Source: Lachnospiraceae bacterium (GTDB lineage Bacteria; Bacillota; Clostridia; Lachnospirales; Lachnospiraceae). Taken from it: a DNA stretch of 53,635 nt. Shown in pieces: positions 1 to 53,635 of the stretch. Below the pieces are notes generated by a model. The model did not search any database and was not told the origin of the DNA. It saw nothing but the letters and a program-made list of their open reading frames with translations. The translations under genes and the position numbers were made by a program. The DNA lies in the NCBI GenBank assembly GCA_017439675.1, contig JAFSIQ010000027.1, positions 1 through 53,635 on the forward strand. The letters run 5' to 3'. Numbering within the stretch: the first letter of the stretch is position 1; each line of letters begins with the position of its first letter.

Positions 1-77
1 ACTTTAATTAAATCGCTGTCAATAAATCCTTCAATCTTATCCATATAATACTGTCTTACATAAATTTTATTATTCAT
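1..77 (-). CDS. N-terminus of a probable AAA/DUF4143-type ATPase (partial)
   Basis: Only the first 25 codons lie in the window; the gene runs off the left edge. The ATG at 77-75 has a GGAGG ribosome site seven bases upstream (85-89). The peptide begins MNNKIYVRQYYMDKIEGFID, which resembles the start of bacterial ATP-binding proteins with an AAA_14 core and a DUF4143 C-terminal domain; these usually open with a tyrosine-rich stretch and 'KI.PFID' just before the Walker A motif. Walker A would lie outside the window, so the family call rests on a short match. Its position directly after spoIVB is where many Clostridia carry spo0A; this protein does not start like Spo0A. Confidence 0.5.
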   Translation of the reverse strand, partial: MNNKIYVRQYYMDKIEGFIDSDLIK

Positions 78-98
78 TGCATACCCTCCATATGCAAT

Positions 99-127
99 AT
101 CATATATTATACATTCTTTTTTTGCAA
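99..127 (-). promoter_or_regulatory. Probable sigma-A promoter of the partial ATPase gene
   Basis: On the minus strand, TTGCAA (127-122) and TATGAT (104-99) are separated by exactly 17 bases, about 20 bases upstream of the start codon region. The gene therefore probably has its own promoter rather than being read through from spoIVB. Confidence 0.45.
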
Positions 128-173
128 GTTAAGGGTGTATTTTTTTGATATTTTTACTTTTATACCCCCTTAA
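128..173. repeat. Inverted repeat downstream of spoIVB
   Basis: GTTAAGGG and CCCTTAAC arms continue into a GTAT/ATAC pairing around an A/T-rich loop of about 20 bases. Neither strand has a clean T-run after the stem, so a plain intrinsic terminator is doubtful. It could be a weak terminator for spoIVB, or an operator just upstream of the neighbouring promoter. Confidence 0.4.
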
Positions 174-217
174 CATTCACTTTAATTATCACAACTCTTC
201 AGCACCTCAAGTCCTTC

Positions 218-1270
218 TCAATGCTCTAACATGTTCTCTATAAAAATCCCATATCCCTTCGTCGGATCATCCACCAAGACATGTGTCACAGCACCAACCA
301 ACTTATCCTCTTGGATAATCGGGCTACCCGACATCCCTTGTACAATACCACCAGTTAGTTCAATCAGCGCATCATCCGTTATTTCTATTTCCATCTCTGG
401 ATCACCATTTTCATTTTCATGAATATTCGTTATCTTAATATCATAACGTTTTTTCTCTCCATCCACATAAGATTGTATCTGCGCATCCCCTATTTTTACC
501 TCTTCCTCACTTGCCAGTTCAATTGCTTCCGACGAATTCACTTGTTTTGCAAATTCATCCGTTACTTCTCCAAATACACCATACAAGCGATTATCCTCTA
601 TTCGCCCCACTACATTTTCTGTCTGATAAGCAATCATGCCCTCTATCTCTCCAGGAGTTCCCACCACTCCTTTTTCGACTCCAAAAATGTCCGCTTCATA
701 AATCTCCCCTCCTGATACCGAAAGCAATTCCCCAGTATCACTATCGTTGACACTGTGTCCCAACGCACCAAATGAATCTCCTGTCAAATACGTAATGGTG
801 CCTAGTCCTTGTAAATCATCTTTAATCCAGATTCCAATTTTATACACGTTCACATCTGACTGAACCGGTTCTACCTCCACTGCAATTGGCTTTTCATTTC
901 TTATTACATCAAACACCAATGTTTCTCCTTCACAATTGGTAATACACTCCACTAACTGCTTTTTCGTTTTCATCGTTTCCCCATTCAACCCTACAATGTA
1001 ATCTCCCTGCATCAATTTGTTTTTTGCCGGTGCACTATTCTTACCATCCATTCCCGTCACTTCACCAGTATCAATCACCAGAATACCTTTCGTATTGATA
1101 TAAATTCCCACTGTATTTCCCATAGGAATTGCCTTTTCACTCTGTACCTTTCCCGATACCTCCACTGTATCGACATCCTGTTCCTGCTTATATCCCATAA
1201 ATGCTACCACCAAGACCAGTACAATATTTAATGACAGCAAACATTTCAAAAATATTTTATATTCTCTCAT
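218..1270 (-). CDS. spoIVB: SpoIVB forespore serine peptidase (S55 family)
   Basis: SpoIVB is secreted from the forespore and starts the sigma-K checkpoint by cleaving SpoIVFA, and it is needed for late spore development. The 350-aa protein has an N-terminal membrane anchor (about residues 6-28), a PDZ region in the middle (about 75-135) and an S55 peptidase domain. The catalytic histidine is in GALGHSVND and the catalytic serine in QGMSGSP near the C-terminus. The start at 1270 is chosen because AAAGGAG lies just upstream; a longer open frame to 1309 would add 13 residues that overlap the hairpin at 1302-1335. It follows recN, the usual clostridial order, but is separated from it by that hairpin. 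Confidence 0.95.
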   Translation of the reverse strand: MREYKIFLKCLLSLNIVLVLVVAFMGYKQEQDVDTVEVSGKVQSEKAIPMGNTVGIYINTKGILVIDTGEVTGMDGKNSAPAKNKLMQGDYIVGLNGETMKTKKQLVECITNCEGETLVFDVIRNEKPIAVEVEPVQSDVNVYKIGIWIKDDLQGLGTITYLTGDSFGALGHSVNDSDTGELLSVSGGEIYEADIFGVEKGVVGTPGEIEGMIAYQTENVVGRIEDNRLYGVFGEVTDEFAKQVNSSEAIELASEEEVKIGDAQIQSYVDGEKKRYDIKITNIHENENGDPEMEIEITDDALIELTGGIVQGMSGSPIIQEDKLVGAVTHVLVDDPTKGYGIFIENMLEH

Positions 1271-1301
1271 TTTTCTTCTCCTTTCGTTACCAAATAAAGA
1301 A

Positions 1302-1352
1302 ACCCACAATAAATGCTGTTACATTTATTATGGGTTCTCTTATATTATCTCA
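1302..1352 (-). terminator. recN terminator-like hairpin, possibly overlapping a sigma-G-like promoter
   Basis: A 14-base stem (1302-1315 with 1322-1335, one mismatch) around a six-base loop lies between recN and spoIVB. On the minus strand it is followed by a moderately T-rich run, so it is a plausible weak terminator. The left arm of the transcript also contains CATAATA (1332-1326), which matches the -10 element of forespore sigma factors. A weak TGAGAT lies 14 bases further upstream (1352-1347). spoIVB is transcribed by forespore sigma factors in Bacillus. The promoter part is inference. Confidence 0.45.
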
Positions 1353-1353
1353 A

Positions 1354-3027
1354 TCAGTTAACCTTTGCCTTGCCTGCCAATTCTTTCATCTCTCGTGCAC
1401 TCTCAATTACTGTATCTGTAATTTTCACACCGCCAATTAGTCTTGCAAGCTCCATAATCTCTTGTTGCGAATCTAAATGAGAAATATCAGTTATCGTTTT
1501 TCCATTATCTACCTGTTTTTCAATGAGATAGTGATGATTTGCCATCGCGGCAATCTGTGGTAAATGGGTAATGCAAATCACTTGATGCTGTTTGCCGATA
1601 CCGTGAATCTTCTCCGCAACCATCTGTGCGGTTCTACCACTGATTCCAACATCTATCTCATCAAAAATTAAGGTATGAATCTTATCTGCTTCTGCCAGAC
1701 AAGATTTCATTGCCAACATAATACGGGAAAGCTCACCACCGGAAGCAACCTGCCATAGTGGTTTCATTTCTTCTCCCACATTGGTTGAAATGATAAAGTA
1801 AGGATTATCATAACCAACCGCTGTATAATTCTGCGTTCTTTCAAAAATCATATCAAAACGCACATCTAAAAAGTTCAAATCAATCAAAGCTTCCTTAATA
1901 TGAGAACAAAGTACTTCCGCAACCTGCTTGCGTGCCTTGCTGAGCTCACTGCTTTGCGTTTCTAACTCACGTTCCACTTCCTGCAAACGCGCGGTCAATT
2001 GTTCTATATGCTGCTCTTGATTCATCAGATTATCATACTGTACCTGTAGCTGTTCACCATACTGAAGCACCTCTTCTATCGTCTTTCCGTATTTTGCTTT
2101 AAGATGATTCACTGTATTCAAGCGTTCCTCAATCTGGCGAAAAGCTTCATCCGAAAAAGTATTTTCGTCCAAATAATCTCTGGCACTTCGGGAAAAATCT
2201 ATCATCAAATCCGAAACTGTTGCCAACACATCTGTCATGGAGGACAAAGCCTCATCATATTCAGATACTGAGCTCATCTCCCGCACTGCACGGTCAACCG
2301 CATCCTGTGCCAATTCTCCTGCATAATGAAGCGCACCGGAAACACTTTCCGTTATATTCTTACCATTGCTAATTTTCCGATATTGCTCCTCTAATTCCGC
2401 ATCTTCTCCCGGCTTAAGATTTGCCTTCAAAATCTCTTCCTGCTCAAACAACAGCAAATCCAACTGGCGACGTTTCTCCTCGTCATTCATAGTATTTTCT
2501 GAAAGCGCAGCTTTTATCTCGGAATATTCCTTATAAAGACTTGCAACTTGTTCCTTTCCGGAATCTAACTCTGCATGCCCATAACGGTCAAGTAACTTCA
2601 AATGATTCCCTGGAATCAACAAAGACTGGTGCTCATGCTGTGCATGCAAATCCAGCAACAATGCTGCAATTTCTCTCACTTTGGAAATCGTCACCGTCTC
2701 ACCATTGATTTTACTGACACTGCGATTGCCAATTACTTTTCTGGATAAAATAAGTTCTCCCGTCTCCAAATCACTGACTTCTAATTCCCGAAGACGATTA
2801 ATCACATCCTCATCTTCCACAGAAAACAACAATTCCACCAAACCATACTCTGCATCCTTGCGAACAAAATCCTTTGGTGTTTTCCCACCTAATGCAAGCA
2901 TAATGGAATCAATCACAATGGATTTGCCCGCACCGGTTTCTCCGGTCAAAATATTGAGATTGTCGCCAAATTCAATATCAATTTCATCAATCAATGCCAT
3001 ATTCTTAATATGTAAATTTAACAGCAT
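1354..3027 (-). CDS. recN: DNA repair protein RecN
   Basis: RecN is an SMC-like ATPase that acts early at double-strand breaks and holds DNA ends for recombination. The 557-aa length is normal. The Walker A motif GETGAGKS is at about residues 29-36. A long coiled-coil region fills the middle (about 150-400). The ABC signature SGGELSR and the Walker B stretch LIFDEIDVG lie in the C-terminal half. The start lies one base after the argR stop, so the two genes are probably translated from one message. The argR-recN-spoIVB order is typical of Clostridia and Bacilli. Confidence 0.97.
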   Translation of the reverse strand: MLLNLHIKNMALIDEIDIEFGDNLNILTGETGAGKSIVIDSIMLALGGKTPKDFVRKDAEYGLVELLFSVEDEDVINRLRELEVSDLETGELILSRKVIGNRSVSKINGETVTISKVREIAALLLDLHAQHEHQSLLIPGNHLKLLDRYGHAELDSGKEQVASLYKEYSEIKAALSENTMNDEEKRRQLDLLLFEQEEILKANLKPGEDAELEEQYRKISNGKNITESVSGALHYAGELAQDAVDRAVREMSSVSEYDEALSSMTDVLATVSDLMIDFSRSARDYLDENTFSDEAFRQIEERLNTVNHLKAKYGKTIEEVLQYGEQLQVQYDNLMNQEQHIEQLTARLQEVERELETQSSELSKARKQVAEVLCSHIKEALIDLNFLDVRFDMIFERTQNYTAVGYDNPYFIISTNVGEEMKPLWQVASGGELSRIMLAMKSCLAEADKIHTLIFDEIDVGISGRTAQMVAEKIHGIGKQHQVICITHLPQIAAMANHHYLIEKQVDNGKTITDISHLDSQQEIMELARLIGGVKITDTVIESAREMKELAGKAKVN

Positions 3028-3028
3028 A

Positions 3029-3496
3029 TTATACCTCCAACATATCGTCAGACGCTATCTTCTTAATATCAGCAATTATCTCTTTGCAAAATGCACTGCT
3101 TCTCGCCACACAGAAAATGGTATCATCTCCGGCAATGCAGCCCATAAAACCTTGTAAATTCATATTGTCCAAAGCTGCCGCAACAGCCATTGCCATCCCG
3201 GACACGGTATGAATTACAATGGTGTTTTCTGCATAATCCATATTGAGGATTCCAGCATTTAACACCTGATGATATTTGGCAGATACATCCGTCTTCGCAT
3301 TTTGAAGCATGGTATACTTCTGCTTTCCATTGCCATCTGCCACCTTAGTAAGGTTCATTTCTCGAATGTCTCTTGAAATGGTTGCCTGTGTGGTGGTAAA
3401 ACCTGCGTTGGTTAATTCTGCCAACAACTCATCCTGAGTCTCTATATTTTTCATTTCAATAATTTCTTTAATCTTATTCTGTCGCTTATCCTTCAT
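3029..3496 (-). CDS. argR: Arginine repressor ArgR
   Basis: ArgR is a hexameric arginine-sensing repressor of arginine biosynthesis and activator of its catabolism. The 155-aa protein has an N-terminal winged helix (about 1-70, with TTQATISRDIREMNL as recognition region). A C-terminal oligomerisation and arginine-binding domain contains GCIAGDDTIF, matching the usual G-T-I/L-A-G-D-D-T motif with Cys in place of Thr. It sits between nadK and recN, as in other Firmicutes. No arginine genes are in the window, so its targets lie elsewhere. Confidence 0.95.
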   Translation of the reverse strand: MKDKRQNKIKEIIEMKNIETQDELLAELTNAGFTTTQATISRDIREMNLTKVADGNGKQKYTMLQNAKTDVSAKYHQVLNAGILNMDYAENTIVIHTVSGMAMAVAAALDNMNLQGFMGCIAGDDTIFCVARSSAFCKEIIADIKKIASDDMLEV

Positions 3497-3555
3497 CTCA
3501 TCACCTATCTATTCACTATCTTTTTATGACTTGTCTGCAAATGCCCAACGTCAAA

Positions 3556-4410
3556 TCATAAATGATTGGAAATCTTTTCCCGAAGCACCTCATAAAAACT
3601 GACATCAAACAGCTTCACCATCTTTGTCACCGTATCTGCCTTATGAATAACAATGCGGTCACCTGCGGACAATTGGGTGCCAGACTGACCATCAAAGCTT
3701 ACAATTGCCTCCTCCTTCTGCGCTTTCCGCATTTCTAATACCTCTATCACAATTTCGTCTGCACTGGAAAACACAATACTTTTAGAGGTTAATGAATGTG
3801 GAGAAATCGGTGTCACAATCATAATATCTGTCTTTGGACAGACAATAGGACCTCCAGCCGATAAATTATATCCCGTAGAACCTGTTGGTGTACTGATAAT
3901 CACACCATCCGCCTCATAAATGTCAGTCACCTTTCCATTCACATAAATCTTAAGTCCAATAATTCTAGAAAAACCAGCTCTAGATACTACAATATCATTG
4001 AGCGCAATATCCTCTAGTACAGGCGTTTCTTGCATTCCCTTATACACAGTGCCAGTGATATTCATTCGTTCTTCCATCTCATAATCATCCAAAAATAGAC
4101 GGTCAATCACTGATAAAATCTGGTCTGGTTCCACCTCTGCCAAAAAGCCTAAGGTTCCCAAATTAACACCTACAATTGGAATATTGCGATTTCGTAAATC
4201 TCTACTCACCTTAAGTATGGTTCCATCACCACCTAACGCAATGACACAATCAAATTCTTCCCCTTCGTATGTAACAAATTGAGCCGCTTCACCATCCCCC
4301 ATAATGCGACGGCTATTGCCACCTTTTTGGGAAATATACTCCTCAATCTGGGTCGTCAGCATTAGATTCTCATCCTTTATGCAATTGGTTACGATTAGAA
4401 AATTCTTCAT
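3556..4410 (-). CDS. nadK: NAD kinase
   Basis: NadK phosphorylates NAD to NADP. The protein (284 aa) carries the GGDGT motif in VIALGGDGTILK and the conserved STPTGSTGYNLSAGGP stretch of the active site. The start at 4410 is preferred over an in-frame ATG four codons upstream (4422), because GAGG six bases upstream of 4410 forms a good ribosome site and the upstream ATG directly abuts the tlyA stop. It is the next gene after tlyA in a tightly packed cluster. Confidence 0.95.
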   Translation of the reverse strand: MKNFLIVTNCIKDENLMLTTQIEEYISQKGGNSRRIMGDGEAAQFVTYEGEEFDCVIALGGDGTILKVSRDLRNRNIPIVGVNLGTLGFLAEVEPDQILSVIDRLFLDDYEMEERMNITGTVYKGMQETPVLEDIALNDIVVSRAGFSRIIGLKIYVNGKVTDIYEADGVIISTPTGSTGYNLSAGGPIVCPKTDIMIVTPISPHSLTSKSIVFSSADEIVIEVLEMRKAQKEEAIVSFDGQSGTQLSAGDRIVIHKADTVTKMVKLFDVSFYEVLREKISNHL

Positions 4411-4422
4411 ATCAAACCTCAT

Positions 4423-5223
4423 CTATTTGTCTAATGTTCCATGGGATGCAGCAACAATTGCTTCCACGTCAATGACACCTGCCTGTTTTAACTGGTCTTT
4501 GCTTAAATGTAGCAAATATTCAATATTTCCTTCTGGTCCTTTAATTGGTGAAAACTCTAAATTACGCAAAACAAAACCGATGGAAGCTGCATAATCCATC
4601 ACCATATGAATCACTTCTTCGTGTACCTTGCGGTCACGGACAACACCTTTCTTCCCCACCTTTTCTCGGCCCGCTTCGAACTGTGGCTTAATCAGACAAA
4701 CAATTTCGCCATCTTCTGTCATTAATTCCTTCACCGGCGCCAACACCTTTGTTAAGGATATAAATGACACATCAATGGAAACGAATGCCGGTGGCTCCGC
4801 AATCTGCTCCGGTGTGACATAACGAATGTTGGTCTTTTCCATACAGACCACCCGCTCATCATTGCGAAGCTTCCAATCTAACTGTCCATGTCCCACATCC
4901 ACAGCATATACTTTCACGGCACCATTTTGCAACATACAGTCAGTAAAGCCTCCTGTGGAGGAGCCTACATCCATACACACCTTTCCATCCAAAGAAATGT
5001 CAAAATGACTCATAGCCTTCTCAAGCTTCAAGCCGCCACGGCTTACATATTTAAGTGTCGCACCTTTAATCTCAATATTCACTTTCTCATCAAAGGTAGA
5101 ACCTGCTTTGTCCTCACGCTGTCCCTCCACAAAGACAATCCCTGACATAATAATTGCCTTTGCCTTTTCTCTAGACGTTGCCAAACCACGATTCACCAAC
5201 AAAACATCTAACCGTTCCTTCAT
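4423..5223 (-). CDS. tlyA: TlyA-family rRNA 2'-O-methyltransferase
   Basis: The 266-aa protein has an S4 RNA-binding domain (about 1-65, starting MKERLDVLLVNRGLATSREK) and a FtsJ-type SAM-dependent methyltransferase domain with the SAM loop DVGSSTGGFTD. Family members methylate the ribose of ribosomal RNA cytidines (shown for mycobacterial TlyA). The ATG overlaps the dxs stop by four bases (ATGA), indicating translational coupling. The dxs-tlyA-nadK order is standard for Firmicutes. The haemolysin name used for some homologues is historical. Confidence 0.93.
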   Translation of the reverse strand: MKERLDVLLVNRGLATSREKAKAIIMSGIVFVEGQREDKAGSTFDEKVNIEIKGATLKYVSRGGLKLEKAMSHFDISLDGKVCMDVGSSTGGFTDCMLQNGAVKVYAVDVGHGQLDWKLRNDERVVCMEKTNIRYVTPEQIAEPPAFVSIDVSFISLTKVLAPVKELMTEDGEIVCLIKPQFEAGREKVGKKGVVRDRKVHEEVIHMVMDYAASIGFVLRNLEFSPIKGPEGNIEYLLHLSKDQLKQAGVIDVEAIVAASHGTLDK

Positions 5224-7091
5224 GTCGTCCTCACAAATTCCTCTACCACTTCTATTACACTATCTGCATTGATTCCGAAACGTTCTCTTAATGCATCCAC
5301 ATTTCCATGTTCCACAAAACAATCGTTGATAGCAAAATTCACAACTTCCACATCTTTGCAACCACTGTTCATATAGAATGCAGAAACTGCCTGACCATAC
5401 CCACCTTGAAACACATGCTCTTCTAAGGTAATGACAAGAGAATGCTTCTCTGCCAATTCCAACAGCATATCCTCGTCTAACGGCTTGATAAATCTTGCAT
5501 TCACCAAAGTAATATCAATATCTTTTTCTTGCAATCTATCATAGGCTTCCTTGGCAACTTCAACCATGCTACCAACCCCAATCAAAGCAATATCCTTACC
5601 TTCATACAACAACTCACTTTTGCCATGACAAATTGGCTCTAACTGCTCCTTCAAACCATAGTATGCATCACCCCTACTATATTTGATTGCCACTGGTCCG
5701 TTATGTTTTACAGCAAACTCCATCGCTTTCGTGAGCTCGTATCTGTTCTTCGGTGCAATTACCGTCATATTCGGAATCTGTGAAAGATATGCAGTATCGA
5801 AAATACCCTGGTGGGTAGCACCATCTTCTCCAACCAAACCCGAACGGTCAATAGCAAATATCACATGTAGATTTTGCAAGCAAACATCATGCAAAATCTG
5901 GTCATATGCCCTTTGTAAAAAGGAGGAGTATACCGCAACCACCGGTATCATTCCTTCACTGGCTAGTCCAGCAGCAAATGTTACCGCATGTTGTTCTGCA
6001 ATACCCACGTCAAAAAAGCGCTTTGGATATACATTGGCAAACTTCTCTAGCCCTGTGCCAGATGCCATTGCTGCCGTAATTGCCACAAGATTCGGATATT
6101 TCTCTCCCATAGCCAATAGCTTTCTGCCAAACACATCCGTATTGGTCATCTTGGTCTTTTGCTTTAATGCCTTTCCTGTTTTCAAATCAAATGGTGCCAC
6201 ACCATGGAAATACTTTGGATGACGCTCCGCATAGCGATACCCCTTTCCCTTTACTGTCTTAACGTGTACCACCACTGGACGCTCTAACCTGATTGCCGCC
6301 GCAAAGGTATCTATCATCTGACCTACATTGTGACCGTCAATAGGGCCTACATAGGTGACTCCCAAATCCTCAAAAAACATTCCTGGAACCAAAAGACCCT
6401 TGATACTGTCCTTACTTCGCTTCACTACCTTTGCGATTCCTTCACCAATTCCTGGAATATTCATCAGTCCCTTTTCCACGCCGGACTTCATATCATTATA
6501 AGCCTGTCCCACACGAATTTTTGTGAGGTAGGAGGACATTCCACCTACATTCTCATCAATGGACATTTCATTGTCATTCAATACAATCATACAACTGCTT
6601 TTCAATCTTCCCAGATTGTTAAGTGCCTCATAGGCAAGACCACCTGTAAAGGAACCATCTCCGATTACCGCCACAATAGTGCTCTTCTCTCCTTTTAATT
6701 CATTGGCTTTTGCCATACCAATTGCCGCAGAAATGGAGGTTGAGCTATGACCAGTCTCAAATACATCCGTATCACTTTCTACACGCTTGGGAAATCCACT
6801 CATTCCATCTAACTGTCTAAGAGTATCAAACCCTTCTTTTCTTCCTGTTAAAATTTTGTGAGTATAGCTTTGATGTCCCACGTCCCATATAATCTTGTCC
6901 TTGGGAAGATTCAACACTAAGTGTAATGCCATGGTCAACTCCACGCAACCCAAATTAGACGCAAGATGCCCACCAGTTTTCGAAACACGATTCAACAAAA
7001 ATGTGCGAATCTCATCTGCAAGAGGCCCCCACTGTTCTTCCTCAAACTGTTTTATATCATTTGGTTGTGTAATTCGCTCTAGCAAATTCAT
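5220..7091 (-). CDS. dxs: 1-deoxy-D-xylulose-5-phosphate synthase
   Basis: Dxs is the thiamine-diphosphate enzyme that joins pyruvate and glyceraldehyde 3-phosphate in the first step of MEP isoprenoid synthesis. The 623-aa length is normal. The ThDP motif VIGDGSFTGG, the transketolase middle segment with DRSGLVGEDGATHQG, and the C-terminal transketolase domain are all present. The start has AGAGG eight bases upstream. Unlike many relatives, ispA does not precede it; a strong promoter lies in the 113-base gap after xseB instead. Confidence 0.97.
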   Translation of the reverse strand: MNLLERITQPNDIKQFEEEQWGPLADEIRTFLLNRVSKTGGHLASNLGCVELTMALHLVLNLPKDKIIWDVGHQSYTHKILTGRKEGFDTLRQLDGMSGFPKRVESDTDVFETGHSSTSISAAIGMAKANELKGEKSTIVAVIGDGSFTGGLAYEALNNLGRLKSSCMIVLNDNEMSIDENVGGMSSYLTKIRVGQAYNDMKSGVEKGLMNIPGIGEGIAKVVKRSKDSIKGLLVPGMFFEDLGVTYVGPIDGHNVGQMIDTFAAAIRLERPVVVHVKTVKGKGYRYAERHPKYFHGVAPFDLKTGKALKQKTKMTNTDVFGRKLLAMGEKYPNLVAITAAMASGTGLEKFANVYPKRFFDVGIAEQHAVTFAAGLASEGMIPVVAVYSSFLQRAYDQILHDVCLQNLHVIFAIDRSGLVGEDGATHQGIFDTAYLSQIPNMTVIAPKNRYELTKAMEFAVKHNGPVAIKYSRGDAYYGLKEQLEPICHGKSELLYEGKDIALIGVGSMVEVAKEAYDRLQEKDIDITLVNARFIKPLDEDMLLELAEKHSLVITLEEHVFQGGYGQAVSAFYMNSGCKDVEVVNFAINDCFVEHGNVDALRERFGINADSVIEVVEEFVRTT

Positions 7092-7179
7092 AATACTTAC
7101 CTCTGTTTCTTATCCGTCGTAGCCTTTTAGTTCAGTATTCCACTCATTTCTTCAATCATACAAAAAATGTATTCTTGTT

Positions 7180-7208
7180 ATTATACGCTACTTTTCCTAT
7201 CTTTTCAA
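7180..7208 (-). promoter_or_regulatory. Sigma-A promoter upstream of dxs
   Basis: On the minus strand, TTGAAA (7208-7203) and a perfect TATAAT (7185-7180) are separated by exactly 17 bases. The -35 box overlaps the xseB stop codon. Transcription would begin about 80 bases before dxs, which lets dxs-tlyA-nadK-argR-recN be expressed independently of the upstream genes. Confidence 0.75.
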
Positions 7209-7417
7209 TTCTGCGTTTTACTCTCTAGTTCCTCGCCGATAATAATAATCTCTTTTTCGATTCCCTGCAATTCTTCCTTGCATTGAGCCACAAGCTTAGC
7301 ACCCTTTGCATATAACTCAATGGAATCCTTAAGAGATACCTCATCTGACTCCAAACTCTCTATAATCTGTTCAATTTCATCAAATGCAACTTCTAACTGA
7401 AATACTTCCTTTTCCAT
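7205..7417 (-). CDS. xseB: Exodeoxyribonuclease VII small subunit
   Basis: XseB binds several-fold to XseA to form exonuclease VII, which degrades single-stranded DNA. The 70-aa helical protein contains the family pattern LEVAFDEIEQIIESLE followed by VSLKDSIELYAKG. The start at 7417 is preferred to the in-frame ATG at 7429, because GGAGG lies five bases upstream of 7417 and would overlap the upstream codons. It follows xseA after 12 bases. Confidence 0.93.
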   Translation of the reverse strand: MEKEVFQLEVAFDEIEQIIESLESDEVSLKDSIELYAKGAKLVAQCKEELQGIEKEIIIIGEELESKTQN

Positions 7418-7429
7418 ACTAACCTCCAT

Positions 7430-8647
7430 TTATATGTTAAGCTCTAGTTCACTATCTACCTTCTCTACGCGACCTCGTATTGTACCATCCCATAAGGTAA
7501 CCGAAAAGGAATCCTCTAGCTTTACATCACTGACAGACCGAATCGGATTGCCATCTTCCTTTGCGATATATCCATAACCACCCACTAACTTGGCTGTTGG
7601 ACTCAATCCGTCCAATTTTGCCAGTAATAACTCATATCGATGCCTGTTATATTGTATCTTACTCTGAATTCCATTTACCAATCTGTCCTGCAAACTATCC
7701 AGATAAATCTTCTGGTTCATGCAACGGTTCTCTGGTGATACACGCTCTAGCCGATTTGCCATAACCTGAATCCTCTGTACCGCATTTTGCAGAGAATACT
7801 CCATTAAACGCTTCATTCGATTCTCATACTCTCTCACTTGGTGCAGTGTTGTCATTACATCCGGTATCGCCAATTCACATGCTGCACTAGGAGTCGGAGC
7901 CCGTAAGTCCGCCACATAATCTGCTATAGTATTGTCAATTTCATGCCCTGTTCCCGATATAATCGGCGTATTTGCCTCAAATATGGCTCTTGCCACAATC
8001 TCTTCATTAAATGCCCACAAATCTTCAATGGAGCCACCACCGCGCCCTACGATAATGATATCTAATCCCATGCCGTCTAACGCTTTAATACCTGCCACTA
8101 TCGTCTGGGCCGCTCCCTCTCCTTGTACCTGTGCCGGATACAAATATAACTGAACATAAGGATTACGTCGTTTTGCTATGTTAATAATGTCTTGTATGGC
8201 AGCTCCAGTTTTCGCTGTCACCACACCGACAGCCTTCGGATACTTTGGTATTTCTTTTTTGCACTCAAATTCAAAAAGGCCTTCCTCATAAAGCTTCTGC
8301 TTCAACTGTTCATAAGCTTCATAAAGATTGCCTCGTCCTGCTAACTCTATTCTTCTTGCATATAACTGACACTGTCCGTCTCTTTCATATACCGAAATGC
8401 TACCACTGACCACAACCTGTTGACCATTTTCTAAACGGAAGGAAAGTCCCTGCTGCCTTGCAGACTTAAACATAACCCCCTTTAACGCATTTCCTTCCTC
8501 CTTCAACGTAAAGTAAATATGTCCAGAGGAATGGTATACCACATTGGATACCTCACCCTGTACCTGAAGATTGCGCAGCAAATAATCGTTGGCAAACATA
8601 TTCTTTATATATAAATTAATGTCTTTTACTGAATAAACAACACCCAT
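7430..8647 (-). CDS. xseA: Exodeoxyribonuclease VII large subunit
   Basis: This is the catalytic subunit of exonuclease VII. The 405-aa protein has an N-terminal OB-fold (about 1-105, with LQVQGEVSN and SSGHIYFTLK). The catalytic Exonuc_VII_L domain includes VGVVTAKTGAAIQDI and the motifs VGRGGGSIEDLW and GTGHEIDNTIADYVADLRAPTPSAA. It is paired with xseB downstream; nusB lies upstream. folD, which sits between nusB and xseA in Bacillus, is absent. Confidence 0.96.
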   Translation of the reverse strand: MGVVYSVKDINLYIKNMFANDYLLRNLQVQGEVSNVVYHSSGHIYFTLKEEGNALKGVMFKSARQQGLSFRLENGQQVVVSGSISVYERDGQCQLYARRIELAGRGNLYEAYEQLKQKLYEEGLFEFECKKEIPKYPKAVGVVTAKTGAAIQDIINIAKRRNPYVQLYLYPAQVQGEGAAQTIVAGIKALDGMGLDIIIVGRGGGSIEDLWAFNEEIVARAIFEANTPIISGTGHEIDNTIADYVADLRAPTPSAACELAIPDVMTTLHQVREYENRMKRLMEYSLQNAVQRIQVMANRLERVSPENRCMNQKIYLDSLQDRLVNGIQSKIQYNRHRYELLLAKLDGLSPTAKLVGGYGYIAKEDGNPIRSVSDVKLEDSFSVTLWDGTIRGRVEKVDSELELNI

Positions 8648-8698
8648 ATTTCAGACACCACCATCATTTCTGTTGTACCTTACAACAATTTCTTCACC

Positions 8699-9118
8699 TT
8701 ACTGACACTCTGTGCTACAAGCCTTTTCAACCTTACCAAGCACAGCATTGACAAATCCCTTGGCATCTTCATCACAGTAAAGCTTGGAAAGCTCTACTGC
8801 CTCATTAATTGCTACACTGTTTGGAACAGCTTCTTCCATCATAATCTCATAAACGGCAATTCTCATAATCGTCAACTCTGCTTTTCCAATACGATTCAAA
8901 TTCCAACCATCACAGCACTCCTCAATCTTACTGTCAATAACAGAAACGTTAGATACGATTGCACGTACCTTATCCTCAATATAGGCAATATTGCTCTCAC
9001 TTTTTCCTTCTAAATCCTCTAAAGAAAAAGAAATCTGTTCTTCCATCTCCTCATGCTCTACAAATGGAAAACGAAACATAATCTTAAATATCTCTTCTCT
9101 TACCTCACTTCTTAACAT
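8699..9118 (-). CDS. nusB: Transcription antitermination factor NusB
   Basis: NusB binds the boxA element with S10 (NusE) and supports antitermination of rRNA operons. The 139-aa all-helical protein shows the C-terminal family signature NRIGKAELTIMRIAVYE followed by VAINEAVELSKLYCDEDAKGFVNAVLG. It sits between the Asp23-family gene and xseA. The 130-base gap on its upstream side holds a hairpin (9201-9231). Confidence 0.95.
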   Translation of the reverse strand: MLRSEVREEIFKIMFRFPFVEHEEMEEQISFSLEDLEGKSESNIAYIEDKVRAIVSNVSVIDSKIEECCDGWNLNRIGKAELTIMRIAVYEIMMEEAVPNSVAINEAVELSKLYCDEDAKGFVNAVLGKVEKACSTECQ

Positions 9119-9200
9119 CTCTTTATCCTCTCTGCCTTTTCCTAGCTAATCGGTTATATCATTTTACATCTGCAATATAACTACCACACACGTTAAGAAA

Positions 9201-9231
9201 GCTGCTGAAAACCCTTTCGGACGACAGCAGC
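9201..9231 (-). terminator. Hairpin between the Asp23-family gene and nusB
   Basis: GCTGCTG and CAGCAGC arms enclose a 17-base loop. On the minus strand the stem is followed by TTTCTTAACG, only a short T-run, so it may act as a partial terminator or an RNA-processing stem rather than a full stop. Confidence 0.4.
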
Positions 9232-9248
9232 CTCATATACACATCTTA

Positions 9249-9650
9249 TTATGCTTTGGGAGCCTTTTCACTTTTCTCAATTGCAACGCCTGCAATTCGC
9301 ACGCGAACCATAGAAACCTCCAAACCTGTCATTGTCTCAATGGCCTGCTTCACCTTCTCCTGAACCTTCTTGGATATATCCATAACGCTAAAGCCATACT
9401 TCACTTCCAATGATATATCCACCTTCACATCATCAGGAGAAACCAATACCTTAACTCCTTTTGACAAATTTTTCATACCTAGCTTACTAACAATTTCATT
9501 GGTAATATTGCCATACATCTTAGCCACACCTTCTACCTCAGTTGCTGCCAAGCCCGCAATAATTGCAATCACCTCATCTGCAATCTGAATATCTCCAAGA
9601 ACACCTGATTCCTTAATACTATAAGTATTTCCCTGAACTTCTGCTGTCAT
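9249..9650 (-). CDS. Asp23/Gls24 family envelope protein
   Basis: This 133-aa protein belongs to the Asp23 family (alkaline-shock protein), small cytoplasmic proteins associated with envelope stress and, in some Firmicutes, anchored at the membrane by partners. The family pattern is visible: a conserved IADEVIAIIAGLAATEVEGV stretch, KGVKVLVSPDDVKVDISLEV, and a C-terminal VRVRIAGV. The start at 9650 is set by AAGGAGG seven bases upstream; earlier in-frame codons overlap that site. A gene of this family between spoIIIAH and nusB is the usual order in Clostridia and Bacilli. Confidence 0.9.
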   Translation of the reverse strand: MTAEVQGNTYSIKESGVLGDIQIADEVIAIIAGLAATEVEGVAKMYGNITNEIVSKLGMKNLSKGVKVLVSPDDVKVDISLEVKYGFSVMDISKKVQEKVKQAIETMTGLEVSMVRVRIAGVAIEKSEKAPKA

Positions 9651-9703
9651 ATTCATTCCTCCTTCACCACCTTTGTGGTCGAAACTCTTCTCATATGTTA
9701 TAT

Positions 9704-9733
9704 AGTATACCAAATATCTTGTATCTTTTGCAA
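9704..9733 (-). promoter_or_regulatory. Sigma-A promoter of the Asp23-nusB-xseAB cluster
   Basis: On the minus strand, TTGCAA (9733-9728) and TATACT (9709-9704) are 18 bases apart, immediately after the spoIIIAH stop. This would allow vegetative expression of the housekeeping genes that follow the sporulation operon. Confidence 0.65.
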
Positions 9734-9740
9734 TCTATTT

Positions 9741-10541
9741 TCATGAATTTGTAGTAGTTATTACAATATCCTGCAATTCACATCCGGTCTTTCTCATAAT
9801 AATATCCTCTATCTGTGCTCGCTCTCCATCTTCAAGCTCTGTAACAGATAACGTCACATCCACACAGCCCTCTGAAATGCTGACTACTGCATCTGTATAT
9901 CCCTTTGCTGCAAGCTGTGTCTCCGCTGCGGATTCTTTTTCCATCTGCTCCGTCATTTCTATCATTTTACTGACAGCTTCCTTTTTAGACTCCTCTGACA
10001 AGTTTTCATTGTTGATAATCTCTAATAGCATTTCCTTTGCCTTCGCTCTTACCTGCTCCCGGTTCAGCTTTGCCTGAGAAAGTGTAACCGATGCATTGGT
10101 AAGCACTGCTTCTCCCACAGACTCTGAATCAATAGGGTCGCCATTTTCGTCCAAGCTCGCCTCTGCCAACTCTTCTCCCTCCGTCTCGGTTGTAACCACA
10201 TTTCCATTTTCATCATATACCACCTCCTGAGTGGTATCCGCAGTCTCACCTTCTCTAGTTTCTGCATTTTCTCCGGTTGCAGAAGCATCTGTCTCAACCA
10301 CATCATCCCCTGTTTCCCCTATTGCATTCTCCTGTGCATACTCTTCCCCCTCTACAGTATCCTCCACCGCAGCACTTATCATATCATCATCAGAATTACC
10401 ACTTGCACCTTCACTTTCCATGTTTTCAACAGACGTATTTAGCATCTGATTATCTTCCGAAAAATTCAAGTATCCAGCCACCATAATCATAATTGCCAAT
10501 GCGGTTATAATAACCTGATTCTTTTTAAATATTTTTTTCAT
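9741..10541 (-). CDS. spoIIIAH: Stage III sporulation protein AH
   Basis: SpoIIIAH sits in the mother-cell membrane and binds forespore SpoIIQ (or its clostridial substitute) to build the channel linking the two cells. The 266-aa protein has a short basic N-terminus, one membrane segment (about residues 9-26) and an acidic low-complexity linker of roughly 100 residues rich in E, D, T and G. The C-terminal domain (about 150-266) includes the ring-forming fold similar to YscJ/FliF. The start at 10541 has GAGG six bases upstream; a GTG four codons earlier is less likely. The acidic linker makes it longer than the roughly 218-aa Bacillus protein. Confidence 0.9.
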   Translation of the reverse strand: MKKIFKKNQVIITALAIMIMVAGYLNFSEDNQMLNTSVENMESEGASGNSDDDMISAAVEDTVEGEEYAQENAIGETGDDVVETDASATGENAETREGETADTTQEVVYDENGNVVTTETEGEELAEASLDENGDPIDSESVGEAVLTNASVTLSQAKLNREQVRAKAKEMLLEIINNENLSEESKKEAVSKMIEMTEQMEKESAAETQLAAKGYTDAVVSISEGCVDVTLSVTELEDGERAQIEDIIMRKTGCELQDIVITTTNS

Positions 10542-10573
10542 TGTCTTCCTCACTTTCTTTTCAAGACTTACCT

Positions 10574-11179
10574 TTATTGCCGTAGTTTACACACTACAAT
10601 CTTGTGTGTATCCACTGAGAACAATGCCTGCACTGCCTCTTTGATACGAAGGGCAAGCTCCGAATTATCACCACCCTCGCATACTACAACCACACCTTCA
10701 ATCTCTGGATATAGTTCCTGTACCACGATGGGAAGTGTATTCCCTTCTTCTTCAATCAAAACGGTTTCCTGATCACTTTTCATACTGGTTTGCTCTAGCT
10801 GCACTCCCTCCTCACTTTTTATTTCAGAGCTACTTTCATAGGGCTGATTCTTGTCTAATATCTTTTCGCCACTATTTTTCAAAGTAATCATAACTAAAAC
10901 CTCACCTGCGCCCTCCATACCTGCTATGGTTTGTTCTAACTTATTCTCTAATTGTTCAATATATGCATCTTTTTCCACATTTTTCCCTGAAACAGCAACC
11001 GATAAATCCGTTGTTTCCCCTTGCTTTTCTCCTGTGGCACCTTCTTCTTTTAATGACTTTTTGGAGGAAGACAACGGTGTTCCAATCAGTAAAAAAAACA
11101 CGCCAAGCAAAAAGAAAATAATAACCTTCTCCTTTTTATCCTGCGGTATCTGAATGATGTTTTTAAGATTTGTATTCAT
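10574..11179 (-). CDS. spoIIIAG: Stage III sporulation protein AG
   Basis: SpoIIIAG forms a large secretin-like ring in the intermembrane space during engulfment. The protein (201 aa) has one N-terminal membrane segment (about residues 18-36), a linker, and a C-terminal ring-building domain containing ELYPEIEGVVVVCEGG and VQALFSVDTHKIVVCKL. The ATG at 11179 lies inside the end of spoIIIAF. A TTG at 11185 has the better spacing (six bases) from AGGAGG, so the exact start is uncertain by two codons. Confidence 0.9.
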   Translation of the reverse strand: MNTNLKNIIQIPQDKKEKVIIFFLLGVFFLLIGTPLSSSKKSLKEEGATGEKQGETTDLSVAVSGKNVEKDAYIEQLENKLEQTIAGMEGAGEVLVMITLKNSGEKILDKNQPYESSSEIKSEEGVQLEQTSMKSDQETVLIEEEGNTLPIVVQELYPEIEGVVVVCEGGDNSELALRIKEAVQALFSVDTHKIVVCKLRQ

Positions 11180-11660
11180 AGACAATATCCACCTCCTGAC
11201 CAAACAGACTATAAATGTATTGTTCCAAATCCGCTAACTCTGTGCTCTGTGTACTTTCCATGTCTGTTTCCAATTGCATTTGAGAAAGCGAAATCCATAC
11301 CTTGGTCACGGTTCCATATACGTCTGCCTGTATCTCCACATTTGCTATTGGGTATCCCACATCAAGCAGAGCAGCCATCAGCTCCATCCCTAGGGATTCT
11401 TCATACAAAGTTAATTGCTCCTTCGTAATTTCCCTCTCCGTCGTTTCCAACTGAAAAAATTTCTCCAAATAAGAAATATACGTCTTTCCATCTAGGTTGA
11501 GAAACTGCATTACCGGATGAACCATAACTAAAATAAACAATAATCCCACTACCAGACTAATATGCTTCACATAAGATTTGTTCGGTGCCATCATCAGTAT
11601 AATGGATGCAAACACCGCATAGATTAAACCACTTTTTACCCACGACACAATTGCTTCCAT
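11163..11660 (-). CDS. spoIIIAF: Stage III sporulation protein AF
   Basis: A 165-aa membrane protein of the SpoIIIA complex. Two N-terminal membrane segments (about residues 6-25 and 33-52) are followed by a cytoplasmic or intermembrane domain with LTLYEESLGMELMAALLDVGYP and a C-terminal beta-rich part. The start at 11660 is set by GGAGG seven bases upstream; the ATG two codons earlier is too close to it. The 3' end overlaps spoIIIAG, so the two are probably translationally coupled. Confidence 0.88.
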   Translation of the reverse strand: MEAIVSWVKSGLIYAVFASIILMMAPNKSYVKHISLVVGLLFILVMVHPVMQFLNLDGKTYISYLEKFFQLETTEREITKEQLTLYEESLGMELMAALLDVGYPIANVEIQADVYGTVTKVWISLSQMQLETDMESTQSTELADLEQYIYSLFGQEVDIVYEYKS

Positions 11661-11673
11661 CCGCATTCCTCCT

Positions 11674-12948
11674 CTAACCTACATACAATCTCAGATTGGT
11701 GGTCATAATCACAATCGCAACAGACAACACAGAAAGAACAATGGATGTGGCTGTTGCTCGAAGCAGTATCCCTGTACTATCCGCCGCACCTTGAATACCT
11801 GCAAGAATTCTTGTATTACTTATGGGTTGCACCATGGCAAGAATCAGCTTGTACACAATATAAAAGCACATAATTTCCAACAGAGGAATGCTACCAAACA
11901 ACAGCAATATAATCACCACGGTAATCCCTACACTATTTTTAATCAAAACTCCTGCACCCACTAGAATCGTGGTTAATCCTGAAAGAGAATTTCCACCCGG
12001 AACCACAGAAAGCCCCTTTTGTAGCATATTGTATTTGGCATTGTCATACACCGGAACTAAAATACTTTTCATCACATTTAAACCTATAATCCCAGTTACA
12101 GTCGCCTTTAACACAAATTGTAGTGCCTGCTTAATCAGTCCTGCCAGCTTAGAAAACCGGTCTATCTCACTAACTTGATTTAATATTACAATCAAAAAAT
12201 AAATGCGTACACCAGGGAGAATGATATATAACATCAACTTTTCCACCATGGTTAGCATCCACAAAAACATAGTGTTTACCATATGGGATGTGGTAAGACC
12301 ACTACATAACATAATCGACATATAAAGTGCTGGCAACATACACTCCATCAACTCCTTTAGGTAGTGCACCGTTTCCTCTGCCATGCCGTAAATCAGTTGA
12401 AAGGACTGCATCAGTAATATGGAAATCATCAAGTAGGTAACATAGAAGCCCTGTTCTCCCACAAAACTAATCTGATAAATTGAAGAATAAGTGTTGAAAA
12501 TGGCAGCCACCACCACCAATAAAACAAGCTTAATAAGCAATTCCTTATTCTGTATCATTTCATCAGTGATATTGCCATAGAACTGCGTAACTGTAGTTTT
12601 CACCGCCTCATCTATCTTTCCCTCTATCAGCAGCGTAAATATTTCCTCAAAGGATATTTCCCTGTTCATACCGTACCTGCGATTGATACCCTGCAATTCT
12701 TCCTCCAGGTCATCTATCTCAATGTTTTCATAAAAGCTATCATAGTAAGAGGACATCATATCACTAGCTACAGTACTATTCCCATTTCCCTGACTATCTG
12801 CTTTCGACTCCTCATCACCCAGAGTACTCGTACCAACTGCATTTTCCTGCTCTTGGATTTCAATAGCGTGTGCTGACAAACCATTCCCACATAATAAAAT
12901 GAGCCCCATTGTCACAAAAGAAAGAACACATTTTTTGAAACGCTTCAT
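11674..12948 (-). CDS. spoIIIAE: Stage III sporulation protein AE
   Basis: SpoIIIAE is a polytopic membrane protein of the SpoIIIA channel. The 424-aa protein begins with a signal peptide (about residues 1-29, ending around SAHA), then a polar Ser/Gly/Glu linker, then at least seven hydrophobic segments over residues 140-424. The start at 12948 has AGGAG four bases upstream; 17 upstream in-frame residues would overlap the end of spoIIIAD and lack a signal-like profile. Confidence 0.92.
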   Translation of the reverse strand: MKRFKKCVLSFVTMGLILLCGNGLSAHAIEIQEQENAVGTSTLGDEESKADSQGNGNSTVASDMMSSYYDSFYENIEIDDLEEELQGINRRYGMNREISFEEIFTLLIEGKIDEAVKTTVTQFYGNITDEMIQNKELLIKLVLLVVVAAIFNTYSSIYQISFVGEQGFYVTYLMISILLMQSFQLIYGMAEETVHYLKELMECMLPALYMSIMLCSGLTTSHMVNTMFLWMLTMVEKLMLYIILPGVRIYFLIVILNQVSEIDRFSKLAGLIKQALQFVLKATVTGIIGLNVMKSILVPVYDNAKYNMLQKGLSVVPGGNSLSGLTTILVGAGVLIKNSVGITVVIILLLFGSIPLLEIMCFYIVYKLILAMVQPISNTRILAGIQGAADSTGILLRATATSIVLSVLSVAIVIMTTNLRLYVG

Positions 12949-12970
12949 TTCTCTCTCCTTTCCTATGGGC

Positions 12971-13354
12971 TCACAGCACAGAGTTAATTGTATCCACAAT
13001 AGCCAACAAAATCGGCATACTCATAACTAACATAGTAAGCTTGCCTCCAATTTCAATCTGGCTTGCCACCGACAAAAAACCGGATTCCTTGCATATATTT
13101 GATGCAAATTCACATAAATACGAGATTCCCACAATCTTAATGAGGATTTCAAAGTAACCAGATTCCAGACCGATATCTCCCATAACACCGTCCAAAAAAT
13201 CCATGATAAGACTCAGCCGATTTACAATGTAAAACAGCACAAACACACTAAGTGCTATGGAAAGATACACCCATAGAGGATTTCCCAAGCTTTTCAGCTT
13301 AATTGCTAGTAAAACTCCAACAAATACACCGCACACAATTTTAAAAAAGCTCAT
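12971..13354 (-). CDS. spoIIIAD: Stage III sporulation protein AD
   Basis: A 127-aa membrane protein of the SpoIIIA complex with three to four hydrophobic segments. The conserved central part ILIKIVGISYLCEFASNICK is typical of the family. It lies between spoIIIAC (nine-base gap) and spoIIIAE (22-base gap). Confidence 0.93.
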   Translation of the reverse strand: MSFFKIVCGVFVGVLLAIKLKSLGNPLWVYLSIALSVFVLFYIVNRLSLIMDFLDGVMGDIGLESGYFEILIKIVGISYLCEFASNICKESGFLSVASQIEIGGKLTMLVMSMPILLAIVDTINSVL

Positions 13355-13363
13355 AGCAACCTC

Positions 13364-13558
13364 CTAGACACCAAACAAATTTTGCATCGATGCAAACAAC
13401 TCTACAAAATACGGCAGTAGCCATGTCAATACCACAATAATTCCCGCCAGTGTCACAAAAAAAGCCTGGTCGTCTCTCCCGGCATGCTTTAAAACTTGAT
13501 TTAACAACGCAACTACAACTCCTAATGCTGCAATTTTTATAATAATTTCAATGGACAT
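13364..13558 (-). CDS. spoIIIAC: Stage III sporulation protein AC
   Basis: A 64-aa two-helix membrane protein of the SpoIIIA complex. The family signature is the loop LKHAGRDDQAFFVTLAGII between the two hydrophobic segments. The ATG at 13558 has AGGAG eight bases upstream; a GTG three codons earlier sits inside that site. Confidence 0.93.
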   Translation of the reverse strand: MSIEIIIKIAALGVVVALLNQVLKHAGRDDQAFFVTLAGIIVVLTWLLPYFVELFASMQNLFGV

Positions 13559-13587
13559 CGCAATCACTCCTTGTTAGACTTTTGTAT

Positions 13588-14115
13588 TTATAGCAGACAT
13601 ATCAATGTCATCACTCCACAAAACAGACTTAAGGTCACCGTTACTTTCTTTTTTTGATTAATCTGGTCTTCTAACGTCTTTCGATTCCGTTCAATATGTA
13701 ACAATGCATAATCGATAGCCTTAAGCTGGGAGGATACATCCCCGGTCCCCAGCTTGTCCGCTAATTCTCCCAAAGGTTCTACATCCTCTGCCTCCAGAGC
13801 GGAATATGTTTGTAAATAAGAAAGACTTTCTCGCCAGACCACAGAAAATGTAATCTCTTCCTTTTCCTCCAGTTGCTGACACACATATGTCATCCACTGA
13901 GAAAAGACTCCATTTTCTGGCACTGTCATTTTCAGAAAGCTTTCCGGCAATGGATTACACATATATTGAATCTCACTTTTTAGTTGCAGTAAAATACTAT
14001 ATAACTTCCGCAATTCTCTTTTTCTCTGCTCCAATACCTGATTCATATTCACAGCAAAATAACCCGTTGCTCCTAACACACAGATTGCGCCGAACAGCTT
14101 GCACATTATTCCCAT
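13588..14115 (-). CDS. spoIIIAB: Stage III sporulation protein AB
   Basis: A 175-aa protein with hydrophobic segments at both ends (about residues 5-22 and 158-175) and a helical soluble middle. The segment RELRKLYSILLQLKSEIQYM is typical of SpoIIIAB, which structurally resembles the GspF/T2SS platform domain. It starts three bases after the spoIIIAA stop; GAGGGG within the end of spoIIIAA serves as ribosome site, which suggests coupling. Confidence 0.9.
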   Translation of the reverse strand: MGIMCKLFGAICVLGATGYFAVNMNQVLEQRKRELRKLYSILLQLKSEIQYMCNPLPESFLKMTVPENGVFSQWMTYVCQQLEEKEEITFSVVWRESLSYLQTYSALEAEDVEPLGELADKLGTGDVSSQLKAIDYALLHIERNRKTLEDQINQKKKVTVTLSLFCGVMTLICLL

Positions 14116-14118
14116 TTT

Positions 14119-15096
14119 TCACATCCCCTCATTTACTCTATCCAAACGACCATCATAAAGCACACTACCACGCTCGTCGAAGATTGTTTCCACTACTCCC
14201 GGTTTTTGTTCACCGGATAACACAACAAACCGTTTGAACATTTTTTCTTCCACCAGCTTTCGCAGCCCCGGTTTATTCCGCACATCATCTATAGAAGAAC
14301 CGTGCACAGTTGCTAGAATATAGCAACCACAGTTCATTACATAGGCAATGGCATCCACATCCTCCCTGCGACCGATTTCATCTACTGCAATCAGCGTCGG
14401 CGACATACTTCGTATCATCATAAGCATCCCTTCTGCTTTGGGACAGCAATCCAATACATCGGTTCGGATTCCCACGTCATTTTGCGGAATCCCTTTATAG
14501 CAGGCGCCAATTTCCGAACGCTCATCAATGACACCAACTGTCATTCCTCTATGTACTCCATCTCCATCTGACAAGAGCCTCACCATATCCCGAAGCAATG
14601 TGGTTTTTCCACATCCCGGCGGAGAAATCACTAGGGTATGACATATCTGATCATTAATAAACAGATAGGGTAGTATATTTACACCACAGCCCTTTTTCTC
14701 ATGGGACATTCGAATATTGATAAAAGAAATGTGCTTCACACTTTTCACCTTTCCCTGCTCTAATATTACCTTGCCTGCCAATCCCACTCTATGACCACCC
14801 TGCACCGTGATAAAACCCTGTCGAATCTCATCTTCATAGGCATAAAGAGAAAAGCTACTAATATATTCCATAGTTTCTTTAATATCGTTTAGTGTGACAA
14901 TGTACGCATTCTCCATTACAACTTCTAGCTGACCTCTCTCTGATATAAAAAATTCTGTCCCATCATACAATATGACAAATGGCTTCTCCACCCTTAAGCG
15001 CAACTCTTGTAACAATTCGTAATTCAAATTTGCCATGTCCAAAATTTTTCTTAGCTTTGAAGATAATATCTTCTTCAGTTCCTCCGCCTTCGTCAT
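14119..15096 (-). CDS. spoIIIAA: Stage III sporulation protein AA (ATPase)
   Basis: SpoIIIAA is the AAA-type, secretion-ATPase-like energy source of the SpoIIIA channel. The 325-aa protein has an N-terminal domain followed by a RecA-like core. Walker A is SPPGCGKTT (about residues 158-166), Walker B includes PTLIAVDEIGR, and ATVHG is a sensor-like motif. The ATG has GGGAGG seven to eight bases upstream. It is the first gene of the operon, behind a sigma-E-like promoter. Confidence 0.95.
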   Translation of the reverse strand: MTKAEELKKILSSKLRKILDMANLNYELLQELRLRVEKPFVILYDGTEFFISERGQLEVVMENAYIVTLNDIKETMEYISSFSLYAYEDEIRQGFITVQGGHRVGLAGKVILEQGKVKSVKHISFINIRMSHEKKGCGVNILPYLFINDQICHTLVISPPGCGKTTLLRDMVRLLSDGDGVHRGMTVGVIDERSEIGACYKGIPQNDVGIRTDVLDCCPKAEGMLMMIRSMSPTLIAVDEIGRREDVDAIAYVMNCGCYILATVHGSSIDDVRNKPGLRKLVEEKMFKRFVVLSGEQKPGVVETIFDERGSVLYDGRLDRVNEGM

Positions 15097-15193
15097 ATTT
15101 TTCCTCCCTATATCTTGACACTGTAAAACGATTATGCCCTTATAACTGTTCAGCGTTTCATTTGAAAATGCTTCGCACTTTACCCTTATTTCT

Positions 15194-15221
15194 AATATAT
15201 GATGAGATGTAGGAAATATGA
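15194..15221 (-). promoter_or_regulatory. Sigma-E-like promoter of the spoIIIA operon
   Basis: On the minus strand, TCATATT (15221-15215) matches the sigma-E -35 consensus KMATATT fully. CATATATT (15201-15194) matches the -10 consensus CATACAHT at seven of eight positions, with a 13-base spacer. It lies about 100 bases before spoIIIAA, which is a mother-cell sigma-E operon in Bacillus. The rest of the 317-base gap (15097-15413) holds no gene I can see; its far end is the efp terminator. Confidence 0.75.
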
Positions 15222-15341
15222 CAATGACCTCTTACCATTTCTATTTACAAAAATTTCCTTCTAACTGGAAAAAGATTCAGACTATACCTAAATACTATTA
15301 TTCAATGAAAATTATACGAGTTTAGAGCTATCTCAAACCAC

Positions 15342-15378
15342 AAAAAAACCACGGAAATTCAATACTTCCGTGGTTTTT
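15342..15378 (-). terminator. Intrinsic terminator of efp
   Basis: A perfect 13-bp stem (AAAAACCACGGAA with its complement, 15366-15378 and 15344-15356) has a nine-base loop and is followed on the minus strand by a run of seven T (15348-15342). It lies 36 bases after the efp stop. Confidence 0.9.
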
Positions 15379-15413
15379 CTTACTTTTTTATATACTCGCA
15401 AAAATGCTTCTTT

Positions 15414-15977
15414 TTATGCTCTTGATAAATATTCACCAGTACGTGTATCAATCATAATCTTGTCGCCCTGGTTAACAAATAAAGGTACTTGAAGAGTTGC
15501 ACCTGTCTCAACTGTACAAGGCTTTGTTGCGCCAGTTGCTGTGTTACCCTTAACACCAGGCTCACACTCTGTAACCTCTAATACAACGTTGATTTCCGGC
15601 TCAATTGCAAATACATTGCCAGAGTGAGAAACAACCTTAACATTCTCATTCTCCTTAACGAACTTCAAAGAATCGCCAACTACATCTGCTGCCAATGCAA
15701 TCTGATCATATGTCTCATTGTCCATGAAGTAGTATAAGTCACCATCTTCATACAAATACTGCATGTTCTTTCTATCGATATGTGCAGTCTCAAACTTCTC
15801 AGTTGGACGGAAGCTGTTCTCGATTACACCACCATTTACAATATTCTTTAACTTAGTACGAACAAATGCTGCACCCTTACCAGGTTTTACATGCTGGAAT
15901 TCAATAACCTGACAAATCTTTCCATCATACTCGATTGTCACACCATTTCTAAAATCACCTGCTGTAATTGTTGCCAT
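15414..15977 (-). CDS. efp: Translation elongation factor P
   Basis: EF-P relieves ribosomes stalled at polyproline stretches. The 187-aa protein has the three-domain, tRNA-shaped arrangement: a KOW-like N-terminal domain with [14 protein letters not shown], where the lysine in KPGKG is the residue modified in most bacteria, then two OB domains ending in [13 protein letters not shown]. The ATG has AAGGAGG upstream. It has its own promoter and terminator. Its place next to the spoIIIA operon is shared with Bacillus. Confidence 0.97.
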
Positions 15978-16058
15978 TATAATAATCCTCCTTAAAATAA
16001 ATCACGTATCATAGGTACTTACCCTCTCATCAACCGGTATAAGCACTCAACTAACAGA

Positions 16059-16087
16059 ATTATACATTATCTTGTATGGTATTTCAA
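16059..16087 (-). promoter_or_regulatory. Sigma-A promoter of efp
   Basis: TTGAAA (16087-16082) and a perfect TATAAT (16064-16059) are separated by exactly 17 bases on the minus strand. The predicted leader of about 75 bases contains a small stem (GTGCTTA pairing with TAAGTAC, around 16011-16043) before the ribosome site. Confidence 0.8.
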
Positions 16088-16118
16088 CAAAAAGTTTTAC
16101 ATAAAGCGGGCATGTATA

Positions 16119-16793
16119 CTACTCAGACTGATTGTGAATTAGCTTTACAATCTCGTCTTCATTTACCTTATCTTCATTGTAGCTAGCAGCAACTACAATA
16201 AGGGTAACACCCATTTCTAACGCAGCCTCCATTTTCTCAATGAAACCACTAGAGATTCCAGAATCCTTTGTCACGAGATATCGGATATTAAAGTCCTTTA
16301 TCATAGCACAGTTCATCATTTTAGAAAATGGTCCTCGCATGCCAATTAAATGTCTATCCTTGATTCCCAGCTCTTCACAAGCAGCAATAACCTTATTATT
16401 CGGTCTAACACGTGAATAAACTCGCTCTTCATAATGTGCAAGCTTGGTATACTCATACAGCTCTGACGCTCCAGTTGCTGTTAGTATATTCCCCTCGGTT
16501 TCCTGCAAATATTCCACCGCAGCCTTGATACTTTCTACAATAATAATGCGGTCACCACTGTTGTTATCCAATTCCCCCTTGACTGACAACTCTCCTCTGG
16601 TAGCCAACTCATTAATAGCAGCTAGTTCTCCTTTTACCGCAAGTTCACCCTTTACAGACAATTCACCCTTTATTACAAAACCAGTTCTTGGAATTGCCAA
16701 TTCTGCATTCTTACGAACCACCATTTCTTTTTTGTCCGAATTATTCTCATTCAAATTGTCAACATTCTGATTTTCTTTGTAGTCATTACCCAT
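16119..16793 (-). CDS. CobK/CbiJ-like C-terminal domain protein with hexapeptide repeats
   Basis: A 224-aa protein of two parts. Residues about 1-42 are polar and Asn/Lys-rich, and residues 43-75 are hexapeptide repeats of the form GEL(S/A)VK. Residues about 80-224 resemble the C-terminal half of precorrin-6A reductase (CobK/CbiJ): GNILTATGASELYEYTKL, then RVRPNNKVIAACEELGI, MRGPFSKMMNCAMIK, and YLVTKDSGISSGFIEKMEAA. The N-terminal half of CobK, which holds part of the NADPH site, is missing, so reductase activity is unlikely. No cobalamin gene is nearby. The start has GGAGG eight bases upstream. Likely a repurposed domain; function unknown. Confidence 0.7.
   Translation of the reverse strand: MGNDYKENQNVDNLNENNSDKKEMVVRKNAELAIPRTGFVIKGELSVKGELAVKGELAAINELATRGELSVKGELDNNSGDRIIIVESIKAAVEYLQETEGNILTATGASELYEYTKLAHYEERVYSRVRPNNKVIAACEELGIKDRHLIGMRGPFSKMMNCAMIKDFNIRYLVTKDSGISSGFIEKMEAALEMGVTLIVVAASYNEDKVNEDEIVKLIHNQSE
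16569..16667 (-). repeat. 18-bp coding repeats (GELxVK hexapeptides)
   Basis: About five and a half tandem 18-base units encode GELSVK, GELAVK, GELAAI, NELATR, GELSVK and GEL. They lie inside the CobK-like gene, immediately before the conserved domain. The units differ at several bases, so the array is not fresh. Confidence 0.85.
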
Positions 16794-16913
16794 AAGTCAT
16801 TCCTCCTTAATTTCGAAGTTATGTAAACTAGTTTTCTTTTTACAAACATGTTAACACATATATTATACACCTTTTTCACCAAGGAAGAAACACGAAATAA
16901 AAATATAAGAAAG

Positions 16914-16931
16914 AATGTCGCTTGCGACATT
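16914..16931 (-). terminator. Short perfect hairpin AATGTCGC/GCGACATT
   Basis: An eight-base stem with a two-base loop, followed on the minus strand by CTTTCTTATATTTTT. It lies after the YbjQ-operon terminator and before the CobK-like gene, so it may be a second terminator. A TATAAT (16867-16862) further downstream is a candidate -10 for the CobK-like gene, but no convincing -35 box is seen. Confidence 0.45.
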
Positions 16932-16960
16932 TTCCGCAGAGGAATTTCCTATAACATAAC

Positions 16961-17002
16961 AAAAAGGAACATTTCAACCTTCATAAAAGGTTAAAATGTT
17001 CC
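16961..17002 (-). terminator. Intrinsic terminator of the asd-ybjQ operon
   Basis: A long stem of about 16 bp (GGAACATTTTAACCTT with AAGGTTGAAATGTTCC on the minus strand, one G-T pair) ends in TTTTTG. It lies 20 bases after the YbjQ-family stop codon. Confidence 0.88.
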
Positions 17003-17022
17003 TAACATTGTATTCTCTATGG

Positions 17023-17334
17023 TTATACAAACTTCACAGCTGTTCCATATGCCATGACCTCTGCTGCACCTGCCATAACTGATGAAGTGGCATACCGCAC
17101 ATTTACAACCGCATCTGCTCCCAAAGCTTCTGCTTCCTGCACCATTCTTTTGGTAGCTAAGGCTCTTGCATCATTCATCATATCATTGTAAGCCTTAAGC
17201 TCTCCTCCAACCAAGGTTTTAAAGCTTTGAGTAATATCATGTCCAACGTTCTTGGTTTGAATAGTACTACCCTTTACCAAGCCTAACATACCTATTTCCT
17301 TGCCACTAATGTAATCAGTATTTACTAAGATCAT
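17023..17334 (-). CDS. YbjQ/DUF74 family protein
   Basis: A 103-aa protein of the YbjQ (DUF74) family, which forms pentamers and has no settled function; it is sometimes called a heavy-metal-binding domain. The family hallmarks are visible: GLVKGSTIQTKNVGHDI, the helix YNDMMNDARALATKRM, then EAEALGADAVVNVRY and a C-terminal AYGTAVKF. The ATG at 17334 has GGAG six bases upstream. The first 20 bases overlap the end of the upstream small membrane protein gene, so the two are probably coupled. Confidence 0.88.
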   Translation of the reverse strand: MILVNTDYISGKEIGMLGLVKGSTIQTKNVGHDITQSFKTLVGGELKAYNDMMNDARALATKRMVQEAEALGADAVVNVRYATSSVMAGAAEVMAYGTAVKFV

Positions 17335-17542
17335 CCTCTTCTCCACTCCTTATCTCTTGAATTCTTTGTACACATACATATATTGTTACTCCTGCAAGAG
17401 CCAACGGAACAATTACAAATAGAATCTTTATCAAAATTCCCGGCAACATTGCAATCAATATTGCAAAATATAACACATAATATAATATTAACAGTATTGC
17501 GACAATAATTGGTACAATTATCTTCTGATTCTTCTGATTCAT
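17315..17542 (-). CDS. Small membrane protein, asd operon
   Basis: A 75-aa protein not recognised as a named family. It has two strongly hydrophobic segments (about residues 9-33 and 36-58), then a charged tail (RIQEIRSGEEDDLSKY). It starts 10 bases after the asd stop and overlaps the YbjQ gene. The pairing of a two-helix membrane protein with a YbjQ protein suggests the two act together at the membrane; that is inference. Confidence 0.75.
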   Translation of the reverse strand: MNQKNQKIIVPIIVAILLILYYVLYFAILIAMLPGILIKILFVIVPLALAGVTIYVCVQRIQEIRSGEEDDLSKY

Positions 17543-17552
17543 ATAAACTCCA

Positions 17553-18644
17553 TTACTTCTTTGTAATGTATCCCTGAGCCTTCAATAACTCTGCACAAAG
17601 AACCGCACCACCTGCAGCACCACGCACTGTGTTATGAGAAAGACCTACAAACTTCCAGTCATATACATGGTCCTCACGAATACGACCCACAGAAACACCC
17701 ATTCCGTTCTCATAATCTACATCCAACTGAACCTGTGGACGATTATCCTCTTCCATATACTGAATGAACTGCTTTGGAGCACTTGGTAATTCTAATTCCT
17801 GTGGAACACCCTTGTACTCTACTAACTTCTGAATCAACTGCTCCTTGGTTGGCTGCTTTCTAAACTTCACAAATACAGCAGCTGTATGACCATTCAAGAC
17901 AGGTACACGGATGCACTGACATGTGATAACTGGACCATCTGCTGGAACAATCTCACCCTTCTCTTCATCAATGTGACCCCAGATACGAAGTGGCTCCTTC
18001 TCCGACTTCTCTTCTTCGCCACCGATAAATGGAATAATATTCTCAACCATCTCTGGCCAATCCTTAAATGTCTTACCTGCACCTGAAATTGCCTGATATG
18101 TAGTCGCTACAACCTCATATGGCTCGAACTCCTTCCAAGCAGTAAGTACCGGTGCATAACTCTGAATAGAGCAGTTTGGCTTAACTGCAACAAAACCACG
18201 AGTTGTGCCAAGACGCTTCTTCTGGAACTCAATTACGTTCATATGGTCTGGATTAATCTCAGGTACTACCATCGGAACATCTGGTGTCCATCTATGTGCT
18301 GAATTATTTGAAACAACAGGGGTCTCAGTCTTTGCATAAGCATCCTCAATAGCCTTAATCTCATCCTTAGACATATCCACTGCACTGAATACAAAATCAA
18401 CAGTACTAGCAACTTCTTCTACTTCATTTACATTGTGAACAATAATATTCTTAACAGCCTCTGGCATTGGAGTAGACATTTTCCATCTGTCACCTACAGC
18501 CTCTGCATAAGTCTTACCTGCACTTCTTGGGCTTGCTGCAATCGTTGTTACCTCGAACCATGGATGATTCTCCAATAATGCAATAAATCTCTGTCCTACC
18601 ATACCGGTACCACCAAGGATACCTACCTTTAACTTTTCACTCAT
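17553..18644 (-). CDS. asd: Aspartate-semialdehyde dehydrogenase
   Basis: Asd reduces aspartyl phosphate to aspartate semialdehyde, the branch point to lysine/diaminopimelate, threonine and methionine. The 363-aa protein is of the archaeal/fungal-like class. It has the NADP loop GILGGTGMVGQRF, the catalytic cysteine in VKPNCSIQSYAPVL and the catalytic histidine region RVPVLNGHTAAVF. The ATG at 18644 has GAGGAG seven bases upstream; a GTG immediately before it is less likely. It leads a three-gene operon. Confidence 0.96.
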   Translation of the reverse strand: MSEKLKVGILGGTGMVGQRFIALLENHPWFEVTTIAASPRSAGKTYAEAVGDRWKMSTPMPEAVKNIIVHNVNEVEEVASTVDFVFSAVDMSKDEIKAIEDAYAKTETPVVSNNSAHRWTPDVPMVVPEINPDHMNVIEFQKKRLGTTRGFVAVKPNCSIQSYAPVLTAWKEFEPYEVVATTYQAISGAGKTFKDWPEMVENIIPFIGGEEEKSEKEPLRIWGHIDEEKGEIVPADGPVITCQCIRVPVLNGHTAAVFVKFRKQPTKEQLIQKLVEYKGVPQELELPSAPKQFIQYMEEDNRPQVQLDVDYENGMGVSVGRIREDHVYDWKFVGLSHNTVRGAAGGAVLCAELLKAQGYITKK

Positions 18645-18648
18645 CACT

Positions 18649-18736
18649 AAACTCCTCTTGTACTTTCTAATATTAGCAACTAAATGCTACCTTATGGGGT
18701 GAAGAAACATTCTCTCACCTTGAAATCTTAATTATA
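18649..18736 (-). promoter_or_regulatory. Candidate promoter and leader of asd
   Basis: A perfect TATAAT (18736-18731) lies about 87 bases before asd, without a clear -35 box at 17 bases (TTGCTA lies 20 away). The leader can form GGTGA...TCACC and AGCA...TGCT stems. It lacks the conserved sequences of the lysine riboswitch. Confidence 0.35.
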
Positions 18737-18849
18737 ATACTCTAATATCCTTTATTTAGCAAGTTATTTATGAAAAAATATTCTTTTTCGTCATGAAAAG
18801 TTTTCATTCGAAATTGCCACTCGCCATGTTTACATTATGCAACTGTCCA

Positions 18850-20268
18850 TCATCCTTTAATTGCAATTGTGAATTCCACACCATCTCGGACATTTTGAGC
18901 GGAGTAATATCCATCATGAAATTCTACAATCTCGCGGACAATGGCAAGACCAACCCCATACCCTTGTTTTCCTCTAGTACGCACCTTATCCACCTTACTA
19001 AATGCTTCCCAAAGAGTGGAAATCTCATTTTCATTAATATAACTACCGGAATTGTATACCCGAATTTCGTAATACTCTCCCTTTCGCTCCCCCATCACGG
19101 AAATCATCAGCTCGGGTGTTCCGCTATGGGAAACCGCATTGCGAATCAGGTTATATATTGCCCGGTCAAGTAAATTGTAATCCGCGAACACACGCTCCAA
19201 TTCATCAAAATTATCTTCATATGAAATCCTTCGTTCCATATATTCTTCCTGAAAGCGGTATTTAATATTCTCAAACAGTTTCTTTACTTCAAAAACTTCT
19301 TTATTCAATACCTCTGCCTGCTGTTCCATTTTAGAAAGCTCCAACATCTCTCTTACTAACATATCTATTCGTACGCTTTCGCCAGATATAATCTCACAAT
19401 ATTCCAATGCTTTTTCTGGATTTTTAGAAACCACTGTCTTCAACCGATCTGAATATCCCATAATAACAGCAACAGGGGACTTAATCTCATGCGAAAGATT
19501 CCGAACCAATCGTTTACGACTTTCTATATCCTCCTGTAACTGTGACATATTCTGCTCTAATTGCTCCGACATTTTGTTGATAGAATGTCCAAGCTGTCCC
19601 ACTTCATCCTCACTGGTCACATTTACCTTGATATCAAATTCCAAATTAGAAATGTGCTCTGCTGCATTTGTCATTTGACGAATAGGAACAATCAAATGAC
19701 GGCTCAGACGATAGACAACAATCCAACCGAACAGCACAATGAAAATCCCTACAAGCAAGTCAAAAATCATCGCAGAATACATGGCATTATATATACTTTG
19801 ATAAGACCGGGAGATAACTGCATATCGGTTTTCATCAATTTTTTGAATCATAACCAACTGAATTGTCTTATGATTATTCTTTTTTTGTTGATTCCTTGTC
19901 AGAAACACTTTCTCTCCACTGTCAATCTTTTTCCGTTCACCATCAAACAGTTTCACAGATTGTTTCCAATATTCGCTGGTGGATTTCATAAAAGCTTTCG
20001 TCGTATAAAGTATATTCTTCTCCCCATCTATAATTGTAACCTTGACTCCGCTGGTAGTGTCAAATTCATCTATCACATCTGTCAACAGCGTTCCCTCGGT
20101 AACATTCATTTCCTCCAATGTATCACCCAAATCCGACATTTGTTCTCTGTAAAACAAAGTAGAAAATGGTGCCATAAAGAAATAGGTTAAAATAACATTT
20201 AATAATACAAACGCTACAATCAACAAGATACCTATCCAACATATTTTTCTGCCCAAAGATTTCTTCAT
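18850..20268 (-). CDS. Sensor histidine kinase
   Basis: A 472-aa membrane kinase. Transmembrane segment 1 is at about residues 10-33. An extracytoplasmic sensor region of about 130 residues follows, with transmembrane segment 2 at about 162-187. Then come a HAMP domain, the dimerisation domain with the phospho-acceptor histidine in NLSHEIKSPVAVIMGY, and the ATPase domain with N box LIRNAVSHSG and G box GYGVGLAIVREIVE. It begins four bases after the response-regulator stop and surely pairs with it. No antibiotic-export or target genes lie alongside, so the signal is unknown. Confidence 0.95.
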   Translation of the reverse strand: MKKSLGRKICWIGILLIVAFVLLNVILTYFFMAPFSTLFYREQMSDLGDTLEEMNVTEGTLLTDVIDEFDTTSGVKVTIIDGEKNILYTTKAFMKSTSEYWKQSVKLFDGERKKIDSGEKVFLTRNQQKKNNHKTIQLVMIQKIDENRYAVISRSYQSIYNAMYSAMIFDLLVGIFIVLFGWIVVYRLSRHLIVPIRQMTNAAEHISNLEFDIKVNVTSEDEVGQLGHSINKMSEQLEQNMSQLQEDIESRKRLVRNLSHEIKSPVAVIMGYSDRLKTVVSKNPEKALEYCEIISGESVRIDMLVREMLELSKMEQQAEVLNKEVFEVKKLFENIKYRFQEEYMERRISYEDNFDELERVFADYNLLDRAIYNLIRNAVSHSGTPELMISVMGERKGEYYEIRVYNSGSYINENEISTLWEAFSKVDKVRTRGKQGYGVGLAIVREIVEFHDGYYSAQNVRDGVEFTIAIKG

Positions 20269-20272
20269 TTCT

Positions 20273-20947
20273 CTATCCTCTCACCTCAAAGCAATATCCA
20301 ACACCTCGAATTGTTTTAATATAATTACCTGCTTCCCCAAGACTAGCGCGAAGCATCTTTATATGGGTATCAATCGTACGCATATCTCCTTCATAGTCAT
20401 ATCCCCATATGCGGTCAAGGATCTTTTCTCTTGTCAAGACAATATTCTCATTGTTAATGAGAAATTCCAATAGCTGATACTCCTTGTTGTTCAAAACAAC
20501 TTCTTTCTGATTCACATATACCTTATGAGACATAGGGCACATTTTCAAAATCCCTAATTGAATGCAATCTACGATTTCTGCTTTTGTAAGTTTTAACAAA
20601 TTCTTTACTCGCTCTACCAAAATCTCGTAATGAAATGGTTTGCTGATAAAATCACTTGCCCCCTTTCTCAAGCATGACAACTCATTCAAAGAATCTCCTA
20701 GTGCTGTAAGCATGATAATCGGTATGTCACTTCTCTCGCGCATTTCCTCTAACACAGTTATACCATCTAGCTTTGGCATCATAACATCTAGTATAACTAA
20801 CCCAATATCTGAATGCTTCCAAAAAATGTCCAATGCACATTCTCCATCAGCAACATCATACACCTGATATCCAGCCTCCTCCAACACCTCTTTAATCAAG
20901 TCTCGCAATAAATCATCATCATCTGCAATTAAAATACTGATTCCCAT
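20273..20947 (-). CDS. OmpR/PhoB-family response regulator
   Basis: A 224-aa protein: a receiver domain (about 1-115) with acidic pocket ADDDDLLRD, the phosphorylated aspartate in LVILDVMMPKLDG and the conserved lysine in ISKPFH, followed by a winged-helix DNA-binding domain ending in MRTIDTHIKMLRASLG and IKTIRGVGYCFE. The ATG at 20947 has AGGAG six bases upstream; 70 in-frame upstream residues are non-coding. It is co-transcribed with the kinase. The 228-base gap upstream holds a TATAAT-like box (20977-20972) and the serA terminator. Confidence 0.95.
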   Translation of the reverse strand: MGISILIADDDDLLRDLIKEVLEEAGYQVYDVADGECALDIFWKHSDIGLVILDVMMPKLDGITVLEEMRERSDIPIIMLTALGDSLNELSCLRKGASDFISKPFHYEILVERVKNLLKLTKAEIVDCIQLGILKMCPMSHKVYVNQKEVVLNNKEYQLLEFLINNENIVLTREKILDRIWGYDYEGDMRTIDTHIKMLRASLGEAGNYIKTIRGVGYCFEVRG

Positions 20948-21118
20948 ATTGTTCTCCTTGTAATGCTGTATATTATAAATTTCCATAATTTGCGATAATA
21001 CATTGGTTGTACCGCTATCATCACGAACGTAATGTGACATAGATTGATACCATACCACAAAAATATGAAATATAGATGTAATGCGCAATATTAAACAAAA
21101 TATATGAATAAACAAATA

Positions 21119-21148
21119 AGGATTTCCAAAATCACTTTCAGAAATCCT
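21119..21148 (-). terminator. Terminator after serA
   Basis: AGGATTTC and GAAATCCT arms (eight bp) around a 14-base loop, followed on the minus strand by TATTTGTTTATT. It is 28 bases after the serA stop and separates the biosynthetic run from the two-component system. Confidence 0.6.
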
Positions 21149-21175
21149 CATCCACATATTTAAATCAATATTGTA

Positions 21176-22339
21176 TTATGCGATAACTCTCACTTTAACA
21201 ACACCTTCAACTGCAGAAAGCTCAGCCTCGCTTGTTGCATCTACCTCTGACTCAACATCCAAGATTGTGTAAGCCCAGTCACCCCTTGACTTACTTACCA
21301 TGTTGGAAATATTAATCTTTTCTTTAGAGAATACACCTGTAAATCTTGTTAACATATCTGGAATGTTCTTATGGCAAATACAAATTCTTGCAGCGGCTGT
21401 ACATACACCAGCGTCACAAGCAGGATAATTTACAGAATTCTTGATGTTACCATTCTCCATGAAATCTGCAACCTGCTTAACAGCCATAATTGCACAGTTA
21501 TCTTCTGACTCTGCTGTAGAAGCACCAAGATGAGGTAATGTAACAACACCTTCCACACCTGCAATTGCTGGATTAGGAAAATCTGTTACATATACAGAAA
21601 CCTTACCAGAAGCTAAAGCATCCTTCATATCCTCATCATTTACAAGGGCATCTCTTGAGAAGTTAAGAATCTTAACGCCATCCTTCATTACAGCAAATGC
21701 ATCCTTATTAATCATACCCTTTGTGCTATCCAAGGCAGGTACATGAACTGTAATGTAATCACACTCTCTATAAATGTCTTCTACATTCGTAATGTGCTTA
21801 ATATGTCTTGACAAAGACCATGCTGCATCCACGGATACATATGGGTCATAACCATATACATCCATTCCAAGACGAAATGCAATGTTAGCAACTTTCGCAC
21901 CGATTGCACCAAGACCAATTACACCTAACTTCTTACCCTGAACCTCATTACCTGCAAACTGACTCTTTGCCTTTTCAACCTTCTTTGCGATATCTGCATC
22001 CTCAGCATTGGCTTTTACCCAATTGTAACCACCTACGATATCACGAGAAGCTAATAACAAGCCTGCAATAACAAGCTCCTTAACACCGTTCGCATTGGCA
22101 CCTGGCGTATTAAATACCACAATACCCTGCTCAGCACACTTATCCAATGGAATATTGTTAACACCTGCTCCTGCTCTTGCAATAGCAACCAAGCTCTCTG
22201 GCAAATCTAAATCATGCATAGATGCAGAACGTACTAAAACTGCTTCTGCATTGTCCATGCTGTCTACCATTTCATAGTTATCTGAAAATAAACTTAAACC
22301 GCAATCTGCGATCGGATTTAAACAATTAACTTTTGTCAT
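21176..22339 (-). CDS. serA: D-3-phosphoglycerate dehydrogenase
   Basis: SerA oxidises 3-phosphoglycerate to 3-phosphohydroxypyruvate, the first step of serine synthesis. The 387-aa protein has a split substrate-binding domain, the NAD-binding loop GVIGLGAIGAKVANIA, the catalytic-region motif LPHLGASTAESEDNCA, and a C-terminal ACT domain (about residues 315-387), which usually mediates serine feedback. The ATG at 22339 has AGGAG five bases upstream. It follows serC, with a 145-nt structured element in between. Confidence 0.96.
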   Translation of the reverse strand: MTKVNCLNPIADCGLSLFSDNYEMVDSMDNAEAVLVRSASMHDLDLPESLVAIARAGAGVNNIPLDKCAEQGIVVFNTPGANANGVKELVIAGLLLASRDIVGGYNWVKANAEDADIAKKVEKAKSQFAGNEVQGKKLGVIGLGAIGAKVANIAFRLGMDVYGYDPYVSVDAAWSLSRHIKHITNVEDIYRECDYITVHVPALDSTKGMINKDAFAVMKDGVKILNFSRDALVNDEDMKDALASGKVSVYVTDFPNPAIAGVEGVVTLPHLGASTAESEDNCAIMAVKQVADFMENGNIKNSVNYPACDAGVCTAAARICICHKNIPDMLTRFTGVFSKEKINISNMVSKSRGDWAYTILDVESEVDATSEAELSAVEGVVKVRVIA

Positions 22340-22362
22340 AATGACTCCTTTCATACCTACGC

Positions 22363-22507
22363 CATCAACAGAGATAATCCTGTTCGGACACGCTTCCGCT
22401 CCACTGACTGCGCAACGGTACTAAGAAATGTTTTCGAAGTACCTTCTCAACATTTCAAGTACCGGCGGATTCAGAGGTTCCTCTCTAGGATAATATCTCT
22501 GTTGATG
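22363..22507 (-). ncRNA. Structured RNA element in the serC-serA gap
   Basis: A 145-nt segment closes with a 19-bp stem: CATCAACAGAGATA plus ATCCT (from 22507) pairs with AGGAT plus TATCTCTGTTGATG (to 22363), with a two-base bulge. Inside are a small AGAGG/CCTCT hairpin, a TCCGC/GCGGA pairing, and a long hairpin (CGGTACT/AGTACCG extended by GAAATGTT/AACATTTC with an inner GAAG/CTTC). It ends 23 bases before the serA ATG. It does not carry T-box, SAM or lysine riboswitch sequence motifs I can recognise. It may be a cis-regulatory leader of serA, or a mobile palindromic element with terminal inverted repeats. Confidence 0.6.
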
Positions 22508-22625
22508 ACTCACACTTCATAAAAATAACACAATTCAAACTATAACATCGCCAAAATATTCATATTAATATTGTGTTCATTCGTCAATGACAAAAGCCAT
22601 CAACAAACAAACCAATTTTTTATAA

Positions 22626-23711
22626 TTACTTTGCGTTATTAGCCTCGAACTCCTTCATGAATGCTACAAGCTTCTCAACTCCCTCAATTGGCATAGCATT
22701 GTAGATAGAAGCACGCATACCACCAACACTTCTGTGACCCTTTAAGTTTACAAAGCCTGCTGCAGTTGCTTCCTTGACAAACTTAGCATCTAACTCATCA
22801 TCACCTGTTACAAATGGCACGTTCATTAAAGAACGGTCTTTCTTCTCTACTGTACCCTTGAATAACTTAGAAGAATCCAAGAAATCGTAAAGAATAGCGG
22901 CTTTCTTCTCATTGTGAATCTTCATAGCCTCAAGGCCACCCATTTCCTTAACCCACTTAAATACCTTACCGCAGATGTAGATACCATATGCAGGTGGTGT
23001 ATTGTATAAAGAAGCGTTGTCTGCCTGAGTCTTATACTTCAACATGGTTGGAGTACCAGGTAATACATCATCTGTAATTAAATCCTCACGAATAATTGCG
23101 ACAACCACACCAGCCGGACCTACGTTCTTCTGAACACCAAAGTAAATCAAACCATAGTCTTCTACGTTAACTGGCTGAGACAAAATGTCAGAAGACATAT
23201 CCGCTACCAAAAGCTTACCCTTTGTATTTGGAAGCTCCTTAAATGCAGTTCCGTAAATGGTATTGTTATGACAGATATATACATAATCTGCATCCTCAGA
23301 GATTGGTAAATCGCTGCAATCTGGAATATAAGAAAATGTCTTATCTGCAGAAGAAGCGATTGCATTTGCCTTACCATACTTCTGCGCTTCCTCATAAGCC
23401 TTCTTTGCCCACTGACCCGTAATGATATAGTCAGCTACCTTGTTCTTCATAAGGTTCATTGGCACCGCTGCAAACTGTTGTGAAGCACCACCCTGTAAGA
23501 ATAATACCTTGTAATTATCAGGAATCTTTAACAAATCTCTCAAATCCTGCTCTGCAGTCTGGATGATTTCCTCAAAAGGCTTAGAACGATGGCTCATCTC
23601 CATAACGCTCATACCTGTTCCCTTGTAATTAAGCATTTCTTCTGCTGCTTCCTTCAAAACAACCTCTGGTAATACAGATGGTCCTGCTGAAAAATTATAA
23701 ACTCTTTCCAT
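22626..23711 (-). CDS. serC: Phosphoserine aminotransferase
   Basis: SerC transfers an amino group to 3-phosphohydroxypyruvate to give phosphoserine; PLP enzyme of the class V aminotransferase fold. The 361-aa protein begins with the family's NFSAGPSVLPEVVL, contains GMSVMEMSHRSKPF, and has the PLP-binding lysine in YFGVQKNVGPAG. The ATG at 23711 has GGAGG seven bases upstream. It follows ilvB after 78 bases and precedes serA. Confidence 0.96.
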   Translation of the reverse strand: MERVYNFSAGPSVLPEVVLKEAAEEMLNYKGTGMSVMEMSHRSKPFEEIIQTAEQDLRDLLKIPDNYKVLFLQGGASQQFAAVPMNLMKNKVADYIITGQWAKKAYEEAQKYGKANAIASSADKTFSYIPDCSDLPISEDADYVYICHNNTIYGTAFKELPNTKGKLLVADMSSDILSQPVNVEDYGLIYFGVQKNVGPAGVVVAIIREDLITDDVLPGTPTMLKYKTQADNASLYNTPPAYGIYICGKVFKWVKEMGGLEAMKIHNEKKAAILYDFLDSSKLFKGTVEKKDRSLMNVPFVTGDDELDAKFVKEATAAGFVNLKGHRSVGGMRASIYNAMPIEGVEKLVAFMKEFEANNAK

Positions 23712-23789
23712 GTTATATCCTCCTAGTATTATTAACATTTATCATATTCTCTTTGTAAATGCCGTTATTCATTTTGATTCCTTTTCTTA

Positions 23790-25475
23790 TTATTTCTCTT
23801 CTTCAAGATCCTCTGCGGAGAAACAAGTAGAAATTGGCTGACCTGCTGCAACCATTGGCCATACCTTGTCATCCTCATGAATCTGTGCATCAATTACACA
23901 TGGTCTTCCAGATTCCATTGCCTTCTTAAATGCATCCTCGAACTCTTCTAGTGTAGTTGCTCTGAACGCCAAAGCCCCCATTCCTTCTGCAATCTTAACG
24001 AAATCTGCAGCATCATTTAAGATTGTATTCGAATAATGCTTATTGTAGAACAATGTCTGCCACTGACGAACCATTCCCAATACATGATTATTCAGTACAA
24101 CCTGAATAATTGGAACATTGTAACGTGCTGCAGTCATAATCTCATTCATATTCATACGGAAACAGCCGTCTCCAGCAATATTAACGACAGTCTTATCTCT
24201 TCGACCAAGCTTAGCACCAATACAAGCACCCAAACCATATCCCATGGTTCCAAGACCACCGGAAGACAATAACTGTCTTGGCTCTTTGTACTTATACATC
24301 TGTGCAGCCCACATCTGATGCTGTCCTACATCTGTAGTAATAATAGCATCACCCTTTGTAAGCTCATAAATCTTATTGATTGCTGTAGGACCAGTTAATA
24401 CGTCGGTTGGATAAGAAGATGGGAACTTCTTATTCAACTCCTCAATCTCTGCTAACCATTCCTTGTTATCCTTCTGGTCAATCATTACATTCAGACGAGA
24501 CAATACTTCCTTTGCATCGCCCACAATGCTTGCATCTGCAACAATATTCTTGTTAATTTCAGCAGCATCCACATCAATATGTACAATCTTTGCATCATTT
24601 GCAAATTTCTTTGCATTACCAATAACACGATCTGAGAAACGCGCACCAACCACAATTAACAAATCAGACGCGGTAACACCAAAGTTAGAAGTTTTTGTAC
24701 CATGCATACCAACCATACCGGTGTAATGTGGGTCTGTTCCATCCATAACACCCTTACCCATCAAGGTATCACATACAGGCGCATCCATTAACTTTGCAAA
24801 CTCTCTAAACTCCTTATATGCATCAGCGGCAATCACACCACCACCAACCATAAGAAATGGCTTCTTAGATTTCTTAATTAACTTCACAACCGCTTCTAAA
24901 TCAGAATCCTTAATCGTCTCTGTCTTTGGCTCGATTGGTTCTGGAGCCTTATACTCGTAATCTGCTAAATTGGCAGTTACATCCTTTGTAATATCTACTA
25001 ATACAGGACCTGGTCTTCCCGTCTGCGCAATCTTAAATGCACGGCGAATCGTATCTGCCAACTCATGAACATTCTTTACAATAAAGCTGTGCTTTGTCAC
25101 TGGCATAACCACACCTGCAATGTCAACCTCTTGGAAGGAATCCTTACCAAGCATTGACACTCCTACGTTGGCAGTAATTGCAACCATTGGAATGGAATCC
25201 ATATATGCTGTTGCAATACCTGTAACAAGATTTGTTGCACCAGGACCTGATGTTGCCATACATACACCAACTTTACCAGTTGCTCTTGCATAACCGTCTG
25301 CTGCATGGGACGCCCCCTGCTCATGAGAAGTCAACACATGTGTAATCTCATCCTGATGATTATACAGTGCATCATAGACATTCAAAATGGTACCACCTGG
25401 ATAACCAAATACTGTGTCGACACCCTGTTCTTTCAAACATTCAATTACGATTTCTGAACCTGTTAACTGTTTCAT
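23790..25475 (-). CDS. ilvB: Acetolactate synthase, large catalytic subunit
   Basis: IlvB is the ThDP enzyme that condenses pyruvate with pyruvate or 2-oxobutyrate, the first common step of branched-chain amino acid synthesis. The 561-aa protein has the catalytic glutamate in LTSHEQGASHAADGYARA and the ThDP motif from NIAGDGCFRMNMNE to VLNNHVLGMVRQWQ, which is characteristic of biosynthetic acetohydroxyacid synthases. The ATG has AGGAG seven bases upstream. No ilvN regulatory subunit lies beside it. Confidence 0.95.
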   Translation of the reverse strand: MKQLTGSEIVIECLKEQGVDTVFGYPGGTILNVYDALYNHQDEITHVLTSHEQGASHAADGYARATGKVGVCMATSGPGATNLVTGIATAYMDSIPMVAITANVGVSMLGKDSFQEVDIAGVVMPVTKHSFIVKNVHELADTIRRAFKIAQTGRPGPVLVDITKDVTANLADYEYKAPEPIEPKTETIKDSDLEAVVKLIKKSKKPFLMVGGGVIAADAYKEFREFAKLMDAPVCDTLMGKGVMDGTDPHYTGMVGMHGTKTSNFGVTASDLLIVVGARFSDRVIGNAKKFANDAKIVHIDVDAAEINKNIVADASIVGDAKEVLSRLNVMIDQKDNKEWLAEIEELNKKFPSSYPTDVLTGPTAINKIYELTKGDAIITTDVGQHQMWAAQMYKYKEPRQLLSSGGLGTMGYGLGACIGAKLGRRDKTVVNIAGDGCFRMNMNEIMTAARYNVPIIQVVLNNHVLGMVRQWQTLFYNKHYSNTILNDAADFVKIAEGMGALAFRATTLEEFEDAFKKAMESGRPCVIDAQIHEDDKVWPMVAAGQPISTCFSAEDLEEEK

Positions 25476-25525
25476 CTCATCTCTCCTAACTTATATTATT
25501 CGTAACTATTCACTACGTTCATAGT

Positions 25526-25657
25526 TTATTGAACATTTTTATCTCGTAACATTATAAATATATGTAATATGTTTTGCAAGCTTATTTCTCTTATCACACA
25601 TATAATCCATAGATAAGGATATAAAATTAGAGGTATAAGCTTTATATATTTTTTCAT
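25526..25657 (-). CDS. 43-aa hydrophobic peptide between ilvD and ilvB
   Basis: A short frame with a good ribosome site (TTAGGAGAAG three to four bases before the ATG at 25657). The peptide begins MKKYIKLIPLILYPYLWIIC and holds about ten isoleucines, seven leucines and two valines in 43 residues. It could be a small membrane protein or a leader peptide that senses branched-chain amino acids. Downstream there is only a weak stem (AACTAT/ATAGTT, 25508-25530 region) and no T-run, so a classical attenuator is not evident. Confidence 0.45.
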   Translation of the reverse strand: MKKYIKLIPLILYPYLWIICVIREISLQNILHIFIMLRDKNVQ

Positions 25658-25686
25658 TCTTCTCCTAATTCAGATAGTTTTCTTAA

Positions 25687-27348
25687 TTAGAATTCCAATA
25701 CCGCACCACGGTTACCAGAAGTTACCATCTTCGCATATCTTGCAAGATATCCTGTTGTCACCTTAGGCTCTCTTGGTGTCCAGTTTGCTTTTCTCTTAGC
25801 CATTTCTTCTTCCGAAACATCTAAATCTAAAGTATGATTATCAATATCAATCTTGATAATATCGCCTTCCTCAACAAATGCGATTGGACCACCAACTGCT
25901 GCTTCTGGAGACACATGACCAATGGACGCACCACGGCTAGCTCCAGAAAAACGACCATCTGTAATAAGTGCTACAGATGAACCAAGTCCCATACCTGCGA
26001 TAGCGGATGTAGGATTCAACATCTCTCTCATACCAGGACCACCCTTAGGACCTTCATAACGAATCACCACTACATCACCGGCAACAATCTTTCCACCCTT
26101 AATCGCCGCAATTGCATCTTCCTCACAATCAAATACTCTGGCTGGACCTTCGTGCTTCATCATTTCAGGTACTACTGCGGAACGCTTAACAACGGAACCA
26201 TATGGTGCAAGGTTACCCTTTAATACTGCAAGACCACCGGTTTCACTGTACGGATTATCCATCGGACGGATTACTTCAGTATTCTTATTCTCATAGCCTT
26301 CAACAGCTTCACCAATTGTCTTACCAGTTACTGTCATACAGTCTTCATTCAATAATCCCTTGCTCTTCAACTGGTTCATAACTGCATATACACCACCTGC
26401 TTCATTTAAGTCTTCCATATAAGTAGGACCTGCCGGAGCCAAATGACAAAGGTTCGGCGTCTTTGCATTTACCTCATTTGCAAGTGAAATATCAAAATCA
26501 AATCCAATCTCATGTGCAATAGCTGGAATATGTAACATTGAATTTGTAGAACAACCAAGTGCCATATCTACTGTTAAAGCATTCATAATTGCCTCTTTTG
26601 TGATAATGTCTCTTGGACGAATGTTCTTATTGTACATATCCATAACTGCCATACCTGCATGCTTTGCAAGCTTCAATCTCTCAGAATATACAGCAGGGAT
26701 AGTTCCGTTTCCTGGAAGTCCCATACCGAGTGCTTCTGTTAAACAGTTCATTGAGTTTGCTGTGTACATACCTGAACATGAACCACAGGTTGGACATGCC
26801 TTACACTCAAATTCATTGACATCCTCTTCACTCATAGTGCCTGCCGCATAAGAACCAACTGCCTCAAACATAGAAGAAAGAGAAGTCTTATGACCCTTTA
26901 CATGACCTGCAAGCATTGGACCACCGGATACAAATACGGTTGGTACATTTACTCTTGCCGCTGCCATCAAAAGACCTGGAACGTTCTTATCGCAGTTTGG
27001 AATCATAACCAATGCATCAAACTGATGAGCAATTGCCATACACTCTGTAGAGTCTGCAATCAAATCTCTTGTTACCAAAGAATATTTCATACCAATGTGT
27101 CCCATGGCGATACCATCACATACTGCAATCGCCGGGAACATAATTGGTGTACCACCTGCTGCTGCAACACCAAGCTTAACAGCCTGTGCAATCTTATCTA
27201 AATTCATATGACCCGGTACAATTTCATTGTATGAACAAACAATACCAACTAAAGGCTTCTTCATTTCTTCTTCTGTCATGCCTAATGCATTGAATAAAGA
27301 TCTGTGTGGTGCTTGCTGCATACCTGTTTTAACATTATCACTCTTCAT
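25687..27348 (-). CDS. ilvD: Dihydroxy-acid dehydratase
   Basis: IlvD dehydrates 2,3-dihydroxy acids to the 2-oxo acids that are precursors of valine and isoleucine; Fe-S enzyme. The 553-aa protein contains the family motifs with cluster cysteines, [20 protein letters not shown] and [19 protein letters not shown], and the C-terminal [15 protein letters not shown]. The ATG at 27348 is preferred, because AAGGAG lies seven bases upstream; the ATG two codons earlier touches it. The start overlaps the end of a 51-aa membrane protein gene by 11 bases. Confidence 0.96.
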
Positions 27349-27493
27349 ACTCATTCTCCTTCTTTTCTTTGTGTTTTTTGTATAAATAATAACCTAAGAA
27401 ACATAAACCTGCTGCTAATACAATTGCCAATCCAACTGGAACCAAAAACTTTTCTATATATGCTCCGATTCTCATTATTTGATAACTTTTCAT
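27338..27493 (-). CDS. 51-aa single-pass membrane protein upstream of ilvD
   Basis: A frame with a strong AGGAGG ribosome site upstream of the ATG at 27493. The peptide has one hydrophobic segment (about residues 17-38, [20 protein letters not shown]) and a highly basic and acidic tail ([13 protein letters not shown]). It overlaps the ilvD start, so ilvD translation is probably coupled to it. I do not recognise a family. Confidence 0.65.
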
Positions 27494-27582
27494 CCTTAAA
27501 CCTCCTTGTTCATCAACAAAGGCAACTATTCAGATGCTCACAATTGCAAACAATATCCATTGCGGGATTTATAACTTATTAT

Positions 27583-28665
27583 TTATATTCTCTCTACAAT
27601 CAAATCGCCCATCTCAGAACAGCTTACAAGCTGTGTTCCCTCTGAAACGATATCACATGTTCTATAGCCATCTACTAATACTTGCTTCACGGCTGCTTCC
27701 ACTGCATCTGCTTCTGTGTCTAAGTCTAATGAGAAACGTAACAACATTGCAGCTGAAAGAATGGTTGCAATTGGGTTTGCCTTGTTCTGTCCTGCAATAT
27801 CTGGAGCAGAACCACCACTTGGCTCGTACATTCCAAACTTGGTTTCATTTAATGAAGCAGAAGCTAACATTCCAATGGAACCTGTCACCATAGAAGCCTC
27901 ATCTGACAAAATATCACCAAACATGTTCTCTGTCAAAATAACATCAAACTGTGCCGGATCCTTTACCAACTGCATCGCACAATTGTCTACCAACATATGC
28001 TCTACTTCCACCTCTGGATAGTCCTTCGCCACCTCATTGACAACAGCTCTCCAAAGTCTGGAAGAATCCAAAACATTCGCCTTATCAACAGAAGTTACTT
28101 TCTTTCTTCTCTTCATGGCAATGTCAAATCCGCGAATAGCAATTCTACGAATCTCATCCTCAGAATAAGTCAATGTATCAATTGCCTTTCTCTTACCATT
28201 TTCTTCGATGGTCTTGCGTTCACCAAAGTATAAACCACCAGTCAGCTCACGCATAATCATCATATCAAATCCCTTGTCTGCAATCTCTTCCTTTAACGGA
28301 CATGCACCCTTTAATTCTGGATAAAGAAGTGCCGGACGAAGATTTGCAAACAAGCCTAACTCTTTACGAATCTTAAGAAGTCCCGCTTCTGGTCTTAAGT
28401 GTGGCTCTAACTTGTACCATGGTGAAGTATTGGTATCACCACCGATGGAACCAAGAAGTACCGCATCTGCTTCCTTTGCCTTAGCTACTGCTTCATCTGT
28501 CAGAGGTACACCGTGCGCATCAATGGAACATCCACCCATCAAAAGCTGCTCATAGTTAAATGTATGACCAAACTTTTCTCCTACTTTATCAAGTACCTTC
28601 ATCGCCTCAGAGACAACCTCTGGACCGATACCATCACCTTTGATTACTGCTAAATTGTAGTTCAT
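27583..28665 (-). CDS. leuB: 3-isopropylmalate dehydrogenase
   Basis: LeuB oxidatively decarboxylates 3-isopropylmalate in leucine synthesis. The 360-aa protein starts [17 protein letters not shown]. It carries the substrate and metal motifs [32 protein letters not shown] and the nucleotide segment [20 protein letters not shown]. The ATG at 28665 has AGGAG five bases upstream. It begins 13 bases after the stop of the surface protein gene, so both are probably on one transcript. Confidence 0.96.
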
Positions 28666-28678
28666 AACGTCTCCTTTA

Positions 28679-30388
28679 CTATCGATACAATGTTCCACCA
28701 CTGACCTTAATCGTAATCTTTCCATTACGCAAGTCTGTAGTTTTCTTTGTAATTTTACTCTTTTTAATCTTAATGGTTACTGGCTTCATGCTATATGCAG
28801 GTGCTTTCACTTTAAATTTTGCATACTTCTGCTTCGCAATCTTCTTGCCATCTTTATATACCGTAATGGTCAAATTCTTCAAGTAACTACCACTCTGACC
28901 GAAATTATTCAAAAAATGACCAGTAATAATATAATTACCCTTAGAATCCCTTTTAATCTTAGAAAAACCAAAACCTGCAATATTTTTTTCGTATGCAGAA
29001 GGTTTCTTTGAATAAGATTCCAACTTACTGCGTTCGTTGTTCTTAATCGTTATTTTGCAAGTAACCGTTGTTCCTGCCGCTGTAGCTGTTATATTGACTT
29101 TTCCTTTTTTCTTTGCTTTAACAACACCTTCTGCATTAACAGTCGCAATTTTTGAATTGGACGATTTCCACTGAACCTCTATACCATCTGTTGCTTTTAA
29201 TTGGAAGGTAGACGCAACACCAACTGTAATTTTTGTTTTATTTAGTTTGAATTCTCCTACCGTTACAGCACATGTCATTGAAACACCATTATTAACTGCT
29301 GTAACAATTGCATTACCACTTCCTACACCTACAATCAAACCGTTCTCTGAAACAGTAACAATATTAGAATCTGACGAAGCCCAACTTGTTGTTCCTACCG
29401 GATTCGTAACGGATAACTGATAACTTTCCCCAAACTTAAGATTTATTTTCTCATCCTGCATATAAGTATCTGTTCTCACAATATTGGTATTATAACTACC
29501 ATAATACTTCTTATAAAAAGTAGAATCCTTTGCACAATATACTGTCTCCACATCAGCACCATACATAGCATTGGTATCCAATTGTACATTATCACAGTTT
29601 GCAACTAACTTTTTAATTGTTGTAGTATAAAATGCACTTTCTCCTATCCTTTGCAAGCTAACCGGAAGAACCAGCTCTTCAATTGTCCCTCCATGAGAAA
29701 ACGCTCTTTCTTCAATGGATTTGATTGTATTGGGAAACTTAACGGTTGTTATTGCCTTACAACCTGCGAACATTCTTGGGGGCACCACTGTACATCCCTC
29801 TTCAAATGTAACTGTTTTTAAATAACTTGAAGAATAAAATATACTATCTCCCCATGTCGTAACTGATTTCGGAATCGTAATTTCACTAAATGTAGCATAG
29901 CCAAATGCACATTCCTCAATTGTGGTAACCGTGGAAGGGATTTGAAAACTACTCAAAGCACAATGAAAAAATGCTCTATCTCCAATATACTCCAACCCAT
30001 CCTCTGAAAATATCACTTGTTGCAAATAATAACAACTGTCAAAACATTTCTCACCTATCTTTTTGACAGTTCCTGGTATTTCCACCAACACCAAATTGTT
30101 TTCGTTGCTAAATGCGTATTCACCCAAGGATGTAACTGTATATGTAACACCATTATTAGTGACGGTTTCAGGAATTCGAATGCCTACATTTTTATCTGCA
30201 ATGCTACTACAATCCGTTATTGCCACCGTACTATTATCTTCATTAACAGAGTATGTTACTGTAGTTGTTATTCCCTCTGATGAATAAGTCAAATCAAAAG
30301 TTTCCGCATGCACAGTCTTACTTGACAGTATATATCCCAACACAACCGCACAAACCACAAACAATCTCTTCCCAAATTTTAATTTCAT
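28679..30388 (-). CDS. BspA-like leucine-rich-repeat surface protein with Ig-like domains
   Basis: A 569-aa exported protein with no biosynthetic role evident. A signal peptide (about residues 1-28, ending near VHA) is followed by a short beta region. Six or more BspA-type LRR_5 repeats follow (about 85-300), with the patterns [26 protein letters not shown] and [10 protein letters not shown]. Two bacterial Ig-like (Big_2) domains lie at about 315-385 and 390-460, each with a 'W.SS.S.I.TV...G.V.' pattern. A lysine-rich beta C-terminal domain of about 100 residues ends the protein. There is no LPXTG sorting signal. It sits between leuD and leuB in the same direction, 13 bases before leuB, which is an unexpected place for a surface protein. 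Confidence 0.88.
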
Positions 30389-30481
30389 ATTCTCACCTCT
30401 CTGTGTAAAGCATGTCTGAACTGCACCCTTCACTCTTCTAACACACAATTACACCTTTGTCTTAATAGCAAATTATATAGC

Positions 30482-30967
30482 TTACTTATTATTAATATAA
30501 TTCACAAGACCCTCAGCCTTAATAATCTCCTGCATAAATGGTGGGAAGGCCTGACCCTTGAACTCAGTTCCCTTTGTCTTATTGTAAATCATACCGCTAT
30601 CAAAATCGATTTCCACTTCATCGCCAGCTTCAATTCCCTTTGCAGCCTCAGGACATTCAATAATTGGAAGTCCGATGTTAATTGCGTTGCGGTAGAAAAT
30701 TCTTGCAAATGTCTCAGCGATTACACAGCTAATTCCACTTGCTTTAATAGCTATCGGTGCATGCTCTCTAGAAGAACCACAACCAAAGTTCTTATTCGCC
30801 ACCATAATATCTCCTGGTTTTACGCGGTTAACAAAATCCTTATCAATATCCTCCATACAGTTCTTAGCAAGCTCTGCTGGGTCGGATGAATTCAAATATC
30901 TAGCTGGAATGATAACGTCCGTATCTACGTTATCACCATACTTATGTACAATACCATGTGCCTTCAT
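30482..30967 (-). CDS. leuD: 3-isopropylmalate dehydratase, small subunit
   Basis: LeuD forms the isopropylmalate isomerase with LeuC. The 161-aa protein is the short, archaeal-like class: [18 protein letters not shown], then the active-site segment [20 protein letters not shown] and [20 protein letters not shown] precedes the start. It follows leuC after a 121-base gap. Confidence 0.96.
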
Positions 30968-31088
30968 GTCTTATATCCTCCTATAATCATACAATTCTTA
31001 CTTAATTATCGTCTGACTAATAAACATCTTAGTCCATACTATACTATGAACATTTCCTACTTTAAGCACTGTCAAACCTTTTTACGCT

Positions 31089-32354
31089 TTACAATCCTAG
31101 CTCACATGGACAAGAAATCTTACCTGTCACCGCTGAAGCTGCTGCAACTGCTGGTGAAGCCAAATAAATTTCTGAATCTACATGTCCCATACGTCCTACG
31201 AAGTTACGGTTTGTGGTTGCAACAGCCTTCTCGCCTGCTGCAAGAATACCCATATGACCACCAAGACATGGACCACAGGTTGGTGTAGAAACAACTGCGC
31301 CTGCCTCAATAAATGTCTTAAGAAGTCCTTCTTCCATTGCCTGCAAATAGATTGCCTGTGTTGCCGGAATTACGATAACACGAAGTCCCTTTGCACACTT
31401 CTTACCTTCTAATACCTTTGCCGCAACTCTTAAATCCTCAATACGTCCGTTGGTACAAGAACCAATTACTACCTGATCAATCTTAATCTCAGGCACTTCT
31501 GAGATTTTCTTTGTATTCTCTGGTAAATGTGGAAATGCTACCGTTGGCTCAAGCTCACTTAAATCAATAGTATATGTCTCATCATATACTGCATCCTCAT
31601 CAGCTTCATATACGGTATATTCCTTTACAGAATGCTCCTTCATATATTCAACAGTCTTCTCATCTACTGGGAAAATACCATTTTTTGCACCGGCTTCGAT
31701 TGCCATGTTTGCCATAGAAAAACGATCATCCATAGAAAGATTTGCAATACCATCACCAACAAACTCCATCGACTTATAAAGTGCACCATCTACACCAATT
31801 AAACCAATTATATGCAAAATTACATCCTTACCACTCACCCATTTCTTAGGCTTACCTGTCAATACAAACTTGATAGCGGAAGGAACCTTAAACCAAGCCT
31901 TACCAGTTGCCATACCTGCTGCCATATCTGTAGAACCAACACCGGTAGAAAATGCTCCTAATGCTCCATATGTACAAGTATGAGAATCTGCACCGATACA
32001 AGTCTCTCCTGCTACGATTAAACCTTTCTCTGGTAACAATGCATGCTCAATACCCATCTCACCAACATCAAAAAAATTGGTAATGTCATGAGCACATGCA
32101 TACTCTCTCACACATTTGCAGTGCTCTGCACTCTTAATATCCTTGTTTGGTGTAAAATGATCCAACACCATTGCAATCTTATCCTTATCAAACACCTTAT
32201 CCGTTTTGAACTTATCCATCTCATGAATCGCCACTGGTGTTGTTACATCATTTCCTAATACCAAATCTAAGTCTGCCTCAATTAACTGTCCTGCTGAAAC
32301 CTCTGGCAAACCAGCATGTGCAGCTAAGATTTTCTGTGTCATTGTCATTCCCAT
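31089..32354 (-). CDS. leuC: 3-isopropylmalate dehydratase, large subunit
   Basis: LeuC is the Fe-S aconitase-family subunit of isopropylmalate isomerase. The 421-aa protein has the cluster-binding cysteines in VIGSCTNGR and [15 protein letters not shown], and [16 protein letters not shown]. The ATG at 32354 has AGGAG about ten bases upstream and starts [15 protein letters not shown], as homologues do; a 30-residue upstream extension of the frame is leader sequence. It is the first gene of the leu-ilv-ser run. Confidence 0.95.
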
Positions 32355-32569
32355 AACACAACTCTCCTTTTCTTCATAAAATTCCTGGTCTTGCAAATTC
32401 AAATCAAGGATTGCTCCAAGATATTTACTTCCCACAAATTGCAAGCACTCATCGCTTCAAAATACATGAAATTTGCAAAACTTCTTATCATTGCATAATA
32501 TTTATCATTAAAAATATATCATATGTACATTTATAATAAAAATATATATATTGAATACTTATAATAACC

Positions 32570-32589
32570 AAAAGTTATAAATAACTTTT
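32570..32589. promoter_or_regulatory. 20-bp perfect palindrome, candidate LysR operator
   Basis: AAAAGTTAT-AA-ATAACTTTT lies between the divergent leuC and LysR genes, about 10-30 bases downstream of the predicted leuC transcription start. A related half-site, ACTTATAATAACC, lies just to its left. The position between regulator and regulated gene is typical for LysR-type binding sites. The 385-base gap (32355-32739) otherwise holds a leader of about 245 bases before leuC in which I see no gene. Confidence 0.5.
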
Positions 32590-32606
32590 CAAATGCAACC
32601 TTTCCT

Positions 32607-32635
32607 ATTATAATATTAAAAACAAGGATAATCAA
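32607..32635 (-). promoter_or_regulatory. Sigma-A promoter of the leuC operon
   Basis: TTGATT (32635-32630) and a perfect TATAAT (32612-32607) are separated by exactly 17 bases on the minus strand. The transcript would carry an untranslated leader of about 245 bases before leuC, including the palindrome at 32570-32589. Confidence 0.65.
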
Positions 32636-32739
32636 CCAAAATTCCACAATACATAAGAATAAAGATAATGAACCGCATTTACAAAATATACAAAAAGAAC
32701 GATAACCGTACAACGAAACGAATATACGGAGGAAACATT

Positions 32740-33726
32740 ATGGAACAAAACTTGAATTATTACAAAATTTTTTATGAGGTGGCAAAAACCGGCAATATTA
32801 GCAAAGCAGCCGATGCACTATATATCAGCCAGCCTGCCGTTTCAAAATCCATCACAAAATTAGAGCACTCCTTAAATCACACGCTCTTTATCCGCAGCAA
32901 AAAAGGTGTTAAGCTCACCGAGGAGGGACAGACCTTATTCAACCACCTTTCTTCTGCTTTTGACTCGATTGAAACTGCCGAAAAGGCGTTAAAGAGAATT
33001 GGACAGCTAGGTATAGGGCAACTGCGCATCGGAGTATCCACCTCCTTATGCAAATATATTTTACTTCCATATCTACAGGATTTCATCGAAGAAAATCCCC
33101 ATGTGAAGGTTTCTATTGAATGTAACCCAACCTACGAAACCATTCAATTACTGAAACAAGGAAAAATTGATATTGGTCTGATTTGCGAAACCCCATTGGA
33201 TAAGCAGTTTCATTTTATGCCACTGCGCTCTATTCAGGACACATTCATCACCACACAGACCTACTTAGATAACCTAATACTACGAGAGCAAGAGGAACAA
33301 AACGAATCGCCGGAAAATGCTTTTTCCGATTTGCCAAACGTTGCCGGTCTTCTACTATTTACAGAACCAACCCCAAAAAATCTGTTAGACCAATTAAGCC
33401 CAAAGGAAATAATAGAAAAATCAAATTTAATGTTATTGGATAAAGGAAACATTTCAAGAAATTATATTGACACCTACTTTGACACCAATAACATCAAGCC
33501 TGGACAGATATTAGAAATCAATAACATGGACTTACTTATCGACTTCGCTACAATCGGAATGGGGGTAGCCTGCGTGGTAAGGGAATTTGTCACTTCCTAT
33601 ATTGAGAATAATCAGGTTGTGGAAATTCCGTTAGACCATGAAATTGAAAAGCGCATGATTGGATTCATTTATGATGAACATCTACTGAGCAACACATGCA
33701 AAAAATTTATAGGGTTCTGTAAATAA
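32740..33726 (+). CDS. LysR-family transcriptional regulator
   Basis: A 328-aa regulator, the only convincing plus-strand gene in the window. The N-terminal winged helix (about 1-62) has the pattern FYEVAKTGNISKAADALYISQPAVSKSITKLE, here in two parts of the same helix-turn-helix. The remaining 230 residues form the two-lobed effector-binding domain. The ATG at 32740 has GGAGG seven bases upstream; 24 in-frame upstream residues are leader. It is divergent from leuC and probably regulates the leu-ilv run; the effector is not predictable from sequence. Confidence 0.93.
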   Translation: MEQNLNYYKIFYEVAKTGNISKAADALYISQPAVSKSITKLEHSLNHTLFIRSKKGVKLTEEGQTLFNHLSSAFDSIETAEKALKRIGQLGIGQLRIGVSTSLCKYILLPYLQDFIEENPHVKVSIECNPTYETIQLLKQGKIDIGLICETPLDKQFHFMPLRSIQDTFITTQTYLDNLILREQEEQNESPENAFSDLPNVAGLLLFTEPTPKNLLDQLSPKEIIEKSNLMLLDKGNISRNYIDTYFDTNNIKPGQILEINNMDLLIDFATIGMGVACVVREFVTSYIENNQVVEIPLDHEIEKRMIGFIYDEHLLSNTCKKFIGFCK

Positions 33727-33750
33727 TACAGAACCCCTATCATTCTTTTC
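33712..33750 (+). terminator. Terminator of the LysR gene, overlapping its stop codon
   Basis: GGGTTCTGTA (33712-33721) pairs with TACAGAACCC (33727-33736) around AATAA, which includes the TAA stop. It is followed by CTATCATTCTTTTC. The gene's last codons thus form one arm of the hairpin. Confidence 0.75.
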
Positions 33751-33829
33751 ATATTATATTTGTCACACCGTTTGGAATGAAACCATATATTTGACGCCAA
33801 ATGATTTTCAATCCTCAAATCCAGTATGG

Positions 33830-34924
33830 CTACAGTATCATTAGCGACTTATCAGAACGAGATAGTATCTCGCACCCGTTCTTCTTAACCACTACCAAGT
33901 CCTCAATTCTCACACCAAATCTTCCCGGCAAATAGATTCCTGGTTCATTGGTAATCACCATATTTTCTTTGGCTATCACTTCACATTTTTTTGAAAATCT
34001 GGGTTCCTCATGAATGTCCAGTCCCACGCCATGACCAAGTCCATGACCAAAGTAATCACCATATCCTTTGTCAGCAATGTAATCTCTTGCCAACGCATCT
34101 ACTTGATTACAATGCACTCCTTCCCGAATTCCATCCATAGCACGTAAATTCGCATCTAAAACAATCTGATACACCTTACGCATCTCCTCTGTCGGCTCAC
34201 CAAGTGCCACCGTACGTGTCATATCCGAACAATAACCCTCATATACACACCCAAAATCCATGGTGATAAAATCTCCTAGCTGTAGTTTCCGATTGGTAAC
34301 CTGGGCATGTGGCATAGAAGAATTAGGACCACTGGCAACAATGGTATCAAAGCTAAGCTTCGACGCCCCCTGTCGTTTCATATAAAACTCTAATTCCAAC
34401 GAGATATCCTGTTCCGATACTCCCGGCTTAATAAATGGAAGAATATGCGTAAATGCCGCATCACCGATTGCTTCTGCCTTTGCAATCTTGCTTAATTCTA
34501 CTTCATCCTTTATCATCCTACTTTCCATAATTGAATCCTGTGATAATAAAAAGCTACATTCTTTACAAACCTCGCACAATTTCAAATATTGCTGAAGGTT
34601 CATTGTACTTTCCACTGCTATGGATAACATTGATTCAGTAATATCGGAAAAGCAATCATTTACCAATTCCTTCACCAGTTCGCTAAATCCTCTATTCTCC
34701 ATCCGAATCAATGTAATCTCCGGACATTCCTTCTCCACCTGTTCATAATACCTAGAGTCTGTAATGAGATAACCAACTGACTTCTCAATCGGCAAAAAGA
34801 ACATTCCTTCCCCACCGGTAAAACCCGTATAATAATACAGATTGGAAGGACTATCTATAATGACCGCCTGCATTCCGGCTTTTTCTATATGATATTGTAA
34901 CTGTTTTCTTCTTTCTTGAAACAT
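33830..34924 (-). CDS. M24B metallopeptidase (Xaa-Pro aminopeptidase family)
   Basis: A 364-aa cytoplasmic peptidase expected to remove N-terminal residues preceding proline. The N-terminal creatinase-like domain (about 1-130) contains SNLYYYTGFTGGEG. The pita-bread catalytic domain holds the five metal ligands: two aspartates in MDFGCVYEGYCSDMTRTV, a histidine in GHGLGHGVGLDIHEEP, and glutamates in TNEPGIYLPG and GVRIEDLVVV. AGAGG lies seven bases upstream of the start. It follows the aroE-aroK fusion after a 149-base repeat-containing gap. Confidence 0.95.
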   Translation of the reverse strand: MFQERRKQLQYHIEKAGMQAVIIDSPSNLYYYTGFTGGEGMFFLPIEKSVGYLITDSRYYEQVEKECPEITLIRMENRGFSELVKELVNDCFSDITESMLSIAVESTMNLQQYLKLCEVCKECSFLLSQDSIMESRMIKDEVELSKIAKAEAIGDAAFTHILPFIKPGVSEQDISLELEFYMKRQGASKLSFDTIVASGPNSSMPHAQVTNRKLQLGDFITMDFGCVYEGYCSDMTRTVALGEPTEEMRKVYQIVLDANLRAMDGIREGVHCNQVDALARDYIADKGYGDYFGHGLGHGVGLDIHEEPRFSKKCEVIAKENMVITNEPGIYLPGRFGVRIEDLVVVKKNGCEILSRSDKSLMIL

Positions 34925-34973
34925 ATATCTACCTCTATTGCCGCTCTAATATATCTCATTGTTATCACATTCT

Positions 34974-35090
34974 TATGCATATGGCAATCGTCGCTAAACA
35001 CAAATTACCAACACATGCTTTTGTGCATCACAATCGTAACTAAATTCAAATTGATAATACTTACTTTCGTGCATCACAATCGCAAATGAA
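34974..35090. repeat. Imperfect ~46-bp tandem repeat around the aroK 3' end
   Basis: GTGCATCACAATCG occurs at 35023-35036 and at 35069-35082, 46 bases apart; a degenerate third copy (GCATATGGCAATCG) lies near 34977-34990. The second exact copy includes the stop codon of the aroE-aroK gene, so the 3' end of the gene appears to have been duplicated into the gap. Confidence 0.55.
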
Positions 35091-36453
35091 CTTTCATATC
35101 TTCCACAATCGCTTCCATGTCATTCGAATTTGTATCAATAATGACATCTGCCACCTGCTCATATATGGGCTTTCTCTGCTTCATCATATCGCATATCTTA
35201 CCAAAAGGATTCTCTCCCTGTAGTAAAGGTCGATTGGTATCTTCCTTGACTCTTTCGTAAATTTCCTTTGGTGTAGCAGTAAGATATCCCACCCTTCCAA
35301 TTTCTCGAAGCAATCTGGCATTTTCCTTTCGCAGAGGCATTCCCCCACCTGTGGCAAGTACTGTATTGCATAAGTTCTTCGAAAACTCCTGTAGAATCTG
35401 GGTTTCTAACGTTCGGAAAGCCTCCTCTCCATCTTCTTCAAATATCTTAGGAATAGACTTTCCAGCACGCTTTACAATATATTCATCTGCATCTAAAAAT
35501 TCCATAGAAAGTGACTTTGCACAAGCCTTTCCAAATGTTGTCTTTCCACTTCCCATAAAACCAACTAATACAATATTATCCTTTTTATAAACTCGACGTT
35601 TCAATTCCACATACACCTCATCAATAATATCCTTTGGAACCTTAACATCATGCCAGAGCTCATATGCAATGACAGCCTGATACAACAACATCTTTAAGGC
35701 GTTGTATGCTTTTCCACCTGCTTCTTCCACTAATTGCATAAATTTAGTCTCAGCCGGATTATAGATTAAGTCCACCCCGACTGTAACCTTTTTATAAAAT
35801 GCTTTATCCTCCAAAACAACCTGCTCCACATTCGGACTTAATCCAATTGAGGTTGCTTGAAATACAATCACCTTATCCTCTTCTATCTGCGTATAGCTTT
35901 TCAGTTCCATCGGAACAACTGCGTCCGTTGCAAATGCTTCATTCATACCTTTCGCTATCTCTTTTGCTTTGGGAAGTGTACGATTTAACAGATATATCCT
36001 CTTTGCGCCTTCTAACAAACACATATACACAACCGCCTTTGCCGCACCACCGGCTCCTAGTATAACCACCGTCTCGTCTCGAAGTGATACATCATCTTCT
36101 CGAATCTGACGTTGCAAGCCTAACATATCCGTATTATATCCCTTATACCCGTGCAATTCTTCTACCCTTACTAGCGTATTCACTGCACCAATGGCATTTG
36201 CTGCATCGTCAATTGCAACAACAGACTCCATTACATCATTCTTATGAGGAACTGTAACATTCATTCCTAATACATTTAATTCATACGCACCTTTCACAGC
36301 ATCCTGTAATCCCTCTGTCTCCACCTGAAATGGTACATACACAGAATTGATTCCCATACGCTTACTGATATTATTATGTATCACTGGCGAAAGTGTATGC
36401 TCTACCGGATTTCCAATTAAACCGATTAATCTCGTGTGTCCATTTATCTCCAT
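35074..36453 (-). CDS. aroE-aroK: Fused shikimate dehydrogenase - shikimate kinase
   Basis: A 459-aa bifunctional protein for two consecutive steps to chorismate. Residues 1-285 are AroE: GLIGNPVEHTLSPVIHN, the catalytic lysine in NVTVPHK (K71), the catalytic aspartate in GYNTDM (D109) and the NADP loop VILGAGGAAKA. Residues about 290-459 are AroK: Walker A VGFMGSGKTTFG, the shikimate/Mg site DADEYI, and the substrate loop ATGGGMPL. The ATG at 36453 has AGGAG seven bases upstream. There is no stop or frameshift between the halves, so it is one polypeptide. It lies downstream of the YqeG-type phosphatase gene. Confidence 0.95.
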   Translation of the reverse strand: MEINGHTRLIGLIGNPVEHTLSPVIHNNISKRMGINSVYVPFQVETEGLQDAVKGAYELNVLGMNVTVPHKNDVMESVVAIDDAANAIGAVNTLVRVEELHGYKGYNTDMLGLQRQIREDDVSLRDETVVILGAGGAAKAVVYMCLLEGAKRIYLLNRTLPKAKEIAKGMNEAFATDAVVPMELKSYTQIEEDKVIVFQATSIGLSPNVEQVVLEDKAFYKKVTVGVDLIYNPAETKFMQLVEEAGGKAYNALKMLLYQAVIAYELWHDVKVPKDIIDEVYVELKRRVYKKDNIVLVGFMGSGKTTFGKACAKSLSMEFLDADEYIVKRAGKSIPKIFEEDGEEAFRTLETQILQEFSKNLCNTVLATGGGMPLRKENARLLREIGRVGYLTATPKEIYERVKEDTNRPLLQGENPFGKICDMMKQRKPIYEQVADVIIDTNSNDMEAIVEDMKVHLRL

Positions 36454-36552
36454 GTTCGTGCTCCTTATTGATTCCATTAAAATACTACTATTATCTATTA
36501 TTAGCTTGCCTATGTAATGACATATTCTCATTCACTAACATAATTACTTATT

Positions 36553-37080
36553 CTATATTTCATTACCATCATATTGAGTCTGTTGCAAACCTTTTTTTCT
36601 TCGATATAGCCACTTAACAAGCTTTTCTGGGATACGTTTCAATATAATCTGAATCTCTTCCTTCGGATTAATTGGATCTAACAAAATACTGTACATTCCT
36701 GCGCGATTTGCACCCCAGATATCCGTAAATATCTGATCCCCCACAAACAACGTATTTTCAAGACTGGTTCCCAAAATCTCCATACCTTCCACATATCCGC
36801 GCTTCGCCGGTTTCCATGCCTTATATACATACTTCACCTCAAGCGGATCTGCAAACGTCTTTACACGTTCTTCACCATTATTCGATATCAAACATACTTG
36901 AAAACCAATCTCTTTTAATCGGTGGATGAAGACCAATGCTTTTTCATCCACCGGCTCATTATGAGGAACTAATGTGTTATCAATATCAAACAAAATACCC
37001 CGATACCCTTTTTCATAATACGATTCTATCGGAATATCTTCTTTCTTATCATAATATCTAGTTGGGTAAAACTTACTCAT
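36553..37080 (-). CDS. YqeG family HAD IIIA-type phosphatase
   Basis: A 175-aa protein of the YqeG/HAD-IIIA family. Motif I is ILFDIDNTLVPH, motif II is CLISNNGEE, the conserved lysine lies in AWKPAKRGY, and motif III is LFVGDQIFTDIWGANRAG. Members act on phosphatidylglycerophosphate or related phosphates in some organisms; the substrate here is unproven. The ATG at 37080 has GGAG seven bases upstream. In other Firmicutes yqeG is likewise found beside aroE. The gene has its own promoter. Confidence 0.93.
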   Translation of the reverse strand: MSKFYPTRYYDKKEDIPIESYYEKGYRGILFDIDNTLVPHNEPVDEKALVFIHRLKEIGFQVCLISNNGEERVKTFADPLEVKYVYKAWKPAKRGYVEGMEILGTSLENTLFVGDQIFTDIWGANRAGMYSILLDPINPKEEIQIILKRIPEKLVKWLYRRKKGLQQTQYDGNEI

Positions 37081-37109
37081 ATTCATTCTCCAATCAAAAA
37101 TCTGATGAT

Positions 37110-37139
37110 AGTATAGCATAGTTTTATAGATTTGTTTAA
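37110..37139 (-). promoter_or_regulatory. Sigma-A promoter of the YqeG-type gene
   Basis: TTAAAC (37139-37134) and TATACT (37115-37110) are 18 bases apart on the minus strand, about 30 bases before the start codon. Confidence 0.55.
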
Positions 37140-37148
37140 TTTTTTTTA

Positions 37149-37364
37149 TCGTAATCGCTCCTCATCATTCGCATTCCGACTTATCAGTCTTCATACTGCT
37201 CTGCATACCTTCATACTAAGCGCTCTTTGCTTGCCAAGTATTCAGGCATCATGATGCTTCGTCCGCTTGTTTTCTTCCTAGTTTGTGTTATATAACGATT
37301 ACTCCATGCTTCGCATTCTCGTAATCGTTCCTCATCATTCGCATTCCGACTTATCAGTCTTCAT
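37149..37364. repeat. 46-bp direct repeat, two copies 170 bp apart
   Basis: Copies at 37149-37194 and 37319-37364 are identical except for one base (TCGCTCC versus TCGTTCC). A shorter TCATGATGCTTC is also repeated at 37249-37260 and 37367-37378. These lie in the 413-base gene-free stretch between the pilus locus and the phosphatase gene. No open frame with a ribosome site is visible in either strand. The pattern resembles an intergenic repeat or RNA-coding element. Confidence 0.8.
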
Positions 37365-37377
37365 GCTCATGATGCTT

Positions 37378-37437
37378 CAACCGTCAAATGGATGAAAGCT
37401 CGCAAGCAAGCTTGCAGTTTCATCCGCTTGACGGTTG
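37378..37437. repeat. 60-nt long hairpin
   Basis: CAACCGTCAA (37378-37387) pairs with TTGACGGTTG (37428-37437), continued by GGATGAAA/TTTCATCC and CTCGCAAG/CTTGCAG. About 25 bp of near-perfect stem with no T-run after it on either side. It is adjacent to the direct repeats. Confidence 0.8.
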
Positions 37438-37448
37438 TTATAACACAA

Positions 37449-37479
37449 ACAGCGTGAAGGTTTAAAACCTTCACGCTGT
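37449..37479 (-). terminator. Terminator of the pilus operon (31-bp palindrome)
   Basis: A perfect 15-bp arm palindrome (ACAGCGTGAAGGTTT and its complement around one central base) lies 15 bases after the stop of the giant protein gene. It is followed on the minus strand by GTTTGTGTTAT, only moderately T-rich. Confidence 0.6.
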
Positions 37480-37493
37480 AAAATTACTGATTC

Positions 37494-40400
37494 TTAAATT
37501 GTGTAATTCTTCTTGTTCAATACATCCATAACTGGTGTATCTGTCCAAGTCTTCTGAGAATCCTGTGTCGCATCTGTTAAGTCAAACAAATGTGGAATAA
37601 TGTTAATCTTAACTCTTGCGGCCTTCCACTTACCCTTCTCATCCTTTACACGAATTACAATATAAGTCCAATTCTTATTCTGAGCGAAATAATCTTCCTC
37701 TAACTTAAGTGTCTGAGGGAATACGGTTTCTCTCAAGCGCTTACGCTTTCCGTCCACCTGATCAGACTTATCATAAGAAGTAATTAATACATGGTTATCA
37801 TCATCCACATAGGTATCTGATTGATCCATTCCATCACCATCACCATAGTTCAAGTCATAGAATACAACTACTTCTTTAATATCAGCAGTACCAGCAATTG
37901 CCTTAAAGTCAAATTCAGGATAAATTTCTGTCTGTGACTCATCAATATTGTACTGATACATCTCAATTGCTTCATTGTAGAACAATGTATTAATCTCTTC
38001 TGATAACTTCTCATTGCCCTCTTTATCCTTAGGATCAACATATAAGTCATCACAATTCTCGTGTGAGTTACCTTCCTCATCGCACTTGTTGTAAAGCTTA
38101 AGCTTAGGTCCGGTAACACCCTTTGTTACACTGTTAACAATAACATTGATGAACAATCTTCTCTCATCATTGTTATCCTTATCTTTACCAGTAATAACCT
38201 GATGTCCAGCACCCGTGTAGAACACATTCTCTTTACTGTACAAGAAATAGTTATTCATACCATCTCTTGGCGATGCAGCAAAGTAAGAACTTACATAGTG
38301 TGCAAACTCTGAAGTAATGTAACCATCATCAACTACTGTCGCTCCCAATGTATACCAAACTGCTACGGATTCATCCTCCATGTCTAAGGAGAATGTCTGT
38401 GAATGAGTAGGTGAAATCAACAACTCATCACTGATAGCAAATGGATACATGGTAACACCACCTTCATTGACCTTTTCGGCTTTTCTGGTACCATACTTTC
38501 TCTCATATTGCCAACCATCAACATCAACACCCTCATGGTCAAATGACTCTAAGTCAGATGAAGCATATCTATATGGAGAGGTTGGTCTTGAACTTGAGTG
38601 ACAAGATGCATACAAATCAGTAATGCCAACTGGTGCATTGTAACGCAGATATCCATCCACATTATAATGATTAATTCTAGTCTGGAAATCAGCCTCTGTC
38701 GCAGCCTGTATACGCTGTGTCCAGAAATACTTCGAGTTATCAATGGTGTCATACAGTCTATACTTGCATCCTGTTGGTGCATCATAGATACTCGTCGTGG
38801 CTGCCCATGCCGGATTAATAACAAAACTTGCTACACCATTATCATTCGTCTGTGATACCAACTGATTACCTCTATAATCACAGGTAACATTAATTCCACT
38901 TGGAACCGGATTGCCATCACTTAAAACCGTTACATTCAACTGAATCGTTCCGTCTGCCGCAACCTCTGTAGTTGCTGCACTCGCAGTAAAGACGCCACTC
39001 TTTCCTTCCTCTGTCGCCATTGTCGCATTCACATTACTTTCACCAAGCTGGAAAGAACCTCGTGAAATCTCTGTTTCTATGGAAACTGGTGCAGAAATTG
39101 TAATGGATTCATAAGCACCACCAGTTATAGGAACTACACTTTCATTCGGATCTAAATACAATAAATCGCCCTGATCACTGAGACTACCAACAAAAGTAAC
39201 CTTAATATCTTCACCAACACCCTTTGGGTCACCAACTTCTCTATAAGACAAGTTACCACCCCATCCAGTATTAACAGTAATCTCAATATCACGATTACTA
39301 ATTGGTACAGATAATCCTCCCCAAGTCTCACCGAACTGATTTCTGATACCAAACTTAACATTCTTTGTAGAAGGAACCGTATAGTTCATCTCAACAGCTA
39401 CATTTACAGTACTGCTCTCACCAAAGTCTACAACATGGAAACGGTCCATACCAAATGCTGCACGTAGCTCATCAGACATGTTTGGAGCACCGTCTGATTT
39501 TGCGGTGATAGTATCATGTGTATTCAATAAAGAACCACCCTGAGCCAAATAGTCCTTAATCTGCGTACATGCTGTATCAGATAAATCCTTGCCATTAAAC
39601 TCGTCCGAAAGACCAAGAACGATAATATCATAATTATTGGCCATCCAAGTCTTTGTATCACCCGCCTGACGCAGATTTGTCTTATACTGTTCCTTCAAAG
39701 CAACCACTTCGTCATAAGCAGTAATGTAGCTATTATATGCATTTGCTAACGCTACAATATTCTGTGGCTTGTAATTACTAGCACCTGAAATTGTATTGTT
39801 GAAATACTCCCAGAACTTATAGTAATCTCCATCAATTATCCATAATCCTGGATTTTCGGCATTACCAATACCATTCACAATTTGTTGTCTGTATGCATAG
39901 CCCGTTGCATCAATGGAAGCAGCCGCTTTATACAATTCAGTCTCAAGATTTAATCTTAGTAGATTGGTCTTAGCTGTTAACGTAGCATACTGCTCCTCAT
40001 ACTTTACAAGGAATTCATCTGCCAACGCAGTTGCAGTATCAATCTGCTCCTCTGTTCTTTCAGTAGCACCTGTACACAACTCTTCAAACTCTTCTACTGT
40101 TAAGATGTCGATATCAAATTCATAATCGCCATCTTCCAATGTACCACTCTCACCATGGGTCAATTCATCCGCAAAATTCTCTTCCCAATTGTCGAGATTG
40201 GTGGTTGTGTCATACACAACAATACCAAAGTTATGCTCATGTTTTCCGACTGTAACCGCTGGGATTCCATCTGTTCCCCATACAGTTTCAATGTCCTGAC
40301 ATGAATCTATATTGGTTCTAGCTGTCGCATTTGTATTGACGGTCATATTATTTTCAATCATCTTTGCTGCCATCTGACATTCTGTACAGAAATACAACGT

Positions 40401-43073
40401 ATGACCATGTGTATAGGCTGCCGCACCACCTGATGGGAATGGCTTATCGACTGGCATTACCTGCAAAATACGAACCTTCTTCTTCATATCCTCTGTAACC
40501 TTGAAGAATGCATTACCAGACTTCACATCACAGAGCACACCGTTCGGTGCTGTTGCACGAATCTTCCAATTAACAAGACCAAAGAAATCTTCATCTAACT
40601 GGTATGACAAATCAACTGTAGCACCAGACGCACAGGTTGCACTATCAACCTCTTCCTCTTCGGAATACATACCATCACCATTGGTATCCACCAACAATGT
40701 CACTTCATACGATGAAGCATCTTCATCTGTAGCATTCAAGTTCACACCTGCGGTAAAGGTTGCAGTTGCATCTGTATTCGTTGTACTAGCGTTTCCTTCC
40801 ACATATTGTTTTGGATAAGAAGTAACCGCTAAAGATGGTCTTTTCGCTGAGCCAGTAATCAAAGCTTTAATGCCGGTTTCACAATCCTTATCATAGACTG
40901 TTACTGTGGAGCCTAACGTATTACCATATTCTCGATCTAAATTATCAACCGCAGTCTCATCTGTTGCAGCATCAACCGTTCCCCAACCCACATTGATAAC
41001 AGAACCTTCTGTCACCTTCTTATATGTATATTCTAAAAATTGATACATATTAGAATCTGGGTCAATATCATGAAGCTCCAATTGCTTCAAACGATTACCA
41101 GCAGTATAAGATTTTTCAAATGCATCCGTAACTAACTTATCAATGATAATTGGCAAACCAGAATCCACATAATCCTTTAACTGGTCACGCTTTGTAACAG
41201 TCAAATCATTACCATTAAACTCAACAAAGTTACTTGCATTAGCGCCACCAACTCTGTTATAGGTCATTGCTGAATCATAATCTACAAAGGAACCTGTATG
41301 CGTGTACATATCAAAGGCAGTAAAGGCAGCTGTAACTCTAGGCACAATATCATTCTGCCAGTTCCAATCACCACCGGAATAGTTAACCTGCATATATGGC
41401 ACCAACGCAGATGCATCACCACCGATATACACCAAGTCGTAATTCTCTAACACAACTTCCTTTGAAGAAATCAACTCATTCGTTGACATTGCTTCAATCT
41501 CAATCTGGTCATAAGGAACACCTGTAGCATGTGCAATCTTTGCCTTACTTATCTCGAACGCATAATATTCTACATCTGCTTCAATCTCGTCCTTGGTTAC
41601 ACCGTAAAGCACCTGGTCAGGATATATATAATATCCACCTGTAAAGCCTGCACCAGCATACTTTCCTCTAGTAGGCAACGTCTTGGCAAGATCCAGATCA
41701 ACTGGATAACATGGCTGAATCTCCAGTACACGGTACTTTCTACCACCTGCACCAGATGTGGAACTGTCACGGTACTCAGAACCATTCAACAAATCAGCAA
41801 TTGGCTCTGCACCTGCAATACCACCTGCACCCTGTTCAACCAAAGAAGCAAAATATCCATAAGTAATGGCGAGCACATTCTTTCTCTGCTCCACGCCCTT
41901 ATCACTTACATATAACTGCAATAACTTCAAATAGTTATTCGCAGTTCCTGAAATCGTTCCAGTTGAAGTTGAAATTAATCTTGAATCATAAAGGATATAC
42001 TTACTTGATTCTGACAAAGCTTTCAACTTCTTATATACTGCATCTGTCATTGTAAGAGCTTTTGCATCATTCTCAATTAAAATGAAATCATAACCCTTAT
42101 TAAGCTCCTCCACAGTAAGTGGTGTTGTGCTTGCATTCCAGATTGTATATTTCATTTCTTCTGGCTTTAATTCATCTTTACCATAGTAAGCCTCTTTGAT
42201 TACATTTGCATATCCAGACATTCTGGTATACATACTATCTCCACCTGGAGTATCAGAAGCAGTCACCACAAGAACCGTACCAGGTGCTCTCTGTGATAAC
42301 CCATTGACACCATACTTCAAGTAATAAGAAGCATTGTCTTTTGCAGTAAAGAATTTGTCTGCCGCCAATCCATCTGTCCACGAAAACGTACGGAATTTAA
42401 TATGGTTACGGCTAACTGCATTCACAAAATCAAAATATGTCTTCGAAGTTGCAGATGATGAAGACGATGATGATGTAACAAAATCCATAATAATCGGCTT
42501 GTTACTAGCAACATAATTATGTAAATAATTATACACATCCTCACTCATATTACTAGTTCCATTATACGATGTATAGGTTGGACTACTAACATAAATCAAA
42601 TCTGCATTATCCATTATCTCCTGAATGGTTGAACCAGAAGCATGCATATCTTCCATCTTCGTTTCTGGATTCACCGATACAGATTGATAACTTACCATGG
42701 ATTTAAACTGTGCTTCCGTAAATGTACCTGCATATGTCTCTCGATATGCGTACAATACATACTGCGCAAATCCACCACTAGTTGAATACTTCTCCAAATC
42801 GGTTGGCGTACCTGTACCATATGGAAGAACTTCAACTATATTAAAGGTTTCACCCTTTTCTGCATTTTCCAAAATCAAATCAATGCTACTTAGATACTCT
42901 ACACCTGTAATGCTAGACGCTAAGCTTTGCACTTCATTCTGGGCTATGTCTCCACTACTACTGTTACTATCACCACGATTTAACTTGGCAATAGAGTAGG
43001 AAGCCACAGAAACTACGGTAAATGCTACAAGTAAAATTGCAATTGTTTTTAAAATTACATTCTTTTTCAACAT
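37494..43073 (-). CDS. Giant exported DUF5057-like protein of the pilus locus
   Basis: A 1,859-aa protein with an N-terminal membrane or signal segment (about residues 5-28), then an entirely extracellular-type sequence. Three related alpha/beta modules begin with similar strands: FNIVEVLPYG (about 77), YRVLEIQPCYP (about 447) and VRILQVMPVDKP (about 867). Each later has a 'YD-hydrophobic' strand and a glycine or proline turn (YDLVYIGGD; DYVDSGLPIIID; NYDIIVLGLSDEF with GGSLLNTHDT), reminiscent of glutaminase or ThuA-like folds. An EF-hand-like loop DTNGDGMYSEEE lies near 796-807, and Ig-like regions near 750-860 and 1220-1430. The start has AGGAG six bases upstream. I recall similar proteins being catalogued as DUF5057. 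As last gene after the minor pilins, it is a candidate tip protein; that is inference. Confidence 0.8.
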   Translation of the reverse strand: MLKKNVILKTIAILLVAFTVVSVASYSIAKLNRGDSNSSSGDIAQNEVQSLASSITGVEYLSSIDLILENAEKGETFNIVEVLPYGTGTPTDLEKYSTSGGFAQYVLYAYRETYAGTFTEAQFKSMVSYQSVSVNPETKMEDMHASGSTIQEIMDNADLIYVSSPTYTSYNGTSNMSEDVYNYLHNYVASNKPIIMDFVTSSSSSSSATSKTYFDFVNAVSRNHIKFRTFSWTDGLAADKFFTAKDNASYYLKYGVNGLSQRAPGTVLVVTASDTPGGDSMYTRMSGYANVIKEAYYGKDELKPEEMKYTIWNASTTPLTVEELNKGYDFILIENDAKALTMTDAVYKKLKALSESSKYILYDSRLISTSTGTISGTANNYLKLLQLYVSDKGVEQRKNVLAITYGYFASLVEQGAGGIAGAEPIADLLNGSEYRDSSTSGAGGRKYRVLEIQPCYPVDLDLAKTLPTRGKYAGAGFTGGYYIYPDQVLYGVTKDEIEADVEYYAFEISKAKIAHATGVPYDQIEIEAMSTNELISSKEVVLENYDLVYIGGDASALVPYMQVNYSGGDWNWQNDIVPRVTAAFTAFDMYTHTGSFVDYDSAMTYNRVGGANASNFVEFNGNDLTVTKRDQLKDYVDSGLPIIIDKLVTDAFEKSYTAGNRLKQLELHDIDPDSNMYQFLEYTYKKVTEGSVINVGWGTVDAATDETAVDNLDREYGNTLGSTVTVYDKDCETGIKALITGSAKRPSLAVTSYPKQYVEGNASTTNTDATATFTAGVNLNATDEDASSYEVTLLVDTNGDGMYSEEEEVDSATCASGATVDLSYQLDEDFFGLVNWKIRATAPNGVLCDVKSGNAFFKVTEDMKKKVRILQVMPVDKPFPSGGAAAYTHGHTLYFCTECQMAAKMIENNMTVNTNATARTNIDSCQDIETVWGTDGIPAVTVGKHEHNFGIVVYDTTTNLDNWEENFADELTHGESGTLEDGDYEFDIDILTVEEFEELCTGATERTEEQIDTATALADEFLVKYEEQYATLTAKTNLLRLNLETELYKAAASIDATGYAYRQQIVNGIGNAENPGLWIIDGDYYKFWEYFNNTISGASNYKPQNIVALANAYNSYITAYDEVVALKEQYKTNLRQAGDTKTWMANNYDIIVLGLSDEFNGKDLSDTACTQIKDYLAQGGSLLNTHDTITAKSDGAPNMSDELRAAFGMDRFHVVDFGESSTVNVAVEMNYTVPSTKNVKFGIRNQFGETWGGLSVPISNRDIEITVNTGWGGNLSYREVGDPKGVGEDIKVTFVGSLSDQGDLLYLDPNESVVPITGGAYESITISAPVSIETEISRGSFQLGESNVNATMATEEGKSGVFTASAATTEVAADGTIQLNVTVLSDGNPVPSGINVTCDYRGNQLVSQTNDNGVASFVINPAWAATTSIYDAPTGCKYRLYDTIDNSKYFWTQRIQAATEADFQTRINHYNVDGYLRYNAPVGITDLYASCHSSSRPTSPYRYASSDLESFDHEGVDVDGWQYERKYGTRKAEKVNEGGVTMYPFAISDELLISPTHSQTFSLDMEDESVAVWYTLGATVVDDGYITSEFAHYVSSYFAASPRDGMNNYFLYSKENVFYTGAGHQVITGKDKDNNDERRLFINVIVNSVTKGVTGPKLKLYNKCDEEGNSHENCDDLYVDPKDKEGNEKLSEEINTLFYNEAIEMYQYNIDESQTEIYPEFDFKAIAGTADIKEVVVFYDLNYGDGDGMDQSDTYVDDDNHVLITSYDKSDQVDGKRKRLRETVFPQTLKLEEDYFAQNKNWTYIVIRVKDEKGKWKAARVKINIIPHLFDLTDATQDSQKTWTDTPVMDVLNKKNYTI

Positions 43074-43108
43074 AGCTTTCTCCTTTCCTTTCATCTATTC
43101 CTCGTATA

Positions 43109-44047
43109 TCATGGTGTCGTAACACCAGTTCCTTTAACCTTATATAACTTCTGTGGACGAACAGTCAACACATTAGAATTTCTAAAATTAATGGTTTCCA
43201 CTGCATTATACTGATATCCGCCCTCTTCAAACAAAATGTTTGTTAAGAGTGCATTACCTTCTGAATCAGCTGACAAATAGAAATCAACTACATGCTCAGT
43301 CAGCAAACCATCTGCTGACACCGCCGCATTGGTATACACCTGCAACTTAGCCGTTGCATAAAGCAATGATCTCTTATTAACTGGATCTGTGGTTTCATAA
43401 CGATGCATAAACACAGAACGCGTTCCTGTCTTGGCATTGGCAGGAGTAAAGTAGAAAATAACATGCACGGTTGCCTCTGTTCCATCATCTCTTGTTTTGG
43501 AATATTCAGCATATATATATGATGGCATAATATAACTATAATCTGCCCCCGTCTTCAATGCTCTGAAAGAACGAACCTTTTGTCCTTCCTCAGCATCTCC
43601 TGAAATAGGATAAGCATCTCCAGTTTCGCTTACAATCTGAAAATTGTCATAATCTACAATTACCTTCCTGTCTTCCGCGTAATAGCCACCCATCTTAGAA
43701 TAATTACCATAATTATCAGGAACAAAGCTATAATCAACAGTTCCCTTAGATGTGTCTTCCGTAACAACACGTTCATTCTTTCCAGTGGCATTCTTTGTAA
43801 TTGTATACATCTTGCCATCCATAGACTCAATTCGCACATAATCTGCTTGCATCAACGTGTCAGACATTTGTTCAATAACCTGCATTGCTTCTGTCTGAAT
43901 ACTCATATTCTTTTTCGACTTACGATATGCACCAGATGTTGTAGACATAAACTGTGAAACCATAATCATAATAATTGAAAGGATTGTAATTGCAATCAGT
44001 AATTCAATTAATGAAAAACCTTGGTTTGTTTTCTTCGTTTTTCCCAA
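43109..44047 (-). CDS. PilW/GspJ-like minor prepilin
   Basis: A 312-aa prepilin. The basic leader KTKKTNQG is followed by the cleavage site G/FSLIELLIAITILS with the conserved glutamate at +5, and a hydrophobic helix of about 20 residues. The pilin-type globular part starts with SIQTEAMQVIEQMSDTLMQADYV. The size and N-terminal helix fit PilW or GspJ pseudopilins, which help start pilus assembly. The initiation codon is TTG at 44047, with AGGAGG eight bases upstream; no ATG lies before the cleavage site. It overlaps no neighbour and precedes the giant protein gene by 35 bases. Confidence 0.88.
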   Translation of the reverse strand: MGKTKKTNQGFSLIELLIAITILSIIMIMVSQFMSTTSGAYRKSKKNMSIQTEAMQVIEQMSDTLMQADYVRIESMDGKMYTITKNATGKNERVVTEDTSKGTVDYSFVPDNYGNYSKMGGYYAEDRKVIVDYDNFQIVSETGDAYPISGDAEEGQKVRSFRALKTGADYSYIMPSYIYAEYSKTRDDGTEATVHVIFYFTPANAKTGTRSVFMHRYETTDPVNKRSLLYATAKLQVYTNAAVSADGLLTEHVVDFYLSADSEGNALLTNILFEEGGYQYNAVETINFRNSNVLTVRPQKLYKVKGTGVTTP

Positions 44048-44060
44048 TTGCTCGCCCTCC

Positions 44061-44642
44061 TTACTTCACATAATGATTACCGGTTACGGAGTCCAGATAC
44101 ACAGTTCCCACAACCCTGTTATCATAATAAAAATCATAAGTACCTGCACCATATTTTACCGAGCCGTCAGCCTTATTAAATTGAATAATCACATCCCCTG
44201 TAATAAAGCCAGACCCATCAATACTGGTTTTGCTATGAACCTGCTTAGAATTCGTCGGTGTATACTTAATATCAACCAAATGGGTCAATGTAGCATGTGA
44301 CTCTTTGTCCGTCACATCAGTGTCCTTATTATATGCGGTCTTCACTTCAAAGCTACCATCACGAATATCATCCGAGGAGTCTTCATTCAAAGTCACCACC
44401 ATACAAAGAGGATACTTTGCTCCATCCGTTGCATCCGTTGGATTAAGCTGTACCTTACTCTGCGAAATCGCCTTCGTCTGAATCCACAAGTTACTCAACT
44501 GAGTCTGAAAGGTACTAATAGACGAGTTGTACTTTGCTTGATGCATAACCTTCAACGTAACGAAAGCAACACCCGTCAATATCGCCATGATGGCGATGAC
44601 AATTAACATTTCAATTAATGTATAACCTTTGTTCTTTTTCAT
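44061..44642 (-). CDS. GspH/FimT-like minor prepilin
   Basis: A 193-aa prepilin with a short leader KKNKG, cleavage before YTLIEMLIVIAIMAILTGVA, glutamate at +5, and a GspH-type globular domain. The C-terminal part contains GDVIIQFNKADGSVKYG, resembling the beta region of GspH/FimT. It is probably part of the minor pilin complex with its neighbours. Confidence 0.9.
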   Translation of the reverse strand: MKKNKGYTLIEMLIVIAIMAILTGVAFVTLKVMHQAKYNSSISTFQTQLSNLWIQTKAISQSKVQLNPTDATDGAKYPLCMVVTLNEDSSDDIRDGSFEVKTAYNKDTDVTDKESHATLTHLVDIKYTPTNSKQVHSKTSIDGSGFITGDVIIQFNKADGSVKYGAGTYDFYYDNRVVGTVYLDSVTGNHYVK

Positions 44643-44653
44643 GCCATCACCAC

Positions 44654-47575
44654 CTAATCTACGTTCTTCAGCCAGTTGTCGTAGCTTAGAATATCTTCAA
44701 ACTGTACTGCACTAATGCTCTTAGTAGATTCCGTCTCAATAGAGCCAGAATCATCATCCTTCTTGTAAATAGATTGATACTGCTGGAACAACTCACAAAC
44801 TGCAAAGTAATTTCTAGAGCCTGTCTGTACTTGTGATTCATCACACTCACGTAGAATTGTTTTAATAATCTCTGCGTTTGCCATGATATTCATGCTCTGC
44901 TCAACCTTAATCTTACTTCCTGATACAATTAATCCTTCGAAGGATTTCACATCTGTATCAAAGGTAACATCACCACGGCAAATTACCATACCCTTAACAT
45001 TGCCGTCTGCAAATCCATCTGCAGTAACGTGTACATCATCCTTACATACCCAAATCTTATAACCTGAGTTCAATACTGTTGTAACATCTGTCCATGCATC
45101 TCCAAGCTTATTAAAATAGAAGAAATAATTAATTGGAGTAATATCACTTTCCTGCATTGTATGCGCATCCTGAACTGCATTAGGATTACTACTTGTAGAA
45201 GAAAGTGTCCACTTAACCTCTTTGTACTGGGTCTGCAATCGGGATGTAACATTCTTTGAAAGAAGTTCTACATCTTGTTTGTCAGATGTGCTGATTGAAT
45301 CCGAACGTTTCTTATCATCATCTGCAATATACTTATTCTGCTCGACAATATTATTATTAATTGTGTATGCAGCTTCAAGCAATGGATTAATACTGCTACT
45401 CTTTGCTTTAATTGTAAAGCTAGTATCATTCTTCACCGAAATAGCAGAATTAGAAAAGATATTAGTATAATTTCCATTACTATCTACATCTGGAGCCTTT
45501 GTTGTCTCATCATAGGTTGTATTGATTTTCAACATCTCCACTTCGAAGTAATCATAATCTGTAATATTCGTCAAGCCGTAAGTCTCACCCTGTGAAACAG
45601 TCTCACCTTCCTGCAATGTAAACATCTCTGCATACGCTTCAATAAAACTGTTCATGACATCCTGACTCAAGCCAGCTTTCGTAGTAGCTTCTGTCGAAAA
45701 ATCAAAGAAGTAATATTCTTTACCTGATACCACAGTTTTAATAATAGGAATCTTAGATAAATCCTCCCAATTGTTCTTAAAAATATCAAGATTTCTAAGT
45801 TCAACTGGTAAAGACAAATACAAGCCCTTCTCTGTATCATTCACACGCCAATTTGGAATGTATGCCAACTGGTTACTCTTAATTGAAATCGCTTCACCAG
45901 TACGATAATCCTGAATTGTCGTATTCTTTGTCTTGTCTGTGGCATCCGCTGTGTTAGTGGTATAGTTATCAGCGTCCAAATCTGGATACTGATATGCTTT
46001 GTTCTCCACAGCTTCTAAAGCACCGGCTTTGTTCGTAACCTCATATGCCTGGCTCGTCTCCTTACCATCTGCATCAATCACCTTGTCACTGGTCTTTGTT
46101 ACCTTGGAGGTCTCAATATATGCCTGACCTGCAATATACATATTCTGAACACTTGATAAATCCAAAACGGAATCCTGTCCATTTACAATAATCGCACTAC
46201 TATTATAATGCGCCTGACCTTCTAAGGTAGCACCATCTGCAATTGTACTAGCTACAGCACTTACGAATGTTCTACCTCCATTTGCCTTAACACAGGCATC
46301 TGTATAGGTACGGTTATCCAAAGATGCATAATTGTATCCGTAATAATCACCAACCAATGCAAAGTCCGCTGCTTCTGCATTGATTTCTAAATCATCTGCA
46401 ATAAATGCATCCGCACGCATACGAACGATGGAACCCTTCACATCATCGGAGCCGGCTTTTTCCAATAAGGAATAACCACCCAAAACGATTCCATCAGCCC
46501 AAATCTCTGCCGAATTATACATACTATCATTGGAACCAAAAACTGTAAGCTCTGCACTGTTAAATGCTGCGATAGTACCCGGTACAATTACACGGTCTGC
46601 TGAGATAAACACCTCCGCACCATCAATATACAAACCGGAGTACATACTCTTCTCATTCTTACCATTGCAGCTTGCAGCTCTTGCTTCTGTATCTTTATAG
46701 CTACTAACGGCTGCATACTTCGCCGCAGTTCCATCCTTCTCACTCTTTGGAAGATAATTCGGATTATTAGAATCGGTAATATTATAATCCTTATTATAGA
46801 AGTCGGCCGCCGCATAAATACTACCAGTAATATTAACCTTCGTAGTTGCATTACCAATCTCAACACCCTTGTCTGCAACAAGCGCAAAATCATACAAATC
46901 ACTCAAATCAGAGTCAATTGTATTAAAGTTTACATCAAACTCAGGCTTTCCAATTACTAAATCTGTTGTAATCGTCTGCACAAAGGTTTCACCAGCAGGA
47001 ACTGCACCGTTCGCTGCTTTCTTTGTATTAATTGTGCTATACACAGCCTCACGCTTCAACACAAGACTTTGGATAGTCAAATCATCTGCTGTAGTTGCAA
47101 CATTGCCAACAGACAATTGGACACCCTCAGCATTACTTGTAGCATCATACAAGTTACTGATAAAGGTTTCCAAATGCGTCTGCACTGCAGTCGCATCCTT
47201 ATAATTCGGATCATCCTTCACAAGCTTGATATATGTATTTTTCAGAATGCGGTTTGCATCCTCATTCTTCATTGTAACATATGCTTGTGTTGTTACATCA
47301 AAATACACCAAAACCTCAATGGTATCATCGTACGCATCATTCAGATGAATCATCGCATCTGCACCAACGCCCGCATAGATTTCATCCATCGCCTGTTCTA
47401 GATAATAAAAATTATCCCTAGCGTTAATGTCATACGCCTTCATCTTGTAAATTACTGCAACAGCAACTAACATTGCTGTTACCAAGACAGAGAGGAATGC
47501 TAATGTGGCAACAACCATAATAAAACTGTTACCTTGATTCTGCATTTTGCGTTTACGTCTATGCTTTTTTATCAA
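44654..47575 (-). CDS. PilX-like large minor pilus protein with beta-helix-like region
   Basis: A 973-aa protein starting with a basic stretch (KKHRRKRK) and the PilX/GspK-like N-terminal helix GNSFIMVVATLAFLSVLVTA, then YYLEQAMDEIYAG, the usual 'AAE' area of PilX. The middle (about 230-510) and the end (about 880-925) have regular short beta strands such as VNITGSIYAAADF, VFISADRVIVPGTIAAF and KGMVICRGDVTFDTDV, which look like a beta-helix or bactofilin-like fold. The start is a TTG at 47575 overlapping the upstream stop (TTGA), with GGAGG nine bases before it. It is much larger than ordinary PilX. Confidence 0.75.
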   Translation of the reverse strand: MIKKHRRKRKMQNQGNSFIMVVATLAFLSVLVTAMLVAVAVIYKMKAYDINARDNFYYLEQAMDEIYAGVGADAMIHLNDAYDDTIEVLVYFDVTTQAYVTMKNEDANRILKNTYIKLVKDDPNYKDATAVQTHLETFISNLYDATSNAEGVQLSVGNVATTADDLTIQSLVLKREAVYSTINTKKAANGAVPAGETFVQTITTDLVIGKPEFDVNFNTIDSDLSDLYDFALVADKGVEIGNATTKVNITGSIYAAADFYNKDYNITDSNNPNYLPKSEKDGTAAKYAAVSSYKDTEARAASCNGKNEKSMYSGLYIDGAEVFISADRVIVPGTIAAFNSAELTVFGSNDSMYNSAEIWADGIVLGGYSLLEKAGSDDVKGSIVRMRADAFIADDLEINAEAADFALVGDYYGYNYASLDNRTYTDACVKANGGRTFVSAVASTIADGATLEGQAHYNSSAIIVNGQDSVLDLSSVQNMYIAGQAYIETSKVTKTSDKVIDADGKETSQAYEVTNKAGALEAVENKAYQYPDLDADNYTTNTADATDKTKNTTIQDYRTGEAISIKSNQLAYIPNWRVNDTEKGLYLSLPVELRNLDIFKNNWEDLSKIPIIKTVVSGKEYYFFDFSTEATTKAGLSQDVMNSFIEAYAEMFTLQEGETVSQGETYGLTNITDYDYFEVEMLKINTTYDETTKAPDVDSNGNYTNIFSNSAISVKNDTSFTIKAKSSSINPLLEAAYTINNNIVEQNKYIADDDKKRSDSISTSDKQDVELLSKNVTSRLQTQYKEVKWTLSSTSSNPNAVQDAHTMQESDITPINYFFYFNKLGDAWTDVTTVLNSGYKIWVCKDDVHVTADGFADGNVKGMVICRGDVTFDTDVKSFEGLIVSGSKIKVEQSMNIMANAEIIKTILRECDESQVQTGSRNYFAVCELFQQYQSIYKKDDDSGSIETESTKSISAVQFEDILSYDNWLKNVD

Positions 47576-49176
47576 GATTCATCTCCTCCCTTCGTCGCAG
47601 TCATAATAGGGTCTGCTGTCATATCTACAGCATCTAAATCGTCCCCTTCTACCATCCATACTTTAATCTCATACAAGCCACGACTCTCTTCTTCTGCTCC
47701 ATCCAGGGATGTAAAGTCTGCTACACTGTTAGCAGCATCAACATTATGACCAGAAGAATAAGTAACTAACGGTACATAGTCCACAGCCGAGAACGCTGAA
47801 TTAAATAAGCCTCCTGCTTTTGCATGATAACTGTGGAAGAAAACTTGATGACTCTTCTTATTGGAACCAGTATTTAAAATAGTACTTCCAACATCATCAA
47901 TGTCAAAATTATGATAAACATGCACATTTTTAAGCTTAGAACCCTTCTTCGCAGCTAAATGTATTCTAACCTGCGAACGCGTACTACTTGTTTGTGTATT
48001 GTCATTATAGAGCGTAGGTGTGACAATATTGCCACTACCATCAACAGTACCTAAATCATTATTCGCACTGACAATATCATCCGAATAGGTTGACGCTGTT
48101 TCAACAATGAAACACTTAACCGTAGTCTTATCATCTAGCTCTGTTGTATCCATAACAATATAATCGTCCGCCGAAAACATTCCGTTATACAGACACACAT
48201 TATACATCAAATAAATATTTGGTAATGTGGCAACACCCGTTGTAGTATCAACTGGGTAAGTATACTCAAATGGAACATATTCAATATAGTAATCTCGTAA
48301 TGCACTCGCCACCGTTGAATTTGTTTCACAATTATCATGATATCGAAGAATACAACGCACTGTATAGCCGGTATCCGGTGCACCTGACACCTTAACTGTG
48401 ATTGTTCTCGTCGCCGTATCATAAGGAAACAGCTCTACAGAACCTTGCTGCTGAGTATACTGCTCGTATACATCAGGAAGCTTTTCCTTTAACACCTCAA
48501 CCTTCTTTGTTAAGAATGCATTTGACACAGACGCATCATAATTGGCAATGGTACCATTAATCAATGCAACCTTTGTGTGGTCAATGTCTTCTACAACACC
48601 CAATGCAAGATTGTTCGGATTAATATACACGTCACCATTGTCCATCGCAACCTGTTCTTTCTGTGCATAATATTTGTTACTAATCTGCACCTTATAAGAA
48701 TAGGTTTCATGCTCCGTTCCAAGCTTCACCTTTCCACCAAGAGTATATACCTCGTATGGAAAATACTTGGTCTCCAACGTATTCATGTCTATACTTGATA
48801 CATCAGTATTACCTGTTGAAAAACTCCAACCCATATCATCGGCGATTTTCTTCATATTCTCCAGTGATGCATCATAAGATGCATCACCTGGATCCTTATA
48901 AAATTCAACTGAGCCGATTACCGGTGTAGATGACCCTGTATAGGAACCTATGCTAGAAAAGTAATCTCCCGAAACAATATTCTCAATGGAATCCTGCTTC
49001 ACATACTCAACAACATTCTCAACATATTCATTACGGTATTGAAGTGTTTTTGCATCTGTAGTCTTCCGCATTGACGTAATAATACCAGACACAATAGGCA
49101 TCATTAATACAGTAAAAATCGCAAGTGCAATCAAGATCTCAACCATACTAACACCTTTGTTATTCATTTTTCGCAT
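47572..49176 (-). CDS. PilV-like large minor prepilin
   Basis: A 534-aa prepilin. The leader RKMNNKG is followed by the cleavage site G/VSMVEILIALAIFTVLM with glutamate at +5 and the helix continuing to about residue 34. The globular remainder is long and beta-rich, with CILRYHDNCETN and SQVRIHLAAKKGSKLKNV. PilV/GspI pseudopilins are usually far shorter, so the extra 350 residues may be a binding domain. The gene is between the PilO-like and PilX-like genes and overlaps the latter. Confidence 0.85.
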   Translation of the reverse strand: MRKMNNKGVSMVEILIALAIFTVLMMPIVSGIITSMRKTTDAKTLQYRNEYVENVVEYVKQDSIENIVSGDYFSSIGSYTGSSTPVIGSVEFYKDPGDASYDASLENMKKIADDMGWSFSTGNTDVSSIDMNTLETKYFPYEVYTLGGKVKLGTEHETYSYKVQISNKYYAQKEQVAMDNGDVYINPNNLALGVVEDIDHTKVALINGTIANYDASVSNAFLTKKVEVLKEKLPDVYEQYTQQQGSVELFPYDTATRTITVKVSGAPDTGYTVRCILRYHDNCETNSTVASALRDYYIEYVPFEYTYPVDTTTGVATLPNIYLMYNVCLYNGMFSADDYIVMDTTELDDKTTVKCFIVETASTYSDDIVSANNDLGTVDGSGNIVTPTLYNDNTQTSSTRSQVRIHLAAKKGSKLKNVHVYHNFDIDDVGSTILNTGSNKKSHQVFFHSYHAKAGGLFNSAFSAVDYVPLVTYSSGHNVDAANSVADFTSLDGAEEESRGLYEIKVWMVEGDDLDAVDMTADPIMTATKGGDES

Positions 49177-49197
49177 GGTTCAATCACTCCATTCTTC

Positions 49198-50409
49198 TTA
49201 ATAAACCTTTACAGAACCCGACTTGCTAACAATATCTACTCTTGGAGATACACTGTCATCTCCGCTCACCTTTACATACACTGGCAATGATGTTGTGTTG
49301 CGAATTGTAATCTTAAGACCAACCTTATCATCATCATTCTTTCTTGCAGAAGACTGAATTAACAGCTTAACATCCTCCGCAGATGTTACCTCTGCCTCAT
49401 AAGAAACAGAATCGCCTAATGTATACTTACAATAATTCTTTCCATCCTTCTCATAGAAATCGAAAGTCAAAGTTGTAACATCATTGTCACTGTTAGAAAT
49501 AACACTTGCTTCCTTACCAGAACCATTCTGTCCAACAACTTTAGCAGAAACATCACTTGTTGCTGCATTCAACATTGCATAGAAATCATAGCTTGATTCA
49601 ATTGCAGCACCATCATTCTCATCATACTTAGTCATAGAAGACTCTGCCTTAGAAGAACCAGAACCAACTGCACCCTGGAAAATGTTGTCAGAGCCAATCT
49701 CAACCTCATTCATCTCCATAGAAGTCTCAGGTCTATCATTTCCCATGATTGCATAAAGCTTTAAGTTAAGTTCACCAGCATAGATATCCTCATCTGCCTC
49801 ATATACAATGTTAATAGCGTCAATTGTCATTCTGTCTTCGTATTCATTTACATAACGGATAACATCCTTCAAAGACTCATACGAACCATAGTATGAAAGA
49901 GGGAAGTCTGCACGGTAACATGTATAACCCTCCTCATCAACAACTGATTCTTCTGTTAACGCTGCATCTGTTGTTGCAGCTGCTGTTGTTGCCTCCGTTG
50001 TTGCGGTAGTTCCAGCAGTAGATGCATCTAAAGTTGTATCTCCACCGCCAATACCTAATGTATAGAACTGCTCTGGCTCACCCAAGGTTAAGGACTCAAT
50101 ATTAAACTCATTGCTATCCTTAATACCTTCCAAGAACATAATTGTAACTTCCTGGTTCAAGTCTGGAGCAAAATATTCCATTCTTTCCTGAAACTTCTCT
50201 TCAAACTCAACAATACCAGCTTCATACTCTGCTCTCTTAGCTTCCTTCTGCTGTAATTCCGTCAATCGAGCCTGTAACTGGATACATTCCTGTTCAATCT
50301 GCCCTTTTGCTTCCCAATTAGGCTTCATAACATACATAAAACATAATACTGCAACTGCAACACCAAATACGATAATGAGTGCGCTCTTTTCTGCGTCCTT
50401 TAACTTCAT
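49198..50409 (-). CDS. PilO-like inner-membrane pilus assembly protein
   Basis: A 403-aa protein with a single N-terminal membrane helix (about residues 9-28) and a coiled coil (about 35-80, QECIQLQARLTELQQKEAKR). The PilO-like ferredoxin fold (about 85-230, with YRADFPLSYYGSYESLKDVIRY) is interrupted by an Ala/Thr-rich linker near 120-155. An additional C-terminal domain of about 165 residues has a Ser/Gly-rich lead-in and beta strands (TTLTFDFYEKDGKNYCKYTLG; VGLKITIRNTTSLPVYV). PilO pairs with PilN in the inner-membrane alignment complex; the extra domain may take over the role of PilP, which is not encoded here (inference). Confidence 0.82.
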   Translation of the reverse strand: MKLKDAEKSALIIVFGVAVAVLCFMYVMKPNWEAKGQIEQECIQLQARLTELQQKEAKRAEYEAGIVEFEEKFQERMEYFAPDLNQEVTIMFLEGIKDSNEFNIESLTLGEPEQFYTLGIGGGDTTLDASTAGTTATTEATTAAATTDAALTEESVVDEEGYTCYRADFPLSYYGSYESLKDVIRYVNEYEDRMTIDAINIVYEADEDIYAGELNLKLYAIMGNDRPETSMEMNEVEIGSDNIFQGAVGSGSSKAESSMTKYDENDGAAIESSYDFYAMLNAATSDVSAKVVGQNGSGKEASVISNSDNDVTTLTFDFYEKDGKNYCKYTLGDSVSYEAEVTSAEDVKLLIQSSARKNDDDKVGLKITIRNTTSLPVYVKVSGDDSVSPRVDIVSKSGSVKVY

Positions 50410-50426
50410 ATGTCTTCCCCTCCTTA

Positions 50427-52052
50427 CTATTCTACAGTCAAGCCACCAGATGTCGCTTCTTCTTCAACACCGATTTGCTCTTCTTCCACCATAGATACAA
50501 ACTGACATGTCAAATTGAATTCATGAATTTCCTCGCCTGTCTCATCGTCAATTGATGTCTCAACGTCAGTAACAAATGCGTCTGAAATACACTCAATTTT
50601 CTTCAACTCGATAATGAATTTTGCAATCGCATCATAGTTTGCTGCAGTTGCAAGGATTTTCACATCACTGTCACTAGAAGCATACTCTTGTACAGCCACA
50701 TCTTTAGGGATGCAATCTTCCATAGCTTCAATAAACATAATAACATTCTCATTCAACGTACGAGTATTATCATACATAACCATAATATCATCATACTTAG
50801 CTTTTGCAGCGTCATACTGTGTGATAATCTGGTCAATATCCTGAATCTTAGCAATCTCTGCATTCAGATTATCTCTCTTCTTCTCCTGTGTATCCTTAAG
50901 ATACCAAGTCAAAGCACTTCCTGCAACAGCAACCACAACCAATACACCTGCAAATGCTGCACAGTACTTAAAGTAATTAGTATCACCTACACTCTTACTC
51001 TTAACTTCAACTGGTAAGAAGCCCATCGGAGCAAATGATGCACCAATTGCTGTCACCAAATATACCGGGCTAAAAATCTTCTGGTCAATCTTCGAATCAA
51101 AGTTGACATTGTACAAGCTATCCATAACCTTAGTCTGGATATTCAACTGAATCTTGAACAAACCGTCAACACCACGAATCAAAGCACCATCACCAACTAA
51201 ATACACATCATCAATTGGTTTATCTGGATTCTTTGCCACGTAGTAGTCAATCACACGACCAATGTTATTTACAAGGTAACGGAACGCACCTGTAATTGCA
51301 TTGTCATCGAAATCAACTGTAATCAATCTTTCATTCTGAAGAAGTGTCATTGCTGTTGTAGCATCAACACCCTTTTCATCCATAACCTCTGTTACTACAG
51401 CATTTGTTCCATAAGGTACTGTTCTCTGTAATAATAAAGTGTCACCCTTTACAATATTCAAAATAGTAGCCTCGCTACCTAACTGGATAACCATTGTTGT
51501 TGAGTTCGCACTTGTCTGCGTCTTAATCAACTGCAACATTGCATTACCAACATAATCAATTGACTGTACTGTCAATCCCAACATGCTACCGAGTTCGTAA
51601 TAACTCTTTACCATCGCCGTTGGTGCAGCTACAACCATAAGCTTTAACTGCTTTGTCTTGTCTTCGCCAACAACATGCTCCAATATAGAGTGAGAAACTA
51701 CATAATCCTCTATATTAACTGGGAAATACTCAGATGCATTTGCACTGACAATTCCCTTCACTTTATTCTCTTTTACTTCCGGAATTAATACTTCACGATT
51801 TACCACCTTGGTAGATGTAAGAATGAAAATTGCATTCTTATTCGTAATTCCGTTCATCTCCAACTGTTCTCTGATTGCACTTGCAATCTTTTCTGAATCC
51901 TTGATGTTACCATCCTCATAAGAATCTTCAGGTGTCTCAAAAATCAGTGCATTATGCACCTGTGTTCCCTTCTTCACTGAAGGAGTAACTTCAACAATTG
52001 TAATACTTTCATTTGTTATGTCTATCGTTAAGACTTTATTACTTTTCGCCAT
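50427..52052 (-). CDS. pilM: PilM-PilN fusion protein
   Basis: A 541-aa protein joining two usually separate pilus assembly components. Residues about 5-340 are PilM, an actin-like (FtsA-fold) ATPase: VLTIDITNESITIVEV, EYFPVNIEDYV and DDVYLVGDGALIRGV. A PilN-like part follows. GFLPVEVKSK at about 344-353 corresponds to the conserved INLLP segment with which PilN contacts PilM. A membrane helix (about 363-386), a coiled coil (about 388-430) and a PilN ferredoxin-like domain complete it. The ATG at 52052 is chosen, because GGGAGG lies eight bases upstream; the ATG two codons earlier is only two bases from it. It forms the cytoplasm-to-membrane platform with the PilO-like protein. Confidence 0.87.
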   Translation of the reverse strand: MAKSNKVLTIDITNESITIVEVTPSVKKGTQVHNALIFETPEDSYEDGNIKDSEKIASAIREQLEMNGITNKNAIFILTSTKVVNREVLIPEVKENKVKGIVSANASEYFPVNIEDYVVSHSILEHVVGEDKTKQLKLMVVAAPTAMVKSYYELGSMLGLTVQSIDYVGNAMLQLIKTQTSANSTTMVIQLGSEATILNIVKGDTLLLQRTVPYGTNAVVTEVMDEKGVDATTAMTLLQNERLITVDFDDNAITGAFRYLVNNIGRVIDYYVAKNPDKPIDDVYLVGDGALIRGVDGLFKIQLNIQTKVMDSLYNVNFDSKIDQKIFSPVYLVTAIGASFAPMGFLPVEVKSKSVGDTNYFKYCAAFAGVLVVVAVAGSALTWYLKDTQEKKRDNLNAEIAKIQDIDQIITQYDAAKAKYDDIMVMYDNTRTLNENVIMFIEAMEDCIPKDVAVQEYASSDSDVKILATAANYDAIAKFIIELKKIECISDAFVTDVETSIDDETGEEIHEFNLTCQFVSMVEEEQIGVEEEATSGGLTVE

Positions 52053-52085
52053 CTCCATAGCCTCCCTTGCTAATCAGAAGTTTTT

Positions 52086-52916
52086 TTAATAGGGCATTAC
52101 ACCCAGCATGTTCAGATACCAGCTTATCAGCTGTTCACCGCATATCATTGTAAAATAAACGCCCAAGGATAAATACGGGCCGAGAGCAAGTCTTGCACCG
52201 CTCCCCTTAATCTTCATTCGAATCAGATGAATCACTGACCCTGAGATGCATCCAATTCCCAACGCTAAAAAATTAAGTTTCCAGCCTAAAAGTAAGCCAG
52301 TTGCTGCCATTAGTTTGATGTCACCGTCCCCTACCACTGAAGTCAACTCACCTTCCTCATCACTGTACTTTGACGCAAGAAGCCTTGTGCCGACTTTATC
52401 TATCAGTAATAAAAAACCGCTGACTGCAATAAGACCAATTACATATTCAAACCAATTAGAAAAATCTGCAAATAATTGAATCAGTCCACATATTACTATT
52501 ACCAACGTATATTCCAATGGAATATATTCCGTATTCCAATCAACCACGCCAAGTGCAAGCAGCATAGCACTTGAAATACCAAAACAAATACTAGACAAAT
52601 TAATCCCTTTTGACCAGAAAAGAATTAACGCTAGTATCATGCTTACCACGAAATAAATTATGTATTGTTTCTTGTAATCGCCAACCGCCCACTTGCAGTA
52701 ACCTCTGACCTTTCGATTGGAAAGTAGCATGAATTCATCCACCCAATTGTTCTTTCCCACCAAAAAAGGGCTTTGCGCGAAGCATGTATTCTTCCTCTCG
52801 CACCGTTCGCATTCACTTCCATCCTCAATCGCCTGAACAAAAGAAGCTAGTGGAATCGAGAGCATTCCAAATGCAGTTGCTACTATCATAATCACAATCA
52901 CAAAAAACCCATTCAT
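52086..52916 (-). CDS. pilD: Prepilin peptidase (A24 family)
   Basis: A 276-aa polytopic aspartic peptidase that removes prepilin leaders. The two catalytic aspartates are visible: one in GVVDWNTEYIPLEYT and one in the family motif VVGDGDIKLMAATG. Seven to eight hydrophobic segments are present. The first cytoplasmic loop (about 33-80) has CERCERKNTC and GYCKW but not the usual pair of widely spaced CxxC motifs, so this domain is divergent. It follows the pilin gene, with a hairpin in the 59-base gap. Confidence 0.9.
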   Translation of the reverse strand: MNGFFVIVIMIVATAFGMLSIPLASFVQAIEDGSECERCERKNTCFAQSPFLVGKNNWVDEFMLLSNRKVRGYCKWAVGDYKKQYIIYFVVSMILALILFWSKGINLSSICFGISSAMLLALGVVDWNTEYIPLEYTLVIVICGLIQLFADFSNWFEYVIGLIAVSGFLLLIDKVGTRLLASKYSDEEGELTSVVGDGDIKLMAATGLLLGWKLNFLALGIGCISGSVIHLIRMKIKGSGARLALGPYLSLGVYFTMICGEQLISWYLNMLGVMPY

Positions 52917-52931
52917 TTCTCTTCACCACAA

Positions 52932-52961
52932 TTAGTACACCCCCGATTGGGGATGTACTAA
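52932..52961 (-). terminator. Hairpin between pilin and peptidase genes
   Basis: A strong stem (TTAGTACATCCCC with GGGGGTGTACTAA, 13 bp with one G-T pair) and a four-base loop, followed by TTGTGG without a T-run. It lies right after the pilin stop. It could reduce read-through or protect the pilin mRNA end, giving more pilin than downstream products. Confidence 0.6.
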
Positions 52962-52975
52962 TCAACAATCAAATA

Positions 52976-53431
52976 TTACTCTACCAAATTAGCACCAACA
53001 GTAGGATATACCATGGTATTCGGATTAACTGAATCCAAGTATACCTCAATCTCGTTGTTAACTGGATCCATAACAACCCAGAACTGCTGATTCAAAGCAT
53101 TTCCCTGGAAATCCTTTCTTGCCTTACCAGCAACGTTAGCCGCAGCACCCATAGTTGCATCCAATTCATCCTGCATATCCTGTCCCTGTGCGCTAACAAA
53201 GCTTGCGTAATCAGCACCAGTAGTAGCAACAGCAGCATCATAAGCTTTCTCGTTAGATAAAGCAGTCTGGATAGATGTTGCAATTGTCTGTCCAGTCTGG
53301 ATATCTGTTGAGATTCTAGACTTGTTGATGTACTTGATAAGTGCTGGAGCTAATGCACCTGCTAAAATAGCCATAATCGCAATAACGATAATGAGCTCGA
53401 CCAATGAGAAACCTTTGTTTGTCTTTTTCAT
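52976..53431 (-). CDS. pilA: Type IV major pilin
   Basis: A 151-aa prepilin: a short basic leader (KKTNKG), cleavage before FSLVELIIVIAIMAILAGAL with glutamate at +5, and a long hydrophobic N-terminal helix that extends into YINKSRISTD. A small globular domain follows, with conserved aromatic strands (NQQFWVVMDPVNNEIEVYL). Its size, its position at the head of the assembly genes and its strong AGGAG site (seven bases upstream) fit the major subunit. There are no cysteines, so no disulfide loop as in many Gram-negative pilins. Confidence 0.9.
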   Translation of the reverse strand: MKKTNKGFSLVELIIVIAIMAILAGALAPALIKYINKSRISTDIQTGQTIATSIQTALSNEKAYDAAVATTGADYASFVSAQGQDMQDELDATMGAAANVAGKARKDFQGNALNQQFWVVMDPVNNEIEVYLDSVNPNTMVYPTVGANLVE

Positions 53432-53460
53432 AATATCTCTCCTTTTCTTATAAAAAAATT

Positions 53461-53489
53461 TTTATTAAAACTGTCATGGTCACGACAGT
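53461..53489 (-). terminator. Terminator between the upstream gene and the pilin gene
   Basis: ACTGTC (53489-53484) pairs with GACAGT (53475-53470), extended by a G-T pair, and is followed on the minus strand by TTTTAATAAA. It begins one base after the stop codon of the frame at 53491-53635, and so would end that transcript just before the pilin gene. Confidence 0.55.
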
Positions 53490-53490
53490 A

Positions 53491-53635
53491 TTAACCAATA
53501 GGTTGGATTTGCGACTCGCTGTTGCTTGTCGCAACATACATTTTTACAACTCGCAATGCCAGCTCGTCTGTCGACTCGCTGTTGCTTGTCGCAACATACA
53601 TTTTTACAACTCGCAATGCCAGCTCGTCTGTCGAC
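53491..53635 (-). CDS. 3' end of an unidentified gene with a repeated C-terminus (partial)
   Basis: A minus-strand frame stays open across the window edge through two exact 60-base repeats (two copies of a 20-residue unit containing TDELALRVVKMYVATSN) and ends SQIQPIG-stop at 53491. Support for coding: the repeat length is a multiple of three, the frame is open through both copies, and a terminator begins one base after the stop. The upstream gene in such loci is often a motor ATPase or the platform protein, but the visible sequence does not identify it. It could instead be a non-coding repeat. Confidence 0.4.
   Translation of the reverse strand, partial: STDELALRVVKMYVATSNSESTDELALRVVKMYVATSNSESQIQPIG
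53512..53635. repeat. 60-bp tandem repeat at the window edge
   Basis: The sequence from 53512 repeats exactly with a period of 60 bases (start CGACTCGCTGTTGCTTG), giving just over two copies before the window ends; more copies may follow. Each unit contains a GTTGC/GCAAC stem. Confidence 0.9.

Follow-up and report, generated by a model that had tools for sequence, protein, structure and literature searches.

A DUF5057 protein encoded with minor pilins is a candidate non-pilin component of a Gram-positive type IVa pilus

In the type IVa pili of Gram-negative bacteria, PilY1 and PilC are large exported non-pilin proteins that are encoded with minor pilins, carry a calcium-type loop, and have a more variable N-terminal part and a C-terminal end that possibly docks on PilX. 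In the available portion of a Myxococcus study, models have the eight C-terminal residues of PilY1 forming a strand on PilX (PMC11046646), and a 2026 study, as far as its accessible text goes, predicts the same docking in further complexes, finds that one in three of the PilY1 proteins it compares has a vWA domain at the N-terminus, and gives PilY1 a role in pilus priming (PMC13190605). Among Gram-positive pili, the modular minor pilins PilB and PilC of Streptococcus sanguinis are candidate adhesive parts, and the accessible text of a later paper describes a glycan-binding minor-pilin complex in this species (PMC9934059). Here we describe a protein from a pilus operon that we consider, with a probability of roughly 0.6, to be an exported non-pilin component of a Gram-positive, retractable type IVa pilus in the position held by PilY1/PilC. 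No such protein is described in the available portions of a 2011 survey of Gram-positive pili (PMC3244431) or of a 2019 review, the latter of which reports that late-stage components are missing in monoderms (PMC6916266); the accessible text of a study of Paenibacillus thiaminolyticus pili includes an operon figure with hypothetical proteins of unknown function (PMC9765702).

The gene lies on the minus strand of a contig of 53,635 nucleotides that was analysed over its whole length, hereafter the window (Table 1). From the ATG at 43073 to the stop codon at 37494 it encodes 1859 amino acids; the first ATG of the open reading frame, at 43094, would extend this to 1866 codons, but 43073 is the likelier start because an AAAGGAG ribosome-binding site lies six bases before it. 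Residue numbers below refer to the 1866-residue form unless stated. The protein is a member of the Pfam family DUF5057 (PF16480), which it matches in two stretches. The Pfam model spans the end of module A, an Ig-like domain and part of module B; other modules, and a C-terminal end that is conserved, lie outside it. NCBIfam models gave no match at E 0.1, and a literature search largely without subscription papers found no paper on DUF5057 or PF16480. DUF5057 was detected in 63 of 299 genomes of the window's family, in 38 of 118 from a second family in another class, 37 of these 38 scoring over the cut-off, in 7 of 398 drawn from across the phylum and in none of 14 control genomes; we infer the two families to be the Lachnospiraceae and the Paenibacillaceae, respectively. 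Two scans of viral contigs yielded no relative, and a plasmid search with a second-family protein, rather than that of the window, gave one match, in its pAdhesive_15 part.

An earlier, sequence-only reading of this DNA had proposed that the gene closes an operon in which minor pseudopilin genes precede it, and both parts of the proposal agree with our analysis. The four preceding genes encode three prepilins and a PilX-like protein, and the 701-base stretch after the DUF5057 gene contains one terminator-like site, against a mean of 0.3 in shuffled sequence, with its 14-pair hairpin and T-rich tail starting 15 bases past the stop. We assigned the names PilV, PilW, GspH and PilO from the prepilin motif, the order of the genes and matches below cut-off; on the PilW/GspJ-like prepilin, the role models PRK10557, ComGF, ComGE and GspJ all fell below their cut-offs. 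The 973-residue protein has one hydrophobic segment and itself matches no family, PilX_N included, and it is read as PilX/GspK-like because PilX_N is the commonest family among 32 orthologous N-termini (10/32, best E 8.5e-6), followed by DUF2232 (7/32, best 0.0033). This giant protein (44654-47575) and its orthologues have a conserved end of their own, with NW in the last 18 residues of 35 of 38 PilX-like proteins versus 10 of 531 others. A congeneric genome has pilB-, pilT- and pilC-like ORFs at the start of the operon, and the window's genome carries, on another contig, two T2SSE ATPase genes side by side that we read as PilB- and PilT-like. Past the terminator-like site, an ORF at 35074-36531 on the minus strand reads like a shikimate dehydrogenase-shikimate kinase fusion, and the ORF at 28679-30448 on the same strand, between leuD- and leuB-like ORFs, looks exported and reads like a surface protein with leucine-rich repeats and Ig-like domains.

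Table 1. Coordinates of the features discussed (window positions) and the basis of each assignment.
Feature	Position	Strand	Basis
DUF5057 protein, encoded at the end of the pilus operon	37494..43073	-	ORF; DUF5057 92.7 bits against cut-off 27.9; ribosome-binding site
Predicted export signal without prepilin motif	42987..43073	-	hydrophobic N-terminus; cleavage site read from sequence
Module 1 (residues 75-440)	41775..42872	-	profile likeness to module 2
Module 2, or A (residues 450-742)	40869..41747	-	profile likeness to modules 1 and 3
Ig-like domain (residues 745-868)	40491..40862	-	profile likeness to C-terminal domain, 86%; name inferred
Calcium-type loop DTNGDGMYSEEE (residues 803-814)	40653..40688	-	three ligand positions kept in 43/43
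Module 3, or B, split by insertions (residues 872-1665)	38100..40481	-	profile likeness to A, 97%; ThuA 30-40%
C-terminal Ig-like domain (residues 1661-1840)	37575..38114	-	profile comparison
LFDLT, tag that ends related proteins and precedes a 26-residue tail in this one	37575..37589	-	tag terminal in 42/46 proteins of the group
Terminator-like hairpin	37449..37479	-	14 pairs, T-rich tail, starts 15 bases past the DUF5057 stop
PilW/GspJ-like minor prepilin	43109..44047	-	N_methyl; NCBIfam prepilin-domain model over cut-off; role inferred
GspH/FimU-like minor prepilin	44061..44642	-	N_methyl; GspH and ComGD matches below cut-off
Giant PilX/GspK-like protein, 973 residues	44654..47575	-	family read from orthologous N-termini
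PilV/GspI-like minor prepilin	47572..49176	-	N_methyl; ComGE and PilV matches below cut-off
PilO-like protein	49198..50409	-	T2SSM match below cut-off; position after pilMN
PilM-PilN fusion	50427..52058	-	PilM_2 and PilN, both over cut-off
Prepilin peptidase PilD	52086..52916	-	Peptidase_A24
PilA-like prepilin	52976..53431	-	N_methyl

The sequence-only reading had also described three related modules with similar strand openings, which we find at residues 77 (FNIVEVLP), 447 (YRVLEIQP) and 867 (VRILQVMP) counted from the 43073 start. Comparison of profiles built from 43 sequences related module 1 (residues 62-440 in the profile) to A with a probability of 96% and A to B with 97%, and module 1 to B with only 12%, or 29% when the first part of module 1 was used alone. 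It is this first part (residues 82-215) that carries the likeness of module 1 to A (95%), the second part (residues 262-405) scoring at most 0.9% against the rest of the protein. In control comparisons the Ig-like domain reached at most 0.3% against the modules, and column-reversed profiles at most 0.15%. A lack of structural similarity among the modules, which the sequence-only reading had named as grounds for giving up its proposal, is not what we found, the modules being related by profile. The span it gave for them, residues 75-1220, was too short: insertions divide module 3, which extends to about residue 1665. The two domains named Ig-like are related to each other (86%); no Ig family matched the window protein, and 'Ig-like' is a name taken from their general look.

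A calcium-type loop had been pointed out as well, and the motif DTNGDGMYSEEE is indeed conserved within the first Ig-like domain. There, all 43 aligned sequences of the first group, that of the window, keep the first D, the N/D and the D/N, and 34 of 43 keep the G; binding of calcium is a prediction from this pattern. A strict 12-residue calcium-loop pattern occurs somewhere in 21 of 46 first-group proteins, versus 1.19 expected after shuffling, and in none of the 16 second-family proteins. By our reading of the alignment the latter seem to begin at module A, and all 16 have a Big_2 match. Adhesion-type domains were found in relatives, with pAdhesive_15 in 8 and RicinB_lectin_2 in 1 of the 16 second-family proteins and PA14 and GLEYA in one each of 27 scanned relatives; Pfam detected none of these four in the window protein. 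The DUF5057 proteins of loci L102, L103 and L113 have an additional N-terminal segment with the look of a beta-trefoil, and one of the 16 proteins in that alignment matches RicinB_lectin_2.

The association of DUF5057 with pilus genes was assessed with eleven pilus queries in 62 loci, namely the window, the locus of a named relative (L002) and 60 regions of up to 20 kb; these represent 43 of the 63 genomes with DUF5057 in the window's family, the window's own among them, 16 of the 38 second-family genomes, L002 and one genome of another family in the class. Three genes that were fragments or lay at contig edges (L069, L082 and L083) were left out of the alignments. This revealed at least one pilus gene near the DUF5057 gene in 59 of the 62 loci, across two classes, versus none of 20 control regions that were taken from 20 of these genomes and scanned in the same way, which bears out the pilus link of the sequence-only reading and is the opposite of a gene found consistently away from pilus loci, the outcome by which that reading would have been undone. 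Among the three loci with no pilus gene, the DUF5057 gene reaches the contig edge in L069 and L083, while L079 is a real exception; there, the gene (L079:7642-11589) lies between comM-like and dprA-like ORFs, and the PilMN of the genome is on another contig. The gene directly upstream encodes a same-strand prepilin in 40 of the 44 first-group loci that show one, the window included (the others being L059, L062, L079 and L082). In the second family, pilB, pilT and pilC are near the DUF5057 gene in 16 of 16 loci, and 13 of the 16 have, beside it and on the opposite strand, a PilX-like gene recognised by weak profile matches (E 9e-7 to 0.006).

At the level of whole genomes, the window's own PilMN at E 1e-10 served as the marker; PilM_2 had been dropped for this purpose, having matched 228 of 299 genomes, apparently often through related proteins. 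Within the window's family, PilMN is carried by 61 of 63 genomes with DUF5057 and by 29 of the 236 that lack it, an odds ratio of 218 (Fisher p 2e-38, a value not to be taken literally because the genomes are kin). As for the two positive genomes with no PilMN match, G422 has a DUF5057 fragment immediately after pilB-, pilT- and pilC-like ORFs, and the gene of G635 is on a 12-kb contig and adjoins a cut ORF. Three genomes (G563, G649 and G436) each have two strong, separate DUF5057 loci, and every locus is accompanied on its contig and strand by a PilMN of its own at a distance of 8.6-11.8 kb. A weak second match in G451 (27.3 bits) is on a contig that has no PilMN, and second matches in G437 and G509 are below the cut-off. 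At L183:13879-15837, a 652-residue DUF5057 part directly follows pilB-, pilT- and pilC-like ORFs, and the pilus operon there seems to lack its central part.

The DUF5057 protein could instead be mainly a factor for pilus assembly, or priming, with adhesion secondary or absent, as it is encoded with four kinds of minor-pilin-like proteins and PilY1 is itself described with a priming role in the accessible text of the 2026 study (PMC13190605). We consider this unlikely, since 29 genomes have pilMN and no DUF5057 match, and since the lower mean column identity of module 1 (13%, versus 19% each for A and B) and the domains added in relatives fit a role in display.

The modules had further been described as resembling GATase/ThuA proteins, which was taken to favour the binding of a sugar or ligand over catalysis; the likeness holds weakly for module 3 and not, in direct comparison, for the other two. 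Module B scored 30% against a ThuA profile of ten sequences and 40% with both families pooled, while modules 1 and A scored under 0.4%, in a test that is neither sensitive nor quite clean at its low end, because the intended positive control, ThuA against GH42M (the GH42 trimerisation domain), reached only 1.3% and one reversed profile scored 1.2% against vWA. Against GH42M itself, module B scored 10-12% and A 4.6%. The GxSVLFTHDT segment of module B aligns with the GxGxxxxH segment of ThuA; the likeness to ThuA and class I glutamine amidotransferases is weak, and direct for module B only. Among 24 B segments, one matched ThuA (E 0.0028) and, in the same scan, one matched the unlikely MS_channel_2nd (0.0037). 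The vWA domain was rejected as the fold of the modules, as hhalign against 19 vWA sequences gave at most 0.27% for the three (0.06-0.19% for B), and searches of PDB profiles, made with B and with A, returned only matches that look spurious (nanobodies, BceA and others). AlphaFold models of residues 440-875 and 866-1670, computed from two-row alignments of the window protein and L002, were unusable (mean pLDDT 39.5 and 33.9). A ThuA/GATase1-like fold is a fair guess for module B and, by way of A, for the other modules.

Within module B, E1644 and N1650 are kept in all 59 sequences of both groups and H1193, D1194, H1564, Q1566, D1611 and H1631 in 54-56 of 59, which suggests a putative binding site. 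Together with the scores of module B against ThuA and the GH42 trimerisation domain, these eight strongly conserved residues could point to a secreted enzyme or binding protein whose ThuA-like modules act on sugars; the pilus system would display or release this protein, which would be no structural part of the pilus. In the window protein, however, neither Pfam nor NCBIfam gave an enzyme match over cut-off, the genes before it belong to the pilus, and an enzyme leaves the conserved C-terminal end unexplained; to this reading we give a small chance.

The N-terminus of the window protein, in which the sequence-only reading had seen an export or anchor segment, does contain a hydrophobic segment, and the protein looks exported; N_methyl found no match in it. 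Across the 62 proteins of the DUF5057 family, the prepilin pattern and an LPxTG motif within the last 60 residues are both absent, so the protein should be secreted and retained with no known covalent anchor. The conserved C-terminal end of these proteins is a new observation. In the first group, 42 of 46 proteins end in an LFxLD-like tag (for example LFDLD or LFELN), according to a pattern drawn up after the ends had been seen; of the 523 other ORFs in these loci that reach 150 residues, two end in the tag, and one of these two is a second copy of the DUF5057 protein. Among the 42 tagged proteins, 41 have L and one has M at position -2, 34 have F at position -4, and a hydrophobic residue occupies position -12 in 83% and position -10 in 95%, which is strand-like. 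In the window protein, L002 and L061 the tag reads LFDLT and is not terminal, because a tail extends beyond it, and L059 has no tag. All 16 second-family proteins end in (D/N)(R/K)Y, 15 of them in D(R/K)Y and one in NRY. As published models dock PilY1 on PilX by a C-terminal strand, we propose the same role for the DUF5057 end.

For genomes with PilMN and no DUF5057 match, we took loci from 20 of the 29 genomes, three of these loci being short (L146-L148), and chose eight large ORFs as candidates for the last slot, the other loci having no comparable ORF or being cut short. Pfam gave no match over cut-off for any of them. The tag pattern fits the ends of four of the eight, and of seven only in a form that was widened after the ends had been seen. 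Four candidates match the profile of module 1 and one that of module B, so that only L129 and L136 among the seven tagged candidates share no module; with five of the seven sharing module 1 or B, they are weaker evidence for swapped, unrelated heads. At L140:1868-10411, the protein in the last slot has 2847 residues and matches module B at 1.4e-35, and Pfam does not recognise it as DUF5057. Tentatively, and with somewhat less than even confidence, we suggest that Gram-positive type IVa pili may have their own class of PilY1-like tip proteins, unrelated to PilY1 in domains, which would be plugged into the minor-pilin complex by a short C-terminal end (LFxLD-like or (D/N)(R/K)Y, according to class); as this end also appears on last-slot proteins that Pfam does not assign to DUF5057, it could be a docking code for swapping different heads onto one and the same pilus.

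The great size of the protein and its Ig-like domains, together with a loose lipobox pattern in 3 of the 62 proteins, would also suit an adhesin held in the wall or membrane that merely shares the operon. We regard this as improbable: besides the missing LPxTG, no wall-binding domain was found in the window protein or the scanned relatives, and the gene keeps the same operon slot in two classes.

Like PilY1/PilC, the DUF5057 protein is large, looks exported, is encoded with minor pilins and has a more variable N-terminal part and, in the first group, a calcium-type loop, docking of its end on PilX being a possibility in both cases; it differs from them in its related alpha/beta modules and Ig-like domains, its Gram-positive hosts, and the lack of a detected propeller or vWA domain. 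The PF05567 beta-propeller gave no match in the window protein (E 0.1) or in 16 and 27 members of the family (E 0.01), and vWA no Pfam match in the window protein or scanned relatives; as sequence searches detected neither domain, the protein is at most an analogue of PilY1, in accord with the unrelated tip protein of the sequence-only reading. A true but very divergent PilY1/PilC homologue, for which the same slot, the calcium-type loop and the more conserved C-terminal part could be cited, is highly improbable given these searches and the vWA profile scores of all three modules. The S. sanguinis proteins PilB and PilC differ in another way, in that they are prepilins whereas the DUF5057 protein has no prepilin motif.

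We favour an exported, non-pilin pilus component in the PilY1/PilC position, because of the proximity of pilus genes, the co-occurrence with PilMN, the prepilin encoded upstream and the PilMN at each locus of the double-locus genomes, and further because of the PilX-like neighbour in the second family, the PilB- and PilT-like ATPases, the conserved C-terminal end, the calcium-type loop and the adhesion-type domains of relatives. Counting against this reading are L079, G451, the 29 PilMN genomes with no DUF5057 match, the non-terminal tag of the window protein, L002 and L061, the missing tag of L059, a tag pattern drawn up after the fact, a second family that lacks the calcium-loop pattern, and adhesion-type domains that occur in relatives only. 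As such a component, the protein would leave the cell by way of an ordinary signal peptide, as its N-terminus reads, and its C-terminal strand and LFxLD-like end would dock on the complex of minor pilins, where the giant PilX-like protein is the probable partner, as the conserved end and the PilY1-PilX models suggest. By analogy, this complex may help to start assembly and then ride out at the tip of the pilus, where the three modules, the calcium-loop domain and the domains added in relatives would project outward and bind a surface or a sugar. Retraction driven by PilT, for which a PilT-like ATPase gene is present, could then pull on the contact.

The layout of the DUF5057 protein suggests, by analogy, that it combines a seat at the pilus tip with the gripping of surfaces, much like an unrelated protein of Gram-negative bacteria. 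With a widespread non-pilin candidate for the place of PilY1, pilus adhesion would become directly testable in many other Gram-positive bacteria, a DUF family would gain a place in a machine, and the conserved end would offer a simple handle for seeking further tip proteins.
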